Source: Gari tellinella
Taxonomy: Eukaryota; Mollusca; Bivalvia; Cardiida; Psammobiidae
Direction: 5' to 3'
Length of the DNA: 64,000 nucleotides
NCBI GenBank assembly: GCA_922989275.2
Contig: OV277862.1
Location: 41,565,786 to 41,629,785 of the forward strand
Shown piece by piece: positions 1 through 64,000 of this stretch. Made by a program: the position numbers and the translations under genes. The notes under the pieces were generated by a model that saw only the letters and a list, made by a program, of their open reading frames with translations, was not told where the DNA came from and made no database searches. Every line of letters begins with the position of its first letter. Within the stretch, counting starts at the first letter, position 1.

Positions 1-455
1 GTGTTAAAACAGTATGAAATTGAAACCGAAACTTCCTTTTTGAGATCGCATTTTACTTTCAATCTGCTTTAAGCAACAGTTGTTCTTAAGCACTGAATTA
101 AAGTTAGGAGGGTAAGGTTACAACTTTTTCTGAATCTTGCTATGACAATTTTCAAAGAAAATGACACTTACCTTGGATGACAATGGCGATTAGATTCCAC
201 CTTGCTTATACAAGAGAATGTCATATCAGATGCTTTTGATACTTGGATGGCAACCTGGCAGGAACTGCATGTCTCTATTCTTATTATGCAGGGGTTAGTG
301 GCTACAGAATCTGATGTTATAGTGTTCTTATTAAACACAATCATTCCACTGTCTCCAACATTACTGAAGCGAAGGTAACTGTCTGTGCAGAGATCAAATG
401 TTTGGCCTAGGTATTAGAAAAGTAAAATCAATAAGAAAATACAATAACATCCTTC
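1..455. other. Non-coding, fragment of a core-1 hairpin arm at the window edge
   Basis: No gene is visible. Near positions 47-75 the sequence matches the right arm of the core-1 palindrome (tttactttcaatctgcttta), so a MITE copy is probably cut by the window edge or decayed. The remainder is unassigned AT-rich DNA. Confidence 0.4.
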
Positions 456-673
456 AATTTAATCTATTAGGAACCCTAAAACAAAGCTAATTTATTTTAT
501 GAAAGACAAGAGACAGCTTAAAGCAATGTCAAAGTATAAGAGGAAGCTCCTTAAGGAGCTTTCTATTTTACTTCAGCCTTGCTTTAAAGTTTAAGTAGCC
601 ATCTATTCATTCTATTGTAAACACCGAATAATCAACAAAGTTTAGTAGTCATAAAAGAGGGGTTTCACTGTAA
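456..673. mobile_element. MITE-B (pogo-like ends), decayed copy
   Basis: It carries a core-1 hairpin (cttaaagcaatg ... cttgctttaa) and a right end reading tttagtagtcataaaagagg, related to the MITE-B terminal repeat. The left end is degraded. Confidence 0.6.
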
Positions 674-1019
674 ATAATTAGGGATACAATAAGAATTTGA
701 TGAAATGTGATATCTCACCGCAATAAAGAGACAAAGGCTTTGCAATGAGATACAGCGTTAACCTTTACACTGTTGACTGTACAAAAGGACTCATTTCTCT
801 AAATTATTTTGAGGTCTGCATTATTTGCTAGTACATGTTGTAGTAGTATATACATAATTTGCAGCTCAATTTGAACATTAACCTTTCATCTATACAATCA
901 TCACCACAATATCAAACCATCAAGCAAAATGCAGCTATCATTGAAAAAATAATTGAGTGTGTAAGCCATAGGACAAAAATTAACATCATGACATTTACTG
1001 AATTTCAATTTGAAAAGTA

Positions 1020-1225
1020 CAGTAAAACCTCGCTATTACGACCACTAAAACGAAGGCTAATTGATTGTTTAATAGACAGGTAACAGCTTAAAGCAAGGTG
1101 ACAGTGAAACAGAAAGCTCCTACAGGAGCTTTCTGTTTCACTGTCACCTTGTTTTAAGCGGTCACCTACCGTAAACACCCTAATAATTAACATAATTTAG
1201 TGGTCGTAATAGAGAGGTTTTACTG
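1020..1225. mobile_element. MITE-B, complete copy with TA target duplication
   Basis: This is a 206-bp element. Terminal inverted repeats start CAGTAAAACCTCGCTATTAC and end in the complementary GAGAGGTTTTACTG, flanked by TA at 1018-1019 and 1226-1227. CAGT-type ends with a TA duplication are typical of pogo/Tigger members of Tc1/mariner. The centre is a near-perfect core-1 palindrome whose arms read GTGAAAC and GTTTCAC. It has no coding capacity, so it must be non-autonomous. Confidence 0.85.
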
Positions 1226-1304
1226 TATTACCTGTAACAGCCAGGACAACAGCACCATTGGCCCAAAGTACTGCAATGCAAAAGCCTGAAAAAAAATACC
1301 ATAA

Positions 1305-1615
1305 CCTATTACTCCACAGCCTTTTTCTAGTTTTGAAGACAGGTGATCACAGATTGAAAGTGAAAGCAGAATGCACATTTCGGAACATTCTGTTTTACTT
1401 TCAGCCTGCTTTAAATAAGGTTGAAAGTAAAGCAGAATGTGCCTTAAGGCGTATTTTGTATTACTGTATACCTGCTTTAAGCTAACATCTGATAGGAATT
1501 AGAAACTATTTAATATAATACATAGCGGTATTCAAGGCTGTATCAATTGGAACTGTATTTCCTTCTGCGGAGGAATAATCAGATGCATAAAAAGGGGTAT
1601 CTATGGAGTAAATTG
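1305..1615. mobile_element. MITE-A with two hairpin cores
   Basis: The left end CCTATTACTCCACAGCC and right end TATGGAGTAAATTG match the TTAA-type MITE-A, and TTAA follows at 1616-1619. Two core-1 hairpins lie side by side (about 1354-1420 and 1421-1485), unlike the single core in most copies. Confidence 0.7.
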
Positions 1616-1700
1616 TTAATAAACAAGTAAAATCATAGTGTTTGGTTGAAAAATAAAGATGTTAAGATTTGATTAACTCACCTTACATGGAGAACATGTA

Positions 1701-1905
1701 CAGTAAACCTCTCTATAACGGCCACTAAAACGAGGGCTAATTGGTTGTATAAATAACAGGTGGCAGCTTAAAGCAATGTGACAGTAAAACAGAAAGCTCA
1801 TACAGGAGCTTTCTGTTTTACTGTCACCATGCTTTAAGCAGTCACCTGTAGAAAACACATAGTAAATTATCACACTTTAGTGGTTGTTATAGAGAGGTTT
1901 TACTG
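1701..1905. mobile_element. MITE-B, complete copy
   Basis: 205 bp with CAGTAAACCTCTCTATAACG at the left end and the complementary right end, flanked by TA on both sides. The core-1 arms read GTAAAAC and GTTTTAC, so both arms differ from the 1020-1225 copy at the same paired position. Confidence 0.85.
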
Positions 1906-2125
1906 TATATCAAAATCTAAAGTTACACCTTTCACAAAACCCTACGTAACGTTATGAACTTATGTTTCACTCATAATCAGAACTGTCAAATAGAAAATGC
2001 TTTACAGTCTCCCAGACATTTTGCAAATCCAAAATAATGCAGAAAGCTCAAAATTCAACTTTCTGCATTATTCTTATCCTGCATGAGATCTCTTATTTCT
2101 TAATCATCAATAATCAGTCACTTAA

Positions 2126-2332
2126 CTCTTTCAACACTAAGTGACTCTTGTGGATTATTGTGTTCCCTTGTGTGTCTAAGTTACCACCAAAACATGAATC
2201 AGTCTAATTCTAATTCTGGGTAATTTAACAAATACTGCTCTAAATTAGCTGTAGGTGCCCTCTGATCTGGGTCTATACTGTTGTCAAATGTAATGAGTAT
2301 ATTTTAAACAGGTCCATGGTGTTGAAAGAGTT
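2126..2332. mobile_element. MITE-C2 (TTAA), hairpin partly lost
   Basis: It starts after TTAA at 2122-2125 with CTCTTTCAACAC and ends ...GGTGTTGAAAGAGT. Only the right arm of core 2 survives (ccctctgatctgggtctata). The same element is intact at 29875-30108. Confidence 0.65.
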
Positions 2333-2496
2333 TCTATTTATTAATATACATGTCTTATGATTGTTATTAGTGTATATGGTTAAAAATCTCTTTAACATTA
2401 TTACACTCATAATTATTATTATTATATCATACCATCCAATTAATCAAAGCTTTTTTTTTTTTTGAAATTTAACAGTAGAATTACAATAAATTATAA

Positions 2497-2700
2497 GTTA
2501 CAGAAAACCTTAACATTATGACCACTAAAACAAAGGCTAATTGATTTACTAAAAGACAGGTGACATCTTACAGCATAAAGACAGTAAAATAGAAAGTTCT
2601 TGAAGATCTTTCTGTTTTACAGTCACCTTGCTTTAAGTTGTCACCTGTCATAAACACCTTACTAGTTAGTTAACACAATTTTGTGGTAGTAATACATAAA
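2497..2700. mobile_element. MITE-B, diverged copy
   Basis: It shows the MITE-B order: a degraded end, gaccactaaaacaaaggc, a core-1 hairpin and a right end with gtggtagtaata. The termini are eroded. Confidence 0.6.
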
Positions 2701-2838
2701 TGTAATGTCTGAATCTTATGTTACCTTACTTACCTATGAAAAGAATGAATGAATTCTTCATCATGAGCTGGACCTTCACATTTCTGTCATGCCATAATTA
2801 TCCTTAAATTGACAAAACATGCATCATGATTTTTTTAA

Positions 2839-3097
2839 CCCATTACCACAAAGTCTGTTTCTAATTTTGAAGACAGGTGATCACTTAAAGCAGATTGAAA
2901 GTAAAGCAGAATGTGCCTTAATGCACATTCTTCATTACTTTCAGCCTGCTTTAATCTACTCTTTTCAAAGAAACAGAAAAAATGTCTTATGATCATAATA
3001 TTATTCACAAAGTTCTGTATAAATCAGATTTTTTTTTTCAGTGGAGGAATGAATTTAATTTGTTAAAATGCATAATATATATGGAGTAATGGATTTA
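2839..3097. mobile_element. MITE-A copy
   Basis: TTAA at 2835-2838 is followed by CCCATTACCACA. A core-1 hairpin lies at about 2894-2955 and the right end reads ATGGAGTAATGG. The right TTAA has decayed. Confidence 0.7.
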
Positions 3098-3280
3098 TTA
3101 CCAGTACTCAAAGTCAGAAGCTATTTAATATGATAATATTCTAAATTATGCATAAATGAAATTTTAAGATTGTGGTAGAGTAAGAAATTTGTCTTGACAT
3201 GTAGCATAAAATGTTTCACCTAATGGCACAAACAAAGATATCCCTCTGCATACTGTCTAACTTTTCTCTATAGTCAATTA

Positions 3281-4070
3281 CAGTACACCCTCCCTACCAT
3301 GGCCCTCTGAACAATAAATCAATCTATACAAATCATGCTTGCTGCTGTTTCCCAAACAAGACAATTATGTCTAATGATTTCACTGCTGCAATATTGTCTG
3401 CTAAAATTGTTTGATGTGTTTCTCATAGTCATATATTGTACATTTTGATAGAAAAACAAGACTGCGCGTTCAATAAACGCTTATGCCCCCAGTGGCATCC
3501 TTGATAATATATTCTGAATCTTTTCTAAGTCCAAATTAGGTCAAGGTCAGGGTCAAACTGAGCTTGGGTATTATTGGTGAGTTGGTAATGGTCCAAGGCA
3601 ACAACTGTATAAGTATCAAAGCATTGTAGTCAGTTGTGTTGATGCTAGACGAAACGGTAAAATCTAGTTAACCAAGAAATAGCCTATTTAAAATTATCTA
3701 AGTCCAAATGAGGTCAAGGTCAAGGTCAAAATCAAAGTTTGGTGATATTGGTGGATAGGGAATGGTCCAAGGCAACAACTGTATAAGTATCCAAGCATTT
3801 GGGTAAGCGGTGTTGATGCTAGACGAAACGGTAAAATCTACTTAACCTTGTTACGGATGCACACACGGACGGACGGACGGGACGATTACTATATGCCCCG
3901 CATCTGTCGATGCTGGGGGCATAAAAACGTAATGACGAGCGACAAACAGTTTGAATCCAGATCAGATGCCGGGTTATGCATCTGATATGCATTCAAGCTG
4001 TTTGTAAATGTAAGTCAGTTTCCCTCCCTATATCAACTCCCTGGGAACAACACACATTGAACTGTTGTTC
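3281..4070. mobile_element. MITE-E (pogo-like ends) interrupted by another repeat
   Basis: The left end CAGTACACCCTCCCTACC follows TA at 3279-3280. Core 2 lies at about 3943-4004 (CAAACAGTTTGAATCC...). Alignment with the intact copy at 49295-49642 shows that a TTATGCCCCCAG repeat was inserted at about 3465-3928. The right terminus is missing. Confidence 0.7.
3481..3924. mobile_element. Mollusc repeat with TTATGCCCCCAG ends, nested in MITE-E
   Basis: The ends are TTATGCCCCCAG and CTGGGGGCATAA. The interior holds two tandem copies of a roughly 170-bp unit (gtccaaggcaacaactgtat at about 3590 and 3764) and a short GGAC run near 3865-3882. The same ends bound the larger array at 20442-21873. Confidence 0.7.
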
Positions 4071-4164
4071 TTAACTTCACTTATTTTTCTTTCATTTAAA
4101 GTTTTGGAAATGTCTAAGATTTCTGACAGCTGAGTGTGCGAGCGTGATTAGGGTTTGAAATGTG

Positions 4165-4316
4165 TGTGATACACATCATCATGCATTGCGTTAAGACTTT
4201 ACAGGTATGCATGATCCGGTGGGGGATCAAACCCACAACTTCTGGATTGCCAATTTTATGCATTACTACTAGACCAGGGTCCGCCACTAGCCCACTACCA
4301 CCAACAAATTGTAACA
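4165..4316 (-). mobile_element. tRNA-derived SINE-like sequence
   Basis: On the minus strand a B-box-like GGTTTGATCCC (4223-4233) lies downstream of an A-box-like TGGTCTAGTAGT (about 4264-4275). That layout suggests a tRNA-derived polymerase III head. I see no intact cloverleaf, so I call a SINE, not a tRNA gene. Confidence 0.5.
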
Positions 4317-4417
4317 TGAAGCCAGAAATATATCTGACAGATATATCTTGAGTACTGCAGTCTGAAGCTGTAGAATTTCACCACAAAAAAAGCTAACTTG
4401 TGTAGCAAGAACATAAA

Positions 4418-6476
4418 ACAAGAGCCCCATGGGGCATATTTCGCTCACCTGAGAATATCTGACAAAATGGAGATAATGATTTATGTCCAGGACGGGGTCA
4501 TTTTTTACCCAAGGGGTATTATTGAATTTGAACAATCTTGATAGAGGACCTGTAGATGATGCTATGTGCCAAATATCTAATATCAGGGTACTAGGGTTTT
4601 AGATAAGAATTTTTTTTTTAAGTTTCCATTGAAAAAATCTATTTTTAGCTCCTGTGACCTAGATATGCAACAGACTGGTACCATTTGAACAAAATACGTA
4701 AAGGACATCTAGAAGTGTCACCATGCCAAATATCAAAGCTCTGGCCATATTAGTTTCAGAGGAAAAGATGTTTGAAAATTTCACTACATAACTCTATGTA
4801 AAACTGTGACCCCCTGGGCGGGGCCAATTTTGACCCCAGGGGCATAATTTGAACAAACTTGATAGAGGACCTGTAGATGATGCTATGTGCCAAATATCTA
4901 AGCTCTGGTCCTTGTAGTTTTTGACAAGAAGATTTTTTAAGTTTTCATTGAAAAAATCTATTTTCAGCTCCTGTGACCTAGATATGCAACAGACAGGAAC
5001 CATTTGAACAAAATACGTAAAGGATATTTAGAAGTGTCCCCATTCCAAATATCAAAGCTCTGGCCATATTAGTGTCAAAGAAGAAGACGTTTGAAATTTT
5101 CACTAAATAACTCTATGTAAAACTGTGACCCCCGGGGCGGGGCCAATTTTGACTCCAGGGGCATAATTTGAACAAACTTGATAGAGGACCTGTAGGCAAT
5201 TCTATGTGCCAAATATCTTATCGCTGGCCCTTGTAGTTTCAGACAAGAAGATTTTTTAAGTTTCATTGAAAAAAATCTATTTTTAGCTCCTGTGACCTAG
5301 ATATGCAACCGACCAGAACCATTTGAACAGTATTGGTAAAGGACATCTAGAAGTGTCACCATGCCAAATATCAAAGCTCTGGCCATATTAGTTTCAGAGG
5401 AGAAGATGTTTGAAAATTTCACCACATAACTCTATGTAAAACTGTGACCCCCTGGGCGGGGCCAATTTTGACCCCAGGGGCATAATTTGAACAAACTTGA
5501 TAGAGGACCTGTAGATGATGCTATGTGCCAAATATCTAAGCTCTGGTCCTTGTAGTTTTTGACAAGAAGATTTTTTAAGTTTTCATTGAAAAAATCTATT
5601 TTCAGCTCCTGTGACCTAGATATGCAACAGACAGGAACCATTTGAACAAAATAAGTAAAGGATATTTAGAAGTGTCCCCATTCCAAATATCAAAGCTCTG
5701 GCCATATCAGTGTCAATGAAGAAGACGTTTGAAATTTTCACTAAATAACTCTATGTAAAACTGTGACCCCCGGGGCGGGGCCAATTTTGACTCCAGGGGC
5801 ATAATTTGAACAAACTTGATAGAGGACCTGTAGGCAATGCTATGTGCTAAATATCTTATCGCTGGCCCTTGTAGTTTCAGACAAGAAGATTTTTTAAGTT
5901 TTCATTGAAAAAAATCTATTTTTAGCTCCTGTGACCTAGATATGCAACCGACCAGAACCATTTGAACAATATTGGTAAAGGACATGAAGAAGTGTCACCA
6001 TTGCCAAATATCAAAGCTCTGGCCATATTAGTTTCAGAGGAGAAGACGTTTGAAAATTTCACCACATAACTCTATGTAAAACTGTGACCCCCTGGGCGGG
6101 GCCAATTTTGACTCCAGGGGCATAATTTGAACAAACTTGATAGAGGACCTGTAGATGATGCTATGTGCCAAATATCTAAGCTCTGGTCTTTGTAGTTTCA
6201 GACAAGAAGATTTTTTAAGATTTCCTAATTTTTTCACTTTGGTTGCCATGGCAACCAGAGTTCGTTTTCAATTCTTTGAACAAATTTGAAAGAGCTTGAC
6301 CCAAGGAACATTCCTGTAAAGTTTGGTTGAAATCTGTCAAGCGGTATAGGAGGAGATGTCATTTGAAGCAATTGTTAACGACGACGGACAACGCACGACG
6401 ACGGACAACGCACGACGACGGACACAGGGCCATCCAATTAGCTCACCTTGAGCCTATGGCTCAGGTGAGCTAAAAA
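4418..6476. mobile_element. GCTCACCTGAG-type mollusc element with internal tandem array
   Basis: It begins with caagagccccatggggc followed by cgctcacctgag, and ends with ggctcaggtgagctaaaaa. Between them is a tandem array of a roughly 319-bp unit; the marker aaactgtgacc occurs at 4801, 5119, 5438, 5758 and 6078. Alternate units are more alike: the stretches 4794-5003 and 5432-5641 translate identically on the minus strand. That implies amplification as a roughly 640-bp dimer. ORFs here are by-products of the repeat. Confidence 0.8.
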
Positions 6477-6714
6477 GGGAGATCTGGAAATTTTAATAGG
6501 GAGATAGGGGGCAAAATAGGGAGCTTTTTTCGCGACACTTTTTTCACGAAAAAACTAGGCGCAGGCGGTGAAAATCCAATACAATTTGTTTATCTTTTTA
6601 ATAAGTGAATAGATAAGTCTATAGACCACTAAGACAGAGACAATTTTCAGTTCTTGTAATATTGACAGGGGCCTATTATTGTAGTTATTTTAGTACTGCA
6701 GAGAGATGGTTGTG

Positions 6715-6955
6715 TAAAGCAGACTGAAAGTAAAGCAGAATACTCTTCAGGAGCATTCTGCTTTACTTAAATTTTAAACCTGCTTTAAGCTAGATCTACC
6801 ATCTGCTAGGATATAAGAAATATTTCTTATAGTTCTTATATTATACATGACTAGTAAAGATAAAGTGGAACTATATCTTTTTTCTTGAGAGAACGAATGA
6901 ATTCGTTCAAATGGTCTAGATTTCTATCTATGGAGTAAATCTAGAAAGAGTAAGC
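6715..6955. mobile_element. MITE-A, partial
   Basis: A core-1 hairpin at about 6717-6788 is followed by the MITE-A right arm (ccatctgctaggatataaga ... tatggagtaaat). The left arm is missing. Confidence 0.6.
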
Positions 6956-6982
6956 AACTTAACAATCTGTCATTAATGTTGC

Positions 6983-7041
6983 AAACGGTATGGATCCAGA
7001 TGAGAGGCCGCATCATCTCATCTAGATACAAACTGTTTGAC
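6983..7041. repeat. Core-2 (MITE-D type) palindrome remnant
   Basis: gcaaacggtatggatccaga and tagatacaaactgtttg are arms of a degraded core-2 hairpin. No TTAA-type ends are recognisable around it. Confidence 0.5.
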
Positions 7042-7905
7042 ACTGATATTTTCTGAAAGAAAATGCACAAAAATTAACTCAGAGAATTGTTGCAGACGAC
7101 AAAGTCTGCAGACGACATTTACTTACGTCATAAAGTGGGAGGTTTTAACAACCAAATAACGCGTCTAAATTTTCTACCGTGAAAACTGATGCAAATCAAT
7201 TGAATTTTACGAGCGTAATTCATTGTAAAATCTAACTTAATAATTATACACTTGCACAAATCGTATGAAACAGAATAATTTAGGTCCAATGTTTAATTTT
7301 AATTGATTGTTAGAAAACGACGCCAGGGAATACTTTTTAGACTAACATAATTAAATATACGCGTTTCTCGATGCAAATATTAAGTCGCCCGGTCATTTTG
7401 TAACGGTATAATTTTGAAGTATTTTTCTGTTACGTAAATATTCAAAGTATTTTGTGGTGGAAATCAATTCATAAATGTTAAATTTTGATTTGCTTTCATC
7501 TAAAATGTGTTTGTCCAGAACTTACGGAGAATTTATAATCTGATTTTATTCCAACCGTATCGCGGACATCGTTCGCACCACCGCTTCTAAAAATTGGTCT
7601 CCGATTTGGGGCGATCCTGTCAATCACTTTTTTGATAACCAATTACATCTACAACAATTAAAAGCAATATGTCAAAACCCATTCGGTTGGTGTGTTCATG
7701 CTTTTACCCAACATTGTTATCACGCAGCCAGCCGATACTCAATCAGACTGATCAACAATTGCGTAACATGTTTACAGTATTACACGCATCAGTGGGGTTT
7801 GGTGATAAGCGTGTGTAGGGAACTCTGAAGCCAATTTTAAGATTTTTAGAGTCGGCGAACGAGGTAAATGATATAAAAGTTCATATTGAAAAAAAATGAA
7901 CCTGG
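7042..7905. other. Unassigned non-coding sequence before the LTR element
   Basis: No coding sequence or recognised repeat is visible. This appears to be single-copy within the window and is the left flank into which the LTR retrotransposon inserted; the target ctgg is at 7902-7905. Confidence 0.4.
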
Positions 7906-8192
7906 TGTGGTAAAATGGCTTTACCGATACCCCTAATGTGTCAGTGAATGGACCGGTCCGCCAATAGCCAATGGGGATCGATGTAGTTTCCCTCCAGATT
8001 GCGCAGAATAGATGCGCAGACAACCAGTCTGGATCAGAACTCTATTAACTTTTAATGTGATCACAAGTGAATTTGATATCGATAAATATAACTAGTGCGC
8101 GAAGTGTAAAACCGTAGTGTTTTGTGCCATTCTGTAAGCTGTTCGGAGAACGTCCCAGTAGCAGAACTGGTGAGTAGTCACTTTTTACTACA
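7906..8192 (+). repeat. 5' LTR
   Basis: 287 bp, TG...CA, matching 12305-12591 at all but one position. It should hold the promoter, although no clear TATA box was identified. Confidence 0.92.
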
Positions 8193-8193
8193 G

Positions 8194-8211
8194 TGGCGAC
8201 TGCGAGCAATT
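8194..8211 (+). other. Primer-binding site
   Basis: TGGCGACTGCGAGC begins one base after the LTR. TGG pairs with the CCA end of a tRNA. I could not assign the tRNA species. Confidence 0.65.
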
Positions 8212-8749
8212 CGAATTCGCTTTTTGCGGGGAATTGTTTGTGAAATAAAGTTGGGTTGAAGCAGCGACTGTAAACTTGGTGGGTGGGGTAGCTCAAAGAA
8301 GTTTCGGATCGTTGTATAGATATCCATGGTTGTTTGTCATTCGTGTTAAATGTCTCTGTTCTAATTGTTATTGAATTAGCAATTGTTTATTAGTGTGTGG
8401 TGTAGCATGCTAATTTTCGACTGTTATTTCAGTTAAAAATTTAATCGGGAGGGAAATGGAGGTCAGACTGTAAGCTCTAAATTTAGACACGTGGTAACCC
8501 ACGAGGCTATATTTAGACGTTTTCGAGTCTTTCTTAGGAACGCTGTTTCAGCTCAGCTCAGTTGTCAGCTGGTAAAAAGAGTTACATTGTGGCTGCTTAA
8601 TTGAAAAGAGCTTCAATTGGAATCAAAGTTGCTTGCTGGAAAAGAACTTTGTTCAAGTTACTTATGTTGAAAAGAACTTGTAAAGCAAATATATAGATAC
8701 AATTTCAGCCTGACTTAAGTAAAGCAAAAAGCAGGCTGGTTGTCAAAAT

Positions 8750-8925
8750 AATTATCCATTGTCCAGTTAAGCAGAAAGCGGACTGAACGATAATATATAT
8801 TCATTGTCCAGTAAAGCAGAAAACGGACTGAAGTTGAAAGTAGTATAGGTATCCATTGTCCGACTGAGCAGAAAGTGGACTGTTGTATTGTATGTATGTC
8901 CGACTTGCCCAAAAAGTGGACAATA
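8750..8925 (+). repeat. Short repeats in the retrotransposon leader
   Basis: Three to four imperfect copies of a unit containing CATTGTCC...AGCAGAAAG.GGACTG, spaced about 45-50 bp apart, lie just upstream of gag. Each unit can pair GTCC with GGAC to form a small hairpin. Their position in the untranslated leader is where packaging signals usually lie; that role is inference. Confidence 0.6.
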
Positions 8926-9008
8926 GCATAATTGCAAACAGATGTGTGCCGAGTACCCGGACTTGCTACTGTTTATTGCTCTGATTGGTTTTAAAAACTG
9001 AGCTAACC

Positions 9009-10451
9009 ATGGAGAGAGTAAAGATAAACTATTGTCCCCCTGAAGATCTACTTAAATTGCCAGGGGTTGGACCAAGTTATGCCGACAAAATAATGAGTCT
9101 GCGGGATATTTATGGCAATATAGACCTGGAAAAGTTGGAAAAAATTCCTTATCTGCGAATAACAGATGCACTCAGAAATGCCATAGATTTTGAGAAGTAT
9201 CCTTCCTCAAGGTCAATGTCTCCGCCAAGGACGGAAGCTACTGAATATAGAAGCAGTAGCTATAGACCGCCAGCAAGGGATGAGCCTGTCGACTATTGGA
9301 ATGGCGACTACAGAAACACTGACTATCCACAAAGCGACTATAGGACCCCTCCCAGGTATACCTATGGTCAGCTGAGGTCAGACAGAATGGGTCAGAATTA
9401 CAGGGATGATGAATACAGACGCAGAGAGAACTGGTCTGAGGAACGAGAGCCATCACAGAATCCAACACCGACATACTCCAGGCAGAAGCAGTTGCCAAGA
9501 ACAATAGCTTATGAGGGCACAGGTTCCTGGAAAGCGTTCATAGGGAAGTTCAACTCGTTTGCTGATGAACAGGCATGGGACGCTAGACAGAGGAAAAACA
9601 ATTTGAACTGGTGCTTACAAGGAAAGGCCAGTGATTATTATGCCACCATGATGGACCGTGAGCCGAATCTGGAGCTATTCGATATTGTAACGAGACTAGA
9701 GAGAAGGTTCGGTACAACAGACATTCCAGAAAGCTTGAGGGTACAATTTGCTAGTCTGCACCAAAATACCGGAGAACCTATTCGGGACTGGGCGGACAGA
9801 GTAGTGAGTGTGGCTACAAAGGCATTTAAGGATATGTCCGAGAACCATGTTCAGAATGAGATGGTGTTGAGATTCTGCCAGGGATGTTGTGATAAGGAAG
9901 CTGGTATATATGCTCTTAACCAGAGAGCCAAGAGTATGGAAGAGGCGCTAGCTCATGTACAGTGGCACCAACATACCAGTAAGCTTATGCAAAGTCAGGA
10001 TCAAAGGCAACAACCATATGGTGTACGTCAACTCTCATACGAAGATGAGTATTGGTATGAGCAAGAGCGTATGGAAGCCGATCCGATGAAGGTGGATCTC
10101 AACAAATGTCAACCACCACCACCCCCTAGGATTGTGTCTCCTGTAGAGGGTAGAGTACAGGCCCTTGAAGGTAAGGTCGATAAGGTCCAGCAGTCTATGG
10201 AAAAGGTGCAACAATCACTGGAGCAGATGAACGAGAACCTCCAAGCACTGACCACGAGCAGAAGGGACAGATCTAGGTCGCCAGCATGGGACCAAACTAC
10301 CCCAGTCTGCGATCACTGCAGGGGAGAAGGACATTTCATTAAAGATTGTCCAAAATTAATAGAGAAGCAGGAATTGAAGTTTACTGGTACAGGTTCTTTA
10401 AACGACCAGAGGTTGGAAGACGGGGCCAGTCTCCAACCTGCCAAACAATAG
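9009..10451 (+). CDS. gag: Gag-like structural protein of the LTR retrotransposon
   Basis: The 480-residue protein starts at an ATG in strong context (aaccATGG); the same frame is open a further 24 bases upstream, but without an ATG. Residues about 12-60 resemble a helix-hairpin-helix fold (LLKLPGVGPSYADKI followed by a second hairpin), unusual in a Gag. A tyrosine- and arginine-rich linker follows, then a retrotransposon Gag core beginning GTGSWKAFIGKF and containing EPIRDWADRV. A coiled-coil-like stretch near residues 385-420 precedes a CCHC zinc knuckle (C434, C437, H442, C447; spacing C-X2-C-X4-H-X4-C). It would assemble the particle and package RNA. The frame is intact, consistent with the near-identical LTRs. 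It ends just beyond the frameshift signal. Confidence 0.88.
   Translation: MERVKINYCPPEDLLKLPGVGPSYADKIMSLRDIYGNIDLEKLEKIPYLRITDALRNAIDFEKYPSSRSMSPPRTEATEYRSSSYRPPARDEPVDYWNGDYRNTDYPQSDYRTPPRYTYGQLRSDRMGQNYRDDEYRRRENWSEEREPSQNPTPTYSRQKQLPRTIAYEGTGSWKAFIGKFNSFADEQAWDARQRKNNLNWCLQGKASDYYATMMDREPNLELFDIVTRLERRFGTTDIPESLRVQFASLHQNTGEPIRDWADRVVSVATKAFKDMSENHVQNEMVLRFCQGCCDKEAGIYALNQRAKSMEEALAHVQWHQHTSKLMQSQDQRQQPYGVRQLSYEDEYWYEQERMEADPMKVDLNKCQPPPPPRIVSPVEGRVQALEGKVDKVQQSMEKVQQSLEQMNENLQALTTSRRDRSRSPAWDQTTPVCDHCRGEGHFIKDCPKLIEKQELKFTGTGSLNDQRLEDGASLQPAKQ
10397..10438 (+). promoter_or_regulatory. Programmed -1 ribosomal frameshift signal
   Basis: The heptamer TTTAAAC (10397-10403) is in the gag frame as T TTA AAC, the classic X XXY YYZ slippery arrangement. 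After a 7-nt spacer, GGTTGGAAGAC (10411-10421) pairs with GTCTCCAACC (10429-10438), giving a 10-bp stem with one bulged A and a 7-nt loop. A -1 slip enters the protease frame. The loop bases GGCC could pair with a downstream GGCC near 10451-10454, so a pseudoknot is possible. Confidence 0.85.
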
Positions 10452-11323
10452 GCCTAGAGAATACCAAACAGGCTGGACTCGAAGGAGGAGAGCCGGCAGG
10501 GATATTGGTCAACTCAGGTACTTTGAAAGGTCAAGTGGTGGTAGCTGGACTCAGAAGTGAAGAGCCAGATGAAACAGAAATGGATAGTTTAGATTCTCTT
10601 GGTACAGCTGAACTCTTTGAAGAAGGGCTAACTGAAGGGGATATTACTTCTGCGTTGGAAGTATCGCACCGGCATGCACTCACCTCATGTGTTGATGAGC
10701 TGACAATAAATGCCAAAGTAGAATTCTGCCAAAGAGAAGTAGTTGTTTGCCGATTGAGATCATGCTCAATGTTTACTGTTGCTTTACAGGTAGAAACTGT
10801 GCTACTGAAAGCTATAGTGGATACAGCAGCAGAATTGACCATCATTTTCGACCAAGCATGTAATTATACATTGCCAAATAAACCACCTGTCTTGAGAAAC
10901 GTAGTGGTGTATACAGCTGGTCGGGATATGCAAATGCAGGGCATGGTTGATGGCCTGTTTCTTGACCCGATAGGTAGCAGTCAGTCCGAAGAGTACGCAT
11001 ATGTAGCTTCCATTGAAGACGACATGCTATCAGGGATAGAACTTCTTCGCCAAAGGAAAGTAGAAATTGACATACAGGATTCGTCGCTTTCCTTGAATGG
11101 GGAGAAAGTCCGCATGGTTTATGGGACTGAAAGTAAACCGATGTCAGTTTCTAAGGTCTGGGTAGCCCACACTGTAGTGATACCACCTTATTCCGTGAGA
11201 ATGGTCAAATGTGATAGGACGATAAAGCTAGATAAATTCATGTTTGAGCCAGGCAATAGTAAAAGGTTGCTCGTCCCACGTTTAGTATTCGACAGAGGGA
11301 GATCAACCAGTATGCGGAGCTGA
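10398..11323 (+). CDS. pro: Retropepsin-like aspartic protease, expressed by -1 frameshift
   Basis: The frame is open from 10346 and is in the -1 register relative to gag, so entry is expected at the slippery site. The catalytic region reads AIVDTAAELTII, with the aspartate codon at 10820-10822, in place of the usual DTG or DSG followed by A. DTA variants occur in some Ty3-like lineages, but activity cannot be judged here. Downstream, DMLSGIELLRQRKVEIDI matches the second conserved region (I-L-G-x-D-x-L in typical proteases), with S replacing the usual residue before G. It stops at TGA 11321-11323 with no reverse transcriptase after it. Confidence 0.8.
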
Positions 11324-12304
11324 GGCTTCGATTAAGGAAGGAACATCCAGAAGTTCGCCTAAAAAGGGAGTTTGAAATAGTTTAGGAAGACTCGCCTGAA
11401 AGGGAACAACCAACCCCAGAGACAGAACAGACTTTTTATAGGGAGTGTCCAGAGGAGTCCGTGGTGAGCCTTGCAAAAGGAAAACTAGCAAGGAAAGATG
11501 AGGGGATTGACTCTGAGACTGAAAAGCGCCTTTTTGCATTGGATACAGGGGGAAAACACCTGTACCAAAGCCAACAGAAAGGGAAGGGCTTGAACCAAAG
11601 CCTCAGAGAGTTCCTAGAAAAGGGGAAGCCTGGTCTTGCCTTTAGATTCAGTGTTTCATGCTCCAACATATGTAGAACTGGCGGCTAGTCCTATACCGGT
11701 AGTAAAAGCGCCAATGAAGAGCAGAAGTTGGGTAATTGAACGGAAAGTAGTCCAAGAAACGAGGCTTCCGACTGCTAAATAAGGGACACCAGCTAAAGGG
11801 GATTTCAGTGGAAGGAGCTATTGAGCTGCCTGCGGAGAGCTGTAAAAAGCGCTGGAGAAGAAATCTCTTGCGGATTCTGGTGGAAACCAATTCGCCACAT
11901 CTGCAAGTCGGAAAGGGTGTTAGGACAACATGCCTGCTTTCATGACATGTTGCAGACTTGGTAGCCAGAATCAAGATAGCCACGACAAAAGTGTCGCTTT
12001 GGAATGTGGTATCCAAAATGCTTTGGAGCTCTATGGCCGGGTCTAAGGAAAGGGCTGATTTCAAAGAGTTCCGGTTGGGTCGCATGTTGGGAATGGACCG
12101 TTTGGTGGCTATTTTTGAATATTTGATCGCGATAGGTCGCATGTAAGAAATGGACCTTTGGGCGACTATATTGGTATCATTGATCGCATTTTAATATATG
12201 GGTCAATAAGCAATTTTCGGTTGAAATATAGTGGCCGCCTATGTAAAAGGGGTCTTGCAGAGACTGGTTGCCCATGGGAACAAGGGCTATAAAACGGGGA
12301 GGAA
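11324..12304 (+). other. Non-coding 3' part of the LTR element
   Basis: Only short, unrelated open frames occur. No reverse transcriptase, RNase H or integrase motif was seen in any frame. The segment may be captured or residual pol-region sequence. Confidence 0.6.
12291..12304 (+). other. Polypurine tract
   Basis: AAAACGGGGAGGAA abuts the 3' LTR, as expected for the plus-strand primer of an LTR element. Confidence 0.75.
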
Positions 12305-12591
12305 TGTGGTAAAATGGCTTTACCGATACCCCTAATGTGTCAGTGAATGGACCGGTCCGCCAATAGCCAATGGGGATCGATGTAGTTTCCCTCCAGATTG
12401 CGCAGAATAGATGCGCAGACAACCAGTCTGGATCAGAACTCTATTAACTTTTAATGTGATCACACGTGAATTTGATATCGATAAATATAACTAGTGCGCG
12501 AAGTGTAAAACCGTAGTGTTTTGTGCCATTCTGTAAGCTGTTCGGAGAACGTCCCAGTAGCAGAACTGGTGAGTAGTCACTTTTTACTACA
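12305..12591 (+). repeat. 3' LTR
   Basis: 287 bp, identical to the 5' LTR except for one base. It is followed by the CTGG target duplication at 12592-12595. Confidence 0.92.
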
Positions 12592-12595
12592 CTGG

Positions 12596-13724
12596 TAAAA
12601 TGAAATATCGGGAGATTTCGTCTCCCGACCAGGAGATCGTGAGTAAAGGTCTAATTTCGGGAGATCCCGACCAGATCGGGAGATATCACATGTATGATCA
12701 TATGTCACTTAACCGAAAAAGTTAAAGAAATGTGAAAAACGGTATCCTTGTGCAAGTGCAAGCCTTGTCTGTGACTGTCGACTAAACTGACCCCTAACAA
12801 CAAAAATATGTTTTTGATATAGAATTGTCCCAAACATTTTTACTACAAATTCAATGTCAATGACATCTTCTAATGCTTGCAGAAGGATGAAACACATTTC
12901 CACCCATACTTTCAATCATAACAGATTCTTAAATTTTTCCGATTAATTAACTGATACCCAGATGTGCATCCTGTCTGTCTGTCATTTCAATTTTGTTTTT
13001 CTTCTAAACAGGAAACGAGGTTATTTTGACCCGAAAGTTACAAGTGAGCCAATTCAAACAATGAATCTTTACTTTTTCAGCAAGCACCTATGTATCATTA
13101 TGCAGTCACGTCATCACATCACACATGTGCTGGCTTCAATTTAATCAAAACAAGTATTTTATCTTTATTTACCTGTACTTCGACCGTGACAGCAATTGAG
13201 TGACTAAACCGCGCATGCGCAATTGACTTAGACCCAGCCCTGATAGGAAAACGATACACCGATAGATAATGCACTTGCAGCCGGAGACAATCTAATTAGA
13301 ATAACCACTTCCGCTGATTTTTCCCGCAGCAGATTTTGTTTTCCTACCAGCATTTTAATGTCGTGAACTTGCAACACGTTTCCTTCGGCTATGCTTGCAA
13401 CAGTCAAATAAAAACAAACCAAGTAAGATGATTTATTGCAATGTTTTATGAAAACGACCCTGTGTCCGAACTGTAGCTCTGCAAAGACCTATGAATGACT
13501 AAAATTGACTGCGAGACAAAGCCATAAATACCGTATTAGACCATTTTAAGCCAAGGGTAGTCCATCCGCGTGCCAGAGCAGGGTGTTTAATGAAGGCAAG
13601 CATTGCATATTGAAATAAAATTAAAATTACCAAGTTAAAGTCTACTTTCAACCCGAATGACCGTTCAACGGAGTGGGACTGTACGTTCACTTGATCATTT
13701 AGCCATCTTGCTTACAATAATTAT
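12596..13724. other. Unassigned non-coding sequence
   Basis: At 12600-12690 short repeats of cgggagat and its complement form small palindromes. The rest has only short unsupported ORFs and no recognised repeat. Confidence 0.4.
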
Positions 13725-14365
13725 ACAGTGTTGTGCCTAGGTCCAAAATTTTGGGGGACACGGTGGCGCGCTGTCAAAATTTTTGGGAGACATTTGAAAT
13801 TTTTGGGGGACACACTAAAAAAACCTTTAAAACACGATATACCTACCTTTTAATTAGAATACAGCTTACGGTCTTTAACTGTCTCTGTATCTCGTATCGT
13901 AGAGTCGCTGTTTACATGACGGGCAATTTGATTTTTGTCTTTTTTAAATATGTTGAAGCGGTTGTCTTGGTTCAGATGATGATGAAGGAGTATCCTCAAC
14001 ACTTTGTTTAAACGAAGCATCGTCTGCTAGTTGTCTATTTTAATCGGAAAGAAAATCCGTCAAGCGCATCGTTCCGACGCCATTATCACAAAGCGGAACC
14101 AGACTGGTTTACATACCGATTCTATATGCCGATATTATTCACGTATATTATACGCGCACAGTCTATTTTCAATTCTAAGATTAATCTCCCTTTGTGATCT
14201 CGCTATTCTCCGGAATTGAGTCGGAATGGAGCAGAAACTAGTAGAAATTGCCGAAAATACGATTTTTTACGGCGCGCCCATATGCCCTCGCAAGGCGAAT
14301 TTTTAAGGGACAAGCGTGAAAAACATGCGGGATTCCCGAAATGCCGCGGCCTAGGCACAACACTG
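13725..14365. mobile_element. 641-bp DNA transposon derivative, 16-bp perfect TIRs
   Basis: It starts CAGTGTTGTGCCTAGG and ends with the exact reverse complement. The sequence ATTATA flanks both sides (13719-13724 and 14366-14371), consistent with a 6-bp target duplication. The interior repeats a tttttgggggacac motif but encodes nothing convincing. Superfamily not assigned. Confidence 0.75.
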
Positions 14366-14458
14366 ATTATACACTCACGGAATTGCAACCTTGCACTATA
14401 TCACAAATCTTGTGCGGCGCAAACGAGAATTCGCGAGTCTTGATAAGACAATGTCCAT

Positions 14459-14530
14459 CCAGTCCCGGATTTACCGGGGGGGCACAGGGGGCACATGCCC
14501 CCCCAGCTGAGCCGATTTTTTTTTTACTTC
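14459..14530. mobile_element. Possible transposon terminus (CAGTCCCGGAT, G/C-run hairpin)
   Basis: cagtcccggatttaccgggg followed by a run that pairs with tgcccccccag looks like the end of a hAT-type element. A matching partner end was not found with confidence. Confidence 0.35.
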
Positions 14531-14930
14531 CTTTCATACATGTATTTGTTTTTACTTCTGATTAATTTAGCTGTTGGTGTGTGCCCCTTATTAAGCCCCT
14601 TAGATAATCACACGTCTGGCAACTCCTTTTACTCAGTGGGGCTGGCGGCACACGTTTGGTAGTGTGACCAATACACTTAATCATGTCTGATAAACGCTTT
14701 AGGGTGTCACAACTATATCTACCTAGCAAGCGTTTATGCGAATTGGATCATTGTTTTAACAGGTCCCTATCCTGGCAGACGAAATGTAGTTACTATGGTA
14801 ATGAAAGTTCTTATATAACAAAAACTATAGATCACGCACAGTTACTGTCACCACTGTCTAGTTGACAGGTGACCATAATTTCTTCAGTGGAGGAATAAAT
14901 CAAAGGCATATTTATGGGGATGTTGATTAA

Positions 14931-15089
14931 TCAATTACCCCATAAATACACCATTTACTATTTCTATTAAAGCAGGCAGAAAGTAAAGCAGAATGCCCCA
15001 TTAGGCTGCATTCTGCTTTACTTTCAACCTGCTTTAAGTGTTTCTTCTCTTCCAAACTAGAAACAGGGTATGGGCCCAGGGGTAAAAGG
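14931..15089. mobile_element. MITE-A, shortened copy
   Basis: It is bounded by TTAA at 14927-14930 and 15090-15093. A core-1 hairpin (gcaggcagaaagtaaagcag...) is intact but the arms are shortened. A truncated right half of another MITE-A (aggaataaatcaaaggcata) lies immediately upstream at 14870-14926. Confidence 0.7.
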
Positions 15090-15241
15090 TTAAACAACTA
15101 ATATAGGTCAAAATGTACTTAACTTACATTTAATTGGACTTGTCCGTTACACGTTTCAGTTTTGTCCTTTGCAAACAGTGTAGACCCAGACCAGAGGGAA
15201 TGTTTATTCAGGCCCATAGAAACAGGGAGAGGAGGGGGTGT

Positions 15242-15260
15242 GGGGGGGGGGGGGGGGGGG
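15242..15260. repeat. Poly-G tract
   Basis: A run of 19 G residues in G-rich surroundings. It could be real or a sequencing/assembly length error. Confidence 0.7.
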
Positions 15261-15689
15261 TGCACGGGGCCACCCTATTATTTTTGCCAATCCATGTATT
15301 GGTAAAATAACCTTGATTAGGTAAGTATTTTACCCGTTTTGCATGCGTGAAACACCCTCAGAACGCACCAGAGACCATAATTGAATAAAAAGTTTCCGAA
15401 TGAAGCATGTCCTCGGAATCCCGTGTTATAAGAGATACATAAATAAATCCGAATGGGTAGGTGTATAGGTTGTAGATTAACGACTTGATACAGTCGAAAA
15501 TTATTATCCTAGATTAAATAATTTTTGTTATTTTGAGTCGAAGGCACAAACCGCCCTAACGTACCTAAGACCATCTAGGAATAAAATTTCCCCGGGGGAG
15601 CTTTGGTCTGCACTGTTTGTCATTTTTTAATGAAACCACCTTTTATAAAGTAAAAAAATGAACTTGTCGTAATTTAATATTTGAGAGCG

Positions 15690-17430
15690 AATGGGTTAAA
15701 TTTGCAGATGCTAAATGGTTAAGAGTGCACTAGTGACTGGTAAACTTGTGATAAAGTGTACACCCAGATCAGATGGCTCATACAAGAGCTCTCGATCAGC
15801 GTCTACACTGTTTGTCAATTTATATAATATATTGTCAAAACAAATTTTTATAGTGGAAACTGGAATTATCCATTTGATGTTTAAAGGGAGAATGGTACAT
15901 GTATGTTTGAATATACTGTTATTTAATTACAGTGTGTTATAAAGTGACAAGAACTCTTGTCCTGTAAAAACTATGCAGACCAAGATCAGAGGATTCGTAA
16001 ATGAGCCGTCTGGCCAGGCTTTGCAAATTTTTGTCATTTTGTATTTGAATATGTTATCAGCGTAGTAGTGACTTGAAAACACTGTTCTGTACAAACAGTG
16101 TAGACCAAAACCAGAGGGCTAATAAAAGCTCAGAGTCTGCACTGTTTGACATTTTGTAAGAAATTGCAAAAAACAAACATTCACCAAAGTAAACGAGAGC
16201 ACCGCGAATGGTATATAATACGTCCACTAGCAAAGAAATATATAACTTTATCAAAATCTATTCCAATTTGTAGACACTAGAGAATAAGCAATACTGAAAA
16301 AAAGCCTTTTCTAGCATATCTGAGCACACCGAGGGTAGATAGCTATTGACACAATGATCCAATTTCAATTATAATCAAACACTCTCATAAACTTATACTT
16401 CTATACATGTATAACTATACTGTGGGCAGATATAATCAAAATCCATTCAAAACTGTAGTTGCTTTAGTGGTAAAAACTGTTAAATTAGCATTTCAAGCAG
16501 ATCTGAGTACATCAAGAGCAGATAACTATGTTACGACAAATCAAACGAACCTTAAATTTCACTCAGCTTTAGATCCTTCAAATAGAAAACTGCGGACAAG
16601 CTTTTTATAGCACATTTGATTACATCAAGTGTGAGGTGTCATTAATATCCGAAAGAAAAACTCCGGACAAAAAAATGTTGACGAACAAACGGACGGACGA
16701 ACAAGGCTATGTCAATATACGACCACCTTTAGAGGTGGGCGTATAAAAATGGACTTGCTTAAATTGGAAAATGGAATTTGCCATTTGATATTTCTATGGA
16801 GAGTCATTCAAGGTGGACTGTCATTTTGTGGTATATAGTAAGAACAGAACCTTCAATTTAATAGTAAAAATTGACACGACTTATATCTAATCAAACATTG
16901 AAACTGTCCATTTGATGTTTCAAAGGATAATGAGTTAGGTTTGAAAATGCTAACAGCGTGCTAGTAGAAAACTTGCGATCTACAGAGTAGACCCATATCA
17001 GAGTGCTCATAAATGATCCCTCTGATCAGGGTCTACACTGTTTGTCACTATACAGGTTGTTTGAATGGTATGGTAATGTCCATCGAGGTTTGTTCGCAGT
17101 ACCTTTATGATACATGTATGCTTTAATTTTAAAGCTGAAATTTGGTTTACAAATTGTTTTGATGAACTGCACACATTGAGTGTCAATTTTGCTCCAATAC
17201 GCTCGTATTGTAATAAGCAAAACCTTTAATCATAGTAAATTATGGCAATGACGTATACTTTCATTAACCATTGGAATTGTCCGTTTGGTGCTTCAAATGA
17301 GAATAAGCTAAGTTTGAATGTGCTAACAGTTTACCACGGTCCAGTGACTGAAAAATGTGCTCTAAACAAACAGTGTACATCCAGATTTACCGAGACTGAC
17401 TAGTGTCAGCACTTTTTGTCATTATACGAT
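15690..17430. repeat. Cluster of diverged MITE-C relatives
   Basis: Several degraded core-2 hairpins of the C type occur (about 15755-15825, 16090-16150, 16985-17045, 17375-17420). Each is near sequence resembling 'ccatttgatgttt' with 'gtgctaacag'-like spacers. They look like old insertions or a local duplication series. No gene is visible. Confidence 0.55.
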
Positions 17431-18600
17431 CGTGTGACAGGCATGGTGGTGTTGGTCCAGTTTTTCCGCACCTTTCTCATACATGTTTTGACATAAGAAG
17501 CTGAAATTTGGTATATAACATTGTTTTGATGAACTGCACATTGAGTATACGTGTTGTCACAACTCATCAACTTCCCCATGAGTTACGGCATTCTCCCTGA
17601 CAGGTACAGTTTACACTATATAATATAGTCATTTGCCAACGTTGGCCCAACGAAGTGATCATCTTTGGGCCAACGTCGGAATGTTATCTGGTGTATCCCT
17701 GTCCCTGAAAGGTGTATAATATATGTACTGTTTGAAGCAGGCTTTGTCATAAAATACTCATTTGTTGTTAAAAATCTTTAAAGGTGGTCTGTAGTGGAAT
17801 TGGAGTTATACATTTGGTGATTCAGTGGGGAATGACTTGATTCATTTTAACGTCTCACCCAAGTTATCTATGTCTGATTTCTGTTGGAATATGCTAACAG
17901 TATACTTGTGACGAGTACACTTGGCAGGAGAGTTATTAAGTTTAAGTTTGTTGGAGCAGAATTCTGTTCTATTTTGAGTGGGGAAAATCTTTGCATGATC
18001 ATGGTTGAAAGTAATAGTAACTGTTTTCTGAGAATGGAATGTTTCCCTCCTCATTACTTCTTTCTGTCTTATAATACCACTTTTGGGTTGTTTGGATACT
18101 TACATCATTTTATTGATGTAAAATTTCTTCTTAGAATGCCCCCAGAATGTATCTTTTTGGTATTAATTTAAAAACATGTCCGACCCTTACTTATAGTTTT
18201 CTAAGAATCGATTTTTTTCTTCTCAAGATTACGTTTGAATCTTCTTTCTGTCTTATGAAACCACTTTTTTGGGTGTTTCATAGGGATGTTTACATCATTC
18301 TAGAATGCCCTCAGCATGCACTATTTTGATGTTAATTTTAAAAAAAATTCATGGGAGGCCCCCAATACCCCCCCTATGGGAGGGGTTACACCCCTCCCAT
18401 ACCCTCCCCAAGTGTGCCCCCCCACTCAGAAATTCCTGGATCCGGGCCTGCCATCGGTAGTCAATATGAATTTATGATTAATGTCTGTTTCGATGCATTG
18501 TTCACAGGTTACCGGTAATATTCCCGTGAATTGATAGGAATGTCCACCAAGTCGTTTAAATCCTCGAAAATGTCAACAAATACACTTGAGTCGGTAAATG
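17431..18600. other. Repeat-rich non-coding stretch with a transposon-like end
   Basis: A palindromic gccaacgttgg/ccaacgtcgg pair lies near 17637-17675. At 18350-18446 a run of C and G blocks ends in cctggatccgggcctg, resembling a CAGGCCCGGATCC transposon terminus read in reverse. No coding sequence is supported. Confidence 0.4.
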
Positions 18601-18695
18601 TTCACCTCAGAAATGGCGGACAAAGAGGCAAAAAGTGAAGATGTTGTCATGGACACATAATCTCGCAAAATTCAACCACCGTGAGACCTCAGATG

Positions 18696-19360
18696 GGTGC
18701 CAGACGTTTCGGTAAATGACCAGTTCGGTAAATTGATTTTATGTAGCGAAAGGTCTGGACGTTTCAGTAAAAAGGTCAGTTATAGTAATTAAAAGTTCAT
18801 GCACCTGTATATCACACCTCTTGCGCTTGATCAATAACTAATTGATATGTAATTACTCTTCTTCTTCTTCTTCTTTTATTATAATGGCAAGCAATCACAC
18901 TGATTATTATTATTACTTGTACCTTTTAATGCCTTACAAATGGGTTGGATCTAAACTATACGATCCAGTTCTGGAAACTGTATTCTATGCCGAATCGGGG
19001 CAATAAAATCGGTAATAAAGTGGGAAATGGCAATCAATAAAAAAAGAATTAACATTCAGAGTCATTTGAAAGTATTTTCGACCCGATTAGGAACCGTTCT
19101 ATGATCAGGATCTACTGTAGACTGTGAATGTTAAAAACATAAATAAAAATAGACCCAGTTTGGTTGGTAGAATTTACGCCCTTTAAAGCATTTAAATATT
19201 AAGTGGCACACACAATGACATAGTCTCATTGTTACCGGGATAGGTGCGATATACTTAATCCTTTAATTACTATAATTTACCTTTTTACCGAAACGTCCAG
19301 ACCTTTCACTAAATAAATTCAATTTACCGAACTGGTCATTTACCGAAACGTCTGTAAACC
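18696..19360. mobile_element. Mutator-like element (non-autonomous), 9-bp target duplication
   Basis: This 665-bp element has long terminal inverted repeats: a left end with CAGACGTTTCGGTAAATGAC and the right-end complement, with pairing continuing roughly 100 bp inward. CCTCAGATG is duplicated exactly at 18687-18695 and 19361-19369. Long TIRs plus a 9-bp duplication are the signature of Mutator-like elements. A CTT microsatellite (about 18860-18875) lies inside. No transposase. Confidence 0.8.
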
Positions 19361-19594
19361 CCTCAGATGCTCGCCTTTTCAACTTCGCTGAGTTGCTATT
19401 CCATCTTGTATAATTCCGTGATTTAGCACTGCTAACATATGGCGCATATAATAGGCAGTTGCCGTACTGGCTGAGACCCTCCTCAGGTACACAGTTTAAC
19501 TCCTGGTACTAGACAAGCATTTTGCGGTACATATCTTGATTCTTGTTCAAGAACATTCCAGTTCTTTATCAGAGATTCAGAAAAATCCCCTTGT

Positions 19595-19690
19595 CAGGCT
19601 GCTGCTCCGACCCGGGATCAAACTCACAACCCCAGGTACAGTGGTCGAGTGTGTTACCCTCCTGCCAATTCATAATCTTCATGACTGTGT
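19595..19690 (-). mobile_element. tRNA-derived SINE fragment
   Basis: The minus-strand B box GAGTTTGATCCC (complement of 19613-19624) lies downstream of a loose A-box-like region. Only the head is recognisable. Confidence 0.4.
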
Positions 19691-19828
19691 CTACAACAAC
19701 CATCCGCATTAGGGACTACATGTATATAATTTTCAAGAAGATTCGTCAACGATCTAGAATGGGCCTTAACATACTGTGTCTAAATACAACGGCCAACAGG
19801 TAAAGGTAACTAAACCAAACACACGGGC

Positions 19829-20060
19829 AGACGACGTGGTCCAATGGTAGCACACACAACAGTCGACTATGGCACCTGAGGAGTCATGAGTTTGATCCCT
19901 GCCAGACCAAGTCCTTTGGATGAGACTTTGTAAACCTAGGTTCGATGTATCAGTGCTTTACACTGGGCATCCAAAAGAACCAGAAAACCTTGTCAGTAAT
20001 AATAAGAGTAGGACATTGTGCCCTGGTTTTCTGTATCCCCTCTCTCCGGGGCGTCGAGTT
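19829..20060 (+). mobile_element. tRNA-derived SINE
   Basis: The A box TGGTCCAATGGTAGC (19837-19851) and B box GAGTTTGATCCC (19888-19899) have tRNA-like spacing. They are followed by a non-tRNA body ending near cggggcgtcgagttagccc. The sequence between the boxes does not fold as a normal tRNA, so a SINE is preferred. Confidence 0.6.
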
Positions 20061-20441
20061 AGCCCACAGCAGAGTTCACATTCATGCACAGATGTACGTG
20101 ATTCATGTATAATTTCAAAAAATCACATAAAATCAATGCCCTGAACGTGCATGCACGCACAGACTTATGTTGCAGATAATGCCGAAATCCATTGTAAGAA
20201 GACCATTTTTATTAACAAACTACAAAATATAAGTTAAACGTCATAGTCTGACGAGTCAATTTGGATTTGTTTTCATTTTTCTTATAGTGTCTGTCAGGCG
20301 CTTGACAATTCTTATCATTCTTATTAGTTAATATGTAAAGCGCCTCAGGCCCTGGTTCAACCGCATCGCGAATCCGATGATTTAGCGGTTTAAAATAGAT
20401 TGTGGGATTTCCCATCTCTGTGCCTAATAAAGTTGCTATTT

Positions 20442-21898
20442 TTATGCCCCCAGAATCTTGTGTCAAGACCTTTCCAACCATACCAAAATATTTCACCATG
20501 TGACCTTGACCTTCACCTTTGGCCTATTTATTCAAACTTTAACCAAAAACCTTAACCTTGCCTATAACTTTTGCATTTTTTAACCTGTGCCTTTTATACT
20601 TAGCATGTGTATTCGTCATGGCAAGACCTTTCCAACCATACAAAACTTTTTGACCTTGTAACCTTGACATTTGATCTACTTTTGTGAAAATCTTTAAATG
20701 GCTATTACATTTGCACCATTTGGCCCAGGGCTTTCATATTCTGTATGTATATTTCTTGTGTCAAGACCTTTCCAACCATACCAACATCTTTGACCATGTG
20801 ACCTTGACCTCGACCTTTGACCTATTTAATCAAACTTTAACCAAAAACCTTAACCTTGGCTATAACTTTTGCATTTTTGAACCTGGGCGTTTTATACTTG
20901 GCATGTGTATTCCTCATGGCAAGATCTTTCCAACCATACAAAACTTTTTGACCTTGTGACCTTGACCTTGACATTTGACCTACTTTTGTAAAAATCTTTA
21001 AATTGCTATTACATTTGCACCAGTTGACCAAGGACTTTCATATTTTGTATGTATATTTCTTGTGTCAAGACCTTTCCATCCATGCAAAACATTTTGGCCT
21101 TGTGACCTTTGACCTTGACATTTGACCTACTTTTGTTAAAATCTTTAAATGGCTATAACATTTGCACCAGTTGTCCCAGGGCTATCATATTTTGTATGTA
21201 CATTTCTTGTGTCAAGACCTTTTCAACAATACCAACATCTTTGACCATGTGACCTTGACCTCGACCTTTGACCTATTTAATCAAACTTTAACTAAAAATC
21301 CTTACCTTGGCTATAACATTTGCATTTTTGCACCTGGGCCTTTTATACTTGGCATGTGTTTTCCCTGTGGCAAGACCTTTCTAACCATACAAAACATTTT
21401 GACCTTGTGACCTTGACATTTGACCTATTTTTGTTGAAATCTTTAAATGGCTATAACATTTGCACCAGTAGGCCTACCACTTTTATATTTTGTTTATATG
21501 TTTCTTGTGTCAAGACCTTTTTTTGCACTTGTGACCTTGACCTTTGACCTTCTTTTGTATAAATCTTTATGCACCTATAACATTTGAACCAGTAGGCCTA
21601 GACCTTCCATACTTTGTATGGTTCTTGTGTTAAGACTTATCCAACCAAACACATTGCTTTTCATCTGATCTTCACCAAACTTTCTAAAAATGTTTGTTGA
21701 CATAAAATGGAGACAAATTTGGATAATCAGTGGCGCCAATTTATGCTAGGCCCTTTGGAGTAATGGCTCTTGAATTCCTCAAAATGGAGCTCCACGACAG
21801 TTTCAGCTCTTTAACTCGTACATTTTACATTTGACAGTCCAGATTCCCCTCCCTGTATCATCGGGGGCATTCGTGTAACTGGGACACGCTCTTGTTTT
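20442..21898. repeat. Tandem array inside a TTATGCCCCCAG-type mollusc element
   Basis: It opens with TTATGCCCCCAG and closes with tcgggggcattcgtgtaact...gctcttg. Between them a roughly 150-bp unit (tgtcaagacctttccaacca, then tgaccttgacctt) repeats about eight times, partly as 300-bp dimers. The three longest open frames overlap the repeats and are not genes. Confidence 0.75.
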
Positions 21899-22996
21899 TT
21901 ATCAGTTTGTGTTTTTATAAGAATTGAATACTTGTTTAGAGGAAGACGTGTTTGAAAAATGTTGACAAATTATTTAAAAAAAAAGAAAAGCCCGGTCATA
22001 GGTTTAATTCTGGTCACTTTCGATTTCAAAACAGTGACGCCATTTTTTTATGCGAAATCCGACAACACAGTCAAAAAACTGGACGGGTTATCAGATGTAT
22101 TTTATCCTTCTATTAACAATTTTGGGGGAAATGCCTGATTTAGTGAGACACAGTCTTAGCATAGCTAGGCCTACGCATTCGTGTAGTCTGCAAATATGTC
22201 GGCTAAGTCCCAATTGACGGCCTGGTTAAGAAATAATGTGAGAGATACGTACAGTACACATCGAAACAAATGAAATAAAAATTTAGCGGTGGAACCACAA
22301 ATTTCCAAAGATCATCCCTGGTGCGTATCCATTGTTTGAATAATGGATTGCAACTTTGTAATAGAAGAAACTGAAACAGAAAAACGTTTCATATGCACCC
22401 TCTGAAATTTGTCTGTACATGTACCTCCAAAAATTAGCCCTAGAGGGTACATGCACCCTCAAAATTTAAAGCCTGTGGGAACTCTGCCACAGATGGCAGA
22501 AACAGTTGTTTACACTTTAACTGGTCATACTACCCCAAACTGTCGCAGAAATGCCCCAAAAGGCCAAGGGACATATAGTCCAATTCTGTGTACAGTTGGT
22601 GAACAGCAACAGGTTTAGCAAGCTTACATTAAGAGCTAGCTTTGGGTTGTATTTCTGTGTCATCAGGTGAATGTCGAGGTCTTTCTCTTTGTAGCATAGA
22701 ATAGAAAAAAAAGTTTTCAGGTCAATAACTTAAGATTGGATATACCAATTGCGACCCAAATTTGGTTTTAGTTCGCTTACATTAAGATCTAGCTTGAGAT
22801 TAATTAGTAAAAAAAAAAGTCTGTAAACCTGGATTCGTGGTATTGACTCCTGTTTCTTGTTTTCAGTGGAGAAATAGATTAAAGCATAAAAATTCATATT
22901 TATCAGGGAAAGGGTTAATTCCAACAGTCTTAACACTTGTATAAGTGTCAGTAGATGGCATGGTTTATTTGAAGGAATTTCAAGGAAGTCTTTCAA
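21899..22996. other. Non-coding stretch upstream of the BTB gene
   Basis: No exon can be supported. A truncated right half of MITE-A lies at about 22860-22922 (aatagattaaagcataaaaa ... gggaaagggttaa). A 5' untranslated exon and promoter of the BTB gene may lie here or further upstream but cannot be recognised. Confidence 0.4.
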
Positions 22997-23065
22997 AATA
23001 AATGTCCATGGATAGATGCGTCTTTAAGTATTGATGTCAGTCAAACTATTGGAGACTTTTGTTAA

Positions 23066-23305
23066 CCTTTCCCCAATAGAAGTGCCTTTTAGCACATTCA
23101 GTTTATTCCTCCGCTGAAGAAAATAGTTCTAATTTATACAGTCATGAGTATGTATCATAAGGAATATTTTCTTTATTCTAGCAGGTGGTAGCTTAAAGCA
23201 GGTTGAAAGTAAAGCAGAATGCGCCTTAAAGCGCATTCTGCTTTACTTTCAACCTGCTTTAAAGTCACCCATTTCAAAACTAGAAACAGGCTATTGGGTA
23301 AAGGG
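23066..23305. mobile_element. MITE-A in the first duplication copy
   Basis: 240 bp between TTAA at 23062-23065 and 23306-23309. It is an intact core-1 palindrome with GCGCCTTAAAGCGC at the turn. Confidence 0.85.
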
Positions 23306-23425
23306 TTAAGCATACGATATAATGTAACGTATATGATTATTGATATATATTTCAGGAATAAATGTCCATGGATAGATGCGTCTTTAAGTATTGATGTCAG
23401 TCAAACTATTGGAGACTTTTGTTAA

Positions 23426-23665
23426 CCTTTCCCCAATAGAAGTGCCTTTTAGCACATTCAGTTTATTCCTCCGCTGAAGAAAATAGTTCTAATTTATACA
23501 GTCATGAGTATGTATCATAAGGAATATTTTCTTTATTCTAGCAGGTGGTAGCTTAAAGCAGGTTGAAAGTAAAGCAGAATGCGCCTTAAAGCGCATTCTG
23601 CTTTACTTTCAACCTGCTTTAAAGTCACCCATTTCAAAACTAGAAACAGGCTATTGGGTAAAGGG
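23426..23665. mobile_element. MITE-A in the second duplication copy
   Basis: Identical to 23066-23305 and flanked by the same TTAA sites. It arose by the tandem duplication, not by transposition. Confidence 0.85.
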
Positions 23666-23722
23666 TTAAGCATACGATATAATGTAACGTATATGATTAT
23701 TGATATATATTTCAGGGCCATA

Positions 23723-23833
23723 ATGCAGACAGACAATGAGTATTTGCAGTGCCTAGGATTGGGCCTGCAAGGTCTGCGGGCGTCAGGACAATTTTGTGAT
23801 GCAATGGTGTGCGTTGGAAGTACCAGAATTCTG
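23723..23833 (+). CDS. BTB-HTH array protein, coding exon 1 (BTB start)
   Basis: It encodes residues 1-37, the start of a BTB/POZ domain: LGLGLQGLRASGQFCDAMVC matches the usual helix 1 and 'G.FCDV' strand. A splice acceptor (ttcag) lies 7 bp before the ATG, so a 5' untranslated exon is expected upstream. The donor is CTG|gtatgc, phase 0. The next exon continues the BTB domain exactly where expected ('...RIL' then 'VHKVVLSAAS'). The upstream frame through the MITE is open but repeat-derived, so this ATG is chosen as the start. Confidence 0.85.
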
Positions 23834-24579
23834 GTATGCAATTTATTTATTTATTTATTTTATTTCTTAATTTCATGATATAGTCATAGACATAATTTAG
23901 TGAACTGATTTTGTATTTTATTGTTTGTTTGATATTTTTGTGAATCATATTCATATTATCATTGTTTTTATTCTTTTGAAAATACATGTACTTACATGTG
24001 ACAAATTTATGCCATCCCTGAATGAATGAATGTAAGTATATTATGATAATCATTGATCAACCCATAATTGCTAGCAAGTACTACAGATTCTGATAAGATG
24101 GTGATATTCTTTTCAATTTTAAATATTTGTAAACATAATTACACATGTGAAATACAAACTTCAAATTGGGTCTCATTTATTATTAATATCTACATGTACC
24201 GAGTATATGTGAACAGGATGTCTAATTTGCATGCACTTAACTAAAGAAACAAACCTGTAATGCTATATTCAACTTGAAGACCTTTTTGAAAATAAAATCC
24301 TGAAATCCAGTGAGTTTGGGGTCTTTTTTCACCAAAACCGTAATGTTGGCAGCAGGCATCTTTAGAGGGGAAATAGAGCCGGTGTTTACATAAGTTTTTC
24401 CTTCAATATTTAAGATAGGTGGTTCCTAAAACCTCTTTTTGCTGTACTGTCAGTCTACCATAAGCTTCCATCTGTCGGGGTGCAGGTTTGTTATGGTTCT
24501 TTATCGGGGCCAGTTGGAAGCATGGAAAGGGATTTCTATGAAGAATAAGGGAAAGTGTTTCTATTTGGTAATGGATTAA

Positions 24580-24810
24580 CCCATTTCTCCTTAGCCTCTT
24601 TCTGGTATCACTTAAAGCAGGTTGAAAGTAAAGCAGAATGCGCCTTAAGGCACATTTTGCTTTACTTTCAGCCTACTTTAAGCTTACCTTAAGCTATCAT
24701 CTGCTAGGATATAGAAAATATTTCTTATGATACATATTCTGATTTCATGACTGTATAAAAGTGGAGGAATAAATTATAGGCGTAAAAAGGCATATTTATG
24801 GGGGAATGGG
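24580..24810. mobile_element. MITE-A in intron 1 of the BTB gene
   Basis: Bounded by TTAA at 24576-24579 and 24811-24814, with a core-1 hairpin at about 24612-24682. It ends about 75 bp before the exon 2 acceptor. Confidence 0.85.
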
Positions 24811-24886
24811 TTAACATAGGATGAAAATAAAGCAGAAAACTCCCTTACAAGTGAAAAGTCCATTTGGATGTTTGGTTTATTTCCAG

Positions 24887-25046
24887 GTACACAAAGTTGT
24901 GTTGAGTGCAGCCAGCAAAACCCTGCATGACCTTGCCCTGGACTTTGATATGACCCCTCACAGAGAGCGAGACCAGCTGGAGATCATTATTCCTCCTGAC
25001 ATCAGTCTTTTTGCTGTCAACATGTTTATCAATTACTTGTACACAG
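24887..25046 (+). CDS. BTB-HTH array protein, coding exon 2 (BTB middle)
   Basis: It encodes residues 38 to about 91: VHKVVLSAASKTLHDL, then an acidic and polar loop, then FAVNMFINYLYTG. This is the BTB core dimer-interface helix pair and the 'YTG' turn. The acceptor is ttccag|GTACAC in phase 0. The donor is ACAG|gtgagag with one base carried over. The joined BTB reading has family-typical order and spacing. BTB domains mediate dimerisation and co-repressor or cullin contacts; which applies here is unknown. Confidence 0.88.
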
Positions 25047-25081
25047 GTGAGAGCACTGATAGATTTCATCAAAAATGCCAA

Positions 25082-25276
25082 CAAGGCTCCAGATAAGAGG
25101 ATGTAAACTGAACAAATCCAACATTTACCCACACATTTCATCCCAAAATCCTATGGTGTTACTACTCATTAGAATCGTCTCGAAGAGACGATTCTAATGA
25201 GTATGACACCATAGGGTTTTATGCAGAAATAAAGAGATTTTAGTTTTTAGAAAAAAACCTCTTATCTCGAGCCCTG
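25082..25276. mobile_element. MITE-G (GCTCCAGATAAG ends)
   Basis: It starts CAAGGCTCCAGATAAGAGG and ends CCTCTTATCTCGAGCCCTG. A central palindrome (ctcattagaatcgtctcgaa, with its complement) differs from cores 1 and 2. It lies in intron 2 of the BTB gene. Confidence 0.75.
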
Positions 25277-25288
25277 CATAGTTATTTT

Positions 25289-25514
25289 TTACCCTTTACC
25301 CAATTAATTCGCTTTTTTATGCATCTAATTAATTCCTCCACTGAGGACAATAGTTCCAGTTTATATTGTTATGAATATGCACCATATATTCTATATTCTG
25401 TTATATGGTGTCTTAAAGCAGGCTGAAAGTAAAGCAGATTGCACCTTAAGGCATATTCAGTTTATTTTCAGGCTGCTTTCAGCTACCATCTGCTAGGATA
25501 TAGAAACTATCAAA
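25289..25514. mobile_element. MITE-A, cut off by a tandem-array element
   Basis: A normal left arm (accctttacccaattaattc) and a core-1 hairpin are present. The right arm stops at gaaactatc, where the gtcgagc array element begins. Confidence 0.65.
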
Positions 25515-27140
25515 AAGTCGAGCTATTGTCGTCACCCTGTCGTCTGCGTCTGCGTCAGCGTCTGCGTCGGTTAAGTTTTTTGCTTAAGGTTTTTGTAAGA
25601 GTCCATTTCTCAATAACTATCAAAGGTATCCATTTGAAACTTGGAATAGTTGTTCAGTATTAAAAGGGCAACTCATTACAACAAGACAGGTAACCCTGGG
25701 ATTTGTCATTTCAGAGTTATTGCCCTTGTTTTATTTACTTAAAAATTATAAATTAACATATCTCAATAACTATCAAAGGTATCCATTTGAAACTTTGAAT
25801 AGTTGTTCATGTTCAGTATCAAAAGGGCAACTCATTACAACAAGGCAGGTAACCCTGGGATTTGTCATTTCAGAGTTATTGCCCCTATTTTATTTACTTA
25901 AAAATTATAAATTAACATATCTCAATAACTATCAAAGGTATCCATTTGAAACTTGGAATACTTGTTTAGTATCAAAAGGGCAACTCATTACAACAAGGCA
26001 GGTAACCCTGTGATTTGTCATTTCAGAGTTATTGCCCTTGTTTTATTTACTTAAATATTATAAATTAACATATCTCAATAATTATCAGGGGTATCCATTT
26101 GAAACTTTGAATAGTTATTAAGTATCAAAAGAGCAACTCATTACAACAAGGCAGGTAACCCTAGGATTTGCCATTCCAGAGTTATTGCCCCTGTTTTATT
26201 TACTTAAAAATTATAAATTAACATATCTCAATAACTATCAAAGGTATCCATTTGAAACTTGGAATACTTGTTTAGTATCAAAAGGGCAACTCATTACAAC
26301 AAGGCAGGTAATCCAGGGATTTGTCATTTCAGAGTTATTGCCCATGTTTTATTTACTTAAAAATTGTAAATTAACATATCTAAATAACTATGAAAGATAT
26401 TAACTTGAAACTTTAAATACCTGTTAAGTATCAAAAGGACAACTCATGACAACAAGGTAGGTTACTCTGTGATTTGTGATTCCAGAGTAATTGCCCTTGA
26501 TTTATTTACTTAAAACTTGTCAATTGAAATATCTTAATAACTGTCAAAGGTTTTAACTTGAAACTTTAAATACTTGTGTTATAACAAAAGGGCAACTCAT
26601 TCAAACAAGAAGGTGACCGGGGATTTGCCATTCCAGAGTTATTGCCCTTGTTTTTATTTACATAAAACTTGTAAATTGAGATTTCTCAATAATTACCATA
26701 GGTATTAACTTGAAACTTTTAATGCTTGTTCAGTTTCAAAAGGGCATCACCTTTCAACACAGCAGATAACCATGGGATTTGTCATTGCAGAGTTATTGCC
26801 CTTGTTTGACTAAGAATTTGTATATGAAATTATTCAGTAACCGTAGAAAGTTATTAATTTCAAACTTCCAATATATTTGAATACTTGTTTAGTTTCAAAA
26901 GGACAACGCATTACAACAAGGCAGGTAAAGCAGGCAAAGATATTGTCCTTCTTTTGACTTATAGTTTACTTTAAGTGGAATGTAGACTGTCCAAGTATGT
27001 TTAAGTTGTTGTTGCTTACAAACTTCTATGATCAATAGGGCATTAAACACCCATACACATTCTTTAAGTTTGAAAAATATAGCCGTCTCAAGTATATGAA
27101 AGTCGAGCGTCCAGCACCCGTTTGCGGTGCTCTCGTTTTG
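25515..27140. repeat. Tandem array of a roughly 153-bp unit in BTB intron 2
   Basis: It begins gtcgagctattgtcgtcacc and ends gtcgagcgtccag...ggtgctctcgttttg, the paired ends of a mollusc repeat element. Inside, a unit starting ctcaataactatcaaaggta recurs about every 153 bp, roughly eight times, decaying rightward. Open frames with YLLKNYKLTYLNNYQRYPFE repeats are repeat translations, not genes. Confidence 0.8.
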
Positions 27141-27274
27141 TTAGCCAATGTAATCGTTCAGATATGATATTAAGCCATATTGGACAGTTCAGATGATAGA
27201 TAGTAGACAAATATTCAATGGGAGTTCTAAAGGTTAGTAAATCATTTGCTACATAAAATAACTTTGTCTTGTAA

Positions 27275-28170
27275 CCCGTTACACCATAAATACCCCTTTT
27301 TATGCCTTTAATTCATTCCTCCATTGAAGAAAAAAATCCATCTGGTAAAGTAACTAATACATAGCATGAGAAATTTTTCATATATCCTAGCAGATCATTG
27401 CTTAAAGCAGGTAAAAAGTAAAGCAGGATGTTCACCTGTTTTTAGCTCACCTGGCACATTTTGATCGTCCGTTCGTTCGTCGTCCGTCGTCAACAATTTC
27501 TTTAAAACGACATCTCCTCCTAAACCACTGGATGGATTTTAACCAAACTTGGCAGGAATGATCCTTGTTTAGGCCTCTTTAAAAGTTGTTCAAATATTTC
27601 CGATCCGATGCATATCTAGGTCAGAGGAGCTAAAAATAGATTGTTTCAATAAAAATCTTCTTCTCTGAAACCACAGTACCCTGAGCTTAGATATTTTGCA
27701 CAAAGCATCATCTACAGGTCCTCTATCAAGATTGTTCAAATTAATTCCCTTGGGTCAAAAATGGCCCCGCCCCAGGGGTCACAAATTTACATAGAGTTAT
27801 ATAGTGAAATCTTCAAACCTCTTCTTCTCTGAAACTAATATAGCTAGAGCTTTGATATATGGCATGGTGTAACTTCTAGAGGTACTTTACCAATATTGTT
27901 CAAATGGTTCAGGTCCGTTGCATATCTAGGTCACAGGAGCTAAAAATAGATTTTTTCAATAAAAACTTTAAAAATCTTCTCTGAAACCACAGTACCCTGA
28001 GCTTAGCTATTCGGCACTCAGCATCATCTAATAGGCAATTGGCACAATCATATTGCCATAATTTCTCAGCTTTCCAAGATATGTTACATTTACATCAACG
28101 GCTCCAGGTGAGCGATTTAGGGCCGTATACGGCTCTTGTTAAAACTAGACACAGGCTATGTAGGAAAGGG
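27275..28170. mobile_element. MITE-A carrying a nested GCTCACCTG-type element
   Basis: The left arm (cccgttacaccataaatacc) and the first half of core 1 are at 27275-27438. The right end (actagacacaggctatgtag ... aaaggg, then TTAA) is at 28141-28174. Everything between is an inserted second element. Confidence 0.7.
27440..28140. mobile_element. GCTCACCTG-type mollusc element, inverted relative to 4418-6476
   Basis: It starts ttttagctcacctggcac and ends ggtgagcgatttagggccgt...cggctcttgtt. The interior is the reverse complement of the 319-bp unit at 4801-6078, including ggccccgccccaggggtcac, present about twice. Confidence 0.75.
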
Positions 28171-28192
28171 TTAAACATGTAACAGGTTTTAA

Positions 28193-28412
28193 CCCATTAT
28201 ATGCGGGATACACTTTTAGGTATACCTCTAGGCAAACAGTTTTGATCTCAGATCAGGCCCCACATTGTGGGGCCTGATCTGATTTCAAACCTGTTTGCTG
28301 CTTAGTCAATATTCTATAAGAAACAGCTAAAATATTTTGCAAATATTTTAGTTATACCCATTGCAGACGACATTTTAAAATGGCTGCCAAATATTACCCA
28401 GCATACAATGGG
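28193..28412. mobile_element. MITE-H (TTAA), core-2 type
   Basis: 220 bp between TTAA at 28189-28192 and 28413-28416. The ends are CCCATTATATGC and GCATACAATGGG. The centre is a core-2 palindrome with ggccccacattgtggggcc at the turn. A second copy is at 52113-52332. Confidence 0.85.
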
Positions 28413-28457
28413 TTAAATTAATTATAAGTGAAAATAAGAGGTTTTGTGTTACTTTAG

Positions 28458-28808
28458 GTCAGATTGAACTTCGGGAGAGAGTGGTGGACCACCTTCAGAG
28501 ATTGGCTAGGCAGTTTGGAGTCTCCAGTCTCCAGACCAAATGTCAAGAGTTTATACAGCGTGCCTCAGCTCCAGACAGTCAGAACCTGAACCTTGGAGAG
28601 GATGGGAACCAGATAGAACCAGATTCCAGCTCTGCCAATGGAATACACATGGCCAGACTAGAAGAGCAGCAGGTTCCCATGTCAGAGGATACAAGCCTGG
28701 AACCAAGCCTTACAAGAAGCAACTCCTCATGCTCTGGTCTCAGTGCAGACATGCCTGTTGGTTATGGGAATGTTTCAGTGAAGTTGGAACCACACCAGCC
28801 CATACAAG
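28458..28808 (+). CDS. BTB-HTH array protein, coding exon 3 (BTB end and linker)
   Basis: The acceptor is tttag|GTCAGATT and completes the split glycine codon of 'YTG'. QIELRERVVDHLQRLARQFG and SSLQTKCQEFI are the last BTB helices. An acidic, serine-rich linker follows. Near its end is SVKLEPHQP, whose VKLE fits the SUMO-acceptor consensus. The donor is CAAG|gtgata, again with one base carried. The linker has low complexity typical of BTB transcription factors between the dimerisation and DNA-binding regions. Confidence 0.85.
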
Positions 28809-28885
28809 GTGATATTCTCAGTCTCATGTCCTTGATAAAATTTAAATCGTGTTGTGAACCACTTTTGGATCACTTTGATCTTTAA

Positions 28886-29133
28886 CCCATTACCCCATAA
28901 ATACGCTTTTTTTCGCCTCTAATTTTTTCCTTCACTGAAGAATATAGTTTCTATTTAATTATACAGTTATAGACATAAACCATAAGAAAGAGGTTCTGTA
29001 TCTTAGCAGATGGTAGCTTTAAGCAGACTGAAAGTAAAGCAGAATGTGCCTTAAGGCACATTCTGCTTTACTTTAAACCTGCTTTAAGTGGTCACCTATC
29101 TTAAATACTAGAAATAGGATATGGGGTAATGGG
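28886..29133. mobile_element. MITE-A, near-consensus copy in BTB intron 3
   Basis: 248 bp with TTAA on both sides (28882-28885, 29134-29137). The ends CCCATTACCCCATA and TATGGGGTAATGGG are perfect inverted repeats. The core-1 turn is GTGCCTTAAGGCAC. Confidence 0.9.
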
Positions 29134-29139
29134 TTAACT

Positions 29140-29620
29140 CTTACCTTGGTTATTGAAAAACCTTGTCCGAAGCATAACTCCTATACCATAACATCTAACA
29201 TTACCAAACCTTGTGTGTGCATACATCATGAGAGGAAGGAATTGTGTACCTTTTTCAGGTCAATTCGACCTTGCCCTCTGACCTTGATTATTAAACAACT
29301 TTGTCCGAAGCATATCTCTTATAAATACTATATATCATTCAGGATTATCAAAAATGGTGTGTGGATATATCTTGGGACTGTCAAGTGTCGCGAACCTATT
29401 TCAGCTAACCTTGACCTTTGATCTTGATTTAAGAAAACTTTGTCCAGAGCATATTTCTTTTTCAAAATTATCCAGGATTACCCAACATGGTGTGTGGATA
29501 TTATATCTTATGGTTGCGGAGTGTCATATTCCACTTTCAGGCCACCTAGACCTAGACCTAGACCTTTGGCCTTGATCACTGAAAAACCTTGCCTGGAGCA
29601 TGTGTAGGGTGTATGAATCA
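29140..29620. repeat. Tandem array, roughly 145-bp unit
   Basis: Four diverged units contain ccttggttattgaaaaacct and ccttgtccgaagcata. It lies in BTB intron 3 and starts directly at the TTAA of the preceding MITE-A. Confidence 0.65.
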
Positions 29621-29874
29621 CCATTAGAAAAGTGATAGTTCTAGTTTACTCCTCCACTCAAGAAAATAGTTTTCCTTAAAGAGTTATGTATGAATATGCA
29701 CCATAACAGAGGTTGCTTTAAGTAATTACCTGGTTTAAACACTTAAAACTAACTGTAGGGATAAACATAGATTGTCATTCTCCTTCAACCAATGGTATTC
29801 TTACACAATTTTGACTGCACTCAAAAAACAACATGAGACCATTTATGATCTGAGTAAACCTTTTTTGATGTTAA

Positions 29875-30108
29875 CTCTTTTAACGCCATGGGACTGTTTA
29901 AAATATACTCATTACATTTGCAAACAATGTAGGCCCAGATCAGAGGGCTCCTCTATGAGCCCTCTGATCTGGACTACACTGTTTTCTAATTTAAACCAGT
30001 ATTTACTAAACTACACAGAATTCCAAGTAAACTGGTTTATGTTTTGGTAACTTATATGATACACAAGGGAACCTAATAACCCACAATAGTTACTTAGTGT
30101 TGAAAGAC
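29875..30108. mobile_element. MITE-C2 ending 32 bp before exon 4
   Basis: It lies between TTAA at 29871-29874 and 30109-30112. The core-2 hairpin is at about 29918-29984 (gatcagagggctcctc...gagccctctgatc). Its right end lies very close to the exon 4 acceptor, so the branch point may lie inside or just after the MITE. Confidence 0.8.
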
Positions 30109-30140
30109 TTAAGATTTTAATTAACATTTTGTTGTTTCAG

Positions 30141-33100
30141 GTCCCAGCACCCAGACAGCAGGATGCTCAATGCCTGAAATGTCTCCTAGTAAATCTCCAA
30201 AGGGTGGCAAGAAAATGACAATGTTGGAAAAACTCATGAGTCCTGTAGTGAACCTGAAAAAGTTGCCGTCAAATATAACTCCAAAAGTGGTTGTGATGAT
30301 TAGTGATGACGAGAATGAGGAGGAGAACAGGTCACAGTTCACTGTCAAATCAACCCATCAGTATACCCTGGAGGAGAAAGAGGCAATAGCCTTAGAAGCC
30401 AAACGACTTGGTACAACTCAGGTGTCACAGTCTAGACACATTCCACTGCACGATGTCTTGAGCTGGATGGCTCTGTTTGGATTGCGCAATCCAGGACTTC
30501 AGAAAACATTAAATAAAGGCAAACAGGTGAACCATGATGCTGATCTAGCAATAGTTAGGTGGATTGTTCAGCAGCAAGAAATCAATGGATGTGTAGACCT
30601 CAACTGCATGAAAAAGTATGCTTTAACTGTACATCGACAGACTCAGCCAAAATTCAGTGCCTCTACAACTTGGCTTGGAAACTTTCTTCAGAGAAACTTG
30701 TCAGTGTTGCAGGGAACTAAGTTTGTTCATGGTGATCAGAACAGTGCTGGGGGTGAAGACCCTGCAGCTTTAGTGGTGAAGAAGGAACTCATGTCAGTAG
30801 AAGATCTCGCAGAAATGAACCAGACCGGACAGCTAGACTCAGGAGACAACTTAATAGGATCATTAGGTGAACATACTGTTCTAGATGATGTGTCATTCAA
30901 CGAACAGAGATTGGTCAGTGAAGCTCTTGGTGATGTTACAAATGACTTCAGTGATAATGATGATGCAGGGTTCTCAGACATGAATGAGGACAGTGACATC
31001 TCAGAAACATACTCACCAAAGATCCACACAAAGCCTACAGTATCAGGAAAGACTTCTAGTCATAATAGGGCCTTTGGCTCAATACTGACACCATTTGGGA
31101 AAAGGCCTATCATAGTTGGGCAGGCAAAATGCTTTGATGCTAAATCTGAGCGTAAAATTGTTCAGTGGGTGCTAGAGCGAAATGCAAGGGATGGATATGT
31201 GTTCACTGATGACTTCAAAGATTATTCCAGGTCATTGTATACTGGGTCAAAACCATTTGGAGCTACACAAGCCTGGATGAAGAAATTTCTGCGAAGGAAC
31301 AGAGCCTTAAAGGATGTTAGGTTTTGCTCTAAGTTTAAAAATACATACTCAAGTGAAGAGAAAATGTCAGCCGTGGCAATGGCCCGTCGTTTTGGTACAT
31401 CTTATGCTGCCAAGCATACAGGTATAAATCAAAAGATTATTCACAGTTGGAAATTGGCTATGGATAGGGGACAGTTAACACCTTCACCCTCTGTTGTGAG
31501 CAGGATCCAGGCCGCTAATACTCAAGGACTGCCTGATTTAGACATGGCATTAACCTCTCCCCCACAAACTCCAGAGGCGTCTCATGGTATTGTTCCAGAG
31601 TTTGAGACTCGTATTATACAGAAGCTTAAAGAACATCAGGAAAGAGAAGGCAGTATCAGCTATGATGAGATCAGTAAAATCAGTCAGGAAATATACAAGG
31701 AGACTCGGCCTTTGTTTAAAGCCAGTTACAATTGGATTAAATCATTTCTAGATCGTCACATAGAAGACACTAAAGGTTTAGATATTGAAAATGTAAGTAA
31801 AGTTATCATGGAAGATGAGACTATGAGTAATGACAAAATCACAGAAATGGTTGATAATGCTTTGAAAGAGATAGAAGCTCAGGAAGCAATGGATGGAGAT
31901 GACTTGACTTTGGGCACAACACCAGCAAAACCAACAGACAAACGACCAATCATTATCGGACCATCTGTGTCATTTGATAGGAAAACAGAAAAGCTTTTAG
32001 TAGACTGGGCAATAGAGCGACAAGACAGAGACGGGTATGTGTTTACTGATGATTTCAAAGATTATGCCAGATCTCTTCATAAAGGAACAAAGAAATTTTC
32101 AGCTTCTACAGGGTGGATGTCCTTGTTTTTACGTCGTCATCGAAATCTTCGCAATGTATTGTGGAAATCGAAGTTTAAGAATAACTACACGGAGGCTGAG
32201 AAGATGGCAGCGGTAGGGGAGGCCAAGAGATTAGGAACAGGACATGTGGGTAGGAAACTTGGTATTGATCCAGCACTGATCTGTGCCTGGAGAATTAAAC
32301 TGGAGAAAACTGCCCAGAAACAAACATTCTGGAAAGGTACAAAGATTCGCAAGTTTGGAAAGACACCAAAACCAAAATTATCTCCCATTAAACTGCATGC
32401 CTTTAGCCAAAATGATGCTGTTCGAGGTATTGTGCCTGAATTTGAACAAAGAATTCTTCAGCTGATACTGCAGGAGCATGAAAAGGAAGGGAGTATTTCA
32501 TATGAGGAAATCAGCAGAATTAGTCAGTCCATCTACAAAGAAACAAGACCAACCTTTAAGGCATCTTATGCCTGGATTCGAAACTTTATGAAGCGTCATG
32601 AGAGTACATTAGGAAGTATAAGCATAGACAATGTGAAGAAAGTGTTTCTTCCAGAGGAGGATGAAGACAGTGGACATACAAGCTCTATGATGGGCAAAAA
32701 TGATTTTGATGACTTTCAACTTGTAAAGTCATTTCATAAAAGACCAATTATAGTTGGTCAGTCCAGATCACTTGATACTAAAACTGAGAAGAAATTGGTG
32801 GAATGGTTGGTTGAACAGCAACAGCAAAATGGTTACGTCTTCCTGGATCAATTCAAATCCTATGCCCAGTCATTGTACAAAGGAAACAAGAAATTTGCAG
32901 CCACTCAAGCTTGGAGGATAAAATTCTTGAGAAGAAACCATGCAGCAGTCAAGCATGTTAAGTTCACTTCAAGCTTCAGGAATCAGTATTCACTTGAGGA
33001 AAAGAAAGCTATAGTGCTGGAATCAAAGAGGCTTGGTGCTGCCCATGTGTCCAAAAAGACTGGAATAGATCACTGCCTAATAAATGCCTGGCGATTGAAG

Positions 33101-36100
33101 CTGGAGAGAAGTGGTGACATTGCTGTTGATAGCCCTGGCCTGACTGGTGGTCACGCTGGTCAGAACACATGGACGGCTAAACTGTTTGCCAGTGGTGACA
33201 ATGTGTCTAAGAAGATGAAACAATCTGCCAGTGAGATGGGTCCAGGTCTGTATAGCCATAGAGGTATTGTACCCAAATTTGAGAAGAAGATAGTGATGCT
33301 TATTAACCAGCACATGAATGATGAAGGCAGTGTTACTTACCAAGATGTCAGCAATATTTCCAGAGCTGTTTACAAAGAAACTCGTCCACATTTCAAGGCT
33401 TGTTATAATTGGATCAAAGAGTTCATAAAACGCCACAAAAAAGAGTTGAGAGATGTAGAGTTTGAACACACCAGGAAGATACTGCTGGATGATGGGAGCG
33501 GTGTGGAGATTCTGGTACCAGAGGATAGGATTGATGATGTGGAGAGATACATGCCAGAATCTACTGAAGCTTCTATAGACTCCTGGGCAAGTCTGGGGGA
33601 CACAGATATTGTTGATGGTGGTAAAGATCCGGAGATAGTTATTGAAAATGCTGAAGATCCCCACTATGATATGTCTGGTAATGCAGGCAATGGATCAGGG
33701 ACATCTGGCCAAAATGTCAGCAGTATTGATATCACAAATATTGCCGCAAAGAAGCCAATTATAGTTGGCATGCCTGTACATTTTGACAGAAAGACAGAGA
33801 AGAAACTGGTAGAGTGGCTTGTAGAAAGACAAGAGAGGGATGATTTTGTTTTCACTGATGATTTCAGAGAATATGCCAGATCTTGGTACAAAGGGCCGCC
33901 CAGAAAGTTTGCTGCTACAAATGCATGGATATCGAAATTTTTACGACGAAATAAACTTGGCAAAAAGATTGAATTTCAGTCAAGACTGAAAGGAAACAAT
34001 CCCAAATTTGAGGAGAAAATTGTTCAGTTGATTCTTGACCATCAAGAAAAAGAAGGCAGTGTTTCAAATGATGATATACAGAGAATCACTCAGTCTGTGT
34101 ATAGAGAAATACGACCAAACTTCAGAGCTTGTTACAACTGGATCAAAGACTTTATTAAGAGACATAAAGAAGAGCTAGCAGAGGTGGAACTAGAAAATGT
34201 GAAGAAAGTCTTTATTCCAGATGATGACAATGAAAAGGATGGTGTCCTCATTAGAGATTATGATCCCATGAAAGGCCTGTCTTTCCTTGATAATTCAACT
34301 GAATCTAGAGCCTCACTGAATATGGAAGATTATGTGGAAGAAAACAGTATTGACAGTTCTTGGGTTGATATAGATGACTCTCCAACCCCAGGTACCTCAC
34401 AGTCTGGCTTAAATAGTGACAGTTCATCAGTTCTACGCAATCTTCTTACACCAAAGAGACCAATTATTATTGCACCACCAAAAAGCTTAGATATCAAAAC
34501 AGAAAAGAAACTTGTCCAGTGGATGCTGGAACAGCAACAAGAGCAGGGATGTGTCTACTTGGATTTATTCAAAGATTATGCAAAATCTATACATACTGGA
34601 CCAAAAAAATTTGCAGCCACCCAAGCTTGGATGATAAAGTTTAAACAAAGAAATTACGAAGCATTGAAGACTGTTATTATAAGGTCAAGGTTTAGAAATG
34701 AGTATTCACTAGAGGATAAGATGGCAGCTGTAGAAGAAGCAAGAAGACTAGGCTGTAACCATGTGGGCCGGAAACTGGGCATTAATGGTAGTGTCATATA
34801 TTCCTGGAAGGTACAGCTTGAACAGGCAGAAAGGTTGGGATCTGTAAAGGGCATACCAGTAGATACTGACACTGAGAAGGAATCTTCGAGAGGGATGGTA
34901 CCAGAGTTTGAGGAGAGAATCATAGAGTTGGTGTTGGAGAAGCAGGCAGTGAAAAGCAGTGTTTCTTATGATGACATAAGCCAGATTGCCAGGTCTGTCT
35001 ACTGTATAACCAGACCTCATTTCAAAGCCAGCTATAACTGGGTTATAGAGTTTATCAGGAAGCATAAAGACAGATTTGAAAGTGTGAACTTTGAAAATCA
35101 ACGTAAAGTGTTAACAGAGGAGGAAAAACTTCATATTTTGTCAGAAGAAAAGAAGTATGGCACAGACCATGTCACAAAGAAGAGAAATATATCTGCAAGC
35201 ACAATATACAACTGGAAGAGGAATATGATGGCTAAATCAATTCCAATCCCCAAGTACAAGGCTCTGGTTGGAAATAAAATTAAACAAAAGTATGCCAAGG
35301 GAAAGAAAGCAAAGAGGAGTTATTCAGTGGAAGAGAAAAGAAGAATTGTTTCAATAGCAGAGGAAAATGGCATAACATATACTTCAATTAAGCTTGCAAT
35401 GCCCAGAAAACTAATTGCAAATTGGGTGAAGTACTTCAGGGATAAAGGAGAAAACATTGTTATTAAGTACACCCCTGCTCCTACAGCAAAGAAAGAGCTT
35501 GAGCAGAAAGTAGTTGCATGGGTTATTGAAGAGAATGACAAACTAGGGGTTGTGATGACAAACAGGATTCAAGAGCATGCAAAGAAAGTGTTTGAAGAGG
35601 CATACACTAATTTCACAGCATCAAACCACTGGCTTGAAGTTTTTATTGCCCAGAATGCAGAAAGGTTTGAAAATGTGAGATTTAGAGAAAAGGGAGATAC
35701 AGACTTGGATTTTACTAATGAGGTTAAGCTCAAACTGTCAAGATATGCAGAAAGATTTGGAGCTGTGGAGACTGCCAATAAAACCGGTCTGTCACCAAAG
35801 AACATCTATCACTGGAGAAGGTGCATGAGACAGAAAGGTTTTGACCTGGCAGATAGTACAAGTCCCTCTCCAATAAACACTGACAACTCAGGCAATTCAC
35901 CCAAGCCCAAGAGTCTAATGCAGCAAAAACTTGATAAGATAGAGCAGAAATATTCCGAAGATGCCAAGAAGGCAATGGCGGCCGAAGCCAACACTGGAGG
36001 AGCGTCCGTCACAGCTTCAAAGTACAAGATACCCCTCCCTCTCTTGCTGAAATGGATGAAAATGCTTCAAGGAGTAAAGGATGAAGTAGACTCCAAACCT

Positions 36101-37717
36101 TCTTTATTGTCTCTTGGGAAAAGTTTCAGTGTATCTAGTAAAGAAAGCACCCCAGAATCTACCGGGTTTGGAAAATTAAAAGTCAGATTTCCAAGCGTGG
36201 AAAAGACAAAAACTATATCAAACATAAACAGATACTCGGTAGAGTTTAGAAAGGAAATGGTTAATGAAGCCAAGAAGCTTGGTGTTATGGAAGCTTCACG
36301 TGCAAATGGCATTCCAAACTCAACACTTTATGCATGGATGAAGGAATATGGAGGAGGCAAAAATCAGGAGAGCTGGAGAAAATCTGTAGATAGATCAAGA
36401 TCTAGTGTAGAAAGTTCACAATCTAGCTTTGACAGTGAGCTCGAAACATCAACACCAATAAGAGCTCAAGATATAAAAAAGGAACCAGTTGAATCTCCAG
36501 ATATATTGACTGAAAAGTTAATTAATGAGCTATCTGGATCAGGTAGTAGAATTGTTAGAAGGTATACTGAAGCGGAAAAGTATGCTGCTGCAAATAGAGC
36601 TATGAAAATAGGTGTTAAGAAAGCATCAATTGAAATGGAAATTCCACTTTCTAATGTTAGGAGATGGACTGATATGTTTAGGAAAAAGGTGAAGAGGTCT
36701 GAGGATAGTGAGAAGAAAAAATCTGTGAATAAGGGACTAAGGCTAAGTAGTTCATTTCTTCAGTCTGATTATGGTGATTCCTCATTTGACATGGACTTGT
36801 CAGGCAATGACAGTTCTGTTAGTTTCTCAGACACAAGTGTTACTGCAGATAAAGGTGTGAAAAGAAAAGCTGAGGCTATGCTTTCTGTTGCATTGTTCAG
36901 TGGAAAACAGAGGAAGCTCTACTCTGATGATGAAAAGCTCGACTTTGTAATTGAAAGTGATATCAATGGAACAAAAAGTGTAGCAGAGAAGGCAGGGGTT
37001 TCCTTAGATGTGCTCTACAAGTGGAGGCAAAAGTTCTCAGCTAGAATTAGACATAATGCAAGTAGAACTGCAACTGCCACCAGTGTCCTTGATACTAGTG
37101 AAGGTGAAGACAATGTGATCAATGATCTTCCTTCTCAAGAAGTTGATGAGGATGAATTAGAATATGATATCCGGGAAGCAAACAATGACAGTCCCAAAGA
37201 AATTGAAAATGAAAGTGTACATGATAACTCTGAATTTAACAGTGATTTTCCATCAAGTGCAGAAAGTGATAGAGTTTTAAACATTGCACCAGGTATAACA
37301 GTGACAAGTAATGAAGGAAGTGTGCAAGAAACCACTGGTGATACTAGGCAAGATCTCTTACAACCTAACATTGAAAACTTGTCTGAAATGTCAACTATAT
37401 TCCAGTCAGCTGCCAGTAAAGTGCTAGAAATGACAGCTGATTACATAGAGGCAGAAAAGGAACATGAGAAAAACCAGGAGTCTCCACACACTGGGAAAAT
37501 GTCACCAAAGCAGCATCAATATGATCAATCGAATACACCTCAACCAGAAACTGTTGTTCAAGAAAATGTGAAAGACAGTGTTGCTCAACCTGTTGAGAAA
37601 GACAAGGACGAGCCTTCAATGTTTAAGATTGTAAACGTGAAAAGTGAAGCACCAGATCATAGTGAGAGTGATAGTCAGCAACAAAGTTCAGCGATAGACT
37701 GTTGGAGAACATTTTGA
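30141..37717 (+). CDS. BTB-HTH array protein, terminal exon: about 24 HTH units of pogo/CENP-B and Psq/Brinker type
   Basis: The 7,577-nt exon encodes residues about 209-2732 (acceptor tttcag|GTCCC, split codon completed). It opens with a Psq/Brinker-like HTH (residue about 282) and a CENP-B-type HTH (about 338). Five tandem supermodules follow, starting at residues 528, 808, 1074, 1411 and 1646. Each has a CENP-B-type unit beginning KRPII (YVFTDDFKDYARSL, then 'KF.AT.AWM..FLRRN'), a Psq-like HTH, and a second CENP-B-type unit (VPEFE..I, then FKASYNWIK.FIKRH). Module 4 lacks the Psq-like unit. Then come single Psq-like units at about 1862, 1933, 2061, 2143, 2237, 2347 and 2468, with one more CENP-B unit at about 1988. 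Linkers are acidic. VKKE, IKKE and VKSE fit SUMO-acceptor sites. No DDE catalytic domain is seen. A nuclear DNA-binding role is inferred from the folds; targets are unknown. Confidence 0.88.
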
Positions 37718-38181
37718 GACAGAAAAAAATTAGCCTACATTGTTTAACCTTTTCCTCCCTGAAACATCGAATGGACAGTTCTAGGTTTCAATTTAGTCCA
37801 GTCCATTTTGACTTTTTAGGGTTGATTTTTACAATATAAGTCCAAATGAAAAACAGTGTAGACCCTGATCAGAGGGCTACTTAAGGAGCCCTCTGATCAG
37901 GGTTTACACTGTTTGCATAGGACAAGTGTATTTCTAACAGGTACACTGTTTGCAAATGAGGCATATATGCATGACTAGGGCTCAAAGAGTTAAGATTGTA
38001 GATGTGAAAAGTGAAGCACGAGAATAGAGTGTGAGTGGTTCTCAGCAACAAAAGTTAGTGATAGTGTTTGAGAAATGTTGAGAAAGACAAAAATGAGACT
38101 TATGTTTAAGATTGTAGATGTTAAACGTGAAGCACCAGACCAGGTTGAGAGTGATATTCAGCACAAAATTGAGTGATATGT
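37595..38181 (+). repeat. Three-copy tandem repeat of the BTB gene's 3' end
   Basis: The segment encoding the protein's last residues (tttaagattgtaaacgtgaa, 37620 onward) recurs in degraded form at about 37990-38096 and 38105-38181. The extra copies have stops and lie in the 3' untranslated or downstream region. A MITE-C1 interrupts the second copy at its TTTAAG. Confidence 0.75.
37748..37989. mobile_element. MITE-C1 with an empty site visible in sister repeats
   Basis: Flanked by TTAA at 37744-37747 and 37990-37993. The uninterrupted sequence TTTAAGATTG is present in the first and third copies of the surrounding tandem repeat. This demonstrates TTAA duplication on insertion. The hairpin is core 2 with gatcagagggctacttaagg at the turn. 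Confidence 0.9.
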
Positions 38182-38331
38182 CACAAATAGTTAACCAAAT
38201 AGTTAATCATGCAACTACATTTGTATAAAAACTGTTTTATCATGTGACTGCTTATAGCAAGATAAAAGTAAAGCAGAATGCTCCTTAAGGAATGTTCTGC
38301 TTTACTTTCATTACACTTTAACCCTTTACTC

Positions 38332-38554
38332 CATAGATACACCTTTTGACGCATTTGATTAACTAATCCACTGAAGAAAACAGATTTATACAGTTTTGAA
38401 TGTGCAAAATAAAAAAACATTTAATATGTCCTAGCAGATGGTAACTTAAAGCAGGCTGGAAGTAAAGTTGAATGCCCTGTATGGTGCATTCTGCTTTACT
38501 TTCAACCTTTTTTATGTGATCGCCTGTCTTCAAAACTAGAAACGGAGTAAAGGG
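38332..38554. mobile_element. MITE-A
   Basis: TTAA at 38328-38331 on the left; on the right TTAA has mutated to CTAA. The core-1 hairpin is imperfect. A separate core-1 hairpin fragment precedes it at about 38250-38327. Confidence 0.75.
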
Positions 38555-38559
38555 CTAAA

Positions 38560-38752
38560 CAGGGCTCCAGATAAGGGGTAGTTTTCTGAACAAATTCAAC
38601 ATTTTCTCACTCATCTCATCACCAAACCTTATGGTGTCACTACTCATTAGAATTGTCTCGAAGAGACGATTCTGATGAGTAGTCACACCATAGGGTTTAA
38701 AGCAGAAATAAAGATTTTAGTTTTTGAAAAACTACTCTTATCTGGAGCCCTG
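38560..38752. mobile_element. MITE-G with hAT-like target duplication
   Basis: The ends are CAGGGCTCCAGATAAGG and CTTATCTGGAGCCCTG. GGCTAAA repeats on both sides (8 bp if one terminal base is assigned to the target), which suggests a hAT-type 8-bp duplication. It sits in the flank of the preceding MITE-A. Confidence 0.75.
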
Positions 38753-38809
38753 GGCTAAACTTTCACCGGTATTCAATACCATCTATGAATATACACTGTG
38801 GTACATTAG

Positions 38810-38982
38810 AGCTACAGATAAGCGTGTGTAAATCACTTACTTTTCTTCTTTATGTATCCACCAAAACTTATGTTATGTCTAATCATTAGAATCATTGCAA
38901 AGCAACAATTCTAATGAGTAGTCACATCATAGGCTTTTGTGTAGGCATAAGGGTTTTAGCTTTTGAAATACTTGTCTGATTG
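38810..38982. mobile_element. MITE-G, old copy
   Basis: The central palindrome ctaatcattagaatcattgc/attctaatgag and a diverged left end (gagctacagataag) identify a decayed copy. Confidence 0.55.
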
Positions 38983-38988
38983 TGTTAA

Positions 38989-39232
38989 CCCTTTACCCCA
39001 TAACCTGTTTCTAGTTTTGAAAATAGGTGACTACTTAAAGCAGGTTGAAAGTGAAGCAGAATGCGCCCTAAGGCGCATTCTGGTTTACTTCCAGCCTGCT
39101 TTAAATTACCACCTGCTAGAATTAAGAAAATATTCCTTCTGATACACATTCATGACTGTATAGATTGGAATTATTTCCTTCCGCGGAGGATTAAACTGAA
39201 TGAGCTAAAAGGCGCTTCTATAAGGTAAAGGG
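38989..39232. mobile_element. MITE-A
   Basis: TTAA at 38985-38988 and 39233-39236, with core-1 turn GCGCCCTAAGGCGC. It is in the opposite orientation to 28886-29133. Confidence 0.85.
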
Positions 39233-39585
39233 TTAAGAAGGAGTAACTAAAATACTCTTAAGGTGCTTGTTGGTTTGTGTGGAATTGAAATGCCTTACTA
39301 GGCAAACGGGAACAAGGATAATGACTTCTGATTATATTTTGTCTGGTCAAACTTATATCCAGGGAAAGTAAGAAACATATGACTAGAACCAGCTTAAAAT
39401 AGAGCTTAGTAATGCAAAAAGCTCCATTTGCTAGAGATTTTAGCATTACTTTTGTCTTACATTAAGCAACCAGCTGTCTTTTGAGATTGTGATGCTCAGA
39501 GTTGTGAAGACCAACATAGATTTGACTGGACTGTGAAGTATTATCCTTTGCTGATAGCTGAACAAGGTTTTATGATGTAGTTTAA

Positions 39586-39814
39586 CTCTTTCCTCCCTGA
39601 AACTTTAAATGGACAATTCCAGTTTCCATTTTAGTCTATTTAAGGGTTGTTTTTGTCAATGTTTGGCATTGTGACAAACAGTGAAGAACCTGATCAGAGG
39701 GCTCCTTTCGGAGCCCTCTGATCAGGATCTTCACTGTTTGCATAGGACAAGTGTACTATTAACATGTACACTGTTTGAAAAGCACGCCTATATGCGGGAC
39801 TAGGGTTCAAAGAG
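39586..39814. mobile_element. MITE-C1
   Basis: Between TTAA at 39582-39585 and 39815-39818. The core-2 arms read gatcagagggctcctttcgg and its complement. The right TTAA is shared with the adjacent MITE-D. Confidence 0.85.
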
Positions 39815-39881
39815 TTAACTCTCTGCATGCTGGGTAAATTTTTTGTCTGCAAACTTTGACCTCTGTTACTGTTCTAAAAAT

Positions 39882-40130
39882 CACTGTGTATACCCGTACA
39901 CAGGATATTGGTACCAGCGAGTCGAGAAAGTTATGGATTTGTTAGCAGATCGCTCTGCAGTGCAGGTATGTTTTCGTGATTTCCTGAATTATATGTCTAA
40001 GATCAATATGGAAAATAATACGGTATCAAAGTGTGATGATTCTGGAACATGCTGATGTCATAACATTTCAGTTTTACCAAGATAAACTCTCGTAAGACGT
40101 ATAAACATGCTGCCTGGTACCGGTAAATAA
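39882..40130 (+). repeat. Left long inverted terminal repeat
   Basis: Aligns with the reverse complement of 43540-43783. Identity is complete over the outer 46 bp and falls inward, ending near ctgcctggtaccggtaaata. It contains an apparent exon end and 5' splice site (gcag|gtatgt). Confidence 0.7.
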
Positions 40131-40667
40131 CAACGTTTGCTGACAAAATATCATTGTAATATTTTTTTTATAACTGCATAAGAGAATTATTCATGTTATA
40201 CGAGTAATTTGTACTATCTTGATCAATATTTATGAAGCTTAAACTATTGTATTTGCCGCATGTGCTTAAAAAACCCGAAATGAAATTTGGCTAGGTGTAC
40301 GGCAAATTGATACGCTAGTGAACGGCATATTGCAAAAACCTTTTAATCCAGTGTACGGCATCTTGCTTAAATCTACATCGAAATCGACGGCAGTTTGGTT
40401 TGTACAAGTATACATTCTGTACATTGTCATTTGTTTTTTACAGATTATGGACCTGTACAAATGTACCTACTGTAAGAAACAACTACCAACGTTCCGTGAG
40501 GTAATATCACACTTGATAGAGAGGCATGGATGTCAGGAGTTAAAATACCTTCGCCAGCGTGGTTGTTCCGCAAAAGTGTGCAACTTTAAAATTATACCTG
40601 AACAATGTAGAAAGGAGGGGAGAGTTATAACTATAATAGACGAAACTGAAAAAATCCATCTATCTAA
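39933..40667 (+). pseudogene. Two-exon C2H2 zinc-finger N-terminus, truncated by a repeat
   Basis: The first exon segment ends ATGGATTTGTTAGC...GTGCAG|gtatgt (39933-39965, phase 0). An acceptor (ttttttacag) opens exon 2 at 40444, reading IMDLYKCTYCKKQLPTFREV and on to a C-X2-C-X12-H-X4-H finger. Further residues run to about 40667, after which the frame enters a tandem repeat and soon stops. I do not recognise the parent family; the layout resembles the N-terminus of a transposon or host zinc-finger protein. It lies inside the CACTGTG element, with its first exon within the terminal repeat. Confidence 0.5.
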
Positions 40668-41595
40668 GTTTAGATTTCGAAATCTGTGTTTAGGTTTCGA
40701 AAAATGCCCTTAACTTCTATGTCCCTTGATATATTGCTTTTATACTGGGTATGCATGTGTATATGGACAAACCCTGTCCATGGACACACATCATTTTCAT
40801 CAGTGACCTTGACCTTGAAGTAAGGACCCGCGTTTAGGTTTCGAAACCTGTGTTTAGTTTCCCAATGGCCAATAACTCCTATGTCCATTGAGATATTCCT
40901 TTCATATTCAGAGTGCATGTGTATATGAACATGGCATTTCCTTGTATGAAAAAAAAATTGATCTCTGTGACCTTGACCGTGAACTTAAATGCTTGGGAAT
41001 GATTTCAGACATATTTCAAAAGCTTTATAACCTTGAAGCCAGGCATAACAAAATATCAAATAACTCATTTTCATATAAGTATATAGGCATTAAGTTTCTC
41101 AAAATGCCTTTAAACTCCTACGCCCATTGAGATATTCCGTGTGCATGTGTATATAGACAAAACCTTTCTTGCATGCAAAAAGTTTGACCCCAGTGACCTT
41201 GACTTTCAACTAAGGATCCAGCTTAAGGTTTCGAAATCTGCGTTTAGGTTTCTCCAAATGCCTATAACTTATATATCCATTGAGATATTCCTTTAATATT
41301 TGGCATGCATGTGTAGTGACACTACATTTCAATGCATGCAAAAAAACAGCCCAGTGACATTGACCTTTAACTTAGGTCCCGGGTTTAGGTTTCGAAATCT
41401 ACGTTTAGGTTTCAAAAAAGGCTTATACATGTAATTCCTATGTCCCTTGAGGTGTTACTTTCATATTTGGTTTGTATGTGCACATGTGTACATGGACAAG
41501 ACCTTTCCATGCATGAAAAGTGGTTGACCTCGGTGGCCTTGAGTGTGCCAATGGCGAGCTTTGTTGTCTCTCTGACAACTCTTGTTCATTCTTCC
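40668..41595. repeat. Tandem repeat with GTTTAGGTTTCGAAA motif
   Basis: Four to five diverged units carry tttaggtttcgaaatctg and ccattgagatattccttt. The array ends with ttgtctctctgacaactctt. It appears to have inserted into the zinc-finger reading frame. Confidence 0.7.
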
Positions 41596-43530
41596 CCCGT
41601 GTGTTGAAAATTATTTCATTTTATACAGTAATGAAGATGTAACATACGACATGTTTCCTTTATCCTAGCAGATGGTCGCTGGAAACAGACTGAAAGTAAC
41701 TCAAAATGCATCTTACCTTGGCGCATTCGGCTTTACTTTAAACCTGCCTGAAAGACATTTCCTCCGTCAATTGATGGAACCCCCTCCCCGTTTTTCTCAC
41801 TAGGTGTGAACATACAGGTAACGCAGTAGTAAAGTGTAAAAAGCCAATGCATCCAATCTCAAGCTGTCTAGAGAGGCCCTCACATACTCGCACTCAAGGG
41901 TTTTTTCAATGGGTTTTACTATCCAAACTTTCAAATTTAAGGTAAGGGCCTCACATAAAACGTTTAGATGAGTATCCATAGACAAGATAGCAGTAAGGAA
42001 AAAACTCTCACATTTTACCTGGTTTGGTGTTACAACCGAATGAAAGAAATGTATTTAAGTACTCATCCGTCTGCAAAACTAAAACAAGCTAAAAAGGTTT
42101 AAAGATATATCCTCAGTTCATTGATGAAGTCCCCCATTGTTCTCGTAAGGCGAGAAAAAGCATGCAGCATAAGCTGCCAGCGGGTATACCAATCTCAGTT
42201 TACCTCGTGAGGCCCAGATAGACTCATGCTCAAGAAGGCTTTCAATGGTTATTTCTAACCAAATTATCAAATATAAAGGTACGATCTCACGTGGGACGCT
42301 TCAATGGTTCTTTGCTACCGGCATGTCCACAAGACCCATGTTTTATGCAAGGAAATTATCTGGCAAGGCGTTATGACCGGAGATGTCTTTAAAGGATATA
42401 CCAACCCCGCAGAGCTATCCAAAAACTGTCCTCTAACGTCTGTTATTGTACACTTACTGTTAATGTTCATTATTACAGGCGTGCAGTCCGTGCTGAGCAA
42501 CATGTGTGCTAAATATCAATTTTAACTCTTTCATTCGAATACACGTAACCCTAAGTGCCCATTGGATAATGTTTGGGTCAAGACAAGACGCCGCTTAACG
42601 CAACTTCTGATCTATATTCATGCCGCTTAACGTGACTTCTGATCCATATTCAAACTGTTTAGCACTCTTATTGAAACAAAGGACTTAGTGGTTCTTCGCA
42701 CACGATATTATTGAATCAGACGACAATTCAGCAAGATAAGGAATAACAAGCAAGTGTAACACGACCGCGGCAGTTTTCTAAAGAAAAGAACTCTGGGTTG
42801 AATTGAATACCGCTCACTTTAAAGTGGGCAACTTATTCTGATTGCACTGTGGTAAATGATACCGCATAACCCAGTAATCTTACTGCACGATATGTCCGTG
42901 CAAAATTGAAAAACACATATGGAAATTATAGTTGTATACGTGTATTTCAATATTGTAGAAGTGGGTGGATTAGTTCGATATCATAAATTTACCGCAATCA
43001 TTATTGACTCTGTGTTAGAAATCTTCGAATTAGGTAAAGTCCGATACAGTTACTCGTTCGCTTAAAAGTGTCCCATTACGTGAATAGCTATTAGAATATG
43101 TTCAAAGTGTATTCATTGTTTCAATTTAAACTTCTTAGGTATACTCGCTCTAGATCTAGTTTATCTATTCTAAGTAAATTAACAATGAAAAGTATATAAT
43201 TTATAAATAGGAAGACTGTTCTCGGTATTCAGCTACCTTTGGCTGAAAGTAAAACCCCGAGGATGAGCTGTGACAGAGCAAAACGTTTTTAGGGCCAAAT
43301 ACCTGGTACCAAACCCCCGTACAGTGACACATCAATATGCCGTGCAGTGAAATTTCATTCACAACCAATATGCCGTACACTTGACACAAATTTGTTTTAA
43401 TTCTATTCTTAAAAGTATGACCCAACAGTGTGGTATTAGTGAGTCACAGGAATTATTATGAAAAGGATCGAATGTTTTATGAAAAGATTGTAGTCTGGAT
43501 CGTTTTAAACAGTTGATATCATAAATTTTC
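41596..43530. other. Interior of the CACTGTG element, unassigned
   Basis: It contains a decayed MITE-A piece (about 41660-41760), two related roughly 330-bp stretches with gaggcc and caatgggtt/caatggtta motifs (about 41780-41960 and 42110-42310), and a TTAACTCTTT remnant near 42523. No coding frame is supported. Confidence 0.4.
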
Positions 43531-43539
43531 GTCAGCAAT

Positions 43540-43783
43540 CGTCGTTATTTACCGGTACCAGGCAGCATATATATATGTTTTACGAGAGTTTCTCTAAATA
43601 AAACAGAAATGTTTTGACACCAGTGTATCCCAGAAACATCACGCTTTAAAACGGTATCATAGACATGTTGATCATATACATTTTATGCTATAAATCATGA
43701 AAAAACATACCTGAACTGCAGAGCGACCGGCTAACTCTCTCGACTCGCTGGTACCAATATCCTGTGTACGGGTATACACAGTG
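43540..43783 (-). repeat. Right long inverted terminal repeat
   Basis: Inverted partner of 39882-40130. The splice-donor-like caggtatgtt is kept, but several bases of the exon present in the left repeat are deleted here. Confidence 0.7.
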
Positions 43784-44035
43784 AAAATAGAAATTTCTAA
43801 ATTTCGTTTCAAAACAGGGTCAGAGCGTCACGCGGCGTCTCTTCAGGATCCAAACCGTTTGCAAAGATTCATTATTATGATTTCACCTCTAGCATGGTAA
43901 GAGTTAAGTACATGTACAGTTGTTTATGCTTGCCACTTATGTTAATTGTGTTCATTACTTTTTGGTGAAGCACAGCCCTGTCCTTTGACCAAAAATGCAA
44001 GCCATTAATATTGTGTTTAAAGCAAGTACCTGCTT

Positions 44036-44205
44036 GACCCATTTCTCCATAGTTTATTCCTCCACTGAAGAAAATAGTTGCAATGTATGCAGTCATGAAT
44101 ATGCATCATAAGAAATATTTTCTTTATCCTAGGCTGTAAGGCACTTAAAGTATGCTTTAGATGTCACCTGTCTTAGAAACAGGCTATTGGATAAAGTATT
44201 AAAGC
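44036..44205. mobile_element. MITE-A with hairpin mostly deleted
   Basis: The left arm (cccatttctccatagtttat) and right arm (tagaaacaggctattggata) are present, but most of core 1 is gone. A separate MITE-A right half lies at 44310-44455. Confidence 0.55.
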
Positions 44206-44594
44206 AAGATGAGCTTTCTCCTCTGCTTTCATTCTGCTTTTAAAGCAAGCACTTGTATTTTACAAATTCAGTGCATATTATTTTATGACACTTATGATAA
44301 GGATCAGGTATGGGGTCTTTTCAGCCTGTTCCAAGCTATTGTCTGCTAGAATATGGATCTTATGGTACATATTCATGACTATATAAATTAGATCTATTTT
44401 GTTAAGTGGAGGAATAAATTAGAGGTGTTAAAAGACATATTTATGGAGTTCTGTGTCAAGGTGATTCTATTCAGGAAAGGGCTGCTTACTTACTATTTTA
44501 TTTGAATTTGCATTCAATTCATGCATTTCAAAACACAAGCCAAATCAAACATATGTTTGTCACACAATTTCTCTATTTTAGTACATAGTGTTAA

Positions 44595-45044
44595 CTCTTT
44601 GCACACTAGCGACAGAATTGTTATTATCTAACAGTTAGGATCCAGGGGACCGTTTCATAAAGCTTCTTACGACAAATGTTGTCGTAAGTCATATCATAAA
44701 AGTCTTATATATTATTTATTTCTCCATCTAATCCTGTCTTGTGACATCTTTTTGGAATCGTCTTGAAAAGACGATTCCAAAAAGATGCCACAAGACAGGA
44801 TTAGATGGAGAAATCAGAAATTAAATGTAATTTAAAGTTTTGACTTACGACAACATTTGTCGTAAGAAGTTTTATGAAACGGGCCCCTGATAAGATGCTA
44901 GGTCAAGTGGTGTCTCATCAGGATGTTACCTGTTTGACATTCTGACCCTGTTTAAAAATAGGAATTTTGAAAAATCTATTTTTAGAACAGAAGCAGACGA
45001 CAGTAATATTGTTGCAGACAAAAACATTAAACAGCATGCATTGA
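44595..45044. mobile_element. MITE-D interrupted by MITE-F
   Basis: TTAA at 44591-44594 and 45045-45048. The terminal CTCTTTGCACACTAGCG and complementary GCATGCATTGAG are recognisable around an inserted element at 44643-44889. The hairpin is half lost. Confidence 0.7.
44643..44889. mobile_element. MITE-F (CAGGGG..CGTTTCATAAA ends)
   Basis: It starts CAGGGGACCGTTTCATAAAG and ends TTTATGAAACGGGCCCCTG. A long palindrome with atctaatcctgtcttgtgac and its complement centres on tcgtcttgaaaagacga. It contains no core 1 or 2. Confidence 0.85.
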
Positions 45045-45053
45045 GTTAAGTTC

Positions 45054-45290
45054 CTGGGGCCTGTTTCATAAAACTTTGTACGACAAATGTTGTCGTAAGT
45101 CAGATTATTAAAGTCTCAATTATTATTTAATTCTCAATCTTATCCTGTCTTGTGACATCTTTTTGGAATTGTCTTTTCAAGACGATTCTAAAGAGATGTC
45201 ACAAGACAGGATTAGATAGAGAAATCAGAAATGAAATGTATTTTTAAGTTTTGACTTACGACAGTATTTGTCTTATGATATGGGCACCTG
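45054..45290. mobile_element. MITE-F
   Basis: It has the same terminal (ctggggcctgtttcataaaa) and the same central palindrome. The right end (gatatgggcacctg) is eroded. Confidence 0.75.
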
Positions 45291-45499
45291 AACTGTATCA
45301 CTGTCATGAGATGAAATATTTTTCTCAGTGTCACAAGTTTGTTTTTAGAGGGGGTTGTATATTTTGTATGACATTTAAATCCAATTTACATGTTTTCATG
45401 GAGTGATTCTCTTTATTGTAATGTTAATTGAGCTGATATTTCAAAACAAAACCATCAGGGGTGTAACTTGCAATCCTTACAATGCTGATTATTTCAGAC

Positions 45500-45650
45500 A
45501 GTAAAACCTCTATATAATGACCACTAAATTGTGTTGATCATTAGGTTTTTAGACAGGTGACTTCTTCTAGCAAGGTGAAAGTAAAACAGAAAACTCCTTT
45601 AGGAGCTTTCTCTCTGTTTTTCTATCACCTTACTGTTTTTCAGAAAAATG
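45500..45650. mobile_element. MITE-B, right end lost
   Basis: The left terminal CAGTAAAACCTCTATATAAT and a core-1 hairpin (aaggtgaaagtaaaacagaa...) are present. The right terminal repeat is missing. Confidence 0.65.
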
Positions 45651-46360
45651 TCCATTTGGTTTTCAGTGTTTTGAAGCAGTTTGCTGCTGCTGAAGCTATT
45701 TTACATACAACAATAGTTTTGTTTGGGTTAACTCAATGAGTGTGATTGGAATAATTTATTCCTCTGCAGTTGGACAACGGTTATGAGCACCATTGGAATT
45801 TGCGATTGCAGTTTTGGTCACATGGCTCTTGAATTTTCTCCCTCTTTGTAAGTTAACAAATTAAATATTGCCAGAGGCTTTATTCTGTCAAGCTCCAGCA
45901 GAACTGTTTTAAATGTTGCAGTATTATTCAGCACCATCTGCGATTTTGGTCATGATTAATTTTGTCTTTTCATTCTTGAATTATCTCCCTTTTTGCAATT
46001 TAAACAAATTTTAGCTTCATTCATTGATTATTTGGGGTATTTTTTCCCCAAGCAACAGACAATAAAATGTTTTATACTAATTACCCTATCTCTATGTCAC
46101 ATGTGGTGCTAGGGGGTATAAAATCAACTCAAGTGATAGTTCTAGTTTCTCAAAATGAACTGAATTTAACTAGACACAAGTATTATAGATTTTTGTTTTC
46201 ACCAAAAATGATGATATTGTTCTAGGATTGTATTAAGTTGTTGTATGTTCTTTATAATGTATCTCATGTTGTTTATTGTTTTTGATTGTTTTAATGCAAA
46301 CAGGAGAGCTTTGCATTTACACATGGTAAAATAACATTTATTCCCTTTCTTCCTAATTTA
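45651..46360. other. Unassigned non-coding sequence
   Basis: AT-rich, with no repeat family or exon recognised. Confidence 0.4.
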
Positions 46361-46364
46361 TTAA

Positions 46365-46576
46365 CCTTTTGCATGCTGGGTAATTTTTTCGTCTGCAACA
46401 AATCATGAAATGTCTTCTGCTACTGTTCTAAAAATAGATTTTCCCATAAAACGGTCAGAGTGTCAAACAGTTTAGATCCTGATGAGATGCCGCGTAATGC
46501 GGCGTCTCATCAGGATCCAAACTGTTTGCTAAGGTCATCACTGTGGCAGATGTATCCGCCGCTAGCATGCAAAGAG
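46365..46576. mobile_element. MITE-D, intact
   Basis: 212 bp between TTAA at 46361-46364 and 46577-46580. The core-2 palindrome turns at gccgcgtaatgcggc. The ends CTTTTGCATGCTGGG and CTAGCATGCAAAGAG are imperfect inverted repeats. Confidence 0.9.
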
Positions 46577-46803
46577 TTAAAGGGAAATCAATAGAATCTA
46601 CACAAAATAAAGTTGTTCATTGTCACATTTTGGCATGAAATTTATTCTTCATATTGAGGAATAAAAATTTGCAAATGAAACCTTATCAAATCTTACGCAA
46701 GTGTGTTTTAATATAGAACATCTTTTTGTCCTAGCTAAATTTCCATGTGTTCATATTGTTGATTTTTTACTTCATACATACACCAAGCCCGAGTGCTTAT
46801 ATA

Positions 46804-47008
46804 CAGTAGAACCTCTCTATTAAGACCACTGAAAAGGAGGCTAATTGTCTGTATAAAAGACAGGTAACAGCTTAAAGCAATGTGAAAGTGAAACAGAAAG
46901 CTCCTGTAGGAGCTTTCTGTTTCACTTTCACATTGCTTTAAACAGTCACCTGTCTTAAACGACTAATATTTGACACAATTTAGTGGTCGTAATAGAGAGG
47001 TTCTCCTG
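46804..47008. mobile_element. MITE-B, intact
   Basis: 205 bp flanked by TA. The core-1 arms read GTGAAAGTGAAAC and GTTTCACTTTCAC. This is a perfect palindrome that differs from other copies at matching positions in both arms. Confidence 0.88.
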
Positions 47009-47085
47009 TACATAGAAAACTAGTCAGAATAATGTCTTACAATAAAATTCCAATTACAATCACTCAACAATGACTTGTTATTTAA

Positions 47086-47356
47086 CCCTTTACTCCATAG
47101 ATGCTCCTTTTTCCTCCACTGAAGAAAATAGTCCATGTTGTACAAGAACCAATGTGCAATCTAAATATTTCCTATTTCCTAGCAGATTGAAGCTTAAAGC
47201 AGGTTGAAAGTAAAGCAGGCACATTCTGCTTTACTTTCAGCCTGCTTATAGTTACCATCTGATCCTTATTTTTGATTGAATGGAGTGGGACTATTTTCTT
47301 TAGTGAATGAATAAATTAGATATGTAAAAAGGTGTATAATTATATGGGGTTATGGG
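47086..47356. mobile_element. MITE-A, rearranged
   Basis: TTAA lies at 47082-47085. Both halves of the element are left-right arm combinations around a shortened core 1 (gcaggttgaaagtaaagcag, then cacattctgctttac). Confidence 0.7.
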
Positions 47357-47595
47357 TTATTTCCACTAACAAGACTAGTTTGATTGGTCGTTCTGTTAAG
47401 ACTTTACTAAATGTTCTTGTTTATACACTGTATATTGTTTCCTCTCTGATTTCTTCCTAGGTTTAAAGTTTTGTTTCTTTTTCTAAGGTGCTATTAAGAA
47501 TGTTTTAAGTTTGTTAAACCTCTCTAATGATTTGACTACACAATTATTCTTCTTTAACTGTTTATTGTTAATGAATTGTCACTTCTATATACCCA

Positions 47596-47822
47596 TTAAC
47601 CAATAGCTTGTTTCTAGTATAGAAGATTGATGAACACTTAAAGCAGGTTGAAAGTAAAGCAGGCACATTCTGCTTTACTTTCAACCTGCTTTAAGTGTTC
47701 ATCTGCAAGGATGTAGAAAATACTTCTTATTATATATATGAATAATTGTTTAAAATAAACCTATTTTTCTCAGGAGGAATAAATGAAGAGCGTAAAAAGG
47801 CATATTTATTGGATAAAGGGTT
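47596..47822. mobile_element. MITE-A, shortened core
   Basis: The core-1 palindrome has lost its turn region in the same way as 47086-47356. The ends are cccattaaccaatagcttgt and ttggataaaggg. Confidence 0.7.
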
Positions 47823-47873
47823 ACAGTCATTATTTTGATAGTGGCAGTTACAGCACCTGGAGACATGACGTTA

Positions 47874-48119
47874 ACCTGTCATCCCTTGGCCTCTATCTAG
47901 TTTTGAAAACAGGTTACAACTGAAAGCAGGTTGAAAGTAAAGCACAATGATCCTATAGGAGCATTCTCCTTTACTTTCAACCTGTTTTAAGTGGTCACAT
48001 GTCTTCTACCAGGGGCTGTATTCAGCATTCTGCTTAACTTTCATTCTGCTTTACTTTCAACCTGCTTTAAGTTGTCACATGTCTCCAATACTTGAAACAG
48101 GCTATTGGGTATAGGATTA
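47874..48119. mobile_element. MITE-A, chimeric
   Basis: It follows TTAA and holds one complete core-1 hairpin (turn atcctataggagca) plus an extra right arm from another copy. Confidence 0.6.
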
Positions 48120-48139
48120 AGCAGTGCAGTCTTCACTGA

Positions 48140-48342
48140 GGTGAAGAATCTACTGTTCCTTCGATTTATTCCTTCACTGTAGAAAATAGGTACCGGTACA
48201 CTTAATACAGTCATGAATATGTATCATACAAGATATTTGCTATATCCTAGCAGATGATAGCCTAAAGCAGGCTGCTTTACTTTAAGCCTGCTTTAAGTAG
48301 TCGCCTGTCTTCCAAACTAGAAACAGGCTATGGGGTAATAGG
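48140..48342. mobile_element. MITE-A, very short hairpin
   Basis: Both arms are present but the hairpin is reduced to aaagcaggctgctttac-type sequence. TTAA at 48343-48346. Confidence 0.65.
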
Positions 48343-48562
48343 TTAATCAATTAAGACAGCAGTTCTGTAGAAAATAATAACATTAGCAAAAAACACAAAA
48401 TTAGCTTTAATACATGTATATTTTAACAATAAGCTTCTGTTTGTTAATTTAGGTGCTTTCCCTATATGTGCAATATGCAAATACTGTATTGGTATTACTG
48501 ATACATTGCAGAAGATGTTATTCGTTACCAATGAACGCTTTTTCACCCAAACTATTATTTCC

Positions 48563-48632
48563 ATTGCAAACAGTTTAGAGCCAGATCAGACGCCGCGTAT
48601 CCCGGCTTCTGATCATGCTCCAAACTGTTTGT
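48563..48632. repeat. Core-2 (MITE-D/E type) palindrome
   Basis: gcaaacagtttagagccaga...gctccaaactgtttg without recognisable element ends. Confidence 0.55.
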
Positions 48633-48702
48633 CATTCAGATTGAAATAAGCATTCAAAATTGTTTAAAAGTTGTAATTTTATTGCAATGCGTTTGCGTTT
48701 AA

Positions 48703-48915
48703 CACAATCACCCCCGAAACTACAAATGGACAATTCCAATTTACAATAAAGGCTGGTCCATTTTAGGCTATTTAGATTTGTTTTTAATAATATATTGCAA
48801 AATGACATACAATGAAGTCCCTGATTAGAGGGCTCCTGCAGGAACCCTCTAATCAGGGACTTCACTGTTTGCATTAGACAAGTGTACTCTTCCCAGGTCA
48901 TTAGGGCTCAATGAG
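48703..48915. mobile_element. MITE-C1
   Basis: TTAA at 48699-48702 and 48916-48919. The core-2 arms read gattagagggctcctgcagg and its complement. Both arms carry the same A:T change (gattag/ctaatc) where other copies have gatcag/ctgatc. Confidence 0.8.
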
Positions 48916-48978
48916 TTAAACAGGAAAGAATAACTTCTCCACAGTATGCTTTGTTTGAGATTTGCCTACTTCAAGGAA

Positions 48979-49187
48979 CTGGGGCCTGTTTCATAAAACT
49001 TTAATGTGGTCGTAAGTCAGATTATAAAAGTCTCAATTATTATTTATTTCTCCATCTAATCCTGTCTTGCGACATTCCAAGGAGATGTCACAAGATAGGA
49101 TTAGATAGAGAAATAAGAAATTAGATGTATTTTAAAGTTTTGACTTATAACTTTTTTGTCGTACAAAGTTTTATGAAACGGATCCCT
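48979..49187. mobile_element. MITE-F, centre deleted
   Basis: Ends ctggggcctgtttcataaaa and tttatgaaacggatccctg. The central palindrome lacks part of its turn. Confidence 0.7.
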
Positions 49188-49294
49188 GAACATTACTTTT
49201 TGACATCAACAACTGTTTGTATTGGCTTGTAAAAGCTTGATGTTACAACTGCAGAAGCCAGCTCAAAAATTATTTTTCAGTGAAATGGGAAATA

Positions 49295-49642
49295 CAGTGC
49301 TCCCTCCCTACAACGGCCTTCCAAACAATGATTCCCTCTTTACATCAACGCTTGTCGCAGTTCCCTAAAAAGAACAATTAAGTCTAACGCTTTTACTGCT
49401 GTAATATAGTCTGCTTAAAGTTGTCGTCTGCTGTTTTTCTCAAAGTTACATATTGAACATTTTGACAGAAAAAAACTTAATAACAAGTGACAAACAGCTT
49501 GAATCCAGATCAGACGCCGCGTTACGCGGCGTCTGATCTGGATTTAAGCTGTTTGCAAGTTTCCTTCCCTATAATGACTCCCTCCGAACAATGCACACAA
49601 TTTTTGTCTCCCGTTAGGTGTCATTGTAGAGAGGGAGTGCTG
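49295..49642. mobile_element. MITE-E, intact
   Basis: 348 bp with TA at 49293-49294 and 49643-49644. The ends are CAGTGCTCCCTCCCTACAAC and the complementary TGTAGAGAGGGAGTGCTG, pogo-like. The core-2 palindrome turns at gccgcgttacgcggc. Confidence 0.88.
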
Positions 49643-49754
49643 TAGCTGGAAAACTTGATAGTTTTCTAGTATTCTCCACAGTTTTGCTGCCAAACCATGA
49701 ACATTGCAACCAGTGCAAATTTCAGTTTAGTTTTACGTTCATGTTAATATAGTA

Positions 49755-49952
49755 AAGCCCCATCTATTAGGACCACTAAATTTTGTTAATTTCTAGGTCT
49801 TTACTACTGGTTGCTGCTTAAAGCAAGGTAAAAGTAAAACAGAAAGTCTGTTTAGAAGCTTTCTGTTTTTAATTTGCTTTAAGCTGTCTCCTGTCTTTTA
49901 TTAAATCAAGTAGCTTTCCTTTTAATGGTCGTAATAGAGGGCTCTAACTATA
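49755..49952. mobile_element. MITE-B, old copy
   Basis: Eroded ends (tagtaaagccccatctatta, and aatggtcgtaatagagggct) around a core-1 hairpin whose right arm is shortened. Confidence 0.6.
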
Positions 49953-49982
49953 CTTTTGTTTCAGTTTTTCCCAAATGCTTAA

Positions 49983-50226
49983 CCCTTTACCCAATAGCTT
50001 GTTTCTAGTTTTGAAAATAGTTAAATACTTAAAGCAGGTTGAAAGTAAAGCAGAATGTGCCTTAAGGCACATTCTGCTTTACTTTCAGCCTGCTTTAAGC
50101 TACCACCTACCAGAATAAAGACAAAATACCGTATGATACATATTCACGACTGTTTAAATTGGAACTATTATCTTCAGCGGAGGAATGAAGTGAATCCCCT
50201 AAATGGCGCTTCTATGGGGGAAACGG
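49983..50226. mobile_element. MITE-A
   Basis: TTAA at 49979-49982. Core-1 turn GTGCCTTAAGGCAC, a perfect hairpin. The right end has decayed to aaacggtta. Confidence 0.8.
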
Positions 50227-50480
50227 TTAGTTCTGGGCAAGATCTTTATCAAAATGTACAGATTTACAACCAATTATAGATTTTCTTTTGAGGTTTTGTA
50301 GTTTCATAACTTTAAATCTTTTATAGAACTTTACTTGAAGTGGTGCTGGGTGAATAGTGTTATCCTTGTCCAACCACTGTGCATTCCATTTAAGTCAAGG
50401 TTTTGCATTTAACTCAGTTATGCACTTAGACTTAGTAATGTGGCTTTGATCATGCAACTTCATCTGCTCATGCGTCTTAA

Positions 50481-50698
50481 CTCTTTCAGCACAACCTTTT
50501 CATCACTAAGTAACTCTATGGGTTATTAGGTTCCCATGTGGATCATTTTAGTAACCAAACCATGAACCAGTTTACTTGGAATTCCTGGTATTTTGAATAA
50601 ACACTGGTCTTAATTAGCTAACAGTGTAGACCCAGATCAGAGGGCTCCTATACACTGTTTGCAAGTATATTTTAAACAGGTTCATGGTGTTGAAAGAG
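50481..50698. mobile_element. MITE-C2, hairpin arm lost
   Basis: TTAA at 50477-50480, then CTCTTTCAGCAC. It ends ggtgttgaaagagta. One core-2 arm remains (agtgtagacccagatcagag). Confidence 0.65.
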
Positions 50699-50771
50699 TA
50701 ATAAGGTTCATCAGGTTGCATTGCAGTTTGGTAACCTTAACCTTTGACCTTGGCTAAGTTTTTGCCTTTAA

Positions 50772-51005
50772 CACATTCAACCCTAGCGGCGAGTATACTC
50801 ATCATTTACAAACAGTGTACCTGTCAAGATTACACTAGTCCCATGCAAACAGTGTAGACCCTGATCAGAGGGCTCCCCTCTGATTAGGGTCTACACTGTT
50901 TGTCATTTTGAAATATATTGTTAAATTCAACCCTAAATAGTCAAAAATGGACTAGACTTATTTTGAAAATGGAATTGTCCATTAAAAGTTTCAGGGGTGA
51001 ATGAG
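50772..51005. mobile_element. MITE-C1
   Basis: TTAA at 50768-50771 and 51006-51009. Core 2 is at about 50840-50902. It is in reverse orientation to 39586-39814. Confidence 0.75.
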
Positions 51006-51105
51006 TTAATGCAATTGTGGACTAAGTACTTCTGCAGGTCAGTAAGACTAAGAGTTTGCATTTATGGTCAAGCGGCATCTGTGTTAAACAATTGTTCGAT
51101 TATCA

Positions 51106-51240
51106 GTATGTATGAAATCATGTACCAATACAATTTTTCAATTATCCGTATGTATGAAATCTTGTACCAATACAATTTTTCAATTATCTGTATGTATGAA
51201 ATCATGTACAAATACAATTTCATCAGTTTGTAAGAAATCA
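51106..51240. repeat. 42-bp minisatellite, about 3 copies
   Basis: gtatgtatgaaatcatgtac recurs at 51106, 51148 and 51190 (42-bp steps), with a partial fourth copy directly before the MITE-B. Confidence 0.8.
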
Positions 51241-51244
51241 TGTA

Positions 51245-51450
51245 CAGTAAAACCTCTGTATAACGGCCACTAAAACGGTGACTAATTGGTTGTTTAAATG
51301 ACAGGTGACAGCTTAAAGCAAGGTGACAGTAAAACAGAAAGCTCCTACAGGAGCTTTCTGTTTTACTGTCACCATGCTTTAAGCAGTCACCTGTCAAAAA
51401 CAACTAATAAATTAGCACACTTTAGTGGCCGTTATAAAGAGGTTTCACTG
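51245..51450. mobile_element. MITE-B, intact
   Basis: 206 bp, TA at 51243-51244 and 51451-51452. The core-1 arms read GTAAAAC and GTTTTAC. It lies at the edge of the 42-bp minisatellite, which ends in the same atcatgtac. Confidence 0.88.
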
Positions 51451-51879
51451 TACCAATAGAATGATTTAAATGGTTATACATGTAGTAATAGTGTTTGTGA
51501 TAATGTATTTTGTATGATACATCAATTGATTTAAGTGAATTGAATGATAAATTGCTTGTAGCTTAACTGTTTTACTCCTGTCCGTTCGTCCGTCCATCCA
51601 TCCACCCACATATATGGTACATAGATCTACTTTTTCCGTCTAACTTCTCCTACAGTTTTCAAGCTATAACCTGATAACTTTACAGCACATATATACCACA
51701 GGTGGTATATGTGGTCAGGATTTTTGTATACTTTAATGTCTCCAAGAATTACGGTTGTTTTAACTGTTACCATGTGGTAAAACCCAAATCAAAAGATCTC
51801 ATTTGAGCTCAAGGTGCTCATTAGGATAACCCAATGTCGAGTGACAAATATACTTTGTCCTGTGCTGAGTACACATATC

Positions 51880-52058
51880 CTATGCAGACAGCGTTGAACC
51901 AGAACAGGGGGACACTTAAGGTGCCCTATGATCAGAGTATGCGCTGTTTGTCATTTTGCAATGAATGACCAAAACAAAACCCACCCTGAATAGTTTAAAA
52001 TGAACTGGACTTTATTTGAAAGAGGAGTGGTTCATTTAAAGTTTCAATGGTCAATAAG
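51880..52058. mobile_element. MITE-C1, partial
   Basis: A diverged core-2 hairpin (gcagacagcgttgaaccaga ... tgcgctgtttgtc) and the C1 right end lead to TTAA at 52059-52062, which is shared with the next MITE-A. Confidence 0.6.
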
Positions 52059-52062
52059 TTAA

Positions 52063-52537
52063 CCCATTACCACATAGCCTCTGTCTAGTTCAGAAGACAT
52101 GTAACCACTTAGCCCATTTTATGCAGAATACACTTTTAGGTGTACCTCTAGGCAAACAGTTTTGATCTCAGATCAGGCCCCACATTGTGGGGCCTGATCT
52201 GAGATGAAAACTTTTTGTTGCTAAGTCAATATTCTATCAGAAACTGCTAAAATCTTTTGCAAGTATTTGAGTTATATCCGCTGCAGACGACATTTTAAAA
52301 TGGCCGCCAAATATTACCCAGCATACAATGGGTTAAAGCAGGTTGAAAGTAAAGCAGAATGTGCCTAAAGGCACATTCTGCTTAACCTTCAGCCTGCTTT
52401 AAGCTACTATCTGTTCGAAAATAGAAAAAATTTCTTATGATAATTATTCAAAACTGTATAAATTGGAACTACATTGTATTTCCTTCTGTGGAGGAATAAT
52501 TTAAAGACATAAAAAGGTGTATTTATGGGGTAATGGG
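52063..52537. mobile_element. MITE-A with MITE-H nested in its hairpin
   Basis: TTAA at 52059-52062 and 52538-52541. The core-1 hairpin is broken at its own CTTAAAG by a 220-bp MITE-H (52113-52332). Confidence 0.85.
52113..52332. mobile_element. MITE-H, nested copy
   Basis: The flanks are TTAG (mutated TTAA) at 52109-52112 and TTAA at 52333-52336. It is 220 bp, the same length as 28193-28412, with the same core-2 turn ccccacattgtgggg. Confidence 0.88.
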
Positions 52538-52583
52538 TTAAAGTAGGCCACATGCTTTCTGCTTTACCTTTCTCCTACATTAA

Positions 52584-52776
52584 CCCATTACCCCATAAAT
52601 ATGCCATTTTATGCCTCTAATTTATTCTCCTTCACTGACAAAAATAGTTCCAAATTATACAATTTTGAATATTTATCAGAAGAAATATTTTCTAGTAGAT
52701 GGTAGCTTAAAGCAGGCTGAAAGTAAAGCAGACTGTGCTTTAAGTGGTCCCATGTAACAGGCTATGGGGTAATGGG
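52584..52776. mobile_element. MITE-A, right core arm deleted
   Basis: TTAA at 52580-52583 and 52777-52780. The ends CCCATTACCCCATAAATA and ctatggggtaatggg are intact, but the hairpin's right arm is largely missing. Confidence 0.8.
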
Positions 52777-53000
52777 TTAAGCTGCTGCATGTAATAAATG
52801 TTTGAGTGGCCATTGAGCACTAGTTTGATTGTATACAGTAACATTGTACTGGTATGTCACTCAGGGGACCGATAAGGGCCACTGAGACTGTCCATTTTGT
52901 TTGCATTTATTTTATTGAAATTCAAATCTAAAACCGCGAATATGGAAGATAATTATGAACTTATGTTGTTAGCCCTTCTCCTGCTAATAGGATATATTAA

Positions 53001-53219
53001 CTCTTTGCATGCTGGGTAAATTTTTTCGTCTGAAACATTTGTCCTCTGCTATTGTTCTAAAAATAGAATTTTTTCTAATTTTCATTTCAAAACATGGTCA
53101 GAGTGTCAAACAGTTCGAATCCTGATGAGACGCCATGTTATGCGGTTTCTTATCTGGATCCAAACTGTTTGCAAAGGCAATCACTGTGGTGGATATATCC
53201 GCCGCTAGCATGCAAAGAG
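53001..53219. mobile_element. MITE-D, near complete
   Basis: TTAA at 52997-53000 and 53220-53223. It provides the empty-site reference for the insertion at 39882-43783 (gttctaaaaatagaattttt is continuous here). Confidence 0.85.
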
Positions 53220-53223
53220 TTAA

Positions 53224-53360
53224 CTCTGGCCTGTTTGAAATATACTCTTTACATTTGCAAACAGTGTAGACCCAGATCAGAGGGCTCCTGTAGGAGCCCT
53301 CTGATCTGGGTCTATACTGTTTGCTAATTTAGAGCAGTATTTATCAAACTGCCCAGAAAA
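53224..53360. mobile_element. MITE-C2, right end lost
   Basis: It starts at the TTAA shared with the preceding MITE-D. The core-2 palindrome is near-perfect (gcaaacagtgtagacccaga...tctatactgtttgc). Confidence 0.7.
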
Positions 53361-53602
53361 ACTAAAATAGAGATAATTGATTGTATGAAGGACAGGTGAC
53401 AGCTTAAATCAAGATGAAAGTAAATTCTGACTTACATTCACCTTGCTTTAAGCAGCCACCTACCTTATATTATATTAACAATCCATTGTATCATGTAACA
53501 AGAAACATGTTAATGTTTACGTTACTTAATAAAATGTTTGAATCTTGAACACAAAATAATTTAGTGCTTGTCAATCCTGGTTGTCATAGAGAGTTTTTAT
53601 TG
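53361..53602. mobile_element. MITE-B, strongly diverged
   Basis: A core-1 remnant (cttaaatcaagatgaaagta...accttgctttaag) and a right end tttagtgcttgtcaatcctg...agagagtttttattgta. Confidence 0.5.
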
Positions 53603-53875
53603 TACATGTATATGAATATTCAGTTAGTGAAGTGTCATTAAAAACTTGCCATTTGTAAATCGCCATTTGTAATTCTAGATGGTCCAAAGCTATCATATTT
53701 GAGTATTATATGTGTTCTCCATAGCTGTTCATGTAGTTAATGATAATTTTGTAGTTTTCTGTATTTACTGTTTTCATGTCGGGTATTGTCAATAAATTCA
53801 AAGTCCATCAGTCATTGTTCTTACTCATTTTTTTGTAACCCTGAATTTCACCCATAGCTTGTTACAATGTTACCA

Positions 53876-54097
53876 CTCTTTCCTCCCTAAAGCTTTAAAT
53901 GGACAATACTAGTTTCAATTTTAGTATACATGTAGTCCATTTCTGACTTTAAAGGGATGATTTTGTCAATGTTGGCATTATGACAAACAGTGAAGATCCT
54001 CTGATCTGGGTCTTCACTGTTTTCATAGGACAAGTGTACAATTCACATGTACACTGTTTGATATGGATGCCTATATGCGGGACTAGGGTTCAAAGGG
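53876..54097. mobile_element. MITE-C1, one hairpin arm shortened
   Basis: It ends at TTAA 54098-54101. The core-2 arms are unequal (cagtgaagatcc versus gatctgggtcttcactg), so the palindrome has been partly deleted. Confidence 0.7.
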
Positions 54098-54570
54098 TTA
54101 AATGAGGCTGAAAGTAAAGCAGAAAGCTCCTTTTCAGTCTGCTTAAAGCATGATCCTGTATGGATGCAAGTCGTTTCTATGCTTCTATATCGTATGTTTA
54201 AGCATGAAAAGTTATCTTTATCAGGGATAAGTTAATAGGATAAAAGATGTTTTCTATTTGGGGAGGGGTTAAAATTTAAATTCCTTAATAGTTGATTCAC
54301 ATTAGCACACCAGATGAATGTCCAGTAGAACTTATATTGTCAAATTATGTGTTGGCACTCTCCTGTTGTTTGCCTAACCAGTTTCAAGAAAGTGCTCACT
54401 GCTGCTATGCCCTTTGACTTCAGCTTTCATCATGACTTACAGCGCATATCCCTTTAGACAAAACCTTTCCAACCATTTGAAATTTTGGACCTTGACCTCA
54501 GTCTCTTTGAAATTGCTTGAAAGTTCTAAAATGCTCACAACTTCTATGCCCATTGATGTACAAATTTTTT

Positions 54571-54674
54571 AGCTTCCCTGAGCTTAGCTCAGGGTGAGCT
54601 TTTATAATGGTTGAATGTCCGGTGTCAACAATTTTAAGTGATTACACTCAATAAGAGTATAGAGACTCCATTTA

Positions 54675-54705
<31 letters not shown>

Positions 54706-54760
54706 CTTTAGGATCGCCTTCTGTCCATCCTCCACAATTGCTTTAAGTGACTCCTTCTAA
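54571..54760. mobile_element. GCTCACCTGAG-type element fragments
   Basis: ctcagggtgagcttttata and atagctcacctgagccgaag...ctcaagtgagcc are two element ends about 75 bp apart. No body is present. Confidence 0.6.
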
Positions 54761-55158
54761 ATGTCTGACAAGATTTCAAAATAACTTAATAGAAATGTTC
54801 ATTATAATGTTTTCGGCAAAAAGTAGTATAATCGTTCAGATTCATTGAACAAGATGGCCGCCAGAGCTAAAAAAAAAAACCAAAAAACTTAAAACGACAT
54901 CTATTGCATTTGGCTTTTAAAAAATCTATAAAAAAAGGTAATCCAGCGCATGATCAAATTCCTATAACTGCTGGACATACAACATAGAATTATTATACAG
55001 TTAAATTTTTGTTTTGACATATGAGAAGTATTGAAATAAGAGTCAAACTTTTTTGATCCGGACCAGAAACCCTGTAGCAGGTAAGGCATTGATGTATTGT
55101 AACAAGCCAATAATCAAATATTAAACACACTTTAAACGTAAACAATTAAAGAAGTCAC

Positions 55159-55423
55159 CAGGGTTGCCATAAGTTGATTATAAAAATCCTAAGATTTCAA
55201 TTTTTCAGACGCAATTTTACTAATTGTACCTTTACCCCATAGTCTGCATGTTTCTTGTTTTGAAGACACATGACTGCTTAAAACAGGTTGAAAGTAAAGC
55301 AGAATGCGCCTTAAGGCGCATTCTGCTTTACTTTCAGCCTGGTTTTAAGCTACCTCACTCGGATCTGCTATGATAAAAATCCGAATTAAGACTTAGGAAA
55401 AATCCAGAGAAATAGCAGCCCTG
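55159..55423. mobile_element. MITE-A2: core 1 inside CAGGG-type ends
   Basis: It starts CAGGGTTGCCATAAGTTGA and ends atagcagccctg. The centre is a perfect core-1 palindrome with GCGCCTTAAGGCGC. The ends differ from both the TTAA and TA families and resemble hAT-type CAGGG termini. A sister copy is at 63055-63309. Confidence 0.75.
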
Positions 55424-56164
55424 AGTCGTATTAAGTCAATCCACGAATGAAGAACAACCTTCCTTTCTTTCGTTCGTTCTTCATTCGTGGTCAATCACAG
55501 GAGGCGGCACACTTTGCACATGCACATATACGTTCTATTGTTACTAGTGTTTGATATGTACAATGCTGAGACTTGATAATTGCTTAAGACCCTCTCAGGC
55601 AATTGGACGGACTGATATCATTTGCACACACACACCACACACACACGGCTAAACACCAAAACCAAAAAAGGTATCTCTAATTTTATTGCAGTAAAACGAA
55701 GTGAAAATGACAATAAGATTAATATTCATATAAAAAGCAATTAAAAATTCATAATTACATATTTTAAACAGCATATTGGGACGTTGACAATGGGCATGGA
55801 CGTAGGGTCTATGATATACGTTCCTGCAATGGGTTAGAGGCGTTTTGACTAATTGTTGCCCAGGGCGTTTTGACCAATTTGGGGGTGTTTTGACAAGGGG
55901 GCGTTTTGACTTGGGGCGTTTTGATCTACCTCCTAGCGCGCATGCGTATTGGAGGCAAACAAAACTGCATCAATATTTTATTTACAAATGGCAGACAAGT
56001 TTTAACTCAGAAATGCGGTGAATATGCGAAGCCACATTCTTAATGAGCAGCATACATTGTATACACGAAAAACATATTCAATTCAGAAGCTGTGCCATTT
56101 AACCTGTCATTTTCTGAAATCACGATTGGCAAGATCAAACCGGCTTTTAAGATTCAACAGACAG
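55424..56164. other. Upstream region of the acid phosphatase gene
   Basis: It contains a small inverted repeat (cgaatgaagaac...gttcttcattcg, about 55442-55489), a CA-rich run near 55627-55645 and, at 55833-55927, about five copies of ggcgttttgac. The promoter is expected here; no TATA box could be chosen. The reading frame of the signal peptide is open upstream to about 56018, so an N-terminal extension is possible but less likely. Confidence 0.45.
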
Positions 56165-56237
56165 ATGACATTTGTAACGATTATATTTCTTGCTGCAACA
56201 GCTGTTTTGTCCAGCGCGAACATCGATAGCGACAAAA
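56165..56237 (+). CDS. ACP7: Acid phosphatase type 7-like, exon 1 (signal peptide)
   Basis: It encodes MTFVTIIFLAATAVLSSANI and four more residues: a hydrophobic signal peptide with a small-residue cleavage region (LSSA). The donor is GACAAAA|gtaagt with one base carried over. That base completes an ATT codon with the exon at 63890, and the joined product places PEQVH directly after the signal peptide, as in the ACP7 family. The enzyme is a metal-dependent purple acid phosphatase, secreted or lysosomal. The catalytic domain lies beyond the window. Confidence 0.75.
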
Positions 56238-56523
56238 GTAAGTTGTTGTTCTGTTTTCTGTTAACACTAGTTGACATTACACAGCAATATGACTCACTCT
56301 AATGTGACACCTTTGTGAAGTGTAGCTACTTTCGGTTTGGGCTAATATCTCCCGTTTCCGTATCCTCTACTTCGCAGTTTCGGACAGCCCTGTAGTTTCG
56401 GACGCCTAACAAATTACCTAGAAAGGAACTCATCCACTCGCTTCAGCATGCCAGAATTCTGTCAAAACTTTGGTATAAGATTTGTTTCGCTTTTTATGCC
56501 ATGTAGTGTTTACCTCTTTCCAG

Positions 56524-56772
56524 AGACATACAGAGAGGGATTCCCAGGTACGGTGAATCTCGCTAACGAGACCGTTGAGCGAGATTTGACCGGGTAAACG
56601 CGAGAACAGATGCTCAAGATAAGCGTCAGTGGATACGACGCAGCGCTTACCAAAAATCGATATCCAAGCGTCTGGACCGACCTCGATTACCTGGATGAAT
56701 CGCATGTCAAGCGTCTAGGGAAATCATTTATCCGAGTGACAGACGATAGAGATTTCGGGTTGGATACAAAAA
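56524..56772 (+). other. Open segment with phase-compatible splice-like edges and one stop
   Basis: tttccag precedes 56524 and AAAAA|gtaata follows 56772. Both edges would be in the same phase as the acid phosphatase intron. The frame is open for 58 codons (including SVSGYDAALTKNRYPSVWT) but has a TAA at 56595-56597. It does not resemble a purple acid phosphatase. It may be a decayed exon, a fragment of another gene, or chance. Confidence 0.3.
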
Positions 56773-56939
56773 GTAATAACTGCCTATGATTTCCATATGC
56801 AATTAGTACAGTGATTTTTCATACCTTTATATGATTCCTCGACTACAGACAATTCTTCCACTTTATAGTCTTGAAAAGTACCATAAGAAATTGTGTCTTA
56901 ATCTTAGTAGATCTAAATTGTAGATTAAAGCAGATTTTT

Positions 56940-57480
56940 TTTTTGAATTCGGTTGCTTCTCAATATCGCATTTGGATCCAAACTGTTGCTGAACTCTTAG
57001 CACGGTCAGCTTTGATTCCGATCTGGGTTCTAACTGTTTGTCAGTCACTCTTATGAGTCAATGTTTCTTTCCAAAGAACTTTTCAATACATTAAAATATA
57101 TCGTTTGGATCTTAATCAATCACAGAGTTTCTCAATATCTCATTTGGATCCAAACTGTTGCTGACCTTTAAGTACAGTCAGTTTTGATTCCGATCTGGGT
57201 CCTAACTGTAAATGCCAGTCTCTCGTATGGATCAAAGTTTCTTCAATGAGCTTTTCAATACATTAAAACCCTAGTTTGGATCTTTCAATCACAGAGTTTC
57301 TCAATATCTCAGTTGGATCCAAACTGTTGCTGAACTTTTTGCACAGTCATTGACATGACAAATGTGGATTATCAATTTATCATCTAGCATTTAGACTCGC
57401 AATGTCTGATTAAGATCCAAACTGTTTGATTGTCTGCTGAACAAAGTATTTAATATTCTGATCTGGGTCAAAACTGGACA
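56940..57480. repeat. Tandem repeat, roughly 177-bp unit with core-2-like half sites
   Basis: Three units carry ttctcaatatc, then catttggatccaaactgttg, and ttccgatctgggt. The repeated ggatccaaactgtt and gatctggg words match parts of the core-2 hairpins. It lies in intron 1 of the acid phosphatase gene. Confidence 0.7.
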
Positions 57481-57879
57481 CTCTAGATAACGTGACCCGA
57501 GTGTTCATTCATTGTATTAATGTCGTTTTTTATTTATCGTTTTATATCTTGAGCTAATATAAAGATCTATAAAAATCATAATCGAAACTGATTCAGAATA
57601 TATTTCGGCAGGCAGCTTTGATCTAGATCTAATTTCATGCTGACATTCATCATCAACCACTAATCAATTAAGCTGCCACGCAAATTGTACACTATGAACC
57701 GGAAATGTTTAAACACAACCCCTTTTCTGCCTAAGACCCCCTCTGTGAAGAAGCTTGAGGCCTGCAGGGCATAAAGATCCATATTACGTAATCTAATTAG
57801 CCGCACTTGTCAAACAGGGTTGTGATTTCAAACACAGGCTAGCTACTTAAATATGCCATTACTAACCATGAGCCTTTAA

Positions 57880-58094
57880 CCGTTTACCCCATAGCCTGTT
57901 TCTACTTCTGAAAAAATGTGACCACTTAAGACAGGTTGAAAGTACTTTCAGCCTGCTTTAAGCTTTTATCTGCTAAAATACAGAAAGTATTTCATATGAT
58001 TTTTATTTGTGACAGTATAATATAGAAACTAATTTCTTCAGTAAATGAAGGAATTAAGTAAAGGCTTTAAAAGGCGTATTTATGGGGGAAAGGG
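57880..58094. mobile_element. MITE-A, hairpin shortened
   Basis: TTAA at 57876-57879 and 58095-58098. The core is reduced to gacaggttgaaagtactttc and the right arm. Confidence 0.75.
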
Positions 58095-58098
58095 TTAA

Positions 58099-58980
58099 AT
58101 CGAAACAAAAAGCCAAGATCTAAAAATAAAAAAAGAAGAAGATTAGACACTTCTAGCTCTTAGTGGTTTTGTATAGATCTAGATCTACGCTTCGTGTACG
58201 CTGCTTAAAGTCTAGAGTCTACCATAAAACTCGAATTTAAATCTTAAATTTAAAATTCATTTAGGCCTATCTAAAAGTTGTTTTAATTTTATTTTTTCGA
58301 CAGAAATGACAAGTGTAAAGCTACACCTAGAAATTAAACGATAAAACTAGATCCAACTAAAATCGGTTTTGGACTAAAGTACGATCGCTCTATCAGATCG
58401 GGATCTAGAGAATCGCGATGATTAAATTAAGAAAGAAAAACGATCTCGATCTATCCGTACAATATGTAGATCTAGTGATGTTTAAAAAAAAAATTTCATT
58501 TAGAATTTCTGTAACGTTGAATTCTTAAACCGAGACGAACCAGGTAGAAAATGCTGATTTGTAAACGAGTTGGTAGATCTAAGCCAGTTCAATATTTAAG
58601 TCTAGATCAGCACAATATCGCTCTGATTATCAGAATATTTTTATCGTAGATCTAGATCTAATAATTATATATATATATATAATCATCATACCCGATGATT
58701 AAATCAAGGTATTATGGATGTCGCCATAACAAACTTATGTATAGAATTTGGAAATAATTATCACTGCTTCTTTATTATTTTCCGCAGTTATTAAACACTA
58801 CCACAGTTCTTAAAAGACGCGTCATTTTCGAGTTTTGACAGTTAGAAGTAAGAATAATCTGAACAAAGTCCAATCATCACTTAACTGGGTACGACGTACA
58901 CTCGTTAATTATTGTTTGGTAAATGCCGACTAAATAAAAGAAACAGTTTGCACGAAGGTGTAAATGAACCCATCTCTTTA
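58099..58980. other. AT-rich intronic stretch
   Basis: agatctagatct words are frequent and an AT dinucleotide run lies near 58664-58680. No exon or repeat family is recognised. Confidence 0.4.
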
Positions 58981-60250
58981 TTTTCGGTGCTCCAGTGGGT
59001 GGTCTCATTAAAATTAAAATTTGTAGCAGAATGCTTAGGCCACAACTTGAAATAAGTCCGAGCTACATTGAAAATGATTTCTTATCAAATTTTAAAAGCT
59101 CAAATTGAAGTTTTAAGCCTTTACGGCAGGGCGCCTGTTCAATCTTTTTATATCCAGCTACATCAGATGGTCTCATTAATATTCAATTTCTAGCAAAATG
59201 CATTGACTGATGAACATGGAAATTTAACCAACACTAAAACTAAGTCTGGGCTACGTGAAAAACAACATTTTTGGTAATATTTGAAAGTGCAAACCAAAGT
59301 TTTAAGCGTAGCAAGGCTAAGTTTCATCTCTTTTTATTCGGCGCTCCAGTGGGTGGTCTCTTAAAAATTAAAAATTATAACAGAATGCATCGACCTATGG
59401 ACATGAAAATTAGGCAACAACTTGAAATAAGTCCAAGCTACATTGAAAACTCATTTTTATGAAATTTTAAAAGCTCAAACTGTAGTTTAAAGCCTTTACG
59501 GCAAGGCGCCTGTTTCATCTTTTTATATCCATCTTCAGCAGATGGTCTCATTAAAAGTGAAATTTGTAGCAGAATGCATTGACATATGAACATGAAAATT
59601 TAAGCAACAATAAAATTAAGTCTGGGCTACGTGAAAAACAACTTTTTTTGTAATAATTGAAAGCGCAAACCAAAGTTTTAAGCGTAGCAAGGCTAAGTTT
59701 CATCTCTTTTTATTCGGCGCTCCAGTGGGTGGTCTCTTAAAAATTAAAAATTGTAACAGAATGCATCGACATATGGACATGAAAATTAGGCAACAACTTG
59801 AAATAAGTCCAAGCTACATTGAAAACTCATTTTTATGAAATTTTAAAAGCTCAAACTGTAGTTTAAAGCCTTTACGGCAAGGCGTCTGTTTCATCTTTTT
59901 ATATCCATCTTCAGCAGATGGTCTCATTAAAAGTGAAATTTGTAGCAAAATGCATTGACATATGAACATGAAAATTTAACCAACAATAAAACTAAGCCTG
60001 GGCTACGTGAAAAACAACTTTTTTTGTAATATTTGAAAGTGCAAACCAATGTTTTAAGCGTAGCAAGGCTCAGTTTCATCTCTTTATATTCGGCACTCCT
60101 GTGGGTGGTCTTTTTAAAATTAAATTTTGTAGCAGAATGCATCGACATATGAACAAGAAAATAAGGCCACGACTTAACTAAGACTCAGCTACATGGAAAT
60201 TTAATTCTTATTAACATTTGAAACCTGACTCTGAAGATCCAAGCATTTAC
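58981..60250. repeat. Dimeric tandem array, roughly 376-bp repeat
   Basis: Two related half-units alternate, one with gctccagtgggtggtctc (58986, 59341, 59717; diverged at 60093), the other with cagatggtctcattaa (59163, 59538, 59914). The later periods are about 376 bp. The array lies in the acid phosphatase intron. Open frames in it are repeat translations. Confidence 0.8.
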
Positions 60251-62629
60251 GGCTAGCCATTTTGGCTTATACCGCTGGTACGCGAGTCGCCATTTTCCAC
60301 ATCTTTTTTTTCTGCTTATTTATTCATCATTTTTTCACTTTAATGACGCAACACATTGTCATTTACATAAAATAATTATATAAAAGATTTCAGATAATCG
60401 TAAATGAAGAAAATGCCGCGTTCACGCCGTCGAGAAGCAAGTTTTTCATAAACAAGATAAAAAAAAAAAAAAAAAAAGCAACACCGAGTAGTCATCGATT
60501 TAACAGCAAAAACACGGGAAATAGCTTCTGTTTAATCCACAACTCATATTTATTGAGTTTAATATGAATACAATCACAAAATATCGTATTAAAACGTTAT
60601 AAAGAGAAAATCTGAAACACAACTGATCACTATGCGGTTGTTTTTTCAATATGGCGGCGTAGTTAAATAAGCGCGTGTGAAGGCAAAAGTCACGTGACTG
60701 CCTCAAACTACGTCACTTCCTTTCAACGGACACCTGTTACAAAGAGAAAGAAGGAAAAATCCCGACCTGGGAATCCCTCTCTGTATGTCTCTGCCTCTTT
60801 CCGTCATTTCGTCATTCTGTCCTTAGTATCTGTCATTCCATCATTATCCAGTTTCTGTTCTTTATCTCTGCCATAGAATGATAGATGCACGTATTGGACC
60901 AATTTTTGGCATATAGCTGCATCATCACAATAGGCAGGCCAAGTTTGAACTTTGCTTTGGCCTAAAAATGTTTGACAGAGTTATCCCACTTGGACTTACA
61001 AAAATTTCGAACAATTTGTGATTTCTGCTAAATATCGCGTCATGCATCTACATCTACATGGTTACGCTGAACTGTCATAAAATCTGACAATACTGCAGCA
61101 GCGCACAGACAGAAAAATAAAGAGAAGGATAGAAAAAGTTAGAAAAAGACACGGACAAGAAAACTGAAGAAATGCACATACAGACAAAGTAAGAAAAAGA
61201 GAAAGTGTCACCAAAACCACTTTCAACTCATCCAGGGACGTAGATTCAAGGGATTGGAGTCTCACAAAATCTCGCAAAATAATGTGTCTTACTGAGATCT
61301 TACTCGTACGCGTGTCGCAGTTAAGCTTTTGTGTTGTATTTTATAACAGCTAAAACTTCTAACACGAGCTAAGTTGGGGGTAAATTACACGCAGCATTTA
61401 CAGATAAAACATAAAATGGTGGTGTGCTGTATATATTTTTATTTTTATGTTTGAAGTACATTTTTGTCCCTGCGAAGTTGGTCATATTTGCAAAAAATCC
61501 CTCGTTTTTGTTCGATTTAGTAGTTATAGGTACTTTTATTCAAGTTGTGGTGGCCAAACTGCAGGCTCGATTGAAAAGATCACATAGTGTACTGATATAT
61601 AAAGGAATAACTTAGGGTGGCATGGACTATTTGCATTCATCGTGTACTGTGTTTAAAAGAAGTTGTTGTCATTGCAAAATGCCCATAATCATGCTGATTC
61701 AGTGTTAACAAAATGGCGGCATTTCCCGATCCGCCTGTTCGGTAATTTGTTATTATACACGAAGAGTAGCTTATTTCGTGTTAAATTGATGTTGCTATTG
61801 AGATAATTACAAATTTTGTCTGCAATCATGTAGATCTATAATCATTTATTTTAGTGTTGTATATCTAATCTGTGTAAATATATTTTGCAGAATTTGAAAA
61901 ATGAGCTGCGATGCCGCACAGAAGGAAAGGTGTGAAGCGTCCTATAGAACGTGTTAGAAAAAATATTGAAGAGAAACGTTAATTACTTAATAATTTCACT
62001 GATAACTAACCAGGTTATTAAACAAACAAACAACAAGAGAAGACCAATTATAATAATTACCGTATATTCGCAGCCATCTGTCGAGTTATGCGGGCTTAAA
62101 TATCGCAGCATAAGTTCCCGCGAATGCTGTCCTATTCTATATCAATATACAAAATAAATTGTATTCGTAACATTAAACAGAAATCCAGATTCACAGAAAT
62201 TCAATTTCAAGCCTGGTGAATTGACCATTAAACACAGGTCAGTGTTAATCTTTGGGAGATTAAACGACCAGAAATAACCTACACATCTCGCGGCTAGAGC
62301 CGCTAATTTGTATGTGTACTAACTGTTGGCGTTTGCGCGTTTTAATTAGATTGTGAACACATTCATCTGGACAAATCATGTACAGTGACATAACGGCCTA
62401 GCTGCTGTTAGGTATTCAAGTCTAGAGGTGTTGAAGATGGTTCATTGTGTAATTGTTTTAATTACGGATTAATTAACTTGGGAGCTGTACACAAAGGGAA
62501 CTATAGAAATTGATTAACTCCAGTTCTTCTGACGCTAGTGAAATAAATATCATTTACAGGTAATGGAAATAGCTTGATGAGGATGTGTCATGGATAAAGG
62601 TCATAAGCTTGGCAACAAAATTCTCTTTT
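60251..62629. other. Intronic stretch without recognised genes
   Basis: A poly-A run lies at about 60461-60477. ATGGCGG words occur at 60651 and 61714, and a cacgtgac E-box-like site near 60691. At 61911 a short frame begins MPHRRKGVKRPIERVRKNIE and stops after 23 codons. None is convincing as an exon of the flanking gene. Confidence 0.35.
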
Positions 62630-62757
62630 GTCATGTTTTCTTGTCCGGAAGATAACTCCATTTATAGTTATATTAAAATGTTATCTTGCCCAGTCAACTT
62701 AGGTACAAACTACAATGTCCTCAGGTGAGCGAATTCAGGGCCATGGCCCTCTTGTAT
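62630..62757. mobile_element. GCTCACCTGAG-type element, one end
   Basis: Ends tcaggtgagcgaattcaggg then ccatggccctcttgt, the same terminus as 4418-4450 read in reverse. Confidence 0.6.
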
Positions 62758-63054
62758 TAAGTAAATCATAGCAGTGTTATGTCCCTTGCACTTAGACCAT
62801 TTCTAATAATTCATGAGTTATGTCACCATGAGCTCAGATCTACATTATACTTTGGTGCCAGTGTGGGGCACTGGAAGATTTTCACCATGTTAAATTGCTA
62901 ATGTTACTGTAGTACCGGTATATTAGAAGTTCTGAAAGGCACAAGACAAATCCAGCAAACTATAGGCCTTTCTTGCCCACCAGTCTTTGTTGCAAGCTTC
63001 TTGAACATTGTCACCAGCATCATGAAATTCCTTAAAGACTATACTAATTACTTG

Positions 63055-63309
63055 CAGGGCTGCCATAAGTTAACATAAAAAATCTTAAGATTTCGAAATT
63101 TGCATTTTTCAAGTGCGAGTTTACGAATCGATCCTTTACCCCATCGTCTGTGTCTAGTTTTGTTGACACATGGCTGTTTAAAGCAGGCTGGAAGTAAAGC
63201 AGAATGCGCCTGAAGGCGCATTCTGCTTTACTTTCAGCCTACTTTAAGTTACCATGTACTAGAAAAAAATCCGAAGATTTAGGAAAAATCGGAAGAAAAG
63301 GCATCCCTG
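63055..63309. mobile_element. MITE-A2, second copy
   Basis: It starts CAGGGCTGCCATAAGTTAA and ends ggcatccctg, around a core-1 palindrome with turn GCGCCTGAAGGCGC. It confirms that the CAGGG-ended family is a repeated structure. Confidence 0.75.
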
Positions 63310-63525
63310 TACATGTACTTGCAGACTGCTAGAGACTTGAGACTTGGTTGAGACTTACAAGGAACCTTGATAATATGCGAAGGGAAATAACTCTTATACT
63401 TTACTTTCCTGTACAAATCATTTGATTCTGAGTTATCTCCCATTCAACATTGAAGTTTATTAGTATTACTGTAGAAAATATTCAAATCTTGTGACTGTAG
63501 CTTCTGTGTTAACTGGTGCACCTAA

Positions 63526-63717
63526 CAAGGATTCCAGATAAGGAGTAAACTAAACAAATCCAACACTTTCTCACTCATTCAGCACCAAATCCTATGGTGA
63601 TACTTCTCATTAGAATACATTTAGTCTCTTTCAGACGATTCTAATGAGTAGTGACACCTTAGGGTTTCATGTGGATTAAGATTTTTTTTTAAAATACTCC
63701 CCTTATCTGGAGCTCTG
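63526..63717. mobile_element. MITE-G
   Basis: Ends CAAGGATTCCAGATAAGG and CCTTATCTGGAGCTCTG; central palindrome tctcattagaat...attctaatgag. CCTAA occurs on both flanks, a partial match to a target duplication. Confidence 0.7.
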
Positions 63718-63889
63718 CCTAACTGAAGAACATAAGTAATCATTAGCTGGAAGTCTTTGATAATGATAAATGTTTATAAGGAAAAGTTGAATTGTAAATC
63801 CGGCTGGCTCTGAGCTAAAACGGAGCATGTAGTATTCCTATGCAAACTAGCCTTGTTTATAAATCATAGAAACTGTAATTATATTTCAG

Positions 63890-64000
63890 TTGACTGTCTG
63901 CCTGAGCAGGTACACATTGCCTATGGAGACAAACTAACAGAAATGGTGGTCATGTGGTCCACCATACTGGAATGCACAACGCCCAAGGTTCAGTATGGAA
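63890..64000 (+). CDS. ACP7: Acid phosphatase type 7-like, exon 2 (partial)
   Basis: The acceptor atatttcag|TTGACTG completes the codon split at 56237 and reads DCLPEQVHIAYGDKLTEMVV followed by MWST and PKVQYG. 'PEQVH', 'M.V.W.T' and 'VQYG' are the hallmarks of the N-terminal fibronectin-III-like domain of purple acid phosphatases. The exon continues past the window. The intron between the two exons is 7,652 bp and full of repeats; an extra small exon within it cannot be excluded. Confidence 0.85.

Follow-up and report, generated by a model that had tools for sequence, protein, structure and literature searches.

Does the Gari tellinella locus in our window (the whole 64 000-nt stretch of DNA analysed) encode a single protein in which a BTB domain precedes a large array of transposase-type HTH units and, if so, where did the array come from and what might it do? 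The initial annotation had proposed one gene of four phase-consistent exons, and the coordinates, GT–AG intron ends and phase all hold: coding exons of 111, 160, 351 and 7577 nt join in phase, from an ATG at 23723 to a stop codon ending at 37717, to give a frame of 2732 aa with its sole stop at the end (Table 1). Exon 4 lies within an open frame of 2530 codons. Over residues 1–202, the identity to models from Mya, Dreissena and Mactra is 63%, 64% and 58%, respectively, and the exon joins agree with these models; another relative, P0008, on an 8.6-kb contig, crosses the exon-junction places, as a spliced mRNA would. The BTB exons and the HTH array are thus one real spliced gene conserved in bivalves. 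A gene-model artefact, in which two genes, one with the BTB and one with the array, were run together, is highly improbable given P0008 and the same joins in three relatives, even though the first BTB half is absent from the Mercenaria model and the annotated models with a BTB are predictions. A pseudogene or a mobile transposase was ruled out by the 2530-codon frame, by there being no DDE family listed, and by the ortholog identity of the units (70%) compared with that of the linkers (34%).

Table 1. Features of the locus, in positions of the window. T, Tc5/CENP-B-HTH2 unit; P, HTH1-like unit; A and B, first and second T unit of a superunit.
Feature	Positions	Strand	Evidence
Exon 1 (coding part), BTB start	23723..23833	+	GT donor, phase-consistent join
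Exon 2, BTB core	24887..25046	+	AG..GT, phase-consistent
Exon 3, BTB end (residue 125 ~28561) and linker	28458..28808	+	AG..GT, phase-consistent; BTB 1.1e-18
Exon 4, entire HTH array and stop	30141..37717	+	2530-codon open frame; AG acceptor
SIM-like motif VVVMISDDE, before array	30287..30313	+	pattern matches in close orthologs
P1	30356..30469	+	profile match; no Pfam HTH match
T1, with P1 in CENP-B's HTH1-HTH2 order	30521..30697	+	profile match; P1-T1 model
psi-K-x-E (SUMO-type) motif VKKE, linker	30776..30787	+	14/14 orthologs
T2, superunit 1 (A)	31127..31303	+	profile match
P2, superunit 1	31331..31462	+	profile match; no Pfam HTH match
T3, superunit 1 (B)	31583..31759	+	profile match
T4, superunit 2 (A)	31970..32143	+	profile match
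P3, superunit 2	32171..32302	+	profile match; Pfam HTH_Tnp_1
T5, superunit 2 (B)	32423..32599	+	profile match
T6, superunit 3 (A)	32765..32941	+	profile match
P4, superunit 3	32972..33103	+	profile match; no Pfam HTH match
T7, superunit 3 (B)	33260..33439	+	profile match
T8, superunit 4 (A), 11 aa from T9, no P between	33779..33955	+	profile match
T9, superunit 4 (B)	33989..34168	+	profile match
T10, superunit 5 (A)	34481..34654	+	profile match
P5, superunit 5	34688..34819	+	profile match; Pfam HTH_Tnp_1
T11, superunit 5 (B)	34889..35068	+	profile match; folded model
P6	35096..35227	+	profile match; Pfam HTH_Tnp_1, CENP-B_N below cut-off
P7	35306..35425	+	profile match; no Pfam HTH match
T12	35489..35656	+	profile match
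P8	35711..35827	+	profile match; Pfam HTH_Tnp_1
P9	35948..36064	+	profile match; no Pfam HTH match
P10	36227..36340	+	profile match; Pfam HTH_Tnp_1, HTH_psq below cut-off
psi-K-x-E motif IKKE, linker	36473..36484	+	14/14 orthologs
P11	36557..36667	+	profile match; no Pfam HTH match
P12	36905..37033	+	profile match; Pfam HTH_Tnp_1
psi-K-x-E motif VKSE, near C-terminus, within IVNVKSEA	37637..37648	+	12/14 orthologs

A Pfam search recovered the N-terminal BTB that had been claimed (PF00651, residues 15–125, E 1.1e-18) and found HTH_Tnp_Tc5 in the array (E 5.8e-56). At E ≤ 1, Pfam listed 12 families for the 2530-aa frame, and no DDE family is among them, in line with the earlier reading of an array without a DDE nuclease; the CENP-B dimerisation domain, BrkDBD and KRAB are also missing from that list. 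HTH_psq scored 12.1 bits in the array, below its 20.4 cut-off. Among solved chains, the BTB matched IVNS1ABP best (3e-9); gigaxonin and other Kelch-type BTBs likewise scored better than the best BCL6-containing chain (2.4e-6) and BACH1 (3.3e-5).

Where the initial annotation had counted about 12 + about 12 HTH units, iterated profiles gave exactly 12 T and 12 P units. As such profiles are built from the protein's own units and flatter their scores, we used left-out profiles as a check: all 24 units were recovered by the profile of the other 11 in their class, with E-values of 2.9e-13 or better for T and 2.5e-6 or better for P. There were no T or P matches in 50 shuffles of the protein. Chance was ruled out by the shuffles, the left-out profiles and the conservation of the arrangement in orthologs. 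Taken singly, every T unit (12/12) matched HTH_Tnp_Tc5 at E ≤ 0.01, and half of the P units (6/12) matched HTH_Tnp_1 at the same threshold, with P10 and P12 alone passing its curated cut-off; the other six P units had no HTH family match at E ≤ 0.1. P6 is the one P unit (1/12) that also matches CENP-B_N, and P10 the one with HTH_psq at E ≤ 0.01, in both cases below the cut-off. Outside support from Pfam is strong for the T units and partial for the P units. The 'Psq/Brinker' label holds only in part: HTH_psq matches are sub-threshold, BrkDBD is absent from the Pfam lists, and those P units with a match fit HTH_Tnp_1.

The array, which had been described as tandem, does consist of amplified units but is not a simple tandem repeat. 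It opens with P-T, continues with five T-P-T superunits, of which the fourth lacks its P, and after P-P-T closes with five P units, so that T-P-T superunits are accompanied by P-T pairs towards both ends. The other four superunits are 46–50% identical to the fifth; with identities only at this level, a recent duplication of units in the assembly was ruled out.

The search for bivalve orthologs that the initial annotation had proposed yielded uncharacterized relatives in Mya, Dreissena, Mactra and Mercenaria, with a BTB in three of these four models. The order of the array is kept in relatives from Veneridae, Myidae, Mactridae and Dreissenidae; the Mactra model has no detectable T1. In a unit tree, each T position of the close group forms its own clade, each T unit having been kept in place since the close relatives diverged. 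In a farther lineage (~36% identity), the number of T units is again 12, while the superunits are partly reshuffled. A protein search in which the first 420 residues of P0009 served as query added one far-type protein, P0023, and no further clade. A search with a three-row P1-T5 alignment, for relatives of ~415–1320 aa, gave a single match, P0024, among 7995 candidates scored, these being only the candidates sharing most words with the query. P0024 is a 1004-aa Dreissena model with two T and two P units. Its C-terminal part differs, and the model, probably of a related locus, is likely to be partial or mixed. In searches needing shared 5-residue words and similar length, no oyster, scallop, Mytilus-type mussel, gastropod or cephalopod was named. 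Two other proteins, P0021 (1571 aa) and P0022 (1707 aa), carry five T units each, with four and three P units, respectively, and no BTB in the Pfam list. The T units of these two proteins group together in a single clade, to which no bivalve unit belongs (support 0.997), which suggests that their arrays arose by a separate amplification.

Folded models of P1-T1 and of the T11 region both found the CENP-B DNA-binding domain as their best structural match, with weak E-values (1hlv for P1-T1). CENP-B was reached by these models and not by sequence profiles against solved structures; weak PDB matches of the whole exon were taken as noise. Together with the Tc5 matches of all T units, the models agree with the earlier proposal of a pogo/CENP-B-type DNA-binding region without its nuclease. 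The array most likely derives from a domesticated pogo-type DNA reader through amplification of its bipartite module, the HTH1 (P) half of that assignment being less certain than the Tc5 half.

How does this architecture compare with known proteins? Pipsqueak-type BTB-Psq proteins of arthropods combine a BTB at the N-terminus with a number of small HTH units. The Gari protein shares both features and differs in that HTH_psq is below cut-off, half of the units are Tc5-type and the protein is far larger. Its BTB matches chains of ZBTB/BCL6-type repressors (BCL6, BACH1), though less well than those of IVNS1ABP and gigaxonin, with the HTH array standing where the ZBTB/BCL6-type repressors have C2H2 zinc fingers. 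In the accessible text of PMC7386202, CENP-B, JRK, TIGD2-7 and CENPBD1 carry no more than one HTH1 and one HTH2 and retain the DDE domain, and twelve vertebrate pogo-derived genes have one DNA-binding region each with the transposase core kept. The HTH1-then-HTH2 order and the fold are shared with the CENP-B/pogo-derived genes; the 12 + 12 units, the missing DDE and the added BTB are not, and CENP-B proper differs further in its C-terminal dimerisation domain. The same text describes the Passer-derived POGK and POGZ as fusion proteins in which KRAB or zinc fingers are attached to a transposase DNA-binding region, a likeness to the join with BTB here, although POGK, as described there, combines one BrkDBD, one Tc5, DDE and KRAB. 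Most CENPB transcription factors of Octopus carry a BTB/POZ (PMC10027918); the available part of that text mentions no tandem HTH array, and a small relative there is possible. Among the matches listed in the open-access literature, we found no described protein of this architecture, as the initial annotation had supposed.

The BTB, together with the conserved SUMO-type motifs, whose lysines are residues 421, 2320 and 2708, hints at a multivalent repressor or an architectural chromatin factor. The SIM-like motif VVVMISDDE, a putative SUMO-interaction motif, was found with one pattern in 12/14 close orthologs but, at that place, in none of the far relatives, and with another in 4/14 close orthologs and 6/6 far relatives. 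The protein is probably a many-handed DNA or chromatin binder, and we lean, by a little, towards a pogo-derived BTB protein with a multiplied HTH module that binds DNA or chromatin through many units and is SUMO-linked. The DNA-reading module was multiplied, mostly in the form of T-P-T superunits, ahead of the split between the close relatives sampled; its origin from a pogo transposase is the probable one. Each P-T pair would bind DNA like the domain of CENP-B, with the units acting jointly on a single long site, either composite or repeated. Joining of two arrays by the BTB may then bridge DNA and make binding very tight and slow to release, and the SUMO-type lysine motifs and the SIM-like motif could give the protein a SUMO-linked role, as a repressor or as an architectural factor of chromatin. 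Its targets would probably be repeated DNA, such as transposons and satellites, or else a small number of host sites.

The recognition helices bear on this choice of targets. Between superunits, the T helices are somewhat more alike (0.62 and 0.59) than the rest of the unit (0.53 and 0.51), partly owing to invariant F, A, W and F (A versus B is still 0.41), which suits repeated DNA sites. The P helices of P2–P5 are less alike (0.36) than the rest of the unit (0.49), which suits a composite site. In orthologs, the values are 0.93 and 0.88 for T helices versus 0.81 and 0.77 for the rest of the unit, and 0.84 versus 0.77 for P. That the protein is instead a sequence-specific transcription factor controlling a few host genes, with only some of the 24 units reading DNA at any given site and the rest serving as alternative readers, cf. 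polydactyl zinc-finger proteins, is possible but doubtful: the P helices, unlike one another yet kept in orthologs, look as if each reads its own bases, whereas the T helices are alike between superunits, if in part through their invariant residues. It is unlikely that the protein works as a centromere or satellite binder like CENP-B, with many domains; the closest solved structure and the multiple similar T units would suit tandem satellites, but satellites turn over fast whereas the units are conserved between bivalve families, and the dimerisation domain of CENP-B is absent from the Pfam list. Distinctly unlikely, too, is that the HTH units are now protein–protein or scaffold modules that have lost DNA binding, as proposed for the nematode F-box A2 HTH. 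Some single units are indeed not basic, but as a whole they carry a charge of +86, and across orthologs the T helix is conserved more strongly than the remainder of its unit.

Returning to a SUMO-linked multivalent binder, we can tentatively extend the idea: with HTH units, bivalves may have evolved an equivalent of the polydactyl zinc-finger repressors. A BTB-paired set of 24 units might read ~100–200 bp per binding event (an estimate that assumes several bp per unit) in SUMO-linked silencing or organising of repeated DNA, with superunits block-exchanged between lineages and single units frozen within one. Unlike the vertebrate genes described in the accessible text of PMC7386202, here the transposase core has been lost and its reader amplified to 24 units. 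The array is a natural experiment for three questions: how HTH units in tandem recognise DNA, whether transposase readers, once multiplied, are turned against repeated DNA, and how a DNA-binding protein is rebuilt when blocks are exchanged within a single exon.

We resolved the window gene into four coding exons on the + strand, which join into one frame of 2732 aa whose single stop is the terminal one. The BTB domain (PF00651; 1.1e-18 in Pfam) spans exons 1-3, and the exon 4 frame matches HTH_Tnp_Tc5 (5.8e-56, 12 stretches) and HTH_Tnp_1 (2.7e-30, 4 stretches); its Pfam list at E <= 1 contains no DDE, KRAB or BrkDBD. Because an acceptor-like TTTCAG precedes the ATG, the gene may have an additional, untranslated exon 5' of the coding exons.

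Coding exons of the BTB-HTH array gene
Feature	Position	Strand	Exon ends and phase
Coding exon 1	23723-23833	+	GT donor, phase match
Coding exon 2	24887-25046	+	AG..GT, phase match
Coding exon 3	28458-28808	+	AG..GT, phase match
Coding exon 4	30141-37717	+	AG acceptor, phase match

A 360-bp sequence occurs twice in tandem at 100% identity (22997-23716), ending 6 bases 5' of the exon 1 ATG, which reflects either very recent duplication or an error of assembly. Intron 2 is partly filled by a 153-bp tandem repeat (25604-26807; 7.8 copies), and shortly 3' of the stop (37980-38170) we saw by eye two decayed copies of the last coding stretch (the KIVNVKSEAP part). Elsewhere in the window there are long tandem arrays at 4525-6224 (319-bp unit, 5.3 copies) and 59035-60199 (376-bp unit, 3.1 copies). 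Two overlapping open frames (8985-11323; 488 and 326 aa) look, by eye, like the gag region of an LTR element, with a CCHC knuckle, an aspartic-protease-like DTAAE motif and a helix-hairpin-helix-like start, LPGVGPSYADKI.

Iterated profiles divided the array into 12 T units (Tc5, HTH2-like, ~60 aa) and 12 P units (HTH1-like, ~44 aa). Since these profiles were made from the array's own units, we added a leave-one-out check: each of the 24 units was recovered by the profile of the other 11 in its class (weakest scores, T12 at 2.9e-13 and P8 at 2.5e-6), and 50 shuffles of the protein gave no T or P unit. Unit by unit, Pfam matched all 12 T units and, at E <= 0.01, six of the 12 P units, only P10 and P12 being above the curated cut-off and the remaining six P units having no match to any HTH family. 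The order is P1-T1, five T(A)-P-T(B) superunits (the fourth without its P), P6-P7-T12 and P8-P12. T units of types A and B fall into two distinct clades (0.69 and 0.98 support, respectively), and superunit 5 shares 46-50% identity with each of the other four. The linkers from A to P are 9-11 aa long; the five that precede superunits are 55-143 aa long and all acidic.

A protein search with exon 4 returned 21 relatives: 14 close (53-57% identity across 90-100% of the query), 5 far (35-37% across 54-55%) and 2 weak (P0021 and P0022). A second search added one further far protein (P0023). The named sources, Mercenaria mercenaria, Mya arenaria (isoform X2), Dreissena polymorpha and Mactra antiquata, all belong to Imparidentia, and their proteins are annotated as uncharacterized or hypothetical. 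Pfam lists BTB for 4/14 close relatives (P0008-P0011), and nine others begin, by eye, downstream of the BTB exons, the pattern expected of gene models built on genomic pieces. The Mercenaria model opens with unrelated sequence and joins at exon 3; either a misprediction or an isoform lacking the first BTB half may explain this. P0008 (2748 aa, from an 8634-nt contig) is continuous across all three junction places, and its contig has at most 390 nt to spare, against window-gene introns of 1053, 3411 and 1332 nt (5.8 kb in total). It is transcript-like support for the BTB-array fusion, weaker than RNA-seq.

When the 14 orthologs were compared with the window's protein as reference, mean identity was 0.70 in units versus 0.34 in linkers, the least conserved units being P10 (0.38), P7 (0.45) and P12 (0.49). 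The T recognition helix was 0.93 (A) and 0.88 (B) identical among orthologs (rest of the unit, 0.81 and 0.77) and 0.62 and 0.59 identical between superunits (rest, 0.53 and 0.51). This last excess is modest, because 4 of the 14 helix places are invariant or nearly so across all T units and A versus B still gives 0.41. For P2-P5, the recognition helix was 0.84 identical among orthologs (rest, 0.77) and 0.36 between units (rest, 0.49). These helix averages, which are plain means without a significance test and with helix bounds assigned by position, suggest that the T parts of different superunits read similar DNA and that the P parts contribute unit-specific contacts.

The same unit order is found in 9/14 close orthologs; T1 is not detectable in P0011 (the Mactra model), the P0013 sequence is truncated ahead of T1, both P1 and T1 are missing from P0014 and P0015, and P0012 has one additional P. 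Far-group proteins carry 12 T and 15-16 P units, including the superunit 4 P that is absent from the close group. A FastTree of 247 T units, 10 of which come from P0021 and P0022, recovered every one of the 12 T positions as a clade of its own, both among close relatives (T6 at support 0.47, the others at 0.82-1.0) and among far ones (0.85-1.0); close and far units joined in a single clade for T1, T6 and T12 only. By tree distance, far superunit 4 had close superunit 1 as its nearest counterpart, far superunits 3 and 5 both had close superunit 3, and far superunits 1 and 2 were mixed. From these clades and distances, the ends and middle of the array look old, and entire superunits look to have been exchanged or re-multiplied between the lineages. 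P0021 and P0022 (1571 and 1707 aa) each have five Tc5-type units, with 4 and 3 P-type units respectively, and no BTB in their Pfam lists. Their ten T units form a single clade outside the bivalve units (support 0.997), which suggests that multi-HTH arrays arose more than once; the two are perhaps a second, separate family.

Eight psi-K-x-E motifs occur in the protein, a number that exceeds the mean of shuffled sequences (5.1) only slightly. Three of them, located in linkers, are conserved in 14/14, 14/14 and 12/14 orthologs, the two inside P3 and P4 in 10/14, and the other three in 5/14, 0/14 and 5/10, the last lying in exon 3 with its five keepers being, by eye, the rows whose models cover that exon. 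For a hydrophobic-acidic motif 5' of P1, one pattern matches 12/14 close orthologs and a second matches 6/6 far and only 4/14 close, so the close-far likeness is partly pattern-dependent. Read by consensus, these are putative SUMO sites and a putative SUMO-interaction motif.

Twelve vertebrate pogo-derived genes have one single or bipartite HTH region and keep the DDE domain (PMC7386202). An association with BTB/POZ is noted for Octopus CENPB genes, with no mention of HTH arrays for them in the available part of that source (PMC10027918). Among the matches listed in the open-access literature, we found no description of this protein. Our results establish the gene, its array, the array's conservation and the class of fold, and we class the protein as a probable case of transposase-reader domestication with fusion and multiplication.

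Pogo-type HTH1 and HTH2 bind DNA, and BTB domains dimerise in many nuclear proteins. Drosophila Dan, a condensate-forming factor of nuclear architecture that belongs to the Psq superfamily (PMC11178893), is a distant parallel to the mechanism that we propose. The window protein would bind long or repeated DNA in a multivalent and long-lived manner, with bridging, and may bring about SUMO-linked repression.
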